Part shown: piece after piece, positions 1 through 64,000 of the stretch
Layout: each line of letters opens with the position of its first letter
Numbering within the stretch: position 1 is the first letter of the stretch
Assembly (NCBI GenBank): GCA_963920705.1
Contig: OY987225.1
Span: 29,883,538-29,947,537 of the forward strand
Reading direction: 5' to 3'
Source of the DNA: Odiellus spinosus
Taxonomy: Eukaryota > Arthropoda > Arachnida > Opiliones > Phalangiidae
Length of the DNA stretch: 64,000 nucleotides
Made by a program: the position numbers and the translations under genes
The notes under the pieces: model-generated
Databases searched by the model: none
What the model saw: only the letters and a program-made list of their open reading frames with translations
What the model was told of the DNA's origin: nothing

Positions 1-1350
1 TCAAGACCAAAACTTCAACTTAATTATTTTGGTAACAAAAGGTCAAAGGATATATAAATATTTTGAAAGTTAACATTTTAAACTCTACGAAGAGCTCTAG
101 GAGAGTTAAATGCTCCCTTAAACCTTAAAAACTCGGGAAATTTGAAACTGAGCCCAAAACGTCAGCTAAATACATTATTTTGGTGTTATAATTTATAATT
201 AATTATTATTACCTTAAAATATTTATCTAAAGATGCTGGTTTTTCAAATACTGATAGAGGATGTACATTCGTGTACAAAAAATATATATATAATTAAAAT
301 AAATGTAGAATATACGTTTCTTATATAACCATTGTTTTAAAATCCATCAATAAAGAGGTTAAATTTTAAAGCAACTCAGTCCGGGGTAGATTTGGCGGAA
401 AAACATCGTCTTGCAAAATTGCCAGCGATTGGCTATTTGTCATTCACGCGTAATTAGGCTTAAGGGAGTGACAGTTGGAAAAAGGATAGGATAGGATGCG
501 GGAAAGAAAGCTAGGATGACGAAAAGTTGCGCCTTCTTTCAACCCGTGGTGTAAGGTTAGGCTTAAAGAGATACTTGCCTTTGTTTTTTAAAAATCACGG
601 AATAATAAACGTGACGAAATGGAGAGAAAAGGCTAAATACTTGTCGAAACCAAAAATAATAATTAATAAAAAATAAAAAAGGTTGTAACGCGAGCGCTTA
701 ATTTTATAAAAAAGTTTGCTCTATGCTCTAACTCGTCCCGTGGAATATAAAATTCAACCTCAGATAAATTTATTTTTGTCTAGAGCCCAAATGGAATTCG
801 ATATAAAACTATACACATATCCTCACTTGATTTCAAGAGTGACTTAACTCTTAGGGGAGGGGGGATCAAAAAACAAGTGCAACTTCACCTTTAATGATAG
901 AAGGAAAAATCTGGAGGAGGGAGAAGTATAGCGAAAGAGAGATTTTTCCGAGTTCGTTCTTGCAGATAACTCGCGCGGTTTGGGGCACCAGGCGATGCAA
1001 TAAAATTCAATAATTACCCTTCTCTATACTGGCTTAAGAGAGCGCGCCCGCCTAGAGTATAGAAAAGAGGAGGATAGATGGAAGTTAGGAAACGGACTGG
1101 AAAAACAATAGATAGTGTAAATCTGACGAAAATTAATAATACTAGGGGCTAAGGGAAGTCTAAAGATCTTTATCGAACCGATAAATAATGGAATCCTAGT
1201 GTTTGACTATTTACTTTGCTCTTCCATTTTGGAATTTACATTTTTTAAAATGACAAATTCAGATCGCTATCTATTGAACAAAGATTCGAATGTTAAAATA
1301 TATGAAGCTGAAATAATTGGAGGATATACACGTAGAGAGAAGATTATGTT
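1..1350. other. No gene found
   Basis: AT-rich sequence with short GC-richer patches (for example around 950-1090). I see no convincing exon, RNA gene or repeat boundary. The transposon palindrome begins at 1351. Confidence 0.5.
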
Positions 1351-1990
1351 AAAGAACAACAGCAACTCCCCATAAGAGTCTGGGTCCACGTAATGTTAAA
1401 AATTTTCGTCTCTTTTATGATAAATTCGTATTATATTATTAAAATAGGGTAGTTGGGGGATAATTTAAAGCTAAAATTCGAGCTCACAACTGTAAATTTT
1501 GGGAATTACAACGAATGGAAGGTTTCTTCCATAATGTAAAGAATAGGAAGAATCTATGACTTCCGTGCCGGATATGAAAGCCTTCCCCCACACGAAAATC
1601 TTGAACGGTTATTATTTTAGATTCATAATTATGTTAGGAAAATATTAGGAAAGAATTATTTTGTAACTGCCACGGGTATAGTGCTGGCGGCAAAATGAAA
1701 TTCGTATATTTTTGGTCTACTATGCCTCGAAATCCTCGAAAACGCCTGTAGAAGTGTTCCACTTGTCAAGCATTCATGCAGTAGGCTTTTGCTAGCTTTA
1801 CAGGGGCCGTGCAAAGACTATATAGCTTACTTGAATAGTCTTTGGTGTATAAGAAACTCGAAAAATAAATAGAGAAATCATACCAATTAGAAGATACTGG
1901 AGTAGTATCTTTAATTTTTATTTCATATTAAACAAAACACACTTGTATAAAACGGACAAATTATTCATTTAACGCTAAGGTTTTCTACGT

Positions 1991-2736
1991 TTAACGTATG
2001 TCTGGTAGTTCAAGCTCAGTGGCATCTTCACACACTACACGCAATTTTGACTGGTACCAACTGCCTCGATCTTCATGGCGACGATAACCAAGATACCAGA
2101 TTACGCTGCTAACGTGAACACAAGTACCTATCGTCAAACTACCACCTTTGCAATTGCAATACCAGCCTTTAATGGCATTTGCACCTGTCCCGTTCGGTAC
2201 ATAACGAATTAGAGCTTGGTGAACAGCTGAGGTGGAAAATTGACCAGGCACGCGTATACGAATTAAGTCATGTTCAACTTTGGACACTTCGACGCTGAAA
2301 GAGCCGGATTTCTCTATAGTCAACGCCACATAAGATTCAGCGCGTTTCGTTTTAAAGTCGCTCATTACCACCTCACGTACATCACTTTCACGAAGTACAG
2401 GGAAGTCTTGAAATTCACTATCCTCAATTCGTTGCCATTTAGACGGTTTGCGAAGCAGATTATCGCGCTCAACTACTTCCTTAAGAGGATTTTCTTTCGT
2501 AGAGACTGCCAGCATTTTTTCGACGGAGTCTTCCCAGGAACCTTTAAGATGTAACTCCGGGTGGTAGGCGTTCAACAGCGCAGCAGCAATTTGAAGAAGT
2601 TCCGGAACTAATGGTAACATATGCACAGGTATACGGTTTTGAAAAAAACGATACACCGTCTGCAAATGCCCATTACTAACTTCAACCGGCCACCTGAGGT
2701 ACGTTACTTGTCGGGAACGATTAACTTCTTGCGTGT
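1991..2736 (-). pseudogene. Duplicate of the transposase C-terminus (left palindrome arm)
   Basis: Mirror copy of the transposase C-terminal half. It has the same SWIM-like C-x-C...C-x-H motif and the same stop as the plus-strand copy, and two base differences (for example Ala against Ser in the LLQI-AALL segment). It lacks the catalytic core entirely. It exists only because of the inverted duplication and is not an independent gene. Confidence 0.7.
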
Positions 2737-3718
2737 AACAACTACGGGTTACATAATAGATATAATCGGACCCTACTTTGCTAATGGTCGCAATAACGAC
2801 GCGCGCATTTTAAACCATTCTATCAAAAAGAGAGAAGAACTCCAGTCTTTCTTTCAAGTTGGTGACGTTGTACTGGCAGACCGCGGTTTTCGAGACTCCA
2901 ACAGCGTACTGACTGAACTGGGTGTGGATTTACAAATGCCTTCGTTCTTGTCTAAAGGCGAGAAGCAAGTAAACACGCAAGAAGTTAATCGTTCCCGACA
3001 AGTAACGTACCTCAGGTGGCCGGTTGAAGTTAGGAATGGGCATTTGCAGACGGTGTATCGTTTTTTTCAAAACCGTATACCTGTGCATATGTTACCATTA
3101 GTTCCGGAACTTCTTCAAATTTCTGCTGCGCTGTTGAACGCCTACCACCCGGAGTTACATCTTAAAGGTTCCTGGGAAGACTCCGTCGAAAAAATGCTGG
3201 CAGTCTCTACGAAAGAAAATCCTCTTAAGGAAGTAGTTGAGCGCGATAATCTGCTTCGCAAACCGTCTAAATGGCAACGAATTGAGGATAGTGAATTTCA
3301 AGACTTCCCTGTACTTCGTGAAAGTGATGTACGTGAGGTGGTAATGAGCGACTTTAAAACGAAACGCGCTGAATCTTATGTGGCGTTGACTATAGAGAAA
3401 TCCGGCTCTTTCAGCGTCGAAGTGTCCAAAGTTGAACATGACTTAATTCGTATACGCGTGCCTGGTCAATTTTCCACCTCAGCTGTTCACCAAGCTCTAA
3501 TTCGTTATGTACCGAACGGGACAGGTGCAAATGCCATTAAAGGCTGGTATTGCAATTGCAAAGGTGGTAGTTTGACGATAGGTACTTGTGTTCACGTTAG
3601 CAGCGTAATCTGGTATCTTGGTTATCGTCGCCATGAAGATCGAGGCAGTTGGTACCAGTCAAAATTGCGTGTAGTGTGTGAAGATGCCACTGAGCTTGAA
3701 CTACCAGACATACGTTAA
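2621..3718 (+). pseudogene. DDE transposase fragment with C-terminal SWIM-like zinc finger
   Basis: The open frame is 365 codons, but only about 2737 onward is genuine transposase; the first 39 codons are antisense of the right arm. The DDE_Tnp_4-like features are an NNDARIL segment (second catalytic acidic region), VLADRGF, and an R-W-P-V-E-V segment matching the usual R-x-x-V-E motif. The C-terminus has a C-x-C...C-x-H arrangement (CNCKGGS, then GTCVHV), a SWIM-type finger. The N-terminal third of a normal transposase, with the first catalytic Asp, is absent, so it should not be active. The combination suggests an IS5/PHIS-like group, but I cannot name the family with certainty. Confidence 0.7.
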
Positions 3719-4358
3719 ACGTAGAAAACCTTAGCGTTAAATGAATAATTTGTCCGTTTTATACAAGTGTGTTTTGTTTAATATGAAATAAAAATTAAAG
3801 ATACTACTCCAGTATCTTCTAATTGGTATGATTTCTCTATTTATTTTTCGAGTTTCTTATACACCAAAGACTATTCAAGTAAGCTATATAGTCTTTGCAC
3901 GGCCCCTGTAAAGCTAGCAAAAGCCTACTGCATGAATGCTTGACAAGTGGAACACTTCTACAGGCGTTTTCGAGGATTTCGAGGCATAGTAGACCAAAAA
4001 TATACGAATTTCATTTTGCCGCCAGCACTATACCCGTGGCAGTTACAAAATAATTCTTTCCTAATATTTTCCTAACATAATTATGAATCTAAAATAATAA
4101 CCGTTCAAGATTTTCGTGTGGGGGAAGGCTTTCATATCCGGCACGGAAGTCATAGATTCTTCCTATTCTTTACATTATGGAAGAAACCTTCCATTCGTTG
4201 TAATTCCCAAAATTTACAGTTGTGAGCTCGAATTTTAGCTTTAAATTATCCCCCAACTACCCTATTTTAATAATATAATACGAATTTATCATAAAAGAGA
4301 CGAAAATTTTTAACATTACGTGGACCCAGACTCTTATGGGGAGTTGCTGTTGTTCTTT

Positions 4359-7166
4359 GGTTTTTAAATAAAATTTTCGCCCTGACTTTTCCAGGTTTTC
4401 TCTGACCATCTCTAAATAATTTTTCTGAGCAATATTTAATGTTTTAAATGACTCAAACTCATATTGGCGAGCTGCTAGCAATGCATACGTGATTTGACAC
4501 AGTCTAATTATGAGGATCAAAAATAATTAAATCTTACGTCGATAATTTTCAGCTTAAAATAATTATTACAATTAAAAGGTCATCCTATCATAAAATATTC
4601 CTTGACCCGTACCGAAATGTTTTATTTCCCCAACTTTCTGGGCTCATTTTAAAATTTCCAGACTTTTCCCTGATGTTTTTGGTACATTATCATATGCCCC
4701 GATTCATTTATAGTGAATCTTAATAATTAAATATAATTTAAATTACTTAATCTCAGCTAGAATCGAGTAGAAATATTAAAACTAGCAAAATTATTTAGAT
4801 TAAAAAGATACCTTATAGGCGAAAAAAATATAACGCATTCTCAACAAGCGCCTGTAGAAGTGCGTGAACCTAACAACATCGACACTCAATGGGAAGCAGC
4901 TTATCAGGGGAAAATATAACACACTAGACTTTGATTTAAACTCTCTGAAATACGTTTCATTATGACAGTTATTTAACGTCATTAATTAGACGTCAAAATT
5001 CTCAAGGATATAATATTTTTAAACATAAAATTTAAATTCTATTTTAACTTAATTTCAACTTAATTTCAACTTTCCAGAATTTTCTTCATACACCAATATT
5101 TAGAGGCGACTTCGCGTAAACAGTAAAGGGTTTCTTATAACAATTAGTTTAATTAATAACGTCTAAAATCTAATTGGTAACTAATCTGATCGTCAAGTTA
5201 ATTATTAATCAAAAACCTTTAGGGACATTTCATAAAACCCACGCGGGTAGGTTCTTGTGAGTAAAGCCAAAATATTTTCTTTTCAATATACTAGAATAAT
5301 TGATTAAAGTCGTCTGCTGTTTTTTTAATTGGTGTAAAGAGGTGGTCTCAATCAGTATTAAACCTTTCTTGAAGCTTAACTAATGATTTTTATTTTATAA
5401 AATTAACTGTTCAAAGTTCAAACGCAGTTTGCAAAATGAAAACAACCTAAACAAAACTGGGGTGATTAAAGGGACTATCTGCTATTTTTAAAACTCCTTT
5501 AAAGTCTCTTTCTTTCCTTGCTTAGCAGACGACATTGACTATAACAAATTGTAGAGTCTGTGTGCATAAGGAAAGAGCATTTTTAAGGGGTAAATTTCGG
5601 AGCAGATAGGGCTCTCTTCTTATAGCTAAGCCCTAACTCAAGGAACCTATTGAGGGTGTTGTTTCTCGACAACTTGCCTACATTTTTACGCTACATATCG
5701 AAGCATCTGATTGGCTTATGAAGCCAATAGATAAAAAAAAGCTTTCACTTTCAATTGACATTCCTAAGAGTGATTATCTCGTACTGTTGTATAGATTTTT
5801 AGATTTTCAAGCTGTTTTGGATATCAGCGTATAAATTAAGTTCTTAACTTATTAGTACAGGGCACACCCACCGAAATCCAAAAATAAAATGTCACTAAAA
5901 GGGAATAGAACCATCCCGAAAGATTCCTAAAATTCTAAGGATGACCCAGCAACAAACCACCAGAGCTAAATTTAACAGAGACAAAGGTGTGGATGGCAAA
6001 CCTATGAACTTCATTGGGCTACGATAAAACTAAAAGGTTATGTTCAAATTAAATCTATTAAAGACTAACATTGCACGAGCTGAAAATTCAAATGGAATCT
6101 CTCCATATTATAATAGTTTTCACTCTACAAAACGAAACCACTCTCCTATGATAAGAAAACCAATCATTTAGACTAATATAGGATCCTAGTTTTGTACATG
6201 CTGATATTTAAAACTGATTTTGACTAAGGGGCAGAATCAAGCGGCCCAAGATTAGCCCTCGATCTCTGAAAACTTTCAATTAATTAGATAGGTAGATGGA
6301 AGAGGCAGAAAGTGTGAGGATGGTGGGGGGGAAAGGGGTTAGAAACTACTGAGAGAGGAGTTGCCCCCACTCCTCTTCCTCTTGGCAGCTGATTATTTTG
6401 GGGCTCCTAAGCTAAATAATGAAATTGCTAGTCTCCCCTCAGACAAGGTTACGAGTTTTAAAGGCAACTACTCAGTTAGTGGGAGGAAAAGGACTTTTGG
6501 TGGTGGAAGTTTGTTCACCCTTGAATTAATGACTTTCAAACTCCTTAATTATAAATTTTGGGCTCTAAGAGCGACTAAGGCTTCTCCGGATAAAACTTTG
6601 ATTAGATTAGGGCTGATTTTAACCTCTGGGCTTGTTTGGGTTTAAGTTTATCTCGAGTTTAGGAATGGGTATCATTAAAATTGAGGTTATTAGTTATTTT
6701 CTAGATTACAATACGGCTTAAAGTTAAAGTTCAAATTAAAAGGACCAATTATTATGAAATTCTTACAAAATTTAGAATTAAAACACTTAATCCTTAATTA
6801 CTGAAAATTTTAAAATAAGTTATATATTCAAAATATTTGAAAGTTTTAAAAATTTTTAGTTATATTCTATGCAAGTGTAATCCTTCTTAAATTGAAGGAT
6901 GCTTATTTAACTTAGCAGCCGGTATTCCCCCAACAAACATGAATTGAAATTTTTCTCCCTCAATTAAAAGTTTTAATTTAATATTTATAACATTTATAAT
7001 ATACGAAAAAAATTGTTTACGAGTCTCTCCAATAAAGTGGTCTACTTTAGAAATGATTAAAAACTCAAATTTGATACTTAAGTTTTATTGAATATTTTTG
7101 GAAATTGAATTGATATTTGAATTATTTTTTTAAATAAGTTTACAATGAAGTTTATTTACAATGACG
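4359..7166. other. Gene-free stretch with a possible dispersed-repeat relic
   Basis: No supported gene. About 4375-4690 contains TTTTCCAGG, CTTTTCCCTGA and similar words that recur at 60850-61140, suggesting a decayed copy of the same dispersed repeat. A 94-codon open frame at 6361-6645 has no recognisable motif or splice context and starts in G/C-rich simple sequence; I do not call it a gene. Confidence 0.4.
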
Positions 7167-9533
7167 TTATTTAGATTTAGTGATACTAGTTTGGGTCAAT
7201 GCCTTGCTACCGCCGCTTAGAAGAATATAAGGTGTTTGTAAATCTTTTTGTTTCTCTTGAAGTAATTTCAGTGTGTTAAGAGGAGTATCGGTCGAACTCA
7301 TCAACTTCAATTTGCTTTCTTGTTCCAATTTCTTTGTACGCTTATCTACCTTGTTCTTTCCAGGACCTTTTCCGTGAAACTTGTGCGATAGATATCGAAA
7401 CGCTTCTTTAGCATTCAATAATCGGCCATTATCATCGATGTATTCCAGTTTAACATCGGGCTTATAGTGATCTCTTTCGCGGAAATCTTGAATCGGTCCC
7501 GTATAGCGATCTCGCCGACCAAATTTATCATCATCGTAGAATTTTTCCTCAATTGTATAAGACTGAGCTTGCAGTAGGCTGTGACGAGGAGCGGAAGCTA
7601 GTTTACTATCGTCATCTTCGAGGTAACCTTTCTTCATGGCCAATTTCAAAGCACCGGCTAGTCCCGTACTAACATCAGGCTCCTCTTCGAGAATAGGCTC
7701 ATTTTCACGTTCTTTGCTAATCTCGACTGGTTGTTCCATAATTTCAACTTCGTTCCAAGCTCCTCTGGGTAGATCTGCATCTTGGGGTCTCCATTCTTCA
7801 CCAGCCATTTCCTGTTCGAAATCTATCGCATCATCGGCATCAACTTCGCGATTGCCCGATAATCCATAAGTGGGAATGTCACCCAGGGTACGACAAAATT
7901 CAGCGACAGAATTCAAAACTATATTGATTTTACTGTCTTTATTACTGGGGTTATCATCATCAGATAACTCATCAGCAGGATCTCTTTTAATTTTTTTTGC
8001 AAGTTGCTCCAAATTATTGGCGGAGCCTTGATGTTGTTTCAATTTTCGAGTTTTATCCAATGCCATTTCCAACTCCAAATCCGCTTTATCATCGTCAATA
8101 ACTACCCCAGTTAAATCTTCATCCGGGGCTAAGATTTCGGCGTTTATTAGTTCAGAATTATCTATTTCCATATCATCATACTCGGAATGACGAGACCCTG
8201 TAGCTAATACGCTTATTTTAATTCCATTTTCATTGTCAAAAGGTCTGGTTTTACGAGATCGAGAGCCGTGATCTTTCGCCGAGTCAGGAAGACCAGTGAT
8301 GGAGGCTAATTCTTCCGGTTTCAACGTAGTTCGTTTCCTCATGACCTTCTTCTTCTTTTTAGGTTTCTTAAACTGAACCATTTCTTCTGGTGTGTAATAT
8401 TCCGTCGCAATTTTTAAAGCCGGTAGTTCCAAAGTTTCAACTCCTCGTTGTTTTTGTTTCAATTTCATTCGAACAATTTCCAATTCTTTCTCCTTAGTCA
8501 TGGAACTCATACCGATCTTAAAGCTTTCTTTTTTGGGGCCATCTAACTCCTCGTCATATTTTGATAACATCGTCTTTGTTTTCAAAATGCCAAATTCATC
8601 ATATTCAGGCTCGTCATAAGCGATGTAATCTGGTTTATTCTTCTTATTCTCGACATTCTGCGCAGCCTTTTCATCATCAATCATGTTGACGTTAATCAAT
8701 ACATCATCATCTTTATCCAAAACTCCTTGATCTTTCAAAACTAAAACCGTCTGACCTTCTTTGAAAGAACCAGCAGTGTGTCCAACTTGCAATCCTTTTA
8801 GATCCTTTACCGAGTAAGAAGTTTGTTTAGCTTTCTGAAACTCTTCTTCAACCAAGGCTCCAACTCCAAACTCTTGATCCATTTCTTCGAGTAATTTAGC
8901 ACGTTTCGATGCTTGTTCTTTCTCACCTTGTATCCTACGACTCTTTTCGATCCATTTCACGGCGTTATCATCTTCCGAATCACTATCAGCCACTCCTTTA
9001 ACTGCGCTAAGCTTTTCAATCTGCTTCCTCTTTTCCCGGGCAATTTTAAGTTTCTCACGTAGCATTTCTTCGTTTCTTTTAATCCTGATGTTCTCAGTTC
9101 TGACAAATACTTCTTTGTTCTCTTCTTTCTCCTCAGTATCGCTGTGGTCTTCATCTTGATCCTCTTTTCCCAAACCCGGAATCGAACTTTGAACCTGAAG
9201 AGGTTTTAAACCTAATTTCGCTCTAAGTCTGTTGGTATCTTCGATGCTTAGAGATTCTCCGGATCCTTTAACTTCGTGTTCTTCATCATCCGAAATAGTA
9301 TGAACCTCGATGGGATCTCTACGAGGTACTTTATTTCCACGACCGCCTCTTCCATCGTCAGAGCCAGAATCAGTTCTTTCTCTCCTTCTCTTCGGCTTAT
9401 TCGAACGTTCAGGGCTACGATGTTTACGATGGTGACTGCCGTGTTCTTTTACCTTTCCTTGTTGGGAATGGGACGATCGATGCTTTTTGCGATCCCTCTC
9501 TTTATCTTTGCTGTGCTTCTTCGATGAACCCAT
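7167..9533 (-). CDS. SART1: SART1 / Snu66, U4/U6.U5 tri-snRNP protein
   Basis: Intronless 788-codon frame encoding the SART-1 family protein, a nuclear component of the U4/U6.U5 tri-snRNP needed for spliceosome activation. The N-terminus is a Lys/Arg/His/Ser-rich RS-like segment (residues 1 to about 75). Then comes the family signature S-I-E-D-T-N-R-L-R-A-K-L-G-L-K-P-L, charged coiled-coil stretches, a Y-Y-T-P-E-E-M-x-x-F block followed by a poly-Lys run near the middle, acidic patches, and the conserved C-terminal block ending in TPLNTLKLLQEKQ. Length matches the metazoan family (about 800 aa). The ATG at 9531-9533 starts the typical MGSSKKHSKDKERDRKKH-type N-terminus. It lies upstream of DDB1 on the same strand. 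Full-length and apparently intact; family identification is firm. Confidence 0.95.
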   Translation of the reverse strand: MGSSKKHSKDKERDRKKHRSSHSQQGKVKEHGSHHRKHRSPERSNKPKRRRERTDSGSDDGRGGRGNKVPRRDPIEVHTISDDEEHEVKGSGESLSIEDTNRLRAKLGLKPLQVQSSIPGLGKEDQDEDHSDTEEKEENKEVFVRTENIRIKRNEEMLREKLKIAREKRKQIEKLSAVKGVADSDSEDDNAVKWIEKSRRIQGEKEQASKRAKLLEEMDQEFGVGALVEEEFQKAKQTSYSVKDLKGLQVGHTAGSFKEGQTVLVLKDQGVLDKDDDVLINVNMIDDEKAAQNVENKKNKPDYIAYDEPEYDEFGILKTKTMLSKYDEELDGPKKESFKIGMSSMTKEKELEIVRMKLKQKQRGVETLELPALKIATEYYTPEEMVQFKKPKKKKKVMRKRTTLKPEELASITGLPDSAKDHGSRSRKTRPFDNENGIKISVLATGSRHSEYDDMEIDNSELINAEILAPDEDLTGVVIDDDKADLELEMALDKTRKLKQHQGSANNLEQLAKKIKRDPADELSDDDNPSNKDSKINIVLNSVAEFCRTLGDIPTYGLSGNREVDADDAIDFEQEMAGEEWRPQDADLPRGAWNEVEIMEQPVEISKERENEPILEEEPDVSTGLAGALKLAMKKGYLEDDDSKLASAPRHSLLQAQSYTIEEKFYDDDKFGRRDRYTGPIQDFRERDHYKPDVKLEYIDDNGRLLNAKEAFRYLSHKFHGKGPGKNKVDKRTKKLEQESKLKLMSSTDTPLNTLKLLQEKQKDLQTPYILLSGGSKALTQTSITKSK

Positions 9534-10853
9534 TACAATTGAATTTACAAATATATTTTGCCTTAGTTGCCGAGGCTTAATTGCATAACTTATTTGTGAA
9601 AATCTTACGTCTTTATCGCTGGTTTGTTACGGAAACTATAAATGAAAGTTGCTGGATCCTTAAGTCGTTTAAGTTTTAAATACCGCTAATTAATTCGCGA
9701 GCTAATTAGAATCGCTTATGGCACGAAAATTATAACTTTGTTAGGACTAGCATTGTCGCGAAATTAAAAACATGGCCGCGAACCAAAAGTAAGTGGCGAC
9801 GCCTACCGTGGAATGATAAATATTGAACACGTAGAAATTTCGAAAAATAACGGACTTGTGATTTTACTGATACTAGCCCCTTAATTTATTTTACACTTAC
9901 CAACCTTTAATTATTGGCTTAGCAACAAATATATCATCTAAAAGGCCTATATAAATACAAAATATCTTACGAACCCAAATTCCTTTGTCCAGAAGAAATC
10001 CTGCATTAGGCTACCTCGTTGTCGTTGTCGATTTTGAAATTCCTGAAGGCATCCGACGAACACTTGATGCACATTTAATTATCCTCTTCTTATCAAATAA
10101 AAGTTCAACTCGGTATAGATTTTAATTGCCAGTTCTTTCTCAACGTTTATATCGTTAAAATAATCCGAAATCTAGACATTCATTTGCATAATTACCAACA
10201 TCCAAAAACCGGGAGACAAAATTGGCGTGGCTTCCATCTTGGATAAAATAAGAAACTATCGCCAAAACGCTACACAGCACATCCGGACGGACGGACGGAA
10301 ATACGTATTTTTCTCGCAACCCGATTGGCTAAAAAGCCTCGCTATTGCGCACAGCGTTTACTAAAACCAGTAACAAAGTTTGAAATGAGTACTAAACCTG
10401 AATGCCTTACCAATTCAAGAGTCATATCATTTTATTATTCATCCAAATCTTCCATTTTCTGAAAACTTTGAATCCTTCCACCTTAGCTTTGGGAAGTAGA
10501 ATCTAGAAATATAATACTCGTGCCCCTTCATCCTCCTAGGTAGAATCACTTCCTCATTAGCATAAAACAAGGCTCCTATATATGCTTAAACAAATTAACC
10601 TGTTTCATCCTTTTTTTATTATTATTATTACACCATATTGTAGTTATGTGCGTAAAAATTGTTTATTAGGCTAAAATAAAGTTTACTGTTTAAAAATTTA
10701 ACGACAAATGAATAGATTCCTTAATTTTTCCGATTTAATTACAAGCAATAACTTGTTAACTACTTACAAACGAGGGGGAATTGTCGGGAAAAACTGAAGG
10801 AAAATAAATATGTGTACAAGAACATAATGAAACAAACACTTTAATAAAGAAAT
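9534..10853. other. Intergenic, SART1 5' side to DDB1 3' end
   Basis: Contains the presumed SART1 promoter (next to 9533) and, toward 10660, TTTATT on the plus strand, which is AATAAA on the minus strand and could be the DDB1 poly(A) signal. No further coding exon was recognised. A short (TTA)n run lies near 10616-10632. Confidence 0.4.
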
Positions 10854-13800
10854 TCAATGAATTCTTGTTAGTTCTTCTATTATTTTGACCAGATCATCAA
10901 CTGTGGCCTCTCTCTTCATTCCGCTACCATCATCAATCTATTAGGGACAAATTACGCTTATTTTTGTAGTCCTTGTGAAATAAAAATAAGAGAATCTTAC
11001 GTGAATTCCTTGAGCTACTTCAGTCATTTTACTCCTATTTAAATCCAAGAAGCTTTCAATAAGATCACCATCGATGAAACCTGTTGATGGTTCAGTTTTT
11101 CTTTCTGTCCAAAAGGATCGCCAAGTAAAGTTATTGATTAAGGAAAAGATCCTCCTTAGAAATTAATGTCTAAAACTTTAACATAAAAAGGATATAATTG
11201 ATGCTCTATTTTTCCAACACTCTTGATAACTCTCGTTAATTTTGTTTGAATATCTAAGAGAAAGTTGTAAAAATCTACTGGAAGCTGCGTAACTAGACCT
11301 GTAAATGGAAAAGTAAAGATCTGATTAACAAACCAATGAATTAATTACGAGTATTACTAATTAACTTACCAATAGCTCCATTAACTGTACCAAATAATAC
11401 GGATCCCTGCGTGGGTGTTGTACTTTCCCCGGGATGTTGCATGACTAAAGAACCGTGCCTGAAACAATTCACAAATTCTCCTAAATGAAATTGTCCAACT
11501 TCTTGCAAATGTTGACGTTCTTCGTCCGTCGTTGCGGCGCTATCTTTTTGACAAACAAATAAGTTGAAGGAGTTTTCGCTTCCTAGGAACGTATCATCAT
11601 CTAAAATCTCTACAGCACTCATCCAATTTGGTTGATAATCTCGAGCAATCTTTGACATAGAAACATAGAAAGTTTATATTTCATGATCTAATAATCAAAT
11701 TAGTCTTCTTTAGTTAAAATTAATGAACATACTTCTTCAAAATTTCCCTCTAAAGGTTTATAGGCTAAGAGAGTCATCGAACGCATTAAATCTCCAACGA
11801 GAATAAAATCCCCCTTTGTTTTTAAGTATAAAGCGATGATATTATTAAAATAGCTGCACTCATTGTGCAATTCTCTATCAGCCGTCCATTCGTAAAGACG
11901 AACTGTACTATTAATAGCGGCTAGAAGCTTTCCATTAAACTCTATAAGGGTATACGGCGCTCCTTTAATTTCTTTTTCGGCTACTTGTTGTAATTTACCT
12001 TTAAAAATTAAAATTTTAATTAAATTTAATATTAATTATTAATATTTATAAAATTAAGACTTTTTTACCATCTGCCCACTGAAAGATTATAATTCTCCCT
12101 AATTTGGGTTCTGATTCTTCAGGATTAACCAACGCCGTTCCCACAATGTAATAAAAGTTGGGATCTTCACCCAAACGAGAAGAAACGACACTCAGGGCAA
12201 ATTCGCCAGTCATAAATTGATGCGAATGTAATACTGAGAAAAGTTTAATGTTATATTAATTAGGTTGAATGGGTATTTCTTTTTTTTCTAGTGTTCACCT
12301 TCAAATGTATGTTGATCAACGATTAAAAGACTGTTTATTTCCATTTCCTGACCATATTGATCAGTAGAGGTACCACTAGCTCCATTACCAGATTTGATAA
12401 CTGTTCCCATACTTGAACTAAAATTAAATAATTATCTAAGCGACTTATAAAATTTTAAAAGGATAATGAAGCTTAAAGTAGACACGCAGCCTTACTTCGA
12501 TATGGAGTCCGGCTGCATATCTACATTATCATATTTAACAAATTTTCCAATAAAATGCTCGATATAGTCCCAAAAAACTACAATACAAACCTATAAGTGA
12601 CATTTTGAGCTTGCGTACTAGCGCTTGGTCGAACAGGAGTTAAACCATTCATATCTTGAATGTCGCACCTCATAGTAACTACGCCAAAAGTTTGAGTAGA
12701 TTCCTGATAAGCTATACGTCTAAAAATTGAAAATAAAACAAATTTAAAGCACCCTTATATGTAATTATACTTAACTTAATAATTACCTGGGAGATTCCCC
12801 TAATGGAACAGTTCTGATATGAAGTTTTTGAATTTCGTCGATGGTACCGATTAACAAGGTAGAATCGTTAGCCAATGCCAAACTATCGGGATATCCTTGA
12901 GAATTTAGAGGACACATGTGATTCACTTCTTTCAAATTAACGTTAGAGAAGACAAGTTTGTGATTGCTAGAGTAAATGACAGTCGGTCGATCCGAACAGG
13001 CGAAGACATTTGTGGTGGATAAAGAACGGAAAGTTTTCAATACTGTGGGTTGAGTACCCAATGTAACCTTCTTGCGATCGCTTAGAAGTCCAGTAGCGGC
13101 GTTCAGGGTGAAATAAAAGAGAGAACCGTCTCCGAGAGCGCAAAGAAGATAGTTTATACCTTCGAATGTTGTAGATAGAATTGATCTCGGGATTATTTCT
13201 GCAAGATTTTAAGTATGAATAAAAATTGTGATGAATTCAAACTACCAAAAATCCATATCAGTTTAGGTTAAAATTCCAAAATTCCATAAAATTTACCTCC
13301 GCCCAACATTTCTTTATGGATTTCTTTCAAGTCGGGTACGCACAAAATTCTAATAGATAAATCAGTCCATAAACCGACGGAGCAAATATCTGATCTTTCA
13401 GAAACTTCAGAAAGAGGACTAACATCTAAACAAGCAACTTCGTGTTCCATTAAAGTTGAACTGTGAAACAAATACGATAACTTTTAAAGATGATCAAAAA
13501 TTTATAAAATCAAACTTTGCTAAACAAACCTAAGTTGTTTTAATTCCCTAGAATTAATCTCGAGATAATAAACTTCGTTTCGAACAGCGCAAACGATTTG
13601 ACGACCGTTACAACTAACAACGCTGATATTTTGCTCAGAGGGTGGTTTCCATTCGGATATTAACTGCTTAGTTAAACTATCTACGAGTCGAACCGAAACA
13701 GCGGTGGCTTGGACTATTTGGTCATTGATAACGTTAGCGCAATAAAACGTTTGTTGAGAAATATCAAAGCCAGGAAGTTCCATTTCTTCCACTTCTTCTC

Positions 13801-16255
13801 CATTCAACATTAAAACTCTAAAATGATAATTCAAAGTTAATTTTAAATTAGTTTGAAGGGAGCCTGAAGGAAAATTGAAATTTAAAGATAATTTCAATTT
13901 TAAAGGGAGCATGAAGAAAAAATCAAAAGCCCTATATTTTTGATAAAACAGCAATAAAGTCAGTGTTTATCTCCCCCTATTAATTGAAATAGTACACCGT
14001 TTTATTTACTTAATCATATTTTAGAGTCTAAGAAATCTAAAAATTAAGTTATCGCACATTACACTCCATTTTTTTCAGGCTCCCTTTAAACTCGAAGATA
14101 ATTTTACAGTTAAATATACCTAGTTTGACCCACAAATGACAATACAAGAGTATTATCAAACTGACTATCCGAAATTCCGACTCTTAATGGCCAAAGTCCT
14201 TTAATTCCCGGCAAATCTATGCTGGCGTGTTCGTGAATTCCAATTCCATTTCGAATAATTCTTAATGAGCCTTCTTTATACGCTCCGGAACAAGTTACCA
14301 ACTGCCCTTGTCCTTGACGTTCTAAATCCACTACGCACATATCGACAATTGGACCAAGATTCGTAAAAGTCTCCATTACTTCTACGTAAGATCCTTGTTC
14401 ATTGGCATCGGCATTCAGTTTTACTAACTGGGAGTCGCCCAATCGAGACCCAACATACACTACACCGTTATCAAGATAGGTTAGACATTCTGGAATTGTA
14501 ATCTATAAGGAGAATTTTATTAGAAAACAATTTTTCTATTTTTAGTGATATCAGAAGTAACTAGGGGAAAGTAGGCATCCTTGGCTATTTGGCAAGGCAT
14601 TCTTTTTAGATTTAGTTTACATCTTTGCCAGGAAACTGTGGATGAATGCATACTTCCCCATATTTACTTCTGGCGATATCAATCGAAACCTAACCTCTCC
14701 TAAAAGTTCGAGCTTCAAATCCCTAACGCAAATGCTGCCATCAATTTTCTCTTCCCTATCGAGTAGAAGCATAAATAATCGACCAGACATGTCACCCAAC
14801 AAATATCTAGAGCCATTATTATCAACTTTCCCGTAACAGATGATTGTACTTTGCTATAAAACAATATAATGAATATCAAAAAGGTTTTTCAATACCAAAA
14901 ACCTAAAAATTATTAATTTACTATAAAATAAATGTACTTTAATGACGGGTGGAGCGATGGCGATATATTTGTCACCCTTATGATAAGTTATTGATTCTTG
15001 ACCAATTATCAAAGCTCCGCAAAAAGGTTTAGGAACGGCAATTATAATAGAAGCTTCGCTCTCAACATTATCTTGTTTCCAAGGTCCTTTGACAAATTCT
15101 TTATCCCTTAAAGATATTTCGTAGGTTTTTACGTGTCTTCCTTGTTGATCTTGATGAACAAGGGCGATAGTAGGAGTACCGCAATCATGGAGAAACTCTA
15201 TATCGAGGACATTCAACTCTTCCATTCGAATATTGAATGCTTTCAGCTCTCTTATATCGCGCTCTAATGATATAACTTTTAATAGACCGTCGTACAACCG
15301 TAAACCTATGACACGACATTCAGGATCAATAATTCCAATGCTGCCAGTGTCAGAGGGTCTCGAAACTGTGTCCTAAAAAGCATCTTCAAAGTCAACTTCG
15401 AACCTATATTTAAAATTCTAAAATTCTAATACTTACGGCCACATTTCCATGCGCTTTTGTGATTATTTCAATGTTCTCTCCATCTTGTATACATTCTAAT
15501 ATGGCTGCGTTGTACTTATACGTCAACAAGAACAACAAATCTTTCTTTTCACCCTAGAAGGCAACAGCAAATGTCATTTAAAATCGGATTTGATAACAGT
15601 GACAACTCATTTAAAGGCTATTTTAACTTACAGCTGGTCTAAAGAGCTTCATTATAGTGACTTTCCCATAGATTCCAATTTCTTTTATGGGACGTAAACC
15701 TTCGGGAGTTACCACGTAGATTTCCAGACGGGTGTTCTTGGCAAGTATCAAGTTTAAATCATCGGGACTGGTAAAATTACCTTGAATACGAAATTTACGG
15801 ATTAGAATAGACCAAAATGAAGTATAATTTAGATATATTAAATTAAAATTCTTACCCGTTACGCAAGCTGTCACGCCAGTTGGCTTATGAGCCGTAACCA
15901 CGTAATTATAAGACATCCCTAAGCCTTTGTTAATAGTTTCACCTTGAAAAAAATAAGTCGAAACTCACGGTAATTAAATAATAAATGATTGTTTATAATT
16001 AAAAGTCGATTAAAGAGTTAGATCTTTTTTATAAAATTATACAATATCTTTCATTTACTTGCTAAATATTAGTAAACAATAGAATTTCCTAAACAAGACA
16101 ACATGGTAGAAAACCTCCCGGAAGGCGCCGAAATTTAGTATAACAACTTTCCCCAGTTCCATCGTAGTGACAAGTAAAATGGATAAATCTGTATAATTCA
16201 TATATAAATATCACTTCTCACCTGTCAGTAAGGCTCCTAAAGCTTTAAGAGACAT
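10854..16255 (-). CDS. DDB1: DDB1, damage-specific DNA-binding protein 1
   Basis: Adaptor of the CUL4-RBX1 ubiquitin ligase and partner of DDB2 in UV-damage recognition; three WD40-type beta-propellers, nuclear. Exons (minus): 15856-15916, 15632-15780, 15437-15553, 14938-15372, 14695-14853, 14120-14502, 13530-13817, 13297-13460, 12787-13198, 12591-12719, 12299-12417, 12069-12233, 11733-11998, 11370-11649, 11196-11298, 11001-11124, 10854-10937. They sum to 3438 bp, 1145 aa (human 1140), starting [18 protein letters not shown] and ending EELTRIH as in vertebrates. All junctions are GT-AG except 11125-11195, which is AT-AC. An extra upstream exon, 16222-16255, joins in frame to 15942 and could add 20 residues ([20 protein letters not shown]) before the usual Met; this may be a real extension or a 5' leader. 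The family call is certain; the extension is inference. Confidence 0.96.
11125..11195 (-). other. AT-AC (U12-type) intron in DDB1
   Basis: On the minus strand the intron begins ATATCCTTTTTATG, matching the U12 5' splice consensus ATATCCTT, and ends TTCCTTAATCAATAACTTTAC. TTCCTTAAT is a near-perfect U12 branch-point match (TTCCTTAAY) about 12 nt before the terminal AC. No GT-AG alternative of plausible length keeps the frame. With AT-AC removal the protein reads [19 protein letters not shown], aligning residue for residue with vertebrate DDB1. The intron is 71 bp. Confidence 0.9.
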
Positions 16256-16342
16256 TATTGCCAGTCAGTACGTACGAAACTTGGCATTAGTTTCACTGTG
16301 AACTGACTAGTAACATTAGAAATACCTTAGAATACCTGCTAC

Positions 16343-16381
16343 CATAAGTTTATAACTTATCTTATAAGTTATAAACTTATG
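16343..16381. repeat. Perfect 18-bp-arm hairpin
   Basis: Left arm 16343-16360 (cataagtttataacttat) is the exact reverse complement of 16364-16381, with a 3-nt loop. It lies between the 3' end of COMMD9 (16545) and the 5' end of DDB1 (16255). It may be a transcript 3'-end structure, a small inverted-repeat element or chance in AT-rich DNA; function is not shown. Confidence 0.7.
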
Positions 16382-16544
16382 CTGTTACTTTAAGAAGTTG
16401 ATTACCAATTGTAAACTATTTTTTTTTTTTTTTCTTGTTTGTTAATTAATTCAAAAATTTGGCACAAAGGAACCGCTTTAAAAATGATTCAATTGGCAAA
16501 AATATATAATTTATTGTTTAATAAATTTCAAATATGATTTGATT

Positions 16545-17467
16545 CTAGGATTTATTTGCAACTGCAGTCAATTGATCCCTGATTCTTCCTAAACCGTGTA
16601 ACATTGTATCTAAAGTTTCTTTGCTAAGTTCCACATTGACTGTTTTCATTTCTGGCTCATCAGAAACGGTTTTCTTGTTATCTTCAATCTAAGGGGTTAA
16701 GTTGGTGTTAATAACAAATAAACTACGCCTATTTTGTTTATTACTTTTAATTGAAGAACGCAAGAGGGTGTGTTTGGTTTTTTATCATCATCCGAAGCCA
16801 TTTTAACATCGACTCTCCAATTGAAATTGACCAGTTTTGGAATGGAAACTATAAGTACCAATTAAAGTCAAATACGTACAAACTATAAAACTTGGCAGTT
16901 TAATTACCAGAATTGCCGATTGTCTCAGAACGCCATTCAGGCAGGCATTCTATGATAATTTTGACTAATAAATCCTTCAAATTGGCGTGCATATCATCAG
17001 GAAAGATAGCTCCTATAGAATCAACAGTTGACAAGTTTTCGAACAAAATGGCCCTGATCAAATTTGAAAGGGATGTGACAAGCTAAAAGAGGATTAAATT
17101 TATTAATAAGTGCGCTAATCATGATTAAAATTATAATTTTTACTTCGTTAGATTCCCGATTTGTGATTGAAAAATTTGTCACGCATCTTTTTGTCACGGG
17201 TTCAAAGTTGTTAAAATTACTTATAGTTGAATAAACATCTCTTAATAAGTCCAGCACCTGTTTCTTAGACGATGCCTATTTACGAAAAAACAATAATTAA
17301 AAAACACCCACTTCTTTTTCTTTAGGCCTAGCATTATTTGATATAATCTTGGGCCTAGCGGAGTAGTCTATGCATCAAAATTTCTCGCAAGGCCTAAAGA
17401 AAACTTTTAAATTTACCTTGAGAAGAAGAGCGAAACACTTGAAATCCACCGATACCGCGATACTCAT
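16545..17467 (-). CDS. COMMD9: COMM domain-containing protein 9
   Basis: Subunit of the COMMD/CCDC22/CCDC93 (Commander) assembly, which works with the retriever complex in endosomal recycling. Exons (minus): 17417-17467, 17144-17275, 16908-17082, 16745-16848, 16545-16688; 606 bp, 201 aa (human 198). The N-terminal helical part contains LVTSLSNLIRA and IFPDDMHANLKDLL. The C-terminal COMM domain carries the hallmark Trp in FNWRVDVK and ends VELSKETLDTMLHGLGRIRDQL, nearly identical to the vertebrate C-terminus. Phases close at every junction. It lies about 290 bp upstream of DDB1 on the same strand. Intron 1 (17276-17416) holds a small inverted repeat (ctttaggcc near 17320 with ggcctaaag near 17393). 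Confidence 0.95.
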
Positions 17468-18147
17468 GTTAGCGATTAATAATTCCTTAATAAATAACTT
17501 GAAACATTAGAAATTAAAAATACCAATCGTATAGTTAGTTAGGCCTTGGTTTGCCAAAAAACGTGATTCGAATAGTAACAAAAGCATAGAGAATAAAACA
17601 GTGGAGTTGTAGGTGTTCTTGTTGTACTAATTCCGGTTAACGTTTCAGCCAATAAGCGCCCGTTACGCTGTATCGAATCTTCTACTCCAGTGATGTATAT
17701 TCTCTATGACAAATGCGACTTTTGGCAGTAAGCCAAATATTATAAGGTCTCTTCAGGTGGAGTATTCCGCGAAGTCAAACCTTCCCACGCTTGTAGGAAA
17801 CAAATTCTCACTGCAGAATACTGCGGTTGATATGGACTTACTATGCTTTTAAACAATATCATAGAACACAGAGATTAGGAGGGAAATTCAAGTTGTCAAA
17901 AAGATAATACTATTATTAATGTATTCAAAAAATTCTTCAAAAATAACTCAGAAAGCTTAATTTATTTAACAAAAATGTACATGGACATATATGGTGATGA
18001 ACATGAAATGCGTTTTTTTTTTAAAAAACATGCTGTCCCTACTTCAAGACCAACAAATATAAAAATGAATGGTGGAATTATTAGCTTTTTCGAGAGAAAA
18101 AAAATAAGATGAAAGTTTTAGTATGTCATTCTTGTTTTATTTTTTTT
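17468..18147. other. Intergenic, COMMD9 5' side
   Basis: Presumed COMMD9 promoter next to 17467, and the 3' region of the acidic-protein gene near 18000-18147. No coding exon or structured element was recognised. Confidence 0.4.
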
Positions 18148-19448
18148 TTAAGCGCTAGCTTCCACTTCGGGAACAGCTTCTTTATCTTTCTCAGTTTCAG
18201 ATTTTTTTTCTTCCGTCGTTTCAGTGTCCAACTTTGGTTTTTTTTCTGGGCTGGATTCCACCTTGTCTCCATCACCTTCTTCCGGCTTCCTTTTAACGGA
18301 AGACTCTTCTTCTGTCACTTTTTTCTCTTCGGTAGAATCTACTTTATCGGCTAAAATAATTCGACAAAAATTGTTAGAGATTTGAAGTTTTTACTAGAAG
18401 GGTTGACTAATTATACCAGAGCCATTTTCTTTAGTTTCAGTCTCCTCTTTCTTGTCTTCATCTTTCTTGGTTTCCTCCTTTTCATCTTCCTCTTTCTTTT
18501 CTTTTTCCTCTTTCTTTTCTTCTGGTTTAGTTTCTTCAGTCGCCTTCTATGAAAATTTAAGAACTTTGTAAGATTACAAAGTCTTCACATTTTTGGATTC
18601 AAAATACCTCTTTCACAGGTTCAGCTTCAATTTTTTCCTTAATAGGAGAAGACTCTACAGTCTCGTCCTTCTTTAAATCCTCAGTGAGAGATTCGGCATG
18701 TTCAGAACTAAAAGACCAAAATGAATTTCAATAAAATTTTGAATAATTCAGTGCAAGGACCCCATTTGGTTTTTTTATTTTAATTTTTTTATTTAAAGCT
18801 TTATTAGGCCTAAATTCGTCAATGCCTCGTTGACACAGCGAAAAAATAATTGGCCCACCTCTATTTTAACACGCGCGCGCAACAAGTTGTCGTAAAGTTT
18901 AGGCCACTTTTACAAACATGTAAGGTATGCATATATATAGTAGACGCCGGGCGAAAACATCGAGAAACGGCGTCGAATTATACCGCGAAGTCGAGGTCAT
19001 CTTGCCATTTCGCGAACAAAGAAACTGGCATCCCGCGCGAGTAATGTATTGGTAACGAGGGAGAAAACCCCCATATAAGAGGTTTCAAACAAAGACACCT
19101 TCCCAAAATCCGCTTACGAAACAAAAATACTATGGAAAAACCGCTTAGTGTTGGTGAAAACCAGGTTTACATAATAGGCTTTAACGAATTTATCGAATTA
19201 AAAGTTCTACGAAAATGGCGGGAACGGAAAAAAGGCGCAAAAATGCCGGTTTACGGCTCGTTGCCTTTGGTACCGGCGAGCGCGCGCGGGGTGCTCTCTC
19301 GTTGTCAACGGGCGCCCATTGGTTTCCCCGCTAGCCCCAGCCGGGTATTAAGATGACCATCAACTTTGATTAAACCAATTTAAATTTATTCAAAGTGGAC
19401 GGATTAATTAAGACGGACTTACCTAGGTCTCGACCTGGTGGAAGGCAT
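18148..19448 (-). CDS. Small acidic Lys/Glu-rich nuclear-type protein (prothymosin-like)
   Basis: Four exons (minus): 19423-19448, 18608-18707, 18417-18546, 18148-18350; 459 bp, 152 aa, all GT-AG with matching phases. The N-terminus is MPSTRSRPSSEHAESL; the rest is almost only Glu, Lys, Asp, Thr and Ser, with two basic patches of nuclear-localisation type (KRKPEE and KKPKLD), and ends AVPEVEASA. There is no folded domain, so it is probably intrinsically disordered. The composition resembles prothymosin or chromatin-associated acidic proteins, but I cannot assign orthology. The 5' end lies in a GC-richer patch with a CRE about 430 bp upstream, consistent with a housekeeping promoter. The reading frame is well supported; the function is unknown. 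Confidence 0.75.
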
Positions 19449-20980
19449 GATAAATATTTAAAAGCGACTAAAACTGAAGCTGACTTTCGAAGAAAATAAC
19501 GAAGCGCGGCTCACGTGCGACGTGCTTAGAACCGAAAAAACGAGACAAAGAGAGGACGCTCGGATATAAGCCCGCGAAAACTAGCCGGAGAGACCAGGTG
19601 ACCACGCTAACCAATCAGAAACGCCGACTATTCCGTGCAATTTCGCGCCTTTTGCCGGCAAAAGAGATGGGAACAGCCAAAATGCCTATCCTCCCCCTAT
19701 AATAAATATTTAAGTTTTTCGTTAGAGGATAAATTTCGTTTACTTAGCTTAATTAAACTAAGTATTTTTAACGTTAAAGTATTAGTTGCTCAACCAATAA
19801 TGATAATCGTGCGAAATTACACGAACTTAAATACTAAAGTCCGAAGTAGGGGGACGAGCGATTGACGGATCGTGACGTCAATACTACCACCAATCAAATG
19901 TGAAATAGGAAGAAAAAAAATTGGCGCGGAACTGTTGAAGAAATTTTATAGACACAAGCGTGTTCATTTTTCTCAATGCCAATTCTAATTTTAGGAACTT
20001 TTCCAACTTTTTAACACTTTTTAATTCATTATATCGTTAAAAAATAAATATTTCGTAACTTCAGCCTTAATATTCGTCTCATTAAAAAAAAATCGGATCA
20101 ACCAAGAAAATAAACACATTATATTTGTAGGCCTATTTTTTAATGAAATGTTTTTCTTTGAATTTATTTTGACGTAAAAAAGTCGCTCATTCTTACGCCC
20201 TTACGAACAAAAAAACCCTTTGTTAACGTATTCGAAGCCAATAAACTGGTTTCATGATCAAACAGACAATGAATGGATGTTTTCTTAACTATATCACGTT
20301 AAGTTGACGTTTGTTTGCTACTAATTGGGTGTTCTGTCAATTTAACGTGAAAGTTGGGATGGAACCTCTGGATTCCCGCCAAAGAAGTGTGGGGGAGGAT
20401 GGGGGTGAGAAGGCCCGGTGTATCTTTGACACGAAAAGGGCGGGAAAAAATGGGGAAAATAAAAACATCTATTAAGTTAAGTCTTATGATGGCAGTGTTG
20501 TCTGTCCGTCTGTCACATTAAATGTAAATTTCATTTTATTAGGTTATTTATTTTGATATTCATAAAAACTACATAAAAACGAATAAAAAAAAAAGCAATA
20601 ATATTCATTTTTATTAAACAGCACCGGTTTTAAATTTTTTAATTTAGATTAAATTTAAGATGTTTTTAACCAGTAACAATAACTTAATATAGAAAAAAAA
20701 AAAAATTACCCGAAAATACGAAGGAATGTTACGCCTTATTTTGATTTTAAACAGAAACATAAAATGAATTGGGAGACTAACAAGAGATTCGCAAAAAATA
20801 CTCAAATAGCAAACTTTATAATATCACAATCTCAAATTTGATTTATTTTGCGAAACACTATTTGTATTTTCTCAATATAAAAATTTCATAAACTTGATTT
20901 ATTTTGTATTTTTTGCTTTATATTTCAATTTTTTTTGGTTTTGAATTGAAATAGTGTAGTGTTTTTTTGATTGAAAAAAA
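19449..20980. other. Intergenic, acidic-protein promoter side to GATD1 3' end
   Basis: GC-richer near 19449-19900, then AT-rich with homopolymer runs. A short open frame at 19635-19865 has no motif or splice support. No gene is called. Confidence 0.4.
19873..19880. promoter_or_regulatory. Full CRE palindrome TGACGTCA
   Basis: Exact cAMP-response element (CREB/ATF site) about 425 bp upstream of the acidic-protein start codon, in a promoter-like GC-richer patch. It is a sequence match only; occupancy is not shown. Confidence 0.4.
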
Positions 20981-22418
20981 CTACGCTAATCGTTGTTCTT
21001 TTTCTTTACGACCTTGTTTTTGATTGCATAGTAGAATAAGATTTTGGACAGCAGTAAGAGTGCTTTGCTCATTTTGTCCAGTTATCAAATGTCTGTCAAC
21101 TACAACGTGAACAGCGTCCGGTTCCGAAGCTTTCAATGATAAAATATTTTGAGATTTTTTTCTCACTTTGACGGATAAGGTTTAGTTCATACAAGATTAT
21201 AGAACTTTACAGCTTTTAAAGTCACTATCTGCTCTAGAATTTCCCGTTTAAAATCATTTTACCTTATGTACTTGACAATATAATTTATTATGGTCAATGT
21301 CATTCGCTAAACAAGATAAGGTGACATTAAAGGATTTAAAGATCGTAGATAGGGTTCTTTCAAACAATTTTCTACAACCCAAAACTAAATTCCCTGATAT
21401 TTTTTCGTTTTTCCCAAGATTAGTAATTTTGTATGAACTTTCAATGCGGTTCGTAAAACTTTTATAACTGAACTTACAACTATAAAGAGCAGCCCTAAAA
21501 AAATAAATTATTGATGAGTATACCAATTTTATTCTATTAAATCGTTGAATTTAATTTGTTACCTATCTTTAATAACATCTTCAGGAATTATTGGTAGGTT
21601 AGCAAAATCAGGGCTCCTTGCTAACTCAAAAACTGAGACTGAGGTTAACGTATACCTTCGAAAACCCCAATTAGCATCCTCCATTTCGCTAAATAAGCCC
21701 GCTACACCCATTCCTATTGAGCATATTGGTTCTATGAAGGTAGAAACTGACGTTAATTTCCCTGACTTCGTTGAAGATTTAAAAGATTAAAAATTATACT
21801 TCTTTCACGAATGAAGTGTTTGAGAATTTGGGACAGATCTTTATCGTTTAACAAATCGTAAGCGGCTCCCGGGGCGTGGGGTATGATTAAACACGTATAT
21901 CGATTTGCTATAATGATTAAATATGTTGACCTTTAGGTTTTAAACGCCTCTAAAAGTGATGGCTTGCTTACGATCAACTGTTTGTAAACTGATCGGAATG
22001 GATATGGATTTCATTCGAAAATCATTTAACCATCTCTTACTCTGGCTGTCTTGATTAACGAACTCGATAGGTCTTCCCTTTACGTGATTAAAAAAGAATT
22101 AGTACCTTATTATGGAATGCCCCTTTAACCAGGGGTGGATAACCAACCAATATGTGAAGTTAGGAACTTAAGATCAAAGGTCAGAAAATTTAAAATACAA
22201 TACCCCCGGAGTCGCAATTTGAACAGTGAATGCGGTGTGAAGAAGAGTGAATGACTGAATAAACGATTGGGAGCTATTACCTAAACAAGAAACACATTTT
22301 TTTTCTTCATTAAAAGCAAAATATTTATTCCTGAAAGTTTGGAAAGTTTGCTAAGCCTCGTACCTTCTTTAGCTCCGCTTAAAACTATTAAGCAACTTTG
22401 CTTCTGAGTGGTTGACAT
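20981..22418 (-). CDS. GATD1: GATD1, class-1 glutamine amidotransferase-like protein
   Basis: DJ-1/PfpI-superfamily protein (PDDC1/GATD1), role poorly known. Exons (minus): 22364-22418, 22204-22280, 21972-22077, 21800-21907, 21563-21731, 20981-21161; 696 bp, 231 aa (human 220). It aligns along its whole length: [41 protein letters not shown] (nucleophile-elbow region), [11 protein letters not shown] and [20 protein letters not shown]. Five junctions are clean GT-AG. The last intron needs a weak acceptor (GTGAG) to keep phase. A stronger acceptor at 21497 opens a 90-codon frame inside this intron that does not resemble the family, so the final junction is less sure. The start [16 protein letters not shown] matches the family N-terminus. 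Head to head with the gene at 22826. Confidence 0.92.
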
Positions 22419-22825
22419 TATATATTGGACTTCCACTAAAGATACTGATTATTGAATTAACTATACTTAAAATACTAATTACACCAGTTAATTTATCTAA
22501 AAATATACTATTGTAAATTTTAATAACGTTAATCAAACTTAAGCCTAAATTACGACTTTTCTCACACAAAAAAAAAACTTTAAAGCAGACGACGGACTTT
22601 TGGCACCCTCTTTTGTCAGAACTTGTTTCTGCTACGTGATTGGCCAAATCAAAAATATCACGTGACTTGACCTAAAATGGCTCTTTTATATTTACTGAAA
22701 GTTTTCAATTTCAAAGAAATAAAGTAGGTTTTAGTTACTTTTATTTAGCGAAAAGCTTCTAAAACGCGATTTAATCAAAACCAAGTCGATAATTTTATAA
22801 TCAGTTAATTAAAATATAATCAAAT

Positions 22826-24847
22826 ATGTCAATTTTCCTTCAAAATATAAAATGTGATGATGATATGGAGGAAACTGATATCAAGCCAAACCCATATGAT
22901 CCGCCGAATATACCAGATACTATGCCTAGTCTACAAATTCAAGATGTTAGAAGTTTAACTGATACTGATAGTATTGGAGAGACTCAATCTAGTCTTCTAG
23001 GGGCACAACCATCTATATTAAAGCCGCACACCAGTAGAACTAACCAAACGTTAAACCCTTTAAAGCGAATGGGGGAAAAAAGTAGTTTCCTGAAAAGACT
23101 TGGAACTTCCAATAAATCTTTGTACGAGGAATATCTCAGATTTAAAGTCAAACATCTCCAACCGAAAACATCCAAGGATGAAAGGATAATTATAACTCCA
23201 ACCAAATACAAGGACGGGAAAGTTCAAACTGTAAAAGGTCTGTACAAGGAAGGCACAATTGCCCCGGTGATTATAAACACTCAAGATGAAGAAGCTGATT
23301 TCATGGATTGGCATCTGAATATACACAATCAGAAGCAACAAGAACATGGAAAAAGGATTAAATTGAATGACCCTTTACCAATTTCCTCCGTTAAACCACA
23401 GTTATCCGTAGTCAACGATACTGAAAAAGTATACTCTCCGTCATTGGTTTCTATTCAACAGAAAGCTGAATCTTGCTTAGGTAAACCACCAAGAATTGGT
23501 ATTAACTTCCCTACTCCTCAAACTTCAAATTCAAATCCCATTAATACCGTAACGCTTCCTCCTCCTACTATCGTTACGTTAAGAACCCAGCCAGCCAAAT
23601 GTTACGGAAAGACAACTTCCCCAACAATCATAACCTCAACATTGACCCAAACAAAGGAAACATCTTTGACCCAATTAAAAACTTCGTCGACCGCAACTGT
23701 ATCTGAACCGTTTGTGGAGGGTTTGCCAAATAATTTTAACCCCATTGTAAAACTAACCAGAATCAATGAAATTGCACCGGATATATCAAACTCAACATCT
23801 ATTTCCACTACAAGTACTGCTAGAAGCCCTATTTTTGTAACAGCTTACAGCAAACCCCCAATTCTTTTAACCACAACGGCAACCTCTATTCCCTCTTCAA
23901 GCACTGCTAGTAGCCCTATCTTTATAAGTAATCCTCGCCCTAGTACATCTAAGGGTCCTATGGCCAAAAAGTTAATAGAAAGAGTTGACAATGCAATTAA
24001 AAATAACATCCAAATATTAATGGGCAAAAAAAATCTTACGGTTAATAACTCTAAAGAAACAGCAAATAACATAAAAAATAACTGCCCAAACATAATGAGA
24101 AAAACCCTAATTCATACGCCGAATATCTTGAGGGAAAAACCGGTGAAAAACAACCAAATCTCTACGAGAAACTCCCAAAATGAATCTTCGCTACAATTAA
24201 AGCCAGCTCTTAAAGCTTCTATCTCAATACCTCCTCCGCAATTGCCAAGTAATCTAATTGGTTCAGATACGAATAATATGAGCCAGTACATCAAACAAAT
24301 TCAACAAACTATCTCGGCCATTCAAAAAATAACAAAAACTCCGGAAATTAAAACCACATCTTTACCGGAAGCCGTTCGCGAAAAAGTTCGAACTCAAGTT
24401 CCACCTGTTCCTGTTAAAACTTTCCGCGATAAAGCTACGATGGCTAAAGACCGAGGGGTTATCAGGTCTTTCCAATCTAGATTGAGTCGATTGAAAAGGA
24501 AAAACGACCTTTTGAAAGCTAAAGTTAAGGTTTTACAAAGACAAGTGAATCAGAAACAAAAACCACTTTACGAACAGGCTGATCGTCTGGAAAAGCTCAA
24601 AGAAGAAGGGAATACCCAAGCCATATTCCTATTGGAACAAATTCAAAATTTTGAAAAGAAGAGCGTAATATATTCGATGGAAAGCATGACTATTTTTACC
24701 GTTTTATATAAAAGATCGCAGAAAGGATACAACTTTCTTCAACACTACAATATACTCGGTATGCCCAGTCGTACCACCGTCAGAAGATTCATCGAAAAAG
24801 ATGGAAATTTCCAAGATCGGGCAATTGACGAACATTTAGATGATTAA
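22826..24847 (+). CDS. P-element/THAP9-type transposase-related protein, single exon
   Basis: Uninterrupted 673-codon frame. Residues 1 to about 530 are low-complexity, rich in Ser, Thr, Pro, Asn and Lys. A Lys/Arg/Leu-rich coiled coil follows (about 550-590, FQSRLSRLKRKNDLLKAKV). The last 60 residues carry a block typical of P-element-family transposases: Y-S-M-E-S-M-T-I-F-T-V-L-Y-K-R-S then YNFLQHYNILGMPSRTTVRRF. There is no THAP zinc finger at the N-terminus and no DDE catalytic core after the block, so it should not be an active transposase. AATAAA lies at 24909-24914, 62 bp after the stop, and no terminal inverted repeats were seen. The long intact frame plus poly(A) signal suggest a domesticated host gene; a recently truncated element is the alternative. 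Confidence 0.65.
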   Translation: MSIFLQNIKCDDDMEETDIKPNPYDPPNIPDTMPSLQIQDVRSLTDTDSIGETQSSLLGAQPSILKPHTSRTNQTLNPLKRMGEKSSFLKRLGTSNKSLYEEYLRFKVKHLQPKTSKDERIIITPTKYKDGKVQTVKGLYKEGTIAPVIINTQDEEADFMDWHLNIHNQKQQEHGKRIKLNDPLPISSVKPQLSVVNDTEKVYSPSLVSIQQKAESCLGKPPRIGINFPTPQTSNSNPINTVTLPPPTIVTLRTQPAKCYGKTTSPTIITSTLTQTKETSLTQLKTSSTATVSEPFVEGLPNNFNPIVKLTRINEIAPDISNSTSISTTSTARSPIFVTAYSKPPILLTTTATSIPSSSTASSPIFISNPRPSTSKGPMAKKLIERVDNAIKNNIQILMGKKNLTVNNSKETANNIKNNCPNIMRKTLIHTPNILREKPVKNNQISTRNSQNESSLQLKPALKASISIPPPQLPSNLIGSDTNNMSQYIKQIQQTISAIQKITKTPEIKTTSLPEAVREKVRTQVPPVPVKTFRDKATMAKDRGVIRSFQSRLSRLKRKNDLLKAKVKVLQRQVNQKQKPLYEQADRLEKLKEEGNTQAIFLLEQIQNFEKKSVIYSMESMTIFTVLYKRSQKGYNFLQHYNILGMPSRTTVRRFIEKDGNFQDRAIDEHLDD

Positions 24848-25596
24848 TAAAATGGCGTGCCTTTCTTGGGTTTATAAAAAATTATATGTAAATACTGTAT
24901 TTTGAACTAATAAACTTGGGTTAGTTGCGTAATCTGGATATTTTAACTTTTCTATAGTTTGGCACGTTGAAGGCTTATCTGGGGACACTGGAGCTTAGGA
25001 ATGAGACGCTTCTAATTTGGTTTTTTTATAGTTTTCCTATTTTTACACCCCTATAACGTTTAAAGGGACAATGCAGACAAACAAGACACTTATTTTCTTT
25101 CTTTTAAAAACTATAAAATGAAGTTAAACTTATCAGTGATCCCTTTAAGAAAGTTTTTACTTCCTTCTCAAGTTGCGTCTTACAACCCCAGCTAAGCCTA
25201 ATTTGAATTTCTATATATTATTCTATGAAATGGAAAACAAATTTGTTTTATTCAGTTTGTTTTGTTAAACTTTTATAATGCTACAACCTTTAAATTTTAA
25301 TTTAAAACTAAAATCACTTTTTTCCTTAACTGTTACCCCCAAGAACAAAATTTTGAGAGAAAAACCTCTTCATTCTCGCGTATCACAAACTTTCATTCAA
25401 AATAAGAAAAAAAAAAAAAAAAAACTTCATTAATCACTTTTAAAACTTAAGTTTTTTGTTTTTGTTTGCACATGGTCCCGAGTTTAGGGACTCAATGTCC
25501 TTGGTTTTGGCTGTTAGGTGTTTGGGAAGATGGCTACGTTAGAAAAGAGGAAGAGTGGGGGAAATTAGTGCGTTTTAAATGATATATAAAGAGGAG
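24848..25596. other. Intergenic between convergent genes
   Basis: 3' flanks of the P-element-like gene (+) and nucleobindin (-). AATAAA at 24909 serves the former. A poly-A run lies near 25408-25425. No gene was seen. Confidence 0.4.
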
Positions 25597-28500
25597 TTAA
25601 GGATAAAGTGGTACCTGATTTGGAACTGGAGGAGATTGATTTTGAACGACCGGATTAGGTACGACCACTGACGCGACGGAAGCCGCTTGAATTGGCACTT
25701 GTTTATTTTGACCGAGCTGTTGTTGTTGGGGTATTTGATTTCCTAGGGGAGGTTGGTTAACTTGATTTCCTTGCTGAGGAGGTTGTTGATGATACTGTCC
25801 TTGTTGAGGAGGTTGTTGTTGTTGTTGTTGTTGATACTGTCCTTGTTGAGGAGGTTGTTGTTGTTGTTGATGATATTGTCCTTGTTGAGGAGGTTGTTGT
25901 TGATACTGTACTTGAGGCGGATGTCCTTGGGCTGGTTGTTGGAACTGTACTTGCTGAGGATGTTGTTGGAATTGTCCTTGAGGAGGATGTCCTTGTTGGT
26001 ATTGACCTTGCTGAGGATGTTGCTGGAATTGAGCATTAAGTTGGTTATAAATGATTACTAGTACTTAAAGTAGACAAAACCTGACTTGATTCAGGCCTTG
26101 ACAATTTGATTGTACCAAGCTCGCGAGGTATTTCTATTTACATGCGTGTCTATTTTAAGATTAAAGTAGCCTTTATTAATGGTGAGCAGCCTGACCTATT
26201 CTTCAGACTGCGAGAGCTATAATGCTCTAGAGACTAGATCTCTCTCTGTCTCTAAACCCAAACACCCCTGGTGGTGAGAGAATGAGAAAGTATCGCCATC
26301 TAGTAGCAAAGAATACAATATTACGTATGAATAATGACAGCACCTGTTGAGGATGTCCTTGTTGGTATTGTCCTTGCTGAGGATGTTGCTGGAATTGTCC
26401 TTGCTGAGGATGTCCTTGTTGATACTGTCCTTGCTGGGGATGTTGTTGAAATTGTACTTGTTGAGGATGTTGTTGGAATTGACCTTGAGGGGGATAATGA
26501 GGAGGAGGGACACCTTGAACGTGTTGGGGGACATCGGGATGATATCCTTGTCCCATATCAGGATGGTAAGGTGGTCCTCCACCTTGTTGGTATTGATACT
26601 GCATGTTTTGCGACATCTATGAGAAGATGATTAAAGTTAAATTGGGAGGAAAACTGGGAAAGATATTATTCTTAAAGAAAATGTTACGGATAATTGTCTA
26701 AGATGTTCTTCGTAAGAAGCTAGTTCTTCATCAGTGTAGACTCTTTCTTCGTCTAATCCTTTCCAGCCTTCATCTTGGTTGAATTCAGCCCGATGTGTCA
26801 TATCCATGAATTCTTGTTTACTGATTAAGCCATCTTTATTGGCATCAGTCTCGTTGTAAATGTGTTCCCTCATTCGATGATATTCCTCCATCATTTCAAC
26901 CGGATCATCATCACTATTGTTTGCTTCGTACATTTTCTTGATCTTTTCAAAGTTTTAATGTTTAAAATAAATTTTAATAATTAATATTTAATTATTTATA
27001 TTGATTAAAAATTTTAAATCACATTAAACATGACGATCAGCTCATAACAGTATTTTTGTTACTGAAAATTTTTGTTTTGATATAATGCTTTTGGCGGGAA
27101 AATTTAAAACTTTGATATATTTTGCAAGAAATTTAAATTTTTGCGCCAAAAAGTAGCTTCACGAGCGCCACCACCTATCTTAGAATACCGGTATTGATAA
27201 GCGAAATCTCAATATCAAATGGTTTAAATCCATCATTGGAATTAAGCCTATTTTAAGTTTTTAAGATAGATAAGTCAATAAGGAATCAATATGAAATTAA
27301 AAAATTCATTCTCCCTTTAAGTGCCATACCTCTAAGCTTAAAATTGCTTCAACTTCTTCCTCGTCTAAGTAACCATCTCCATTAACGTCTAAAATTATAC
27401 ATGTAGTATCAGAATATTTAGATATAACTTCAAATAAGATTGGCATTTTAGATGTTTAGAAATTACCGTGCATGGCGAAGAATGTGCTGGGATTAAATTC
27501 TTCTTTGGGAAGATTATCTTGCTTCTCCCAAACTTCTTCTAATTGAGGTTTACTTCCCTTAAAATTTAAAATACGCAGTTTTAGTTCACACTTACGAATG
27601 AGATTAAACGATTTAATTTTAAATTATTTACTGGATGATGAACTTTAGGATGTTCTTTATGTCTTTTTTGGGCTTCTAAGTGTTTGGCTTCGGCTTCTTT
27701 ACGTTCCTCTTCAGTCATGTTTTTCAAAGTTTCACGATAATGATGTTCCTTTTCCAGTTCGTATTGTTTAAATTCCTCTTTTCGTTTGGCATTTAATTCG
27801 TCCAGATCTTTGCTAGCCTACCAATGATTAGAATCATTTTAGGTTTTTCGTTAACAAGTATTAAGTCGAGTATTTGGTGTAAATACTTGGGAATTTTAAT
27901 TTCAAAACACTCAACTACTCGCGAGTACTTAAGCCGGCTACTCGTGAGTATTTAAGCCTTTTTCTCGCCCGTATATAAGCCAATTACTTGGAGAGTATTT
28001 TGATACTCGTCATGAGTAGAGAAACGAGGTAGATCAATAAATTTTTGAACTTACAGTTTTGATTAATTTCTTAAGATCTTCAACTTCGAATGTATGAGGA
28101 TTCCTGTAGTCTAAATGCTGAAGGTCTCTAAATTGACCTCCTCGATCTATTCCTAAAATTGAAAATCATAAAAAATGTGTTAGAAGTAAGGAATGAAACG
28201 CAATACAAAATGCAAAACAAAATAAATTAGTGTAAAGGTAAAACTAAAAAGTATAAACACTAGAGATTATGGTTGCCGAGTATTAGAGAGATTAGAACTT
28301 TAGAAGGGTTTGCGACTTTCGGAGGAAAAATCATGACGTGTATTGAAAACAAAAAAAGTGACAAAATGAAGCAAAAAATGTGTTTTTTTGTTTTTCGGAA
28401 CTGAGCTAACCATCACCAATGGGAGCCTTAGACAGAGTACGCCATCGTCGCATATCAGCTGGATATTCGAGGTTGTTTTTCCCGTTGTACACACCTAACT

Positions 28501-28979
28501 CATTATGTTCAACTTCTTGTCGTATCAAACTTCGTAGACGATCCAATTCGATTCTTTTTAATTCATCAAGTTTCGATCGAACTCCGTGGTTAACAAATTC
28601 AAGTTCTCTCGCAACTTTCCCAGACTACGAAGTACAAATAACATGTTAGGGTTTTTCCCAAATATCACATAACCTGAAGTAAAATACCTTGATGTCTTCC
28701 GCGGATACATTTTCAAGTTTCTTGGCAAAATCTTTGTCCTGTTCCAAGATTTGAACCACTTGTTGTAAGTATTTACCATATTCGAGTCCCTATGGGTGAT
28801 AGCTTATAATTTAATTGTATTAATTAAGATTATTTCATATTAATTACGAGATCTTCCTCTTGTTTCGCTTCCTCTTCGGTAGCTGGTTTCATTTTCTGAG
28901 AAGGATCAACGGGAGGACAAGTGATTGTTTGTAAAAATAACAATAATACTATCGCGGTGCCCAGAGCTGTGTACTTCAT
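25597..28979 (-). CDS. NUCB1: Nucleobindin (EF-hand Ca2+-binding, Golgi/secretory)
   Basis: Ten exons (minus): 28848-28979, 28688-28789, 28411-28624, 28055-28152, 27632-27817, 27467-27557, 27330-27388, 26688-26942, 26344-26616, 25597-26022; 1836 bp, 611 aa, phases closed. Signal peptide MKYTALGTAIVLLLFLQTITC, then the nucleobindin N-terminal region (LEYGKYLQQVVQILE), a charged helical and DNA-binding-like segment (LDELNAKRKEEFKQYE), EF-hand 1 (DVNGDGYLDEEE) and EF-hand 2 (DANKDGLISKQE), both with canonical ligands. The last two exons encode a long Gln/Pro/Gly/His repeat tail built from QFQQHPQQ and GQYQQGHPQQ units. Vertebrate NUCB1/NUCB2 are about 420-460 aa, so the tail is extra length. Identity is firm; the splice acceptor of the last exon lies inside repeat-like sequence and is the least certain junction. 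Confidence 0.94.
25740..26560 (-). repeat. Gln/Pro/Gly/His-coding repeats in nucleobindin exons 9 and 10
   Basis: Imperfect repeats of QFQQHPQQ, GQYQQGHPQQ and QQPPQQGQYH units, split by a 321-bp intron (26023-26343). The two exon blocks are near-copies of each other, so the repeat probably grew by duplication across the intron or before it was inserted. The antisense open frames here (Leu/Arg-rich) are compositional shadows. Confidence 0.75.
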
Positions 28980-29750
28980 GTTGTAACTGTTAAGTTTATA
29001 TTTGAACGATATTAATTTCGAAACATAGAAAGAATTATAGAAGCAGACTCACCAAATTAAAGGTCTAAAACGAGAAAATAATATATAAACAATGTTAAAA
29101 TGTATTTGCTGTCAGCCTGTCAACAGCTGCAGTTTCGCAAGTTCGATTTAGGAAGTATTTAAAAAAGCTAAGCCTAATTTTTCATAAGGATATTTATGCA
29201 GTATGAAACGTTTTATAACATTCCTTTATGTTTAAAATTAAGATTATTTCCCCAAAAACCAGTTTACTAACACAGTGCCCTATTTTTTCCCCCTAAGTAT
29301 ATAAAAGAATTAAATACACGCGAAAGAAGACGTGGCTCTATCTTCCTTCGCGCTTGACATAGGGCAGAATGGTTTTTCCCAGAGGAGAACGCCATAGCCA
29401 ATGAGAAATCAGTTTTCGCTCGCGCCAAATGGATTTCAACAACCAATGAGAATACAGTAATTCGAGCGCTAAATTTGACTTTGATACATGACACGTTTTA
29501 TTTCAAATTAAAACCGAGTTCAAACATAAAAGGTCTGAGGAATTCGGAACTAAAAGAATAAAAAAAAACATCTAATTATTCCAATATAAATAGACTGGGC
29601 ATTACGCCGTCTTCTACGTAATATGTTGTTAAACGCCAGACGTAAAACGTTTCGTAATATGACGCAAAGTTGTGCAATACGATTAAATACCTCTACCTCT
29701 TTCGCGTTTTTCTTTGCAACAGATTAGCGCGGGATTGGATTCTAGCCAGA
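28980..29750. promoter_or_regulatory. Divergent promoter region, nucleobindin / 83-aa gene
   Basis: 771 bp separate the starts of nucleobindin (-) and the small plus-strand gene. It contains GC-richer patches (29330-29480) but no exon that I can support. Shared regulation is possible from the arrangement only. Confidence 0.4.
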
Positions 29751-30423
29751 ATGTCTAAGGGCGGATCTACGTTCAATATAAGCTCTTTTCAAGGAGCGCT
29801 TAACAATGAAAATACGATTAACCACACAGTGTCTAACGCTTCAAACGTAAGAATGGTTATAACAAAAATAACTACAATGACTTGCGCTATTTTAATTAAT
29901 TAATTATTAATATAGAAATAAACCTTCGTTTTAGGCCAATTACGTCGGCCAACAAGTAATTACCGGTGAAGCTTCGAAAAAATACGCGGAGAAAGTCTCC
30001 AGGGATAATGAAGCAAAAAGGTATGGAAAAATTAGACAAAGACTAGATGATTAACACCATAAGTTTATAATGTCTGTAATGTAAAGTGTGACACTTCATA
30101 ATGAGAACTTTCCTAGAACTATGTAAAAATCTTACACTAAGCGGGCGTAAATATTACGTTAACCTGTTTAGTTGGTGCTTAGCCTTTGTTTGAGCCTCCT
30201 GACGGTCGATAGGGGACGTTTTTAAGACGTCACTGTACTACATGTTTATAAAATTTTGCTTACTAACACAAAGTCAATAATAAGAACCTCTATGAACTTA
30301 TGACTTACGAGTTATGTCTAAAATATATATTATTTTGTTATTTTCCATATTAGAACTGCTGTGGTCCAGCCAACAAAATACCAAAGCAAAATACCAGTAA
30401 AATCGCCGCCAAAACCATCTTAA
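29751..30423 (+). CDS. Hypothetical 83-aa protein, three exons
   Basis: Exons 29751-29846, 29935-30020 and 30354-30423, with canonical GT-AG junctions and matching phases (252 bp). It starts MSKGGSTFNISSFQGALNN, has a middle segment VGQQVITGEASKKYAEKVSR and ends KSPPKPS. There is no signal peptide or membrane segment; it is polar, slightly basic and probably disordered. AATAAA-type sequence lies about 30 bp after the stop. I do not recognise a family. Three in-phase junctions make a chance frame unlikely, but conservation evidence is lacking. Confidence 0.6.
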
Positions 30424-31639
30424 TAAAAATTCACAATTCATCGCACATAAATAAAAATTTTAAATGTATAGAGTCGTTTTTATCATTCATATTCTACCTC
30501 TAAATTCCGTGTTATCCAAACTAATATGTTTTGAACTTCCAAAAACCTTCTAATGCAGACTTGAGGATATACACTGTTTCCAGAAGTTAATAATTAAATC
30601 AACTTCTGCTGTTACTTACTCTAGCTACAGAAACCACTTGATATTTTTCTTACATTGTATTGTTATTTTATGTAAAAAACATGGGAATTATGTTTGCAAA
30701 TAAATATTATTTATAAATTTAATGAATTCAAAATAAACCTATTGCTTTTTTTTTTCTTATTAAAACTTTTTTTCGTTTTGCCTTTGAGTCAGGAGTGGTG
30801 GTATGGATTTTTAACCAATGGTTAAAGGTTTATATCGATACTATCTTTTTGACACGTGAATACTAACCAGTCATCGACTTCTGACACCTATAAGGTTGCG
30901 ACCTAAGTCTATACCCCTGGTCAACGTCTCCCTGATGAGAGTAAGAGGAAGGACGTAGAAGGTTCTCTCAGCCTTTGCTAGTGGTCATAGGTCAAGAGTA
31001 CTAAAATATATAGGTGACGGCGAGTATAGTATGTTAGTTTCTTAGAAAGAAGTTATCCGATTAAAGAAAAAGTCTAAGCCCATTAAAATACATCTAAAAA
31101 TATGTTAAACAAAATCACTAAATTATTAAGAAGATATATGAGACAATTTATATTCTATTTTATGGGATATTTTTCCTTTAGTTTTTACATTTCTTAAGCA
31201 GGTGTTACAATTCTCTGCATGTAGTAAAGACAAATTGCCAAAATCAGAATGAAATTTCGATAGGTGTGAAACTAGGTTCCTTATTCTCTATGGAAGTTTC
31301 TTAGAATGAGGTTCCTTAGAAGAAGGAAGTCTATAGTTTAGTTAGCATTGAATCTGACTGACTGTATAAGAATTTTCCCTCCAAACCAAAAATTGAAATT
31401 ACTTATTAAATTATGTCACGCACTTTATCGACTTAAAGATATACTTAAGAAGAAACCACTCTGTCTGGAGTTGTTGAAGATTCGAGACTATGAACTAACA
31501 TTTAGTTTAAACTGTAACGATCATGAAGAAGGATAAACCCTGCTATGGACAATGTTATACGATCGCCGTAATGCCGGTAATATAATTTCGTAACTTAAAT
31601 TTAATTACGATTAATTACAATTATTAATTATTAACAAAG
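30424..31639. other. Intergenic / 5' region of receptor gene
   Basis: The first coding exon(s) of the downstream ionotropic receptor should lie here or in an uncalled place. A 62-codon open frame at 31348-31536 has no receptor-like motif and I could not join it in phase. Nothing else was recognised. Confidence 0.35.
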
Positions 31640-34600
31640 CACGCGGCTTTATCCGGACATATTCTACCTAATCGCACATTGATTGATCCTGGCGGTATGG
31701 ATTACTCCATCATAGAATCTTTATCATATAGATTAAATTTTAGGTAAGTTAAAATTTTAATTTGTTTTAATTTATGTTAAAAAGTGAAGCTGTTACGGAT
31801 TTTTCATGAACTCCAAATACAAATTGAGTAGCATTTTTGGAAAGATCGTTAAAAAACGATTAAAGATAGATATATATGCAATGAAAAATTAATCGCCATT
31901 TTCGAAATTTTTAAAATTAACAATTTCCCGCGATACTACGTCATCACTATGGTCACCTAGCTATTGTACAGCCTACAGTCTATTCTCGCGCGTTCTGGCA
32001 CGTGATAAGGTAGCTTTCGCGCGTTTTTTTTTCGTAAAAGTACTGTTTCTAGAAAATTCTACCTTTCTTGCGAAAATTATCGTTAATTACGTTCCAAAAA
32101 TAAACTACGTCATATCTCGGACAAAATAATAGAAGCTAGGTTAATTAGTTTCTTAGTCCTCTTTTCTCCCTCGCCTCTATACAGCCTTATTTTTCATTGA
32201 TTCAATTTTGTTAGATAATATAATAATTAAAAAGACAGACTTAGTTTAAGACAGTATTAGGAATAAATTTTGATACTGCTATAGTTTATTTGGCGCTGAA
32301 TTTGCAGTACAGATTAACCTAAGCTATCGGTTATCTCTATGATTTGTTGATTTAGTGATTAGAGGTCAATAGGGCTGTACGCGCTTACGAAACAAGGTGT
32401 ATTTAGACTATATTTAGAGCGGTTCTCATCAATTATTAAAAGCTGTGAATTATGAGAAAAGTTTCCCAGAAATTGAAGGGGAAATAAAATATCGATTAAA
32501 AATATGTCATACGGCGAATAATTAAATATTAAATATAAATTATTTATGTATGTGTCACGTAGCCTCACGATCTTGTAAACAAACTTTTACCGTTTTATTA
32601 ATAATAAAAGTTACGCGTGATATCGTAAGTTAAATCGCGTTAAATAAGTAAGACGTGAAATAATTTTTTTCTAATTTTGTAGAATTGAATAATATTCTAA
32701 ATTAAGAGTTTTTACGTTTGTTCATAAGTTAATAACTTAAGTTCTACTCTTAAAGGGAGTAGTTTACGTTCTAGCGAAAACTATAGGGCCATGGTTAAAT
32801 TTTTTAGGGGTAGAAATAGTTTGGAAAACTGCATGGTCGATTGAATTTCTTTCATCGGACATTAATTTGATTTAAATTATTTCTACAGACATTTGATTTT
32901 AATTTAATTTGAATTATTCCTCTATAACCACGTGATTTTAATTGTGATTTCAATTTATCTTTTTTAAAAACCTTACTATTTTAAACAGCTACAACCTCTT
33001 AACACCAGTCGATCAGATATGGGGAGTAGAAGACGAAAATGGAAATTGGTCAGGAATGATGGGGATGATACAAAATTTAGTGAGGTTCAAGGTTAAATGC
33101 TAAGCCTAATGACCTTATAAAACGATTAAAAAGTCTTACCTCGGTTAAATAGGAAGCGGACATGGCGATCTCCACCATTTCCATCTCGCAATCGAGGCTT
33201 AGACTGGTTAAATTTTCAAATCCATATTATTTCGACTCAGCCGTCTTCGCGTCAGAAGCGGTAGATCCATCCGAAATGTCAGAGACATCCTTGTATTTCT
33301 TGCAGCCATTTACGATAGAAGTCAGTTAGACGTTCTTCCTAATTTAGAGGTCAAAAGGTCATTTTTCGAAACATTGCAGGTTTGGTGCCTCGTTGGAATA
33401 GCTATATTAGTTCAATGGGGTTTAACCGCGATGATACACAAAGTACTTCAAGATACTCGCAATGGAAAATTTGGATTCAAAACATTGTCATTATGGCTCA
33501 AACAAGGTTAGAGTTCTTGCGCACTTCAACTGTGTGTGTAAGACATGACACTGACGTCATGAGAAAGCAAACCTCCTCAACTACTAACTTAAGTCTTAAG
33601 TAACTTATAATTTTTTTAAGTACATTAACTTTTTTTTAGATTTTACGTGGGACATACCTATTGACTTCCGACTAATCTTGAGCATGTTTTTATTAATCGC
33701 CCAACTAATGGCTTGTCTCTACGGCTGCAAGTTAACCTCATCGACCAGCGTGGCTTCAAAGGTGGAACAAATAGATACCGTAACCGATATGGTCCGTGCG
33801 GTTAAGGACAGAGATTACGTCGTAACGACGCAAAAAGGATCCGTCTTTGAAGAGAACATAAAGGTATTTTCATTCAAAATTAAGCTTAGGAAACTAGATC
33901 AACTCACGAAACGCTTTGTAGACATCCGAAACTGAGTACCTGGCGTTCATCAAACCAATGATGTCTATGAACGTATACACGACTCCGGATGAAATCAAAC
34001 AAGAATTGGTTCGAATGTTGAGAGAGAAACGTATATTCATTTTCTACGAGAGTGGGCTGCAGAGTTTAGTGGATAACATGACTTTGCACGGCTTGTTGCA
34101 TTTCTCCAAGGAGAAGCTTTTTTCGGACCGTCTAGCCATCGCTGTTGGCAAAGACTTCCAATGCCTGGATGTCATCAATAACGAGTAAATTATTATATTT
34201 CCAAAGTTAATCGGTCACCTTAGCTAAGCCCAATTAGACCACCTTCTCTAAGACTAACTAGACTACCATTGCTAAGCCTAATCATAAAACCTTCGCTAAG
34301 CCGAAGATAATTGAACTACGTACCCTGGACTTGAATTCTGAAGAGAAATGGCCTAATTATCTCGTTGCCCTATCCGGAGAGGGTTGAATTAAGAGTCCGT
34401 GGTACGTAATTAAATTATCGTTGGCTAAAACTAATCAGACAACCTTCGCTAATTAAACAAATTTTGCTAAGCCTTACTAGAGCACCTTATCACACAACCT
34501 TCGCTATACAAGTCTACATAAACCAAAATCATTTTTAATAAGCCTCATTAGGCATAAATGGCCTTGGTCTTCTCTTCCAGGTTGCGTATTCTAGCAGAAT

Positions 34601-34854
34601 CTGGTCTGATCGTCTATTGGCACTTTAAAATGATGATGACGTATTTTTACCGCAGACCCCAACCTGGAAAATGGGACAGGGTCATACAGGAAAGTTATAT
34701 CGAGTCCAGTGATTTGGTTAAAGCGTTTTACTTGGCGGTTACGGGTTACGGAATCGCGGTAATCTTTTTAATTGTGGAACTCGCTAGCCATCATTTCAAA
34801 ACGTTGGGTCAAATTAGGCGAAGGTCGACCGTAAGACCGCCTATTTTGTCTTAA
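31640..34854 (+). CDS. Ionotropic receptor (divergent IR), 5' end not found
   Basis: Variant ionotropic glutamate receptor, a ligand-gated cation channel of sensory neurons. Exons 31640-31743, 32989-33079, 33153-33320, 33380-33506, 33640-33863, 33922-34184, 34581-34854; 1251 bp, 416 aa, phases closed. The S1 half of the ligand-binding domain has GGMDYSIIESLSYRLNF, NGNWSGMMGMIQNL and EADMAISTISISQSR. Transmembrane segments are VWCLVGIAILVQWGL, then LILSMFLLIAQLMACLYG, and near the end AFYLAVTGYGIAVIFLIVEL. The S2 half holds PDEIKQELVRML and SDRLAIAVGK. The stop is at 34852. The N-terminus and signal peptide must lie upstream of 31640, and I could not place them. The intron after the first exon (31744-32988) contains a MITE fragment. 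Whether it is an antennal or divergent subtype cannot be told. Confidence 0.85.
31782..32140 (+). mobile_element. MITE family A copy, one end preserved
   Basis: Begins AGTGAAGCTGTTACGGATTT, and shares the internal words CTACGTCATCA-TATGGTCAC and ATTCTCGCGCG with copies at 47620, 48352 and 58577. The right terminal repeat was not found, so the 3' limit is approximate. It lies in an intron of the plus-strand receptor. Confidence 0.6.
34200..34560 (+). repeat. Degenerate tandem repeat in receptor intron
   Basis: About ten imperfect units of roughly 27-35 bp based on GCTAAGCCTAAT-(C/T)AGACCACCTTC, filling much of the intron between the last two exons of the receptor (34185-34580). The units have diverged considerably. 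Confidence 0.55.
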
Positions 34855-35052
34855 AAACTTACGTCTCAATAATCGCGCTCAATCTGTAGGTGTATTAAAA
34901 CATTTCCGATTCATGTATAAAAGAAAACTAGATTAATAAAAAAACAATTTCCGTTTTTGAAATCCCACATAGTCTTATCATTTTTAACTAACAGTTCCTT
35001 AATAAACTCGAAGTTCCTGTTGGTTTGTTTCGTGGATACATTGTAATTTGAA

Positions 35053-38000
35053 ATGTATTCGAACAAAATGTTTCGTTTAACGTGTAAGCTTATTCTGGCT
35101 GCTTTGTATATTGTCAATATAACCCATGGAATAGGTATCGAAACAGCCCCTGAAAATGATATCAAAAAAGACCCTGAAATTGATATCGATCATATCGAAA
35201 TAGCACCTGAAATTGATACCGATCATATCGAAATAACACCTGAAATTGATATCGATCATATCGAAATAGCACCTGAAATTGATACCGATCATATCGAAAT
35301 AGCACCTGAAATTGATATTGGAACAGCCCATGAAAATGATATCCAAACAGCCCCTGAAAATGATATCCAAACAGCCCCTGAAATTGGTATCGAAAAAGCC
35401 CCTGAAATTGACATCGAACTAAACCCAGGAACTGGTAACGCATCAACTAATGAAATAAATAAAGAACCAAGTTCTGGAATGAGTATCGAAAAACCTCCAG
35501 TAAGAGGTATGTATTATCGAAACTATACTGAATACGTATCAATAGAAATAGCTTTCTGACAGAGTTAAAGTGAGACTGTTACCTTCCAAATGTAATTTAA
35601 GCACAAATTTAAAAACAATTCAATACAAATCAGGGTTCACACAACTTTTGCAAAACCAATTTCCCCAATTTTAAAATTTCTTAAAAACGCGTCAACTCAG
35701 AGGTGTAAAAGTTTGAATAATGCTTTTTAATGGCATGAAAAATTCAAAATATAATCCACTCTAGCCCTTCGAAAAAATTGTAACAGCCTCACTTTAAATC
35801 AAATTTCCAAAATATTAAAATATCATGGAGTTAAAATTTCGAAAATGCAACGTTAATGCCAATTATATTGCGCTTAAAAATAATTTTAGAATTTAGGTAA
35901 ATATCAATTCGCGATTTCTTCTTTGTTCACTTTAAAATGACAAACTAATTAACATCTCATTAAAATTTACACTTAATTAATAAAGTTACTATTTAACTAT
36001 GAATTTTTACTTACAATTTCAATATAGATCTGGACTGCCCTTTACTTCCCGAATTGGAAAACGGCCATTACGATATTCTACCTGATAATAAAGTAGAAGT
36101 CGTTTGCGATCCCGATTACGATTTAATTGGACCATCCACCAAATCTAAGTTGCGTTGCGTGAGTGGCAAATGGATACCCAAGACACGATACCGATGTCGT
36201 AGAGCACGTATGAGGATAATAATTTCTACAAAGAATATTGTAGTAGAAGGCTTCAAGAAACCTTTCTCGATACAGAGAACGTATGTCCTGAGCTAGAGGA
36301 AGTAGAAAACGCTATAATGATTTACGATGGACGCCGGATTGGAAATATAGTTTACTATAATTGCGACCCAGGCTACTACATGATGGGAGACAAGAAGAGA
36401 TCTTGTACGGAGGCGAGATACTGGTCTGGAATATCGCCTAAATGTTATCGTAAGAATAATCAAATTCTTGAATTGAATCAATACTACAAGTTAACCTTTG
36501 AACTCTAGCAAATACCCTTGATCCGAAAGACGTGTATACGATGTTGGAGCATCATTTAACCCCCAATAAAACCGAAGGTCATGGTAATGATGTAAGCTAT
36601 ACCGATGCTCTTTTATTTTTCTTAAAGTTACGAACTCATTTTAGCAATGTATGGTCGAATATTGGGACCCGAAGTTTTCAAATCAGGGTTGGAATTATTC
36701 TTCGTCATAGATCGATCCAGCAGTATTGACCCGGTTGACTTGAACTACGCGAAAACTTTCGTCAAAAAACTTGTTCGCATTTTCAAAGGAAACGAGAATC
36801 GAATCAGTTGAGTTAATTAAGATTAAATTTACCCATTGATGTTTTCTGTATACAGTAAGATTTTAAATGACAACCATTAATTCAAAGATGGCACCAGAAT
36901 ATGCGTCATTACTTTTGGAACTAAGGTAATCGTGGATATTCCATTAGACAGCGCCGCCTTCAACAACGTCGATGTTACGGTGAAAAAGATAGATCTCATC
37001 CAAGTGCGTTTAATACTTTAAAACTTGGGAATGATTGTTTTGATCAGGCTGAGATAATTGGCAATTTTTAATGTAGGGTGAAGGCGGAGGGACTGCTATG
37101 GAACCAGCTCTCGCGAGTGTCTTCGTATATCTCGGACAACTAAGGGAGGGGGCGAAAAAGGCCCTATTTTTGGTAACCGATGGTGAACCAAATATTGGTC
37201 AGATTGGCGTAGAACCGGAAGACCACGCGAAGCAGTTAAAAGAAATGGGTAATTTTCTTGGAACTAAAAATACTTAATTAGCGTGTGAAACTACATCGGA
37301 ATTTTCGTTTCACTATCCCTTTATTCTCACAATAATTAAAGGGTGACACGCAGATAAATAAATTTACTATTGAAATGTGTGTAGCATGGTCTTAAAAGCG
37401 CCTATTTTTTGTATAATTATTATTTTAAAGATTTTTTTTTCCACTTAAATAAATTTATCCATTTAGCCACATGAGTATCACCCTTTAATCTTGTTCAGCC
37501 CTAGATCTAGGCAACTTTACTAATCTTTATAATTACGTCAAAATTCGTCGATTTAGGTTTCGAAATCTACTGTATCGGTGTGGGTAAAGATATCGGAAGA
37601 GAGCGTTTGACCAAAATCGCTACGGAACCGGCTTTAAACCATGTCTTCATGCTGGAAAACTTCAAATCTTTCGACGATGTGGTGAAATTGATACAAAACC
37701 CTTTAACTACGCCTCCCCCTCGTACGTATCTTTGTCTAAACTTAAAAAAAAATAGATATTGATTACGTGTAATTTTAGCGCCTCCACCTGGACCGGACGC
37801 TTGCGGTTTCTTGGGCGATTCGGAAACGGAAGCCAGTTACGATAAAGACAAAAAGCCATACCCCTGGTTAGCCGCCATTTACGTCTTCATAGGTGACAAA
37901 ATAAGGTTCTGTTCCGGAGTTCTGGTAAACAACCAATGGGTTCTGACTTCGGCTATTTGTATTCAACCTCATAAACATCCCATAGATGATTTAGAAGTGG

Positions 38001-38850
38001 GTTAAACCATTTAATTTTAATTAAATCAAACCTGGAATTAATTAAAACGTAATTACAGGTAACAATCGTCTTGGGAACGAGTGATTTGCAAAAAGAAGGT
38101 TTGAATTTCTTCGCCATAGAGAAGAGAATTTCGCCTTTGCACGTTCCGGACATGCTTCCCGAATTGAGGCTTGCCCTATTAAAACTCGATCGAAAAATAC
38201 CATTGAATACCAAATACAGACCCATTTGTTTAACACAGTCAAAAGGTTAGGCTTAGCAATTTCATATAATAATTATTAGGTTTTTAAAATTGGCGTTTCA
38301 ATTTCAAAGTCAAGGGAGAGGTTCACCAAATCGATTTGGCTAAAAATTTGATAATCGAAGGATGGGGAAGCCAAGTCAATCAAAAAATCGATAAGAGCTT
38401 GAGTCTAACCGGCTCTTACGTCTCGCCGTATTCGAGTCGAGTTCGAGCCAATGGTTTCAATTCGGAAAAAGATTGCGACAATTACATGACGAAAAGATAC
38501 AGACACGTCAAGAATAAGGTTGAAGTGAAACAAATTACGGAGAAGTTTAAATGCGTTGGAAATAGGTAAAACAAGTGACTTTAGGCTTAGATCGGCGCTA
38601 ATGTTTTTCAATCTTTCGCAGAGACGAAAATTTGAAAGTAACTCGTATTAAAAAACCAAGCATATGCGCGGGAAATTTCGGAAGTCCAATAATTACGAAA
38701 GACGAAAAGGAAAACCGTTATTATTTGCTCGGTATCCAAAGCAGCGAGTTTGGATGCTCCGATTTCAAAAGTTTGTACTTGGCCATTCCTTTTTACGTAA
38801 ATTGGATCGATCGCGAAACTGGTAAAAATGAAACCAATCATCAAGAATAA
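35053..38850 (+). CDS. Complement factor B/C2-like protein with a dead protease domain
   Basis: Twelve exons: 35053-35506, 36028-36207, 36276-36449, 36509-36583, 36645-36806, 36888-37003, 37077-37248, 37557-37721, 37779-37996, 38059-38245, 38310-38565, 38622-38850; 2388 bp, 795 aa (human factor B 764). Signal peptide (MFRLTCKLILAALYIVNITHG), a Glu/Ile/Asp-rich repeat segment (about 35-125), two CCP/sushi domains with four Cys each (about 155-270), a linker DPKDVYTMLEHHL as in factor B, a vWA domain (about 300-490) with complete MIDAS (DRSSS, the Thr in GEGGGT, TDGEPN), and a trypsin-fold domain (about 515-790). The catalytic triad is gone: LTSAIC instead of xTAAHC, ELRLALLKL instead of DIALL, GNFGSP instead of GDSGGP. 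Factor B normally has three CCPs; here two remain. It is therefore a secreted non-enzymatic homologue that could still bind a C3/TEP-like partner through vWA; that role is inference. The domain call is firm. Confidence 0.9.
35150..35420 (+). repeat. Coding repeat (I/D-E-I-A-P-E units) in the factor B-like exon 1
   Basis: About nine units of 24-33 bp encoding variants of DIDHIEIAPEI and ENDIQTAP. The segment sits where factor B has its first CCP domain. The unit copies are close, so the expansion is recent. Antisense frames here are shadows. Confidence 0.8.
35565..35797. mobile_element. MITE family A, short copy in factor B-like intron 1
   Basis: Terminal inverted repeats TTAAAGTGAGACTGTTAC (left) and GTAACAGCCTCACTTTAA (right) bound 233 bp. 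The ends match the 47620 and 58577 copies; the interior is shorter and diverged. Confidence 0.65.
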
Positions 38851-38907
38851 TACATTTTTACATTTTTTCCCGAAATCAATAAAAAAAAAAATTCCGACGT
38901 TATATAA

Positions 38908-41256
38908 TCAAATTGAAATTCGACAAGTCACGACATAAACGCAAAATTCCAATAAAAAGGCGAGACCCGAGACAATGGCCCCGATTGTCGCGATCAAAAC
39001 TGCCGTAGCGATTTCCTTCACTTGTAAACTATTGAATTGACCTTTAACCTCGTCGTTCGAAGCGAAACATAGGTTGACGCGGATTTTAATCATAGGTGGG
39101 TAAATATAATCCATCAAGTTGGCTTCCACGAAGTATAATATTCTATAAAGTAATAAACATTCAATTTGGTTATAATAATGTTTACGCCCATGGTGTCTAA
39201 AGTTTTGCTGCTCGATGGGATTAAATATTACACCGATTGGTACGCTTCAAATAAGTCATAACATGAACTGTAGGGGAACAGATTAAAAATTCCATGGAGC
39301 AATAATGCAGATAGGCAATGGTTTTGAAATGACGGTCGATTTTAAGTTGGAACCTAGGACCATTAACAAAGCACCTCTATCCTAATAGAATAACGACGTT
39401 AATAAGCGTCCTCTAAAGGCAAACAGTGCGGGAAGTTTTTTAACTAACAAAACAATGCGCGTGTCTGCCTATTCTTTATCCACTGTCCTAGTTCGAACCC
39501 TCGTATCTCCAAATTATTGCACCCATCAAAAGATAGATTTTTACCTTTGATTGATATCTTCCAAAAAATCTGGATTGATATTCTTCTGAAAAGCGATTCC
39601 GACGGGAATGTACCTATAGGGTTTCGAGAATCGAAAGCGGCATGTATCTTTCTGTTGGTATCTCTCGGCGAGAATCACTTCAAAAACTCTGCCCTCTTGC
39701 AAAATGATGGCTTCGCAGCCTTCCACTTGGTCTAAAGTCGCTTCGCTATACAATTCGTTGGAGGGCATAATGTAACTCGGGTTCATTCGAAGGTACACTT
39801 CCCTCTGACCCACGCCGCTTCCGTACGATTTCTATTCAAAATTAGGCTTAAATCAAAACTCAACTCGAGTCTAGTTTCGTAATTAACTACGCGTACTTTA
39901 AAGTAATCAACTTCGTTCGAGCCTTTATGCAAATACGGTTTCACCTCGGGAAAATCAACTACGTCTTCCAAACGTTTTATAAAAGGTTTTTCTTTGTAGA
40001 AAGCCAACAATGACGTCATACGAGCGCAGTACATATTCACCAAAACTAATGCCAACAACATCCAGAATCCGGTGATAATTCTGCCCGATATGGATCTAGG
40101 TAGCTTCGCCAAGGCTAAAGAATAGTAGGCTTAGCTATTTTATATTCAGCAACTACATAAACTAGCGCAGGCCTATATCTCTTGTACTCACATTTAAGTA
40201 TCAGACCAGAATAGACTTGCCACAATTGTTCCCCGAGTGTTTTAAAGAATGATAACTCTTCGGACAATGTGAATCGAATCAAAAGCTTGACCATTAGAAC
40301 CAAGGTGAAGATGAAACCGAGAGCCATCCACACTTTAACATCAAAAGCCGTGATAAGCCCGGAAAGTGATGGTCCCTTCGGTGGCCTTCCCACCAAAATC
40401 CGTATAATTCCGAGGAACACGATGTTAGAGAAGGATACGTAGTCAAATCTCTCGTCGGTGATAAGTAAGGGAGTCAAAGACAAGTTTACTTGACCTCGTT
40501 CCAGCATTCCCATTAATCCGGTCCAATTGCCGGAGTCAAAAATTCCGGACTCCTCCTCGGTTGGTTTAATAAGCGTGAATCTTGAATTAAGATTAGATAA
40601 TTATAGAATGATTGCTCAAGTTTTGTTGAAGTTATAAACGTACGATATATTCAAGGAAGTCGTGAAATAGTCCAAAAATTTGGCCATGGGACCACTAATA
40701 GAAAAAGTGTCGTTGTTCGTCACCCATATCGAAGGCTTCCACTGAAATACCATTTAAAATTAATGAAGGAACAATTTATCAGATGGAAAAGGTCCATGGA
40801 AGGGTTTCTTTTCAGCTGGTTGACCAACGTCGTATTGTTCTTCAAGCTCAATAATCTTTGCTATCAGGATACGTTTCATTGGTCAACCATTGGGCAAGAA
40901 ACTAGGGTCTCTTTCTCTTTCTACTTTAGCAGATGGTTCCTTTAGAACATGTTTGAAATTCACATTCTTCTACGCATAAATTTATTTATAGAGCATAGAA
41001 AAATAGGTCAAATAGTTAATTTCAAACTGCTCACCTGGAGATTAGAACTGATTAAAATTTAATATTTAAAACAACGTACTTCGTAAGCCGTCATAATTAA
41101 ATGTCTTGGGTAGTTGCTTGGTTTCTGCATATCTGAACATCAGAACACACCGCGAAAGAATTGATCAGGAATTCCAATACAAAATTTATTTCGTTCGAAA
41201 CCGCTTATGCTTTCAAAAATATTAAAATCTTGTTGCTGTGGCGTGAGACTTCGCAA
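38908..41256 (-). CDS. Ionotropic receptor (divergent IR) with one in-frame stop
   Basis: Exons (minus): 41080-41256, 40644-40741, 40192-40580, 39897-40114, 39545-39831, 38908-39142; 1404 bp, phases closed. The ligand-binding S1 half has WKPSIWVTNN, GNWTGLMGMLERGQV and SLTPLLITDER. Membrane segments are VWMALGFIFTLVLMVKLLI, then IITGFWMLLALVLVNMY followed by the A-x-x-T-S-L-L-A-F segment of iGluRs, and EIATAVLIATIGAIVSGLAF near the C-terminus. The 5'-most exon (LRSLTPQQQDFNIFES, then RNKFCIGIPDQFF) reads coherently but holds TGA at 41140-41142, just before CSDMQKPSNYPRHL. The gene is therefore a fresh pseudogene, a null allele, or starts at the Met right after the stop. The signal-peptide exon was not placed; a candidate is MLHVRIYFVLII at 41442-41478, whose phase I could not join. 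Confidence 0.82.
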
Positions 41257-43125
41257 CTATTGATTATCAAGGATAATATTGAAACTTTACCAATAGGTTT
41301 CTATACCTTCCGTGCTTCGCCTACTAATAAATATTAAAGAAAATATTTTCTTCCAAGAAAGTTGCGTGATCTGTGGGAAATATATATATATATAAAAACT
41401 TGTAATTAGAACTAATTGAGATAACAAAACTTTATTCTTACCTATAATTAGAACGAAGTAAATTCTAACATGTAACATCTAACATCGTGGACATAATTAT
41501 TAAGCAATATAAGGCGAGTTGTATCTCAGAATTATTTACTCCAGATGGTCAAGTCCCACGTTCTGCCACAATTTAACCTTTTTGTGTTTTGAACATAACG
41601 GATATGTTTTCTTCATTCGATCGAGGTTCTTATTTATATTCTATCTACTGTCTTAGATACAATAGAGATAAAGGCAGGGAGGAAAAGTTATTACTCCTAA
41701 TGAGGACATACAGTCATAGCCCGCTTTTCTTCTTCACTGTATTCTATACACTATTGTTTCAGCGTCAGCTAGATGTGGAAGAACTGTAAGAATATCTATT
41801 GGAGGTGTGTCCGACACCATATCCTCAATCTCACGGTGAAATAAACTAAAAACTATCTTGGTAAACGTTACAATACATTGGTCCGCACCTCTTTTGATCT
41901 AAGAAAAATAAAATGATAGTCCATAATCGTTAATGTCCGTGATGAAGGTTATAAAAATTTAGAACGAAGATTTCGTGAGCGGAAATTTGCGGCCATTAAA
42001 GGTATGGTTTACGTTTTACAAGCAATTCTATATACATTTCGATATTGATTAAAGGTTAAAGGTTACCTGTACTTTAATTCTACCACTAGTTGCGCCTTGG
42101 TACTTCCAGTAATTGTGGCTGAATATAAAGAGTCGCGACTAAATATCAGACGCTTTTTAAGACTAAAAATGTCACGGGATTCGTGAGTCGAGTCAAATTT
42201 AGAAACTGTGGAGCCTACATTAAAATGAGCTTAGATATTTCTTGTTCATTTGTTCTTTGCGAAAAGATATTCAGCATGTACCATTCCTTTAAAAGTTTCT
42301 AGGGCCAAAGTTGACCGGAAATAATGTAAAACTTACAGTGGTAGAATTAATTTATATGCTAATTATATTGTCGCGAATTAGAAAAGAAAAACTTTGGCCG
42401 AAATAAAAAAAATACATTAACTATTCATACCGTATTTGCCCAGTAACTAAACCATACCAATAAATAATGATGGTTATCAAAAATACATTTTCGTTTAACT
42501 GGAGAACGTTTAACTCACGGAGGCTATTAACAGATTATCTAGATGTTATATTTGTTTATATAATATTACTGTGCCAAACTTTTACACAAAACATAATGAC
42601 ATGGGCTATTAGAATAAATAAGCAAAAATAACGAGACTGAAGAGTAGAATTAGTTTAATTTAAAGATTGAAGAAATTTCTTCAAAATAATATTTGGAGCA
42701 AAGCTCTAGATTTTTTTTTTCTTTTATTCTTTACTTAGTATTTGAGGGTTCCCCAAAAATATTCCTAAACGAAACTAAATTCTTTAAAGGAAGAATGAAG
42801 CCTTACGCGCGAAAATCTACAGGGATCGAACACTTGCCAAAATTCCCAAAATCTCTAAATGCTAGAAATCATATTTAACTTACTCAGGAAGTAGGCTTAA
42901 CAAGGATAACGCGTCTCCGACCTATCCGCAACAGGGGAAGGACCCTTTAAAACTGGTTTTACGGTAGGAATATTTGTTTGACATGGAGAAAACCCGATTT
43001 TTTCTACGGAAATCCAAGGCTGCTTATTGATAAAACTGTAATAGTTACCATATAATTTGCAAAAATTTGCAGCCTTTAGTTTTATTTAGCTACAAATTAT
43101 AGAGTTAATTAACGAACTAATTAGC
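41257..43125. other. Receptor 5' side to lipase 3' end, little recognised
   Basis: Contains a candidate signal-peptide exon (41442-41478, minus) for the receptor. Otherwise AT-rich with no supported exon, RNA gene or repeat. A 61-codon frame at 42693-42878 has no features of a gene. Confidence 0.4.
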
Positions 43126-44962
43126 CTACAATATACACTGCTCACGGATAACTTCCAAACATTTATCGTAGAGATATTTCTTGGCTTCAATCGCTATAAC
43201 AAAGTCGATATGGTTGAATTTGAGGAACGGTACCTCGAAATACCCAACTAAGTTCTTTATAAATTTCTTCAGCCTCGCTACGTCTTCCGGAACGGCTAGA
43301 AAATCATTTCTACCAAAGAAAAAGTTGACAGGAGCTGTTATCTTACTAAGGTCGAAATCCGGAGGTTTTACCTGTACATATTGGCATTGATTAAAAATAA
43401 ACATATAGTTTACAATTGCTTATTTAAGCATTTGCCAATTCCCTTAACCGCCATGAGGGCAACATTATTACAATTTATTTAAAAGTATGGCCTTTCGAAA
43501 TATACATATGTACAATACTTTCAAATACCTGTCCATATCGCTTCATATTTTCGACAGTTCCATAATCATATTTGCAAAATCTTTTCGACTTAAAGAGCTA
43601 AAACGGATTTAAGAGCGATTCTGAAACTCTAGTGTTATACACTTAAAAGTACTTAGAAGTAATTGTACCTGAATGAAGTGTAAAAGATTCTTCAACGATG
43701 TTCCAGCGGGGCCATGATAGCCGTAAACAGGAAGCCTGGTCTAATAGAATCATTTTTGATTAAATTTATATTTTAACGCTCCCTTTTTACGACTTTCAAC
43801 AATTACCTCGTTTAACTGTGCCTGGTCATATCCCATAATTAAAAATAAAATGTTGGAACAGGCTTTTCTGCTCGGATAAGCGGTGCAAAGTAAACTAACG
43901 AGGAATTTTTGTAAAGGGGTGTTAGGCAGAAATTCATATTTTTTAAACGTCTTCGATCCAAACTAAAAAATGAATTGAATTATGTTTATGTTCTCTTCTG
44001 AAAGAGCGTAAGAAACTTTCTCCCAAACTCTCAAGGAGGCGGTTTCATATACTGTTTCCGTTATTAATTAGAAAGATTTCTCAGGATTCGTTACGAACCG
44101 CAATCGCGTCAGAAATTGGTCCAATTAAAAATTTGACTGGACTTTTCAAGTTGCCAATAAAAGCAACGGGAGCTAAAGCCGTAAAAGCTCTGATTTTATG
44201 ATTAAATTCCGGTTTTTCTGATAACAAGATGAACATCGCGGTAGTACCCATGGAATGTCCAAAGTAGAACAAGTTTTCTCGTCCCGTTTTGAATAAGATG
44301 AAATCAATAAAGGCGGGCAGATCGTATATTCCCATTTCATAAAATCTAAAAAATATACTTAAATTAGAATAGCGAATACTTATCTAAGATTAAATACGTT
44401 CTTACGTGAAATTCCAGAAGCTTTTACCATCGGTTGGCAAACTGACGTGTTTCTTAGAATACGTATTACCCCTGAAGTTACCCATCCAAACGTCATAGCC
44501 CTGATCAGCCAATATGAAAGCTAGACTCTGATTTTGAAAATTTAACACCCAATAATCGGAGGAAAGCAATAATCCGTGCATCACGAAGACGGGTACCTTG
44601 CAACTTATATTAGACCCTCCAAACGGTGGTATCCTGATCAAATTCAAGTTGTAACCATCCTCGGTGATTACGAAATACTCTTCGACTGGGTATCCTTTAC
44701 TCTTAATCAATTCCGACTGTTAAGGATGTAATTAATTAGTAATTGACGTATTATTTTCAGTATTCTGGTCCTGAATGTCTATGGTACAACATATTGAACT
44801 CACAGTATTTCTAAAAGCATCCTCTTCGACATAACCAATAACATCATTAGCCTCTTTTTGGATCTTTGAAAACTCATAATTAAAATCTTTTTCTAAATTC
44901 TTAACCAGTGAGCATTTTGAGAAGTTGAAGAGCGCGACTAGAGAAATTAAGGCGATGTTCAT
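43126..44962 (-). CDS. Acid-lipase-like (lipase 3 type), secreted alpha/beta hydrolase
   Basis: Seven exons (minus): 44804-44962, 44406-44716, 44099-44345, 43807-43962, 43669-43740, 43529-43597, 43126-43371; 1260 bp, 419 aa, phases closed. It belongs to the lysosomal/gastric acid lipase family, which hydrolyses acylglycerols or sterol esters. Signal peptide MNIALISLVALFNFSKCSL; the abhydro-lipase segment KGYPVEEYFVITEDGYNL; the oxyanion region [29 protein letters not shown]; nucleophile Ser in GHSMGT; catalytic Asp in FFGRNDFLA; catalytic His in FNHIDF. All catalytic residues are present. One donor is weak (GTTCGT after 44099), supported by the same position in the neighbouring paralogue. Probably digestive or fat-body secreted; substrate unknown. 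Confidence 0.92.
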
Positions 44963-45643
44963 TTCAAATTTTCAATTGCAATCAGAAGTGAAAAGTTACA
45001 ATGTACAATATTTGAAGAAAAAGTTTGAATAGAACTTTATCTAGACAATTTACGGTTGACATTTAAAATATTGTAACAATGGTAATAAGATCAAATTTAA
45101 TGCCTGAAGATTTGTTTGTAGCTAACTGACAAAACAAAGAGTATATACTCGACTTCTGACGCTTGTAACAAAACATGTGATAATATTTACTGGTTTAATT
45201 TGTTACGTTTCTAGATGAAAAACTACCAGATGTATAAGTAACATAACAATAGTATGTTGCAACTCATTTTTCAAATAATATGCAACAACTGAAGGCATTA
45301 ACTTGTATTTTAAATTTGTGCTGGGCCGAAAGTTGTAAAAAGAGAGACACGTAGCGAAATAAATTCGGTCCAGATCTATTGAAATGCGTGTAGAATCTTC
45401 TTAAAAGCGTGTATAAAAATTTCGCGCAAAAAATATTCAACCGTTTTCTCGTAAAGATGATTTTAAATATTTTAAAATCTTCCAACCATTTCTGCTGAGC
45501 CAAAATAAACTTAACTTTTAATTATATGCAAAAACATAAAACATAAACAAAAAAACCCAAAATTTGAATAATCAACGGGTATCAAGGATATGAAACTTGT
45601 GTTCCAATAATCTCATTCTTCTTCAGAATAATCTCATATTGAG
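44963..45643. promoter_or_regulatory. Spacer between the tandem lipases
   Basis: 3' flank of the upstream lipase and promoter of the downstream lipase. It is AT-rich; no further exon was recognised. Confidence 0.4.
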
Positions 45644-48600
45644 CTACAATGTAGCTAGCATGTCCAAAATTTTGTCGTAAAGTAATTTCTTAGCGTCGAT
45701 TCCGTAGACGAAGTCTATATGGGTAAATTGAGGTAAAGGTACCTCGTACGATTCAATGAGATTTTTAATACGAGGTTTCAGGAGAGCCACGTCAACTGGG
45801 TGGGCTAACGCGTCATTGTCGCTCCAAAAAAGGGCTACCGGTGTAGTTATGTCCTCAACGTTGTATTTTGGAGGGTGATTCTTCGGAATAAATCGACAAG
45901 TAACTCCCAAATATTTTTGTAAATTTGTAAAATGAAAAATAAAATTTACCTGTCCATAAACTCTCATATTTTCGCTTTTCCCATAATCGTATTTAGTAAA
46001 TTCCTTGGAACCAACCATCTTTGTCGATTGTGAAAAGAACAAAATTTAAAAACTTTCCATAAGAAAACGTGGTTTTGCTAAGCCTATTTTGAAAATGATT
46101 ACTAGGTATCACAATACCTGAGCATAATGTAATACAGTCATTGTGGAAGTTCCAGCTGGTGTATGGTGGGTAATTACCGACAACCGGCTCTGTAATAAGG
46201 GCAATATCATTGGCGTAAAATAATTCCAGCATTGTTTTAAAACACACCTCGTTAAATTGTCTCGAGACACCTCCCGCCATTTGAAATGCAACATTTTGAC
46301 ATATTTCCCTAGTCGGTTGTTGGGAACATATCAAATCGGAGAATATGTGAAGCAAAGTCGAACTCGGCAAGAACTCATTTTGTCCCAACATGGCTAATAC
46401 GAACTACACAAAATGCGACTATAGTTAATGATTTTTAGGGTTAATTAGATGATGAGTCGATATTCTTACTCCGATATCGTTAGCGAAAGCCCACAAGTAC
46501 TTAATAGGGCTGGTCATGTGACCTACAGTGGCCACGGGTGCCAAAGCCAAGAAGGCTTTCACCTTCTTGTTGTATTCCGGCATTTCGGACAACATAGCGA
46601 AACCGATGGTAGTGCCCATGGAATGACCAACGTAAACCAACTGTTCTTGGTCAGTCGTTTCCAAGATGTAATCAATGACTGTCGGTAAATCGATCAATGC
46701 CATTTCGTCCCATCTTTTAATAATAAAAGTTAATTTTTCACGAAATAAATCCGCAATTTTTAAGACAAGTTAAATCTTACGAAAACTGCCAAAACTTGGG
46801 ATTAGCAGACGTATACTTGGTATGTTTCTTGGAGTAAGTGTTACCCCTGGCGTTAGCGATCCATACGTCATATCCGGCGTCCGCTAATATGAAACCGAGT
46901 GATTGATTAGCCGAATTCATGACCCAATCGCAACCCGAACTAATTAGTCCGTGATGCAAGTAGATTGGAGGTCTGACTTTATCATCGTTTCCTTCCTTGA
47001 TACCGCGTGGTATTCTTTTAATCCCTAAGACAAAACCGTCTTTGGTAATAACGTCATGTTCTTCAACTGGATATCCTTTACTGGTGATTAACTCCGGCTA
47101 TTAAATATAAATTACAACATGTTTTTGACAATGTACGAAGAATTTACCCTCTAATTTAAAGTCTTTGAACAACGCGCTTACGTAACCGCGCAATCTCGCG
47201 TAAGAAATAAACAAAAGATGTTTTTTTACTTTACTACTTCCTTAAGCCTTTATATAAAAACGTAGGAAAGTGAAAACTATACTGTTGCGCAAGGCGAAAA
47301 TTACACTTAAATGATTTTACAATAGGTTCACTCGTGCGCGAAATCCCGAAAACTGTGATTATTTTGTATCTGAGGTGCAATAATTAAATTCAAATGCGGT
47401 TGAAATCGTCATTATTAGAATATTAGATAGGTGAAGTTATCATTTTTCAAACGCGTACCTATACGGGTAGCTACCATTGATCTAGCAAGAGGCTATAGAT
47501 AGACGTATACGTTAATAAACCAATTTCATGGTGTAGTGGTTAAGTGGAATGTTATTTTGTTTATCAAAAATTAAGGGTGTTTTCCTTTTCTGTAGTCGAA
47601 GTCTAAAGAAAAGCATTTCTTAAAGTGATGCTGTCACCGTTTTTTAAAAATATCGTTAAAAAAAGTATTAAAATAATAAAAATATCACATCTTGAAAAAT
47701 ATTTTATAATTAGCTTCGAAATTTTTTGGGAAACCCAATCCGCCATTCTACGTCATCATTATGGTCGCAGTGACTATTGTAGAGCCAATACTGTTGTTTT
47801 CGTGAAATTACTTAACCAGGATAGTAATTTTAAACTTATCTATGAGATGGGGAAGAAATCAAATTTTACTTGGGCAAAATCTGGTCGTAACCAGCTAGAA
47901 CAACCAAATATGTGTTTTTTTTTTGTTTTTTTTTCCACCATATCAGCTACAACAGTTCAAGAGTCAATAAGTTTTTTTTTTTTCTTCTTCTTTTGATAGG
48001 CCTTGAGGGGGTGGAGCTTATCCTTGGGCTATGAACTGAATAAATTAAAGGCAATAAGTAAAATATTACTTCTACATTTTTATGAATATCTGATAAAATG
48101 AACAAGCAGAAAATATAATCTATAGGCCATCGATAAACAAACAGCATCACTTTAATTACACCCATTTGATTACGAAATTAAAAGGGAAAAATTCCTAGGA
48201 ATTTCAAATATATAATCATTTCGGTATTGAATTTCAAATACAAATTTTTCAAGTTGAGATTGGGAAGAGCTATGTAGGAGTAAATATTTTCTTGGAAAAG
48301 CCGAGACGTATTAATTCGCATATGACAATGTTAAAGCCTAACGATTAAAACTTAAAATGAAGCTTTCATTTTCGAATTTTATAAAACCAAAAATTCCCAG
48401 TAAAACTACGTCATTTTCATTGTCACGTAGAGCCTAGAGTTAATTCTCGCGAGTGATACGGTAATTACGGTTGGTTTCACGCGGTCTTTTTCGTAAAAGT
48501 ACTTAACCGAGAATGGAAATTATCGTTAGTTACGTTTATGAACAAAACCTCTTCATCCATCGGAAAAAAATATATATAAATTTTGAAGTTCAACACCATT

Positions 48601-49943
48601 TGATTATGGTATTGAAATATAATACATAGGACTTCCAAAGAAATGGTGACATCATATAGGGTATAAATTAAGAGAGTATACATACATATTATTACTAGAA
48701 TGCAAAATAAAATCCGATATCTTCATTTGAACGTTTACTAATAATTTATGGTTATATTATTTTTATTTGGTTTCTGGGTAAAATAATCCAACGCAACAAG
48801 CATTCATTTCGAGCTGATATACTCCGTTTTTAAATGAGTTCAAGGGGATCTAATTCGCGTTAAGTATAGCTTGAAAACCATTATTCGTTCAACACCTAAT
48901 CTTCAAAGCTTTCGGTAAGTTAAACTTTTACAATTTATATATACTTTCATTCAAATTTTAGCAAACTTCAGAAATTAATTTAAACCTCAAAAATGTTTTT
49001 AAAAAAATCTGGCATGGAGATTCCGAAAATAAAAGCTGTTCCAGTTTCCCTTTAAATAGCATTAAGTAATCAATAGCATTTTTTAATCGATTTGAAACGG
49101 TAAAATCAAACCGATTTTTAAATCGTCAGGAATAGTTTCAAGTGTCATGTGTTCACACATTAGCCGCGTTCATACAAGGCCTTGGAATCGATGTAAACCG
49201 TTTCAAAACGTTTTGCCTGACTCGTGTGAACGTGGAACTGTCTTTTCTCGAATCGATTTGATTCGATTTCTCGAAATTAATTCGTGAACCAGTTTCATAT
49301 CGATTCGGTTTCATCAACCGATAGATGAAGCTACAACAAATCGATTTATAAAGATAATGTGTGAACACGTGACGCTTAAAACGATTCCTGGCGATTTCAA
49401 TATCGGTTTGATTTTACCGTTTCAAATCGATTAAGAAATGCTAGTGTGACCGTAGCTATTATCTTTATAAATCGATTTATTGTAGCTTCATTTAGCGGTT
49501 GTTGAAACCGAATCGGTATGAAACTCGTTTCCGAATTAGTTTCAAGAAATCGAATCAAATCGATTCGATAATAGACGGTTTCCTGTTCACACGACTAAAG
49601 CGAAACGTTTTGAAAAGGTTTAAATCGATTTCAAGGCCTAGTATGAACGCATCTATATAGAGATTCTACGGAATTTATTAGGGTTCCTTTTGGTTTTCGC
49701 GACGAGAAATTAAAATTTTAAATTGATAAATTAACTCACCAAAGTTCTGTAAGTATCAGGATCGCGCAATTCATTTATATCTTCGGTATTGCCTTGACGT
49801 CCCAAAAAATCAACGTTCAATAAAGATTTTCCCAATTTGAAAAATCCCAAATTCAAGTCGAGTTTATAAGCGCGAAAACCCTTTCCAAAATTCATGACGA
49901 TTAAAACTGAAACGAAAACAGCGTAGGCTAAACGTTTTCCCAT
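45644..49943 (-). CDS. Acid-lipase-like paralogue with a 2.6-kb first intron
   Basis: Seven exons (minus): 49740-49943, 46781-47097, 46470-46713, 46248-46403, 46118-46189, 45950-46018, 45644-45880; 1299 bp, 432 aa, phases closed. Signal peptide [44 protein letters not shown]; nucleophile in GHSMGT; catalytic Asp in WSDNDALA; His in FTHIDFVYG. Exons 4, 5 and 6 have exactly the same lengths (156, 72, 69 bp) as in the lipase at 43126-44962, so the two arose by tandem duplication. Intron 1 (47098-49739) is swollen by two families of MITEs. The first exon is placed by its DPDTYRTL stretch, which leads in phase into [10 protein letters not shown]. Intact. Confidence 0.92.
47620..48155. mobile_element. 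MITE family A, 536-bp copy
   Basis: Ends TTAAAGTGATGCTGTCAC and ACAGCATCACTTTAA are inverted repeats. The left interior (CTACGTCATCATTATGGTCG) is shared with the other copies. It lies in intron 1 of the lipase. Confidence 0.65.
48352..48540. mobile_element. MITE family A, partial copy
   Basis: Shares AATTCCCAGTAAAACTACGT, GAGCCTAGAGTTAATTCTCG and TTTTCGTAAAAGTACTTAAC-type sequence with the copies at 31782 and 58577. Its ends are worn. Confidence 0.5.
49071..49655. mobile_element. MITE family B: one copy nested inside another
   Basis: A forward copy begins near 49071 (AATCGATTTGAAACGGTAAA), breaks after CACACATTA near 49160, and resumes near 49459 (TATCTTTATAAATCGATTTA) to about 49655 (CCTAGTATGAACGC). 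Between lies a full reverse-oriented copy (GCCGCGTTCATAC...GTGTGACCGTAGC). TTA or ATTA appears on both sides of the inner copy, suggesting a 3-4 bp target duplication. The inner ends are imperfect inverted repeats (GCCGCGTTCATAC and GCTACGGTCACAC). The same element is found whole at 62571-62856. Confidence 0.75.
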
Positions 49944-51617
49944 GACTGAATGTCTGCCTGACGACTGATATATCTTTATAAACTAAGAATTTTTGCCCAA
50001 ATGCCAAGAACTCTTATACTTACATAATATTTCCGAAAACAATCGTAGGTAAGAAAGATCCTCTTACAATAGCATTTTGTACGTCATGTCGCGTTATTCA
50101 AAAATCAATTATGTCATTTATACCTGTATATCTCGTCGAATCAGGTTCAAGAGTGTAGTTCTTGGTCAATTTAATTACCAAATATCTTCAAAAAACAACC
50201 AAGAAGCGTTTAAAAACGAGGCACGCGAATTTTGACGCACGTTCAAGGAAAATTCAAGTCAAATTTCGTTTAAATTGCCCGTTTATAAGGAGATAAAATC
50301 ACAAATATTACTTATGAGTCAGAAGTAGCGGTGATAAGAGATATTAAAATACAAGACTTATTTTCTACGCTCTACACGTACTCATCTTATTCTTATAGCC
50401 TTAAAACTGTTTAACCTTAAACGTTTGGTTCATTAGATAGTTTAAATACGTTTAAAAATACGCGTATAAAGTTATTCAATCGGGTGGAAAAATTCATTTT
50501 AACAATAACTAACTTAACTGCTAAAAAATAGTATTATAATACCGAGATATATCAATTATTCGTAATCCTATGGGAAATTCTACAATGATGAATAATCTTA
50601 TGGGACTTTGTACTAATGTTAAACAAAGATTAATCAAATTTAACTTATTTAAAAAGCGAAATTATGCAATTAATCTCACATTTGGGAAAACGATATTACG
50701 AATTAGCACGATTAATCCAATAGGAATGCCGATTAATCCTATGGGAATTAGGATGATGCTGATTAATCCTATGGGAATCAGTAATTTGCCGATTAATCCT
50801 ATGGGAATCAGTATGATGCCGATTAATCCTATGGGAATTAGAATGATGCCGATTAATCCTATGGGAATTAGAATGATGCCGATTAATCCTATGGGAATTA
50901 GAATGATTATGATTAATCCTATGGGAATTAGAATGATATATGATTAATCCTGAGGGAATCAATGTGATGCCGATTAATCCTATGGGAATCAGTATGATGC
51001 CGATTAATCCTATGGGAATTAGAATGATGCCGATTAATCCTATGGGAATTAGAATGATATATGATTAATCGTATGGGAATTAGAATGATATATGATTAAT
51101 CCCATGGGAATTAGAATGATATATGATTAATCGTATGGGAATTAGAATGATATATGATAAATCGTATGGGAATTAGAATGATACCGATTAATCCTATTGG
51201 AATCCTATTAATTCCTAAGAGTAAAATACAAATGTTATTACGAACACTATTATGAAGATTACTCCCATAGAAAAACGCCTTTGTGATATGAGATGACGCT
51301 ATTATGATGATTAATCCTATGGGAAAACGCTGTTATAATCATTATTGCTATGGAAAACGCTATTACGATGATTAATCCTATGGGAAAAGCTTATAATCAT
51401 TACGCCTATGGGAAAATGATATTATGGCGACATTCCCATATGAGAAAACCGAAACACATTGATAGATATTTACTGTTATCGGGAGAAACAATATAGTTTA
51501 ATAATATCCAAAAAAATCCCACAACCTTATAAATGAAAATCCCCAAATAAATATTATATAATTATAAATGTAAATTAATGATTAATATATTGGTTATACG
51601 AATACGTAATTAATACT
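49944..51617. other. Intergenic with minisatellite
   Basis: Promoter side of the lipase (from 49944) and 3' flank of the transporter. Apart from the minisatellite and its decayed flanks I see no gene. Confidence 0.4.
50711..51206 (+). repeat. 30-bp minisatellite
   Basis: About 17 units of GATTAATCCTATGGGAATTA plus a variable end (gaatgatgcc, or gaatgatatat). Units are 30-31 bp and close in sequence, so the array is young. Looser variants continue upstream (from 50570) and downstream (51240-51430). It gives an uninterrupted INPMGIRMM-type frame that I regard as a by-product. Confidence 0.9.
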
Positions 51618-54600
51618 TTATAGCGTACTAGTTCCATAATTTCTGCCCGGCTTCTTGTTGAACTGCATGACCCTTTTAGTTCGATCCTTCGCTTTGCTGT
51701 AACTTTGTTTGATAGAAAATCCGTGGAAACCGGCGGGTTTGTAAGGAAACTCTAAAGTATCGCTATCAAAAGCTTCGACGCTAAAACTAGGGTCCGACAT
51801 TAACAATTCAGATTCCTCCAGATACTGATGTTCTGGCCAATCACAGTCTCCGTTACTTTCGCATAAGATGTATAACGTAAATAGGCACAGCTATAGATAC
51901 GTAAAATTATTGGGGTTAAATTTTAAATTAAGTTTAGTTCATTATCTTTAAATTATTTAATTAAATTACCAAAGCGCATTCCGCGTAGATAAATAATAAG
52001 GTGCCTCTACGGTAACCCATTGTTTCGAGTAAATATCCACCAATCGAAGGACCAGCGAAGTATCTGAGTGATAATAAAGTTCAAAAGGTCAACACTCCGG
52101 TCGATATATGGCGAAAAATTAGATTTGCTTACCCTAAAGCTACGGAGGATGAAAATAGCGAAGAAGCCATAGCGAATGTTGTTATGTCGTTGGGAAAACC
52201 ACGACGTCTATTTCGTATAACGTCATAAGATTAATCAAACTACATATTTTACAATTTAAAAATGTGAAACTTACAATGTTTCGCGAAGAACGTCGATAAA
52301 AGCGCTAACCAATGACGCGCCTAAGCCTACTCCGAATATGGCCAAAGAAAATACGATCATCCAAAGTTGCCTAATTTAGTAAATTAGTAAAATCAAAATC
52401 TCAGTCTATGTTGTTAAATATTTCGGCTAATTCAAATTGGTAATCTATATTAGCCAGAAATTCTAGCTATGATTCTAATTAATCCTACTTAAATTACGTG
52501 AATTAGTGTTTAATTTAAACATTTTAAATTGAAATATAATTACGTTTTAACATTGATGAAAGTAACTGGTCCAATCAACATGAAAGACATGATGATAAGC
52601 ATGCAACCAACCGCTGAAGTAATTTTCGGCGAAGTCTACGAGTAACGTCGGACAAAAAAATTGTTTATTCTTAGCTCATCATGGCGCCTTAATTTGTAAA
52701 GTTTCATTTACCTGCATCTCGCATACGGTACCCCAAACTGGCGACGCTAATGCGTACAATCCACCACTAACCACGAAGACCAATCCCAAGGCTACCGGGG
52801 ACAATGAAAACTGTCTCAAATGAGGCTCCAAAGCCGCCTGATTGTACCCGACGCACATGGTAGCTACCATGACGGACGAGTATTGAACGAATACTGTGGA
52901 GTTTAACCAAAAGGACTTGGTACGTCGAATAGGCTTAGGAATTTCCACTTCATCCTCGTCATCTTCGTCGAGTCCCGGTAGAAGAATGGTTGATAAAATG
53001 GTACAAACTATGACACTTATTCCGAAGACGAGGAAAGGCGTTGTGTAACCTTTGTTCTCGTACAATATACCGCCAGCGATTGGACCAATCAATAAGCCAA
53101 CGCCAAAGTACATCTCGATGTTGGACTGCGCGGGTTTAAGAGAAAAATTGGTACTCATTCATTCGGTTAACGAATATCGTTACCGGTAATAAAAAAGAAA
53201 ATAATAATTACAAATTGAGTCGACATTGAGTCAGGAAACTCCATCATTATGATGGTAGAACAGGCGGTTTTGCAGGCCGCGGACCCTACCCCTTCGATAA
53301 AACGAATGGCAAAGGCGAGACTCTTGTAGGTCAAACCTCCCGGACATTGATGCAAGTACCCGAACAAAATGTAACAGACCCCGGTCATCAACAGACCAGA
53401 GATGAACATCAATTTTGGAGATACAGTTTTTATCTACAGAAAATTAATACCCTAATTAAAAAAAAAAAAAAAAATGGAATCGTAAAGGAAACGTGAAAAG
53501 GAAGATCAAGCGATTATTATCTCGTGATTCTTTAGTTCTAAATTAAATTAACTTGCCTGAATATAAATTTCTCTATGACCAATAATTTCAAACCGCGTTA
53601 TATCAGAAGCCGATGAAACCCTCCTTTGAAGTCTACTACTGTAATGTTCCATATAGCGCTCCTCTCTGTATGGGTAAAATTCACAATTTTACGAGATCGG
53701 ACGGGTCCTACTTCATGCCCCCTGTCTACGGAAAATTGGAAATTCTCTCTCTCCACAAACGACGACGTTTTTTTGACGAACTCCAAGGCTGCTAGAGATA
53801 TTCGCTCGACGAACTCCCGCTCCGAAAATATCTACCGTTAGGAGGCGTACGAATCGCGCTTTTTGAAACTAACCCATACAGAGAGGGGTAGACAAGAACC
53901 GGGAGTAATAGACTTCAAAGGAGGGTTTCATCGGCTTCTGGTTATATCCGAAAGATTGGAATACCTAAATATATTGCGAAAAATACATCTACAAATATTT
54001 TTGTCATATCGGGTCTAATAAAACGAAATAATTGAAGAAAAGAACTTGATTTTCTCTTTCATCTTTCGTTGAAAATAGATAATAAGGCGTCAATTTCACG
54101 AAAAGGGGAGGCTATAACAAGATCACTTACAACTTTAGCGCAAATATGCGAAAAGATAAAGACGGTCAAATAGTAAGTACCGAATAGAATTCCGTACTCT
54201 TTCGGTGTTAAAAACTTCTGCTCGGCCTAAAAATAGAGTATAGAGAAAATTATTTTCTCCTGTCAGCGGATCGGTAAACAATGAAAGTATTATGGCGTGA
54301 GAAAGTAAATTCTTTTTACAACTTTGAAAGTCTATATCCAGCCCCCGCAAGCGCATTGTTTTTTAAAGTGAGATTGACAGTGATTAGTTTTAACATGTCT
54401 GGAAGACGTGGAGGAACTATAACTTACGGTTTTCCCCCCAAAACATCCAGCCTAGGACTATTAGCAATGGACACAGATCTCAATAGATAAAGACAAATAC
54501 CATAAGCGTCCTCTAACAAAAACAACTTGCTGGTGGGAATATTTGAGGTCATTCCAGGATATCGTTTCACTCCCACTTGAATGAATTTAAACGAATCGAG

Positions 54601-54988
54601 GAAATATATTTGACGCAATCTCTTCCGTATTGATTTCAATTTTCGGTTCGACACCCAGAGAGTCGATAAGAAATTAAGGGGTTATAAAATGTTTGACTTC
54701 GTGCGGGGGCCGAATCCAATACCCCCTTCGAATCTCGACGAGTAAATATAGCTTCACGCCTTTGAGTTTTAATACCTCTTGAGGGAAGAAAGGGGCTTGC
54801 AAAGACATACAAGCGGCTACCAGCAGATTGCCGGAACCGAGCAGGAGTAAGACGACCCATTGGCGAGTGGTTTTCAAGTCTTTGACGGTTTTATCGAGCT
54901 TGCCGCGAGTCTCGGACTCTGGTTGAAATTCGCCCGAATCGGAATCGAACACGAGACGAATCTGACCGGTCTTGTTCTTCGCCACCAT
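51618..54988 (-). CDS. SLC18B1-like major facilitator transporter
   Basis: MFS transporter of the vesicular amine/polyamine branch. Exons (minus): 54776-54988, 54131-54226, 53212-53433, 52712-53125, 52544-52635, 52275-52370, 52133-52207, 51970-52063, 51618-51890; 1575 bp, 524 aa from Met 54988, phases closed. Recognisable parts: TM1 RQWVVLLLLGSGNLLVAACM followed by PFFPQE, then LTPKEYGILFGTYYL, PKLMFISGLLMTGVCYILFG, IEGVGSAACKTA, GVGLLIGPIAGGILYENKGY, an acidic central loop (LDEDDEDEVEIP), VWGTVCEMQ, and a GPSIGGYLLE segment near the end. An unusual soluble C-terminal tail of about 80 residues follows the last membrane helix. The start is uncertain: the frame is open upstream to about 55039 without an ATG, and a Met at 55173 lies in another frame. 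Confidence 0.85.
53599..53947. mobile_element. Fold-back element in a transporter intron
   Basis: Ends ATATCAGAAGCCGATGAAAC...TTTGAAGTCTA and TAGACTTCAAA...GTTTCATCGGCTTCTGGTTATAT form about 36-bp inverted repeats. An inner pair (CTCTCTGTATGGG / CCCATACAGAGAG) extends the fold. There are no coding features; it is a MITE-like element of about 350 bp. Confidence 0.75.
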
Positions 54989-56884
54989 CCTGGTTGAGAC
55001 GGGTGCTTCTTCTGGCAAGACTTTAAGTAGTTCTTCCAATTAACGAATTGAGTATAAACGATAATATAAGGCGCGCTGATGTCGTGTTGGGAGATCGGTA
55101 TAACGAGTTTGGACTTATAACTGACGCAAGGATCTTTCGGGGTTCCAAGTCGATCCAGTAATCGCATGCTCACTCGTCTACGAAGTGTCCACAGAAATGG
55201 TAACGTCTTTATTTTCTCCTCTCTCTCCTATAATAACAGTTCGAGAAACGGGAAATTAGGATATAAAGAGCTTGTACCGTTGCGCTATCGTGGGTCATTC
55301 ATGATCTAATCATTTTCGGTATTAAGTTATCTGTCCTATTTTGTTATCAAGAACCGTGGTGCTTAGTTATCATATCATATTTGTTATCGGCAGATGGGTC
55401 ACTTTTGGTTCAGTAGTATTATTAGGGTCCTAAATGGTCGTATATTGCTATAATTTTGGTACTCTGGGTTGAAGTTCATTACGAAGAGTTTGTATTTGGA
55501 TATTATAGGTTGACTTTATCATAGCTGTTTAAGATAACTATATCTTGAGTGGTGCTTAGGTCGTAGACACGCACGGGTAAATTAGGGTGGGTTCTGACCC
55601 TAACTGAAATTTCTCTGGAGGTGAATTATTGTCAGGAAAATTGGGGGGGGCACAATCCTAGAAAACTATGGGCATATAAAGGGCGCAAAAAAATATGGAT
55701 GTCCGACCGGATTTAAAACTCTACGCACGCCTATGATTTGGATATAAAATTGGCTATCCTTAACCGAATTTTATACTAGCTACCCATACATGAGCAAAAT
55801 GTAACTATTCTTCAACACACGAATGAAATTGACTAAATTAAAACGAATAACTATAGAGTATTCCACACTGAATTTACACAGAATTAATTATATCTTGTCC
55901 CCTATGTTTAAGTCGACAAATCAGAGATAAATGGAAGCCTATAGCTTTATATTCGCTGCCAATTTAGGGTGAAATTGATTAAAATAAGTAATGAGGTTAA
56001 AACAAAAGCTATATAACCGGTTAACCGGCTTTATATAGGGATATTGCACCCGAATACAATACCACCTTGAATATTCAGTACGCCCAAACGTAGGCTTCCA
56101 ATTGTTATTTAACATTTCAATATAAATAAGGAGAAATTATCATTTACTGAAAGCGACAAAAAAAAATACTTTTCGAGATTAGTTTTGCACCGATTTATAT
56201 AATTTAAAACTACGTTAATCCGTGGTCCTTTATCATTGATCAATGTTGAATGGTTCAACAGGCTTGCCTACCTTGAAATCCTTAGTTAAGGTACGTATTT
56301 TGAAAGTTAAAGAAATCGCCCTCAATATTTGAGAGAAGTTTTAGTTATCTAATTAAAAACTCGAAAACGTCTATACGCTAGTTAGATGGTTGTAATTCCG
56401 CTCTAATGTCGGATGGTACGTTAAAGCAAAGCATTATTTCGATAGAAAAAAGGGTTAAATTAATTTCCAGATCGCCTAAGCGCTAGAATTTCAACGTTCC
56501 TACAAGTTTCAAGAATAAACGGGGTGTGAGATTATTTGGGATATTCACGCTCTGTTATAAGTGAAATCGACTAGAGAGCGCGTGATTTTCTGACACTGGA
56601 AGCCAGATCAAAAAAGATTAGAAAATAATGTTGAAAGAAATAGCCCAAAGCGTTAAAAGAAATCAGCCTGCGTCGTTATCGACCACCAGGAAATTTACGC
56701 TTGTTAATCTTTGAGAAAATTATCATATTAATTGGTTTACCAACGTGTTTATGTATTTTCTTCTAGATAAAACTATCTGAAAACAATTTTCATTAATTTT
56801 AAGGGTATTTGTTATATTAATGGGATATGAAGGACTTGGATTTGCCACGGTGTTTTTGTTTTTTTAGAAATATTATTACCATAT

Positions 56885-57330
56885 GATAATGGTCTTCGCC
56901 ATGGATAAAATTCCCACAGTATTATTACCTTAACATAATGGTCTTCGATCCCCATGGATAAAATTCCCACAGTATTATTACCTTAACATAATGGTCTTCG
57001 ATCCCCATGGATAAAATCCACACAATGTTTCCTCCATAGATAAATACCCATGTTTCCTCCATAGATAAAATACCCATGTTTCCTCCATAGATAAAATACC
57101 CATGTTTCCTCCATAGATAAAATACCCATGTTTCCTCCATAGACAAAATACCCATATTTCCTCCATAGATAAAATCCCCACCATGTTTCCTCCATAGATA
57201 AAATATCCACAATATTCTCCTACATAGATACGATCAGCATAATAGTCTTCCCCATAGGTTCGATAATCAAAGGGGTCTTCCCCATAAACACAATAAACTC
57301 TCATAAGACTCAACTTATGGGAAATTCCCT
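56885..57330 (-). repeat. Compound minisatellite
   Basis: Two to three 56-bp units (ATAATGGTCTTCG-(A)TCCCCATGGATAAAATTCCCA...) are followed by about seven 27-bp units (ATGTTTCCTCCATAGATAAA ATACCC), then decayed copies to 57330. Both unit types share CCAT(G/A)GATAAAAT-CCCA, so the short unit probably derives from the long one. Confidence 0.85.
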
Positions 57331-58461
57331 TCATCTAGTGCTGTCTAAAACTAGCCAAATTGGGCTACATACTCTATATTCGGGTAACCCAATTTTCGAG
57401 GCGCCGAAAGACGTTCATAAAATCAGTTTGGCCTTGCGAAAGATTGAAGCAAGCTTTGACCTTGCAAAGTTAATTTTTTGCTACAAAACTTGATTTACGA
57501 ATTATACGGCCGCCGATAGTCAAACTAATTTGCAACTAAAAACCCCGATATGAAAGTCGATACTTCCCCCCTTTTAACGCGCTATCAACTTAACTGGGTT
57601 CAGTTTTGAAATCTTGAAAAATATCTTTAAAAACTCTGGCGTCAAGATAATGCCTCCCCGTGTAAAATTAAGGAATTAGAAATATTTTAAATCCCCTTTG
57701 GCGCCAATAAACTTTAGAACAATTAGAACCATTCAGGTTTTTCCACGTGTTTACTTTATACTGGAAATTTTGTTCAAATGTAAAGGTATTGTTTTTTTGA
57801 AAAGAAAACGGGGCTTCTAAAAACGTAAACATTTCCTAATACGGAAATTCTCGAGGTTCAACGAGCTGAACTTGAAATATTTAATTTTCAAGATTAAGAT
57901 AATTTTAAGACTAATTAACGCTTAATAAATATGTTGCCCAAAAAGATACATCCACACTTTATCAATTTAACTATACCATTTATAAATTAAACTTAATTTC
58001 AATTAAAATGTTCCATTCTCATTAGAAAGTTATCGGTATTTATTAAAATAACTTTAATATTAAATTAAATAATATAATTTTATTACTATTAATAGTATAA
58101 GGATTAATTAGTGAAAATAATCCTATGAAATTAATAATTTTTGTAATCTTCCAATTTATCCTGAAAACAAATAATAAAAAATAATTTTGGTGCATTTAAT
58201 TAGAAATTGTCACAAAGTATCTTTAAATTATCTTTATCGAATTCGAATCAAGAAGTTAATCTTTAAAGTTTACATTTCTCGAATACTTTAAATAATAATT
58301 CTGTTCCGATTTTAGAAGCAAAGATAGACAAGTTTTATCCCATCCATATCGAATTAAATTAATTAACATATCGCTTATATAACTTTGGCTTATATAAACT
58401 CTCGACATATCTACTATAAATCCATTCTTATTGAAATAAAAATTACCATTGGTAATGAAAT

Positions 58462-58463
<2 letters not shown>

Positions 58464-58545
<82 letters not shown>
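58464..58545. repeat. (TA)n microsatellite
   Basis: About 40 uninterrupted TA units; likely length-polymorphic. Confidence 0.95.
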
Positions 58546-58546
<1 letters not shown>

Positions 58547-58576
58547 CCAAAAGCACGTGTGTAGATAATGCTTCTT

Positions 58577-58978
58577 TTTAAGTGAGGCTGTCATAATCTT
58601 TCCAAATGCCTATGTGTTATATCTTTAGTTTTATAATAATACTATTAAAATGCCATTTTCAAAATTTATTTAACGATAATTTTGATTCAAAAAATGGGAC
58701 TTATACGAAAAATACCGCGCGAAAGCGACCTTAACACTGGTGCCAAATACGCGAGAATTAATAGCCACGCGACCATAATGATGACGTAGTTATTTCTGGG
58801 AATTTTTATTTTAAAAATTTAGAAAATTTAAATTTTAAAATATGTATTTTTACTATCGTGGTAATATTTTCAATGACATACGTATATATATATTGAATCG
58901 TTTTTCTACGATTTTTCCGAAAATGCTACTCAATTTTAAATTGTAGTTCGTGAAAAATCCATGACAGCTTCACTTTAA
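58577..58978. mobile_element. MITE family A, 402-bp copy
   Basis: Ends TTTAAGTGAGGCTGTCAT and ATGACAGCTTCACTTTAAA are inverted repeats. The interior has CGCGAGAATTAATAGC, CGACCATAATGATGACGTAG and the end GTTCGTGAAAAATCCATGAC, matching in reverse the copy at 31782. Confidence 0.7.
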
Positions 58979-60849
58979 AAAAATATGATAGTATTCTGTT
59001 GAAAAAGGGTTCAAACGAAGATTGTTAATACAACATATTACGACATATAGTATAGTTAATATTAATCAAGCTATATTATAATTAGGGCCAACTTATAACT
59101 TGTTACAAGAATATAGGTTAAAGTCGATACGTGTAATTATTTAAAGGGAAACTTGGAGCTAAAAATGGAATGTTTTTGGTGTTTAAATTAATTTCTAAAG
59201 TTTGGTAGAATCTCTATGAAAGTAAATATAAATTCGGACCAATCATATTATTTCAATCTTTAACAGCGCTTGTAATGTCCTAACATTAAAAATTTCAAAA
59301 ATTCAAAGCTCAAAGTTTCCCTTTAATTTCTAAACAGACCTCATTTTAATTAAGTTATAGGTTGATATTCAAACCTAATTGTTTTATCAGTGCATGCCTG
59401 ACATTGGTATGTAAATTTTTATCTATTGGGCGTATAAAATACACACTCGACGGAAGACAAAACATCAGTGTGGAGAAAATTGGCTAATGGAAACAGATAT
59501 GTTTAAATATAAAGAAAACGGGTTATAAGTCTTTAAAAATGTGGTGTATATGTTGAATGTATAAATGCAGTGATATCTCGAAACTCGTTTTATATAATTA
59601 ACGTACGTGTTGGAGGTGGTTAGACTATACCGTATATATCGTACGTCGGCATTAAAGATTAACATATCAAGCAAATCCGTTCAAGGTAAATTTTACCATT
59701 TTCAAACGATATACGTGTTAAGCCTACTTTTAACCGGGTTAAGCCTTTATTTAAAACTGAGATAGCTACGAAAAATTCAGGTACAAATTATTAAATCGAC
59801 CAATTAAGCGCGACTGACGATGACTACTATACTACCAGTACTTTTAAATGTAATTTAAATATAATTAATATATAAATTCATTGGCGACATAATTTATTTT
59901 GAAAACCTAATCTTCCCAATTTAGAAATGAAATTGAAATGTTATTAACCATTGGGTTGAATCGCAATCACTAATTTAATAGAATTAATTGGGAAACAACT
60001 CTTTGGCGCACGTGGATTTTGTTAATTACTTTAGCCTATGTTTGTAATAGGCTCTTTAATCAAAAGGGAACCACTACTTTTTAAATCGATCAAATGGAAA
60101 TTAGATTCAATATATTTCAACCGAAAAGTCATAAAGCATTTAGCCTAAAATAAACTTTTAAATAATTTAGAGCCTCCGTACAAGGGAGGATATATCAAAA
60201 TGGTATCGCCCCTCTTAGAGATAAATTTAAAAGGCTCTACGCGCTAGCGTTAATGACTTAATTGGAGCCAAATGGATTATCTATAACTTCGTAAACTTTG
60301 TGTCTTGCACTAAAACGGACGCGTTTCTTGCCTTAGTAGTATCATGCCTTCCGTATTAAAAAAAATAAAATAAAAAATAACAAAACAAAAGTCTAGTACT
60401 ACACCTGTCATCCTGTCACTGTCCGTAGAAAACACCTTCTTAAAGACACTTGATATAGCTAGTCAACCATTAAAAATACATCTCGATGTCAAGGTAATCT
60501 TTCCAGGGGAATATCTCGAGTCTTACGGTCTAGTGTAGGCAAAAACTATCTCTCACGCGTGCAAACACGAACTATTTTGTAGCATCTCTGAATTCTAGTT
60601 AGTTATTCATCAGTTATTCCAAGGGGATAGAACTAATTTTAAGAATGGGTTTCTACCCCTCAAAGAGGTCGGTGGTTCTGTCCTAGACTTTATGTTAAAA
60701 ACTAGTTTAAATTAACTACATTTCAAGACTATTTTATTTAAAAGTATTTCTTCTATGTAGACATATATTGCCTCGATAATTTTTCCCAGCCCTAAACCAA
60801 TTACCAATTTGTGTATATAGAATCCGTGGTCCATCCCAATCAATAACTC

Positions 60850-61140
60850 ACGCAAGTTTTTTCCCTGACCTTTTCCAACGATTTTCCCTGACCGTTTCAG
60901 CTAATACTACCCAATGTTTAACCTTCTATTTTTTATATAATCGCGTTCGCCAAACTTTTTGCACGCGTTTCTTTGTTCTAATCTATACAATTGACACGGT
61001 CAGCTTCAAAACATTTCTGCAGATAATGATTGTAATTTCCTGGCTTCTTGAAAGATCTTTAAATTCCCTGACTTTTTTGGTTCATTTTACAAATTTCCTG
61101 ACTTTTCCCTGTTTTCCCTGACCTGTGGCAACCCTGCTAA
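60850..61140. repeat. Dispersed repeat with TTTTCCCTGAC words
   Basis: Several TTTTCCCTGACC, TTTCCTGACTTTTCCCTG and CCTGTGGCAACCCTG words. Related words occur at about 4375-4690. It resembles a dispersed repeat widespread in insect genomes; boundaries are approximate. Confidence 0.45.
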
Positions 61141-62265
61141 TGGAAGAAAATTCGGATTCGAAATTCATCCACCTCTTCCTCGTTTCATTTTCCCTTTTAA
61201 GCAAATTTTTCAACTCTAAAGATTAATTCTACGCGCAAAATCAAGTTGAAGAAGCCCGAATCGAGTCAGCTCGCTGTCTACTTTAAATAATTGTAAAGGA
61301 CAGCGAAGTTAGGTAGTAATCACGACTTAAACAATCTCATTTGTTCGTCCCAAATTGAGGTTATGTTAATTTAAGGGTACACGTTGTAAGAAATTTATTA
61401 ATTTAAATATACACCTTAGATAATCAATATTTCTTAGCTTAAAAGAAAGTTTCGAGGAATAAATTTGGATTCTTTCCAAAGTTGAAAGAGAATGTATAGT
61501 AACAACATTTCAATTGTTTTATATTAAAGGAAACTTCGCGACACATGAATATACGAGTTAACGCGTGGTTAACCGTACGTGCCTAAATTTACAAGGTAAA
61601 GATCTAATAATAATTATTTATCCTAAAGTTTTATTGCGTATCTAAAGAGGTTAATCCACTTTTACCAATTCAACAGTCGTAATCTTATGGTTGTCCGGAA
61701 AACATACAAGTTGAAGTACCGCGTTTTATAGAGACCATTTTATAAGTTTTTAATAATTAAAAACTATTAATAAGTGCCTTTTTCCATCTTTAATTTTTAT
61801 AAATTTTGTAAAATTTCGTAGAATTTAATGAGTTATAAAACAGCTCTTGTTATTTTCCCGTTTGAACTGGCGACGAGACAATTTTATATGTAATTTTGAA
61901 AGCTTTACTAAATACTATATTTCCTTTCAAGGATATTCAAATTTTCCGTGGTTGCTTTGCATTTGGTCATCCTATTCGATTTTAAATTGGTTATAACGTT
62001 GATAAGTTTAAAGGTAGGTATAGTAATTTATTAAGTGGTTTAAAATAATATTATTGGTGTGAAATTATAATGAATTTGCGTTTTTTGTTCTAGAAAATGA
62101 AGCGTTAATTATTAAATGTTTCCTAATAAATTTTAGATAAATCAACGGGAAATAAGTAGATTTATCTTATTTACAACGGTAGGTGAATCAGAAATGCTTT
62201 TAGTACTTCTAGGAAGTGTAAAATAATTCCTAATTGCGTAATTTATAGTAAGAGTGAAATTGATC

Positions 62266-64000
62266 ATGGGATACAAGTTGTCAAGATTGTTTTTAATCTT
62301 ATCACTGATCGAATGGGTAATTGGAAACGGCTCCGAAATTCTTCCTGAGAAGATGCCACCAAATATAATTATAATCCTAGCCGATGATTTGGTGAGTTCA
62401 AAAGTTAAAATAAAATCCAGTTTACACCGATTTTAATTTCAAGGGGAAATGAAACGCTATTAACGGTAGTTTTTGCGTGACTTATGATAATACGACCATT
62501 GGATAAATTAAAGAGGTTCATAAATTAATAAATAAATAATAAATTTTATTATCAGGCTAATTGAAACACTAAAGCTACGGTCACACTAGCATTTCTTAAT
62601 TGATTTGAAACGGTATAAAATAAAACTGATATTTAAATCAACAGGAATCGATTTAAACGTCACGTGTTCACGCATTATCCTTTATAAATCGATTTAATGT
62701 AGCTTCATCTATCGGTTGTTGAAACCGAATCGGTATGAAACTGGTTCCCGAAGCAGTTTCGAGAAATCGAATCAAATCGATTTGATAAAAGACGGCTAGC
62801 CAAACGTTTTGAAACGGTTTAAATCGTTTCCAAGGCCTAGTATGAACGCGGCTAGTGTTTAATCAAATGATCTTCAACAGGAAAAATAGGCATATTTGAC
62901 AATAATATTACTGTTCGGAGTTGAATTGCAATAGCAACTTTTATCTCTATGAAATTTATCATTATGTATAAATCCGCCTCAGTTTTAGCAAGTACGAAAA
63001 CTGTTCTTGATTCAAATAATTGGCGTCCTAATTATTTCAATCCCATGACCCTTTTTTATATGTTTACCATATTACGTTAGCGCGCGGTATTATTGAAAAT
63101 CGATCCTATGTCAATATATCATAAAATCAGTCCTAGATTTCAGCGCTTGCAAAACTATGCCCCTCTTATCTTCAGAAATGTGTTTTTTTTTCAGAGGAAA
63201 AAAGGGTTGGTTAAATTTTTCTAATAAGAGTCGTGACCTTCTGTCTAATTAGATTACGCGTGTATGATATATTAATTAGGGATGGAATGACGTTGGTTTT
63301 CACGGCATGAAAGACATACCGACACCTAACATCGATGCCTTGGCCATGGACAGTATTATTATGAATAATTACTACGTTCAGCCTTTATGTACCCCATCGA
63401 GAGCCTCGCTTATGACCGGATTGTACCCGATTCACACCGGTACTCAACACTACGTCATCAGAACGGCCGAAGGTTGGGGTTTACCGCTACACTTACAAAC
63501 GCTACCACAGCGCCTCAATAAACTTAACTACGTTAGCAGAACAGTTGGAAAGGTTAGTTTTATAACCAACTACCCCTTGAATTATCAGCGCGTACAAAGC
63601 TTAAGGCTTACTTGATTTCAAATAATCAAATCATGGAAATTACTCGTAGAAGAGCTTTGCCCCATGATGACAGTTAAAAGTAAAATAGGTTGAGGTATCT
63701 TTGGTTTCCTGCGCCACGCGTTGCGCAGAACACCACTTTGGTTAAATGTTACAAATGTACCAACCCGTTTTGTTTTTAACCCCTCATCTAATTTTAACGA
63801 TGATTATAAACCCCGATTTTATATCAGGTCAAAGGTTAGTAAGATTATAACTATTTTTACAGTGGCATTTAGGATTCCACAAATCTTCTTACACGCCATT
63901 GGCTAGAGGATTTTATTCGCATTATGGATTTTGGCCGGGAGCGTTGGACTTTTTCACTCATCGCGCAGATACTTCAATCAAGTTCAATGATACCACGAAT
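62266..64000 (+). CDS. Arylsulfatase B-like sulfatase, 5' part
   Basis: Exons 62266-62391, 63280-63552 and 63863 to the window end (continues beyond 64000); 178 codons seen. Signal peptide MGYKLSRLFLILSLIEWVIG. Sulfatase hallmarks are present: metal-binding Asp pair in ILADDL then GWNDVGFHG, the formylglycine motif C-T-P-S-R in LCTPSRASLMTG, and active-site Lys/His in V-G-K-W-H-L-G. Later GFYSHYGFWPGALDFFTH is typical of the arylsulfatase B/GALNS branch, which removes sulfate from glycosaminoglycans. The Met at 62266 is chosen because the signal peptide follows directly. Intron 1 carries a MITE family B copy. What is visible is intact; the C-terminal two thirds lie outside. Confidence 0.92.
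62571..62856. mobile_element. MITE family B, full copy
   Basis: Begins AGCTACGGTCACACTAGC and ends CCTAGTATGAACGCGGCT. The flanks TTGAAACACTA and TAGTGTTTAATCAA are themselves nearly inverted, so the true ends may lie about 12 bp further out. The interior matches the nested pair at 49071-49655. It sits in intron 1 of the sulfatase gene. Confidence 0.75.

What the first reader, a model, noticed from the sequence alone, without database searches (positions are those of the whole stretch)
35053..38850. Factor B/C2-like protein whose protease triad is entirely replaced
The sequence shows CCP-CCP-vWA-trypsin-fold, 795 aa, twelve exons with closed phases. vWA keeps all MIDAS ligands while His, Asp and Ser of the protease are Ile, Arg/Leu and Phe. 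In vertebrates factor B binds C3b by vWA and cleaves C3/C5. Here binding could remain without cleavage, suggesting a decoy, scaffold or regulator of TEP-type proteins. To my knowledge factor B genes are uncommon in insects, so both retention and loss of catalysis are notable.
Basis: partly seen in the sequence, partly recalled or inferred. Interest (0 to 1): 0.85.

Follow-up and report, generated by a model that had tools for sequence, protein, structure and literature searches.

The report
Catalytically dead factor B-like protein
This gene encodes an intact, apparently secreted relative of the complement enzyme factor B whose cutting site is lost while its metal-binding grip is kept; similar dead versions are known from spiders and a clam, so the main surprise would be its host, if that is an insect.

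Summary
Twelve exons at 35053-38850 (+) join into 795 codons with 11 of 11 GT-AG introns: hydrophobic leader, acidic repeat, two CCPs, vWA, trypsin fold. Human factor B and C2 align colinearly (E about 1e-18; 147 of 583 aligned residues identical to factor B). The five MIDAS ligands are kept. The triad is gone: His to Ile559, Asp to Arg609, Ser to Phe739; Asn738 replaces Asp194. The introns before and within the protease exons are 56-64 nt, too short to hide exons that restore it.

It is not the first. Lox-FB of a spider has two CCPs, MIDAS kept and all three triad residues replaced; two further 2-CCP homologues (Hasarius FB-3, Ruditapes FB) also lack the triad (PMC4714745). This is a new member of that kind, with an added N-terminal repeat. 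Family membership rests on architecture: each domain alone is not closest to factor B.

If the host is an insect, which I could not show, it would contradict reports that complement genes were lost from Hexapoda. Most likely it is a non-cleaving adaptor. A TEP partner bound in the classical way is doubtful.

The parts
34916..34923 (+). TATAAAAG, possible TATA box, 137 bases before the start codon
   Evidence: position; function not tested
35053..38850 (+). whole coding region, 12 exons, 795 aa
   Evidence: spliced; exons 35053-35506, 36028-36207, 36276-36449, 36509-36583, 36645-36806, 36888-37003, 37077-37248, 37557-37721, 37779-37996, 38059-38245, 38310-38565, 38622-38850
35053..35131 (+). 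probable signal peptide (about residues 1-26), hydrophobic core at residues 13-23
   Evidence: hydropathy only; no signal-peptide predictor was run; end of the stretch approximate
35136..35437 (+). tandem-repeat region coding an acidic, Ile/Pro-rich N-terminal extension (33-base units, 4.8 copies; 24-base units, 5.3 copies)
   Evidence: TRF
36036..36197 (+). CCP1, Cys155 to Cys208
   Evidence: Pfam Sushi 17.9 bits, below the 20.7 cut-off; aligned with factor B CCP2
36284..36445 (+). CCP2, Cys215 to Cys268, interrupted by no intron
   Evidence: Pfam Sushi
36656..36658 (+). Arg299, candidate for the factor D/C1s-type cleavage Arg, 18 residues before the first MIDAS Asp
   Evidence: aligned with the Arg of LGR|KIQ in C2, but three columns away from the scissile Arg in the factor B alignment; cleavage not tested
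36692..37690 (+). vWA domain (about residues 311-489, four exons) with MIDAS D317, S319, S321, T393, D422
   Evidence: Pfam; residues
37802..38850 (+). trypsin-fold domain from Cys508 to the C-terminus, in four exons
   Evidence: Pfam; alignment
37955..37957 (+). His57 position, ATT = Ile559
38167..38169 (+). Asp102 position, AGG = Arg609
38674..38679 (+). Asp194 and Ser195 positions, Asn738 and Phe739
38878..38883 (+). AATAAA, possible polyadenylation signal

Best explanation
The gene encodes a non-catalytic member of the complement factor B/C2 family, of the two-CCP, triad-less kind known from spiders and a clam. Shown: an intact gene, factor B domain order, MIDAS ligands kept, active site destroyed at all three positions, cysteines of both CCPs and of the protease domain kept. 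Inferred: it is secreted and works as a docking protein. The CCP pair binds lectins or a surface; the Mg-loaded vWA binds an acidic or carboxylate ligand, perhaps after a cut near Arg299 frees the vWA-protease part; the dead protease domain is a protein-binding module. It would recruit or block other factors rather than cleave them.
For: Colinear match to factor B, residues 4-619 of a 655-aa query onto 67-692, E 1.6e-18, and to C2, E 3.4e-19; 25% identity to human factor B, the value PMC4714745 gives for Lox-FB. MIDAS kept, triad replaced. No IVGG activation motif, and 25 residues between the 168 and 182 cysteines as in human factor B against 14 in factor XI (one protein each). Eight protease-region cysteines fit the four usual S1 pairs (positions, pairing recalled). 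Published 2-CCP homologues without triad. Horseshoe crab C2/Bf binds lectins (cited in PMC4714745) and is cut in a Mg-dependent manner with microbes (PMC3351276 passages).
Against: The top PDB match of the whole product is complement receptor 1, through its many CCPs. The vWA alone scores best with mussel PTMP1 (74.2 bits) and collagen VI (70.7); C2 is 33rd at 23.9 and factor B is not among the 60 shown of 70. The protease domain alone lists neither factor B nor C2 among the 60 shown of 323, nor does its C-terminal half among 60 of 177. No expression, binding or selection data. The adaptor role is inference.
Confidence: 0.55

Rival explanations
1. It regulates or decoys TEP proteins through the same MIDAS contact that factor B makes with C3b.
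For: MIDAS kept. Anopheles SPCLIP1, a non-catalytic serine protease homologue of the clip type, is required for TEP1 to accumulate on microbes (PMC3764210, abstract).
Against: The NTR/C345C domain that is gripped (recalled) is described for C3-like proteins and not for the insect-type TEP in PMC7962413. No TEP gene was looked for or found in a genome.
Confidence: 0.15
2. It is a relic: a factor B gene kept by chance and on its way to loss, with no function.
For: Triad and Asp194 replaced; a C3 partner is reported absent from hexapods, if the host is one.
Against: Open frame of 795 codons over 12 exons, 11 of 11 GT-AG sites, MIDAS and structural cysteines kept, coding G+C well above intron G+C.
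Confidence: 0.12
3. The CCP-vWA-protease order arose separately; it is not a complement factor but another secreted protease homologue, for instance of cuticle, venom or reproduction.
For: Single domains score closer to other proteins than to factor B/C2.
Against: One colinear alignment over all domains, missing activation motif and 168-182 spacing as in factor B. I recall no other family with this order.
Confidence: 0.15
4. It still cleaves, by a non-classical active site.
For: The Lox-FB authors say that loss of activity was never tested for triad-less forms (PMC4714745).
Against: Phe for the nucleophile, Ile for the base, Arg for the Asp, Asn for Asp194.
Confidence: 0.03

Closest known systems
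Lox-FB of Loxosceles laeta (PMC4714745)
   Same: Two CCPs, vWA, protease domain; MIDAS kept; none of the triad residues conserved; about 25% identity to human factor B
Hasarius adansoni FB-3 and Ruditapes decussatus FB (as described in PMC4714745)
   Same: Two CCPs; triad not preserved
   Different: 636 and 697 aa; extent of triad loss and MIDAS state not spelled out for them in what I read
Human factor B and C2
   Same: Colinear CCP-vWA-protease, MIDAS
   Different: Three CCPs and an intact catalytic triad; no N-terminal repeat
Insect clip-domain serine protease homologues such as SPCLIP1
   Same: Dead trypsin fold in a probably secreted protein
   Different: No clip domain found here, CCP and vWA instead, no IVGG motif

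Membership tests
Complement factor B/C2 family | CCPs, then vWA, then trypsin-fold domain in one chain | tested here: met
   CCP1 below the Pfam cut-off
Complement factor B/C2 family | five MIDAS ligands in the vWA | tested here: met
Complement factor B/C2 family | cleavage Arg in the linker before the vWA | tested here: inconclusive
   Arg299 aligned exactly in C2, three columns off in factor B
Complement factor B/C2 family | no R|IVGG activation site at the start of the protease domain | tested here: met
   IVGG not found; that this marks the family is recalled and agrees with the C2 and factor B lines
Complement factor B/C2 family | vWA and protease domain each closest to factor B/C2 | tested here: not met
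   against PDB chains only, where the factor B/C2 entries named are vertebrate-type. This is a similarity rank, not a tree, so it lowers the claim without excluding it
Complement factor B/C2 family | phylogenetic grouping with factor B/C2 | not testable with these tools
   no invertebrate factor B sequences could be fetched
Complement factor B as C3 convertase | His-Asp-Ser triad | tested here: not met
   I559, R609, F739
Two-CCP, triad-less factor B homologues | two CCPs, triad replaced, MIDAS kept | tested here: met
   kind described in PMC4714745
Clip-domain serine protease homologues | clip domain before the protease-like domain | tested here: not met
   Pfam scan of the product lists 5 families at E up to 0.001, no clip

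The most novel reading that the evidence does not exclude
The host is a hexapod, and a factor B-family gene has outlived C3 there: freed of its enzyme role and its classical ligand, it is kept as a Mg-dependent binding protein with a new partner. This would contradict the published view that complement genes vanished from Hexapoda.
Probability: 0.35. Interest if true: 0.7.

Novelty: new member of a known kind. Interest (0 to 1): 0.45.

Why it matters
If the host is an insect, the reported loss of complement from hexapods is wrong for factor B, and there is a natural case of a complement protease kept only for binding; what its vWA grips without C3 becomes a testable question. If the host is a chelicerate or myriapod, it is one more dead factor B paralogue and fairly ordinary.

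Tried and rejected
Splice form that restores the triad: rejected within the gene, the four introns before and within the protease exons are 57, 62, 64 and 56 nt and tblastn finds no other copy in the window. Sequencing slip: rejected, at least 6 base changes. Contamination: unlikely, ligand-gated-channel Pfam hits lie at 39786-40600; the receptor-like exons that I read before the gene (33922-34185, 34558-34851) had no Pfam hit. Relatives in IMG/VR with a 308-aa piece: 25 pattern matches, 0 confirmed. Host class: no genome held, 0 tRNAs, 0 Rfam matches; Pfam on 20 window ORFs gave 10 with a hit, of general families (for example SART-1, a DDB1-type propeller, lipase, MFS, sulfatase, a DDE transposase), none of which names a class. 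Immune promoter: the strict kappaB pattern GGGRNWYYCC matches at 3 places in the window (12.8, 22.1 and 57.3 kb), none near the gene; this says little. Tree and dN/dS: no relatives. Structure prediction: not run, because the tool takes proteins that the DNA gives letter for letter and this product is spliced.

Papers: 10 searches. In the rows listed I saw no paper on an insect factor B gene; several lists were cut (30 of 247, 25 of 309, 40 of 8,277) and only openly licensed papers are held. One crustacean transcriptome lists contigs named complement factor B and C3 whose named sources are cat and cow (PMC6034857), which I take as possible contamination. PMC11172050 on Tenebrio serine peptidases and homologues (125 homologues) has no 'vWA' or 'Willebrand' in its main text (its supplements were not searched).

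Full report
Gene. The reported gene is there. I spliced the window at twelve exons and obtained 795 codons and one stop; 11 of 11 introns are GT-AG and the phases close. Exon G+C is 0.41, intron G+C 0.28. A TATAAAAG lies at 34916 and an AATAAA at 38878. tblastn of the product against the window gives 3 hits off the locus, best E 2.7. Pfam finds ligand-gated channel domains on the other strand at 39786-40600, so an ionotropic receptor gene lies just downstream; the ORF that ends at 34854, 198 bases upstream of the start codon, I read as another receptor's last exon, without Pfam support.

Domains. Pfam gives Sushi, VWA and Trypsin. A first Sushi is below the cut-off alone, 17.9 against 20.7 bits, but has its four cysteines and aligns with CCP2 of factor B. 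phmmer against PDB chains puts complement receptor 1 first, through its many CCPs, then C2 (E 3.4e-19) and factor B (E 1.6e-18); the factor B alignment runs through residues 4-619 of the 655-aa query in one stretch. From the printed lines I count 147 identities in 583 aligned residues. The five MIDAS ligands are kept.

Active site. In the factor B alignment LTAAHC reads LTSAIC, DVALIKL reads RLALLKL and GDSGGP reads GNFGSP: I559, R609, F739, with N738 beside it. These codons are at least 2, 3 and 1 bases from any His, Asp or Ser codon. The introns before and within the protease exons are 57, 62, 64 and 56 nt, too short to hide alternative exons, so the splice form that would refute the finding cannot come from within the gene. 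Eight cysteines at 508, 544, 560, 629, 690, 716, 735 and 765 fit the four usual pairs of such domains (pairing recalled).

Is it factor B? For: the domain order; no IVGG motif; 25 residues between the 168 and 182 cysteines, as in human factor B, against 14 in factor XI (one protein of each only); an Arg 18 residues before the first MIDAS Asp, aligned with the cleavage Arg of C2 but three columns off in the factor B alignment. Against: the vWA alone scores best with mussel PTMP1 and collagen VI, C2 comes 33rd, and factor B is not among the 60 shown of 70; the protease domain alone shows neither among 60 of 323, nor its C-terminal half among 60 of 177. PMC4714745 reports the same 25% identity to human factor B for Lox-FB, an accepted member. 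I hold membership likely, about 0.8, not proven.

What is known. PMC4714745 (parts 1-4 of 5 read) describes Lox-FB: two CCPs, MIDAS kept, and none of the three triad residues conserved (S, N, P). It says that Hasarius FB-3 and Ruditapes FB also have two CCPs and did not preserve the triad. Its Table 1 lists five invertebrate two-CCP proteins, 636-697 aa, without extra domains. The 795-aa protein here is longer, with an acidic repeat coded by minisatellite arrays of 33- and 24-base units. A dead factor B is thus a known kind. A hexapod case is not reported in what I saw: PMC4840205 (passages) finds no complement genes in the crustaceans and hexapods it examined, PMC8960428 (passages) lists C3-like genes as lost in Hexapoda and Crustacea, PMC7962413 (passages) says C3-like molecules are absent there, and PMC4714745 says factor B is missing from several insect genomes. 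Sekiguchi and Nonaka 2015 is not held.

Mechanism. Shown: a grip without a blade. Inferred: an adaptor. A dead clip-type homologue, SPCLIP1, does act on TEP1 in Anopheles (PMC3764210, abstract), so a TEP link by another contact stays possible. Horseshoe crab C2/Bf binding to lectins (cited in PMC4714745) gives a route that needs neither C3 nor cleavage. Horseshoe crab C2/Bf proteins are cut in a Mg-dependent manner with microbes, at an Arg inferred from the mammalian site (PMC3351276, passages).

Limits. No relatives, expression or selection data were within reach, and a scan of IMG/VR gave none. If the host proves to be an insect the interest rises to about 0.7; as it stands I score 0.45.

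Noticed in passing
window 1991-2809 (-) and 2618-3718 (+): Two open frames in opposite directions share a transposase C-terminal part, 246 of 248 residues identical; the + copy has a DDE_Tnp_4 hit. An inverted duplication of a mobile element.
   Followed up: partly
window 25597-29048 (-): Gene with a weak EF-hand match (below cut-off) and a long glutamine-rich stretch; I read it as nucleobindin, a recalled name.
   Followed up: no
window 43129-44971 (-) and 45644-47097 (-): Two neighbouring lipase-like genes; Pfam Abhydro_lipase at 44405-44719 and Abhydrolase_1 at 46428-46769.
   Followed up: no
window 50540-51064: Minisatellite read as repeated INPMGIRM on one strand and open on the other as well.
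   Followed up: no
window 56928-57334 (-): Another repeat array, open in overlapping frames, with units like GILSMEETWVFYLWRKHGYFIYGGNM.
   Followed up: no
window 34854-35053: Only 198 bases separate the stop codon of the upstream frame from the start codon; a TATAAAAG (34916) and an AATAAA (34935) lie close together there.
   Followed up: partly
window 35136-35437: The coding repeat is 92% regular in its 33-base part, so its length may vary between individuals.
   Followed up: no
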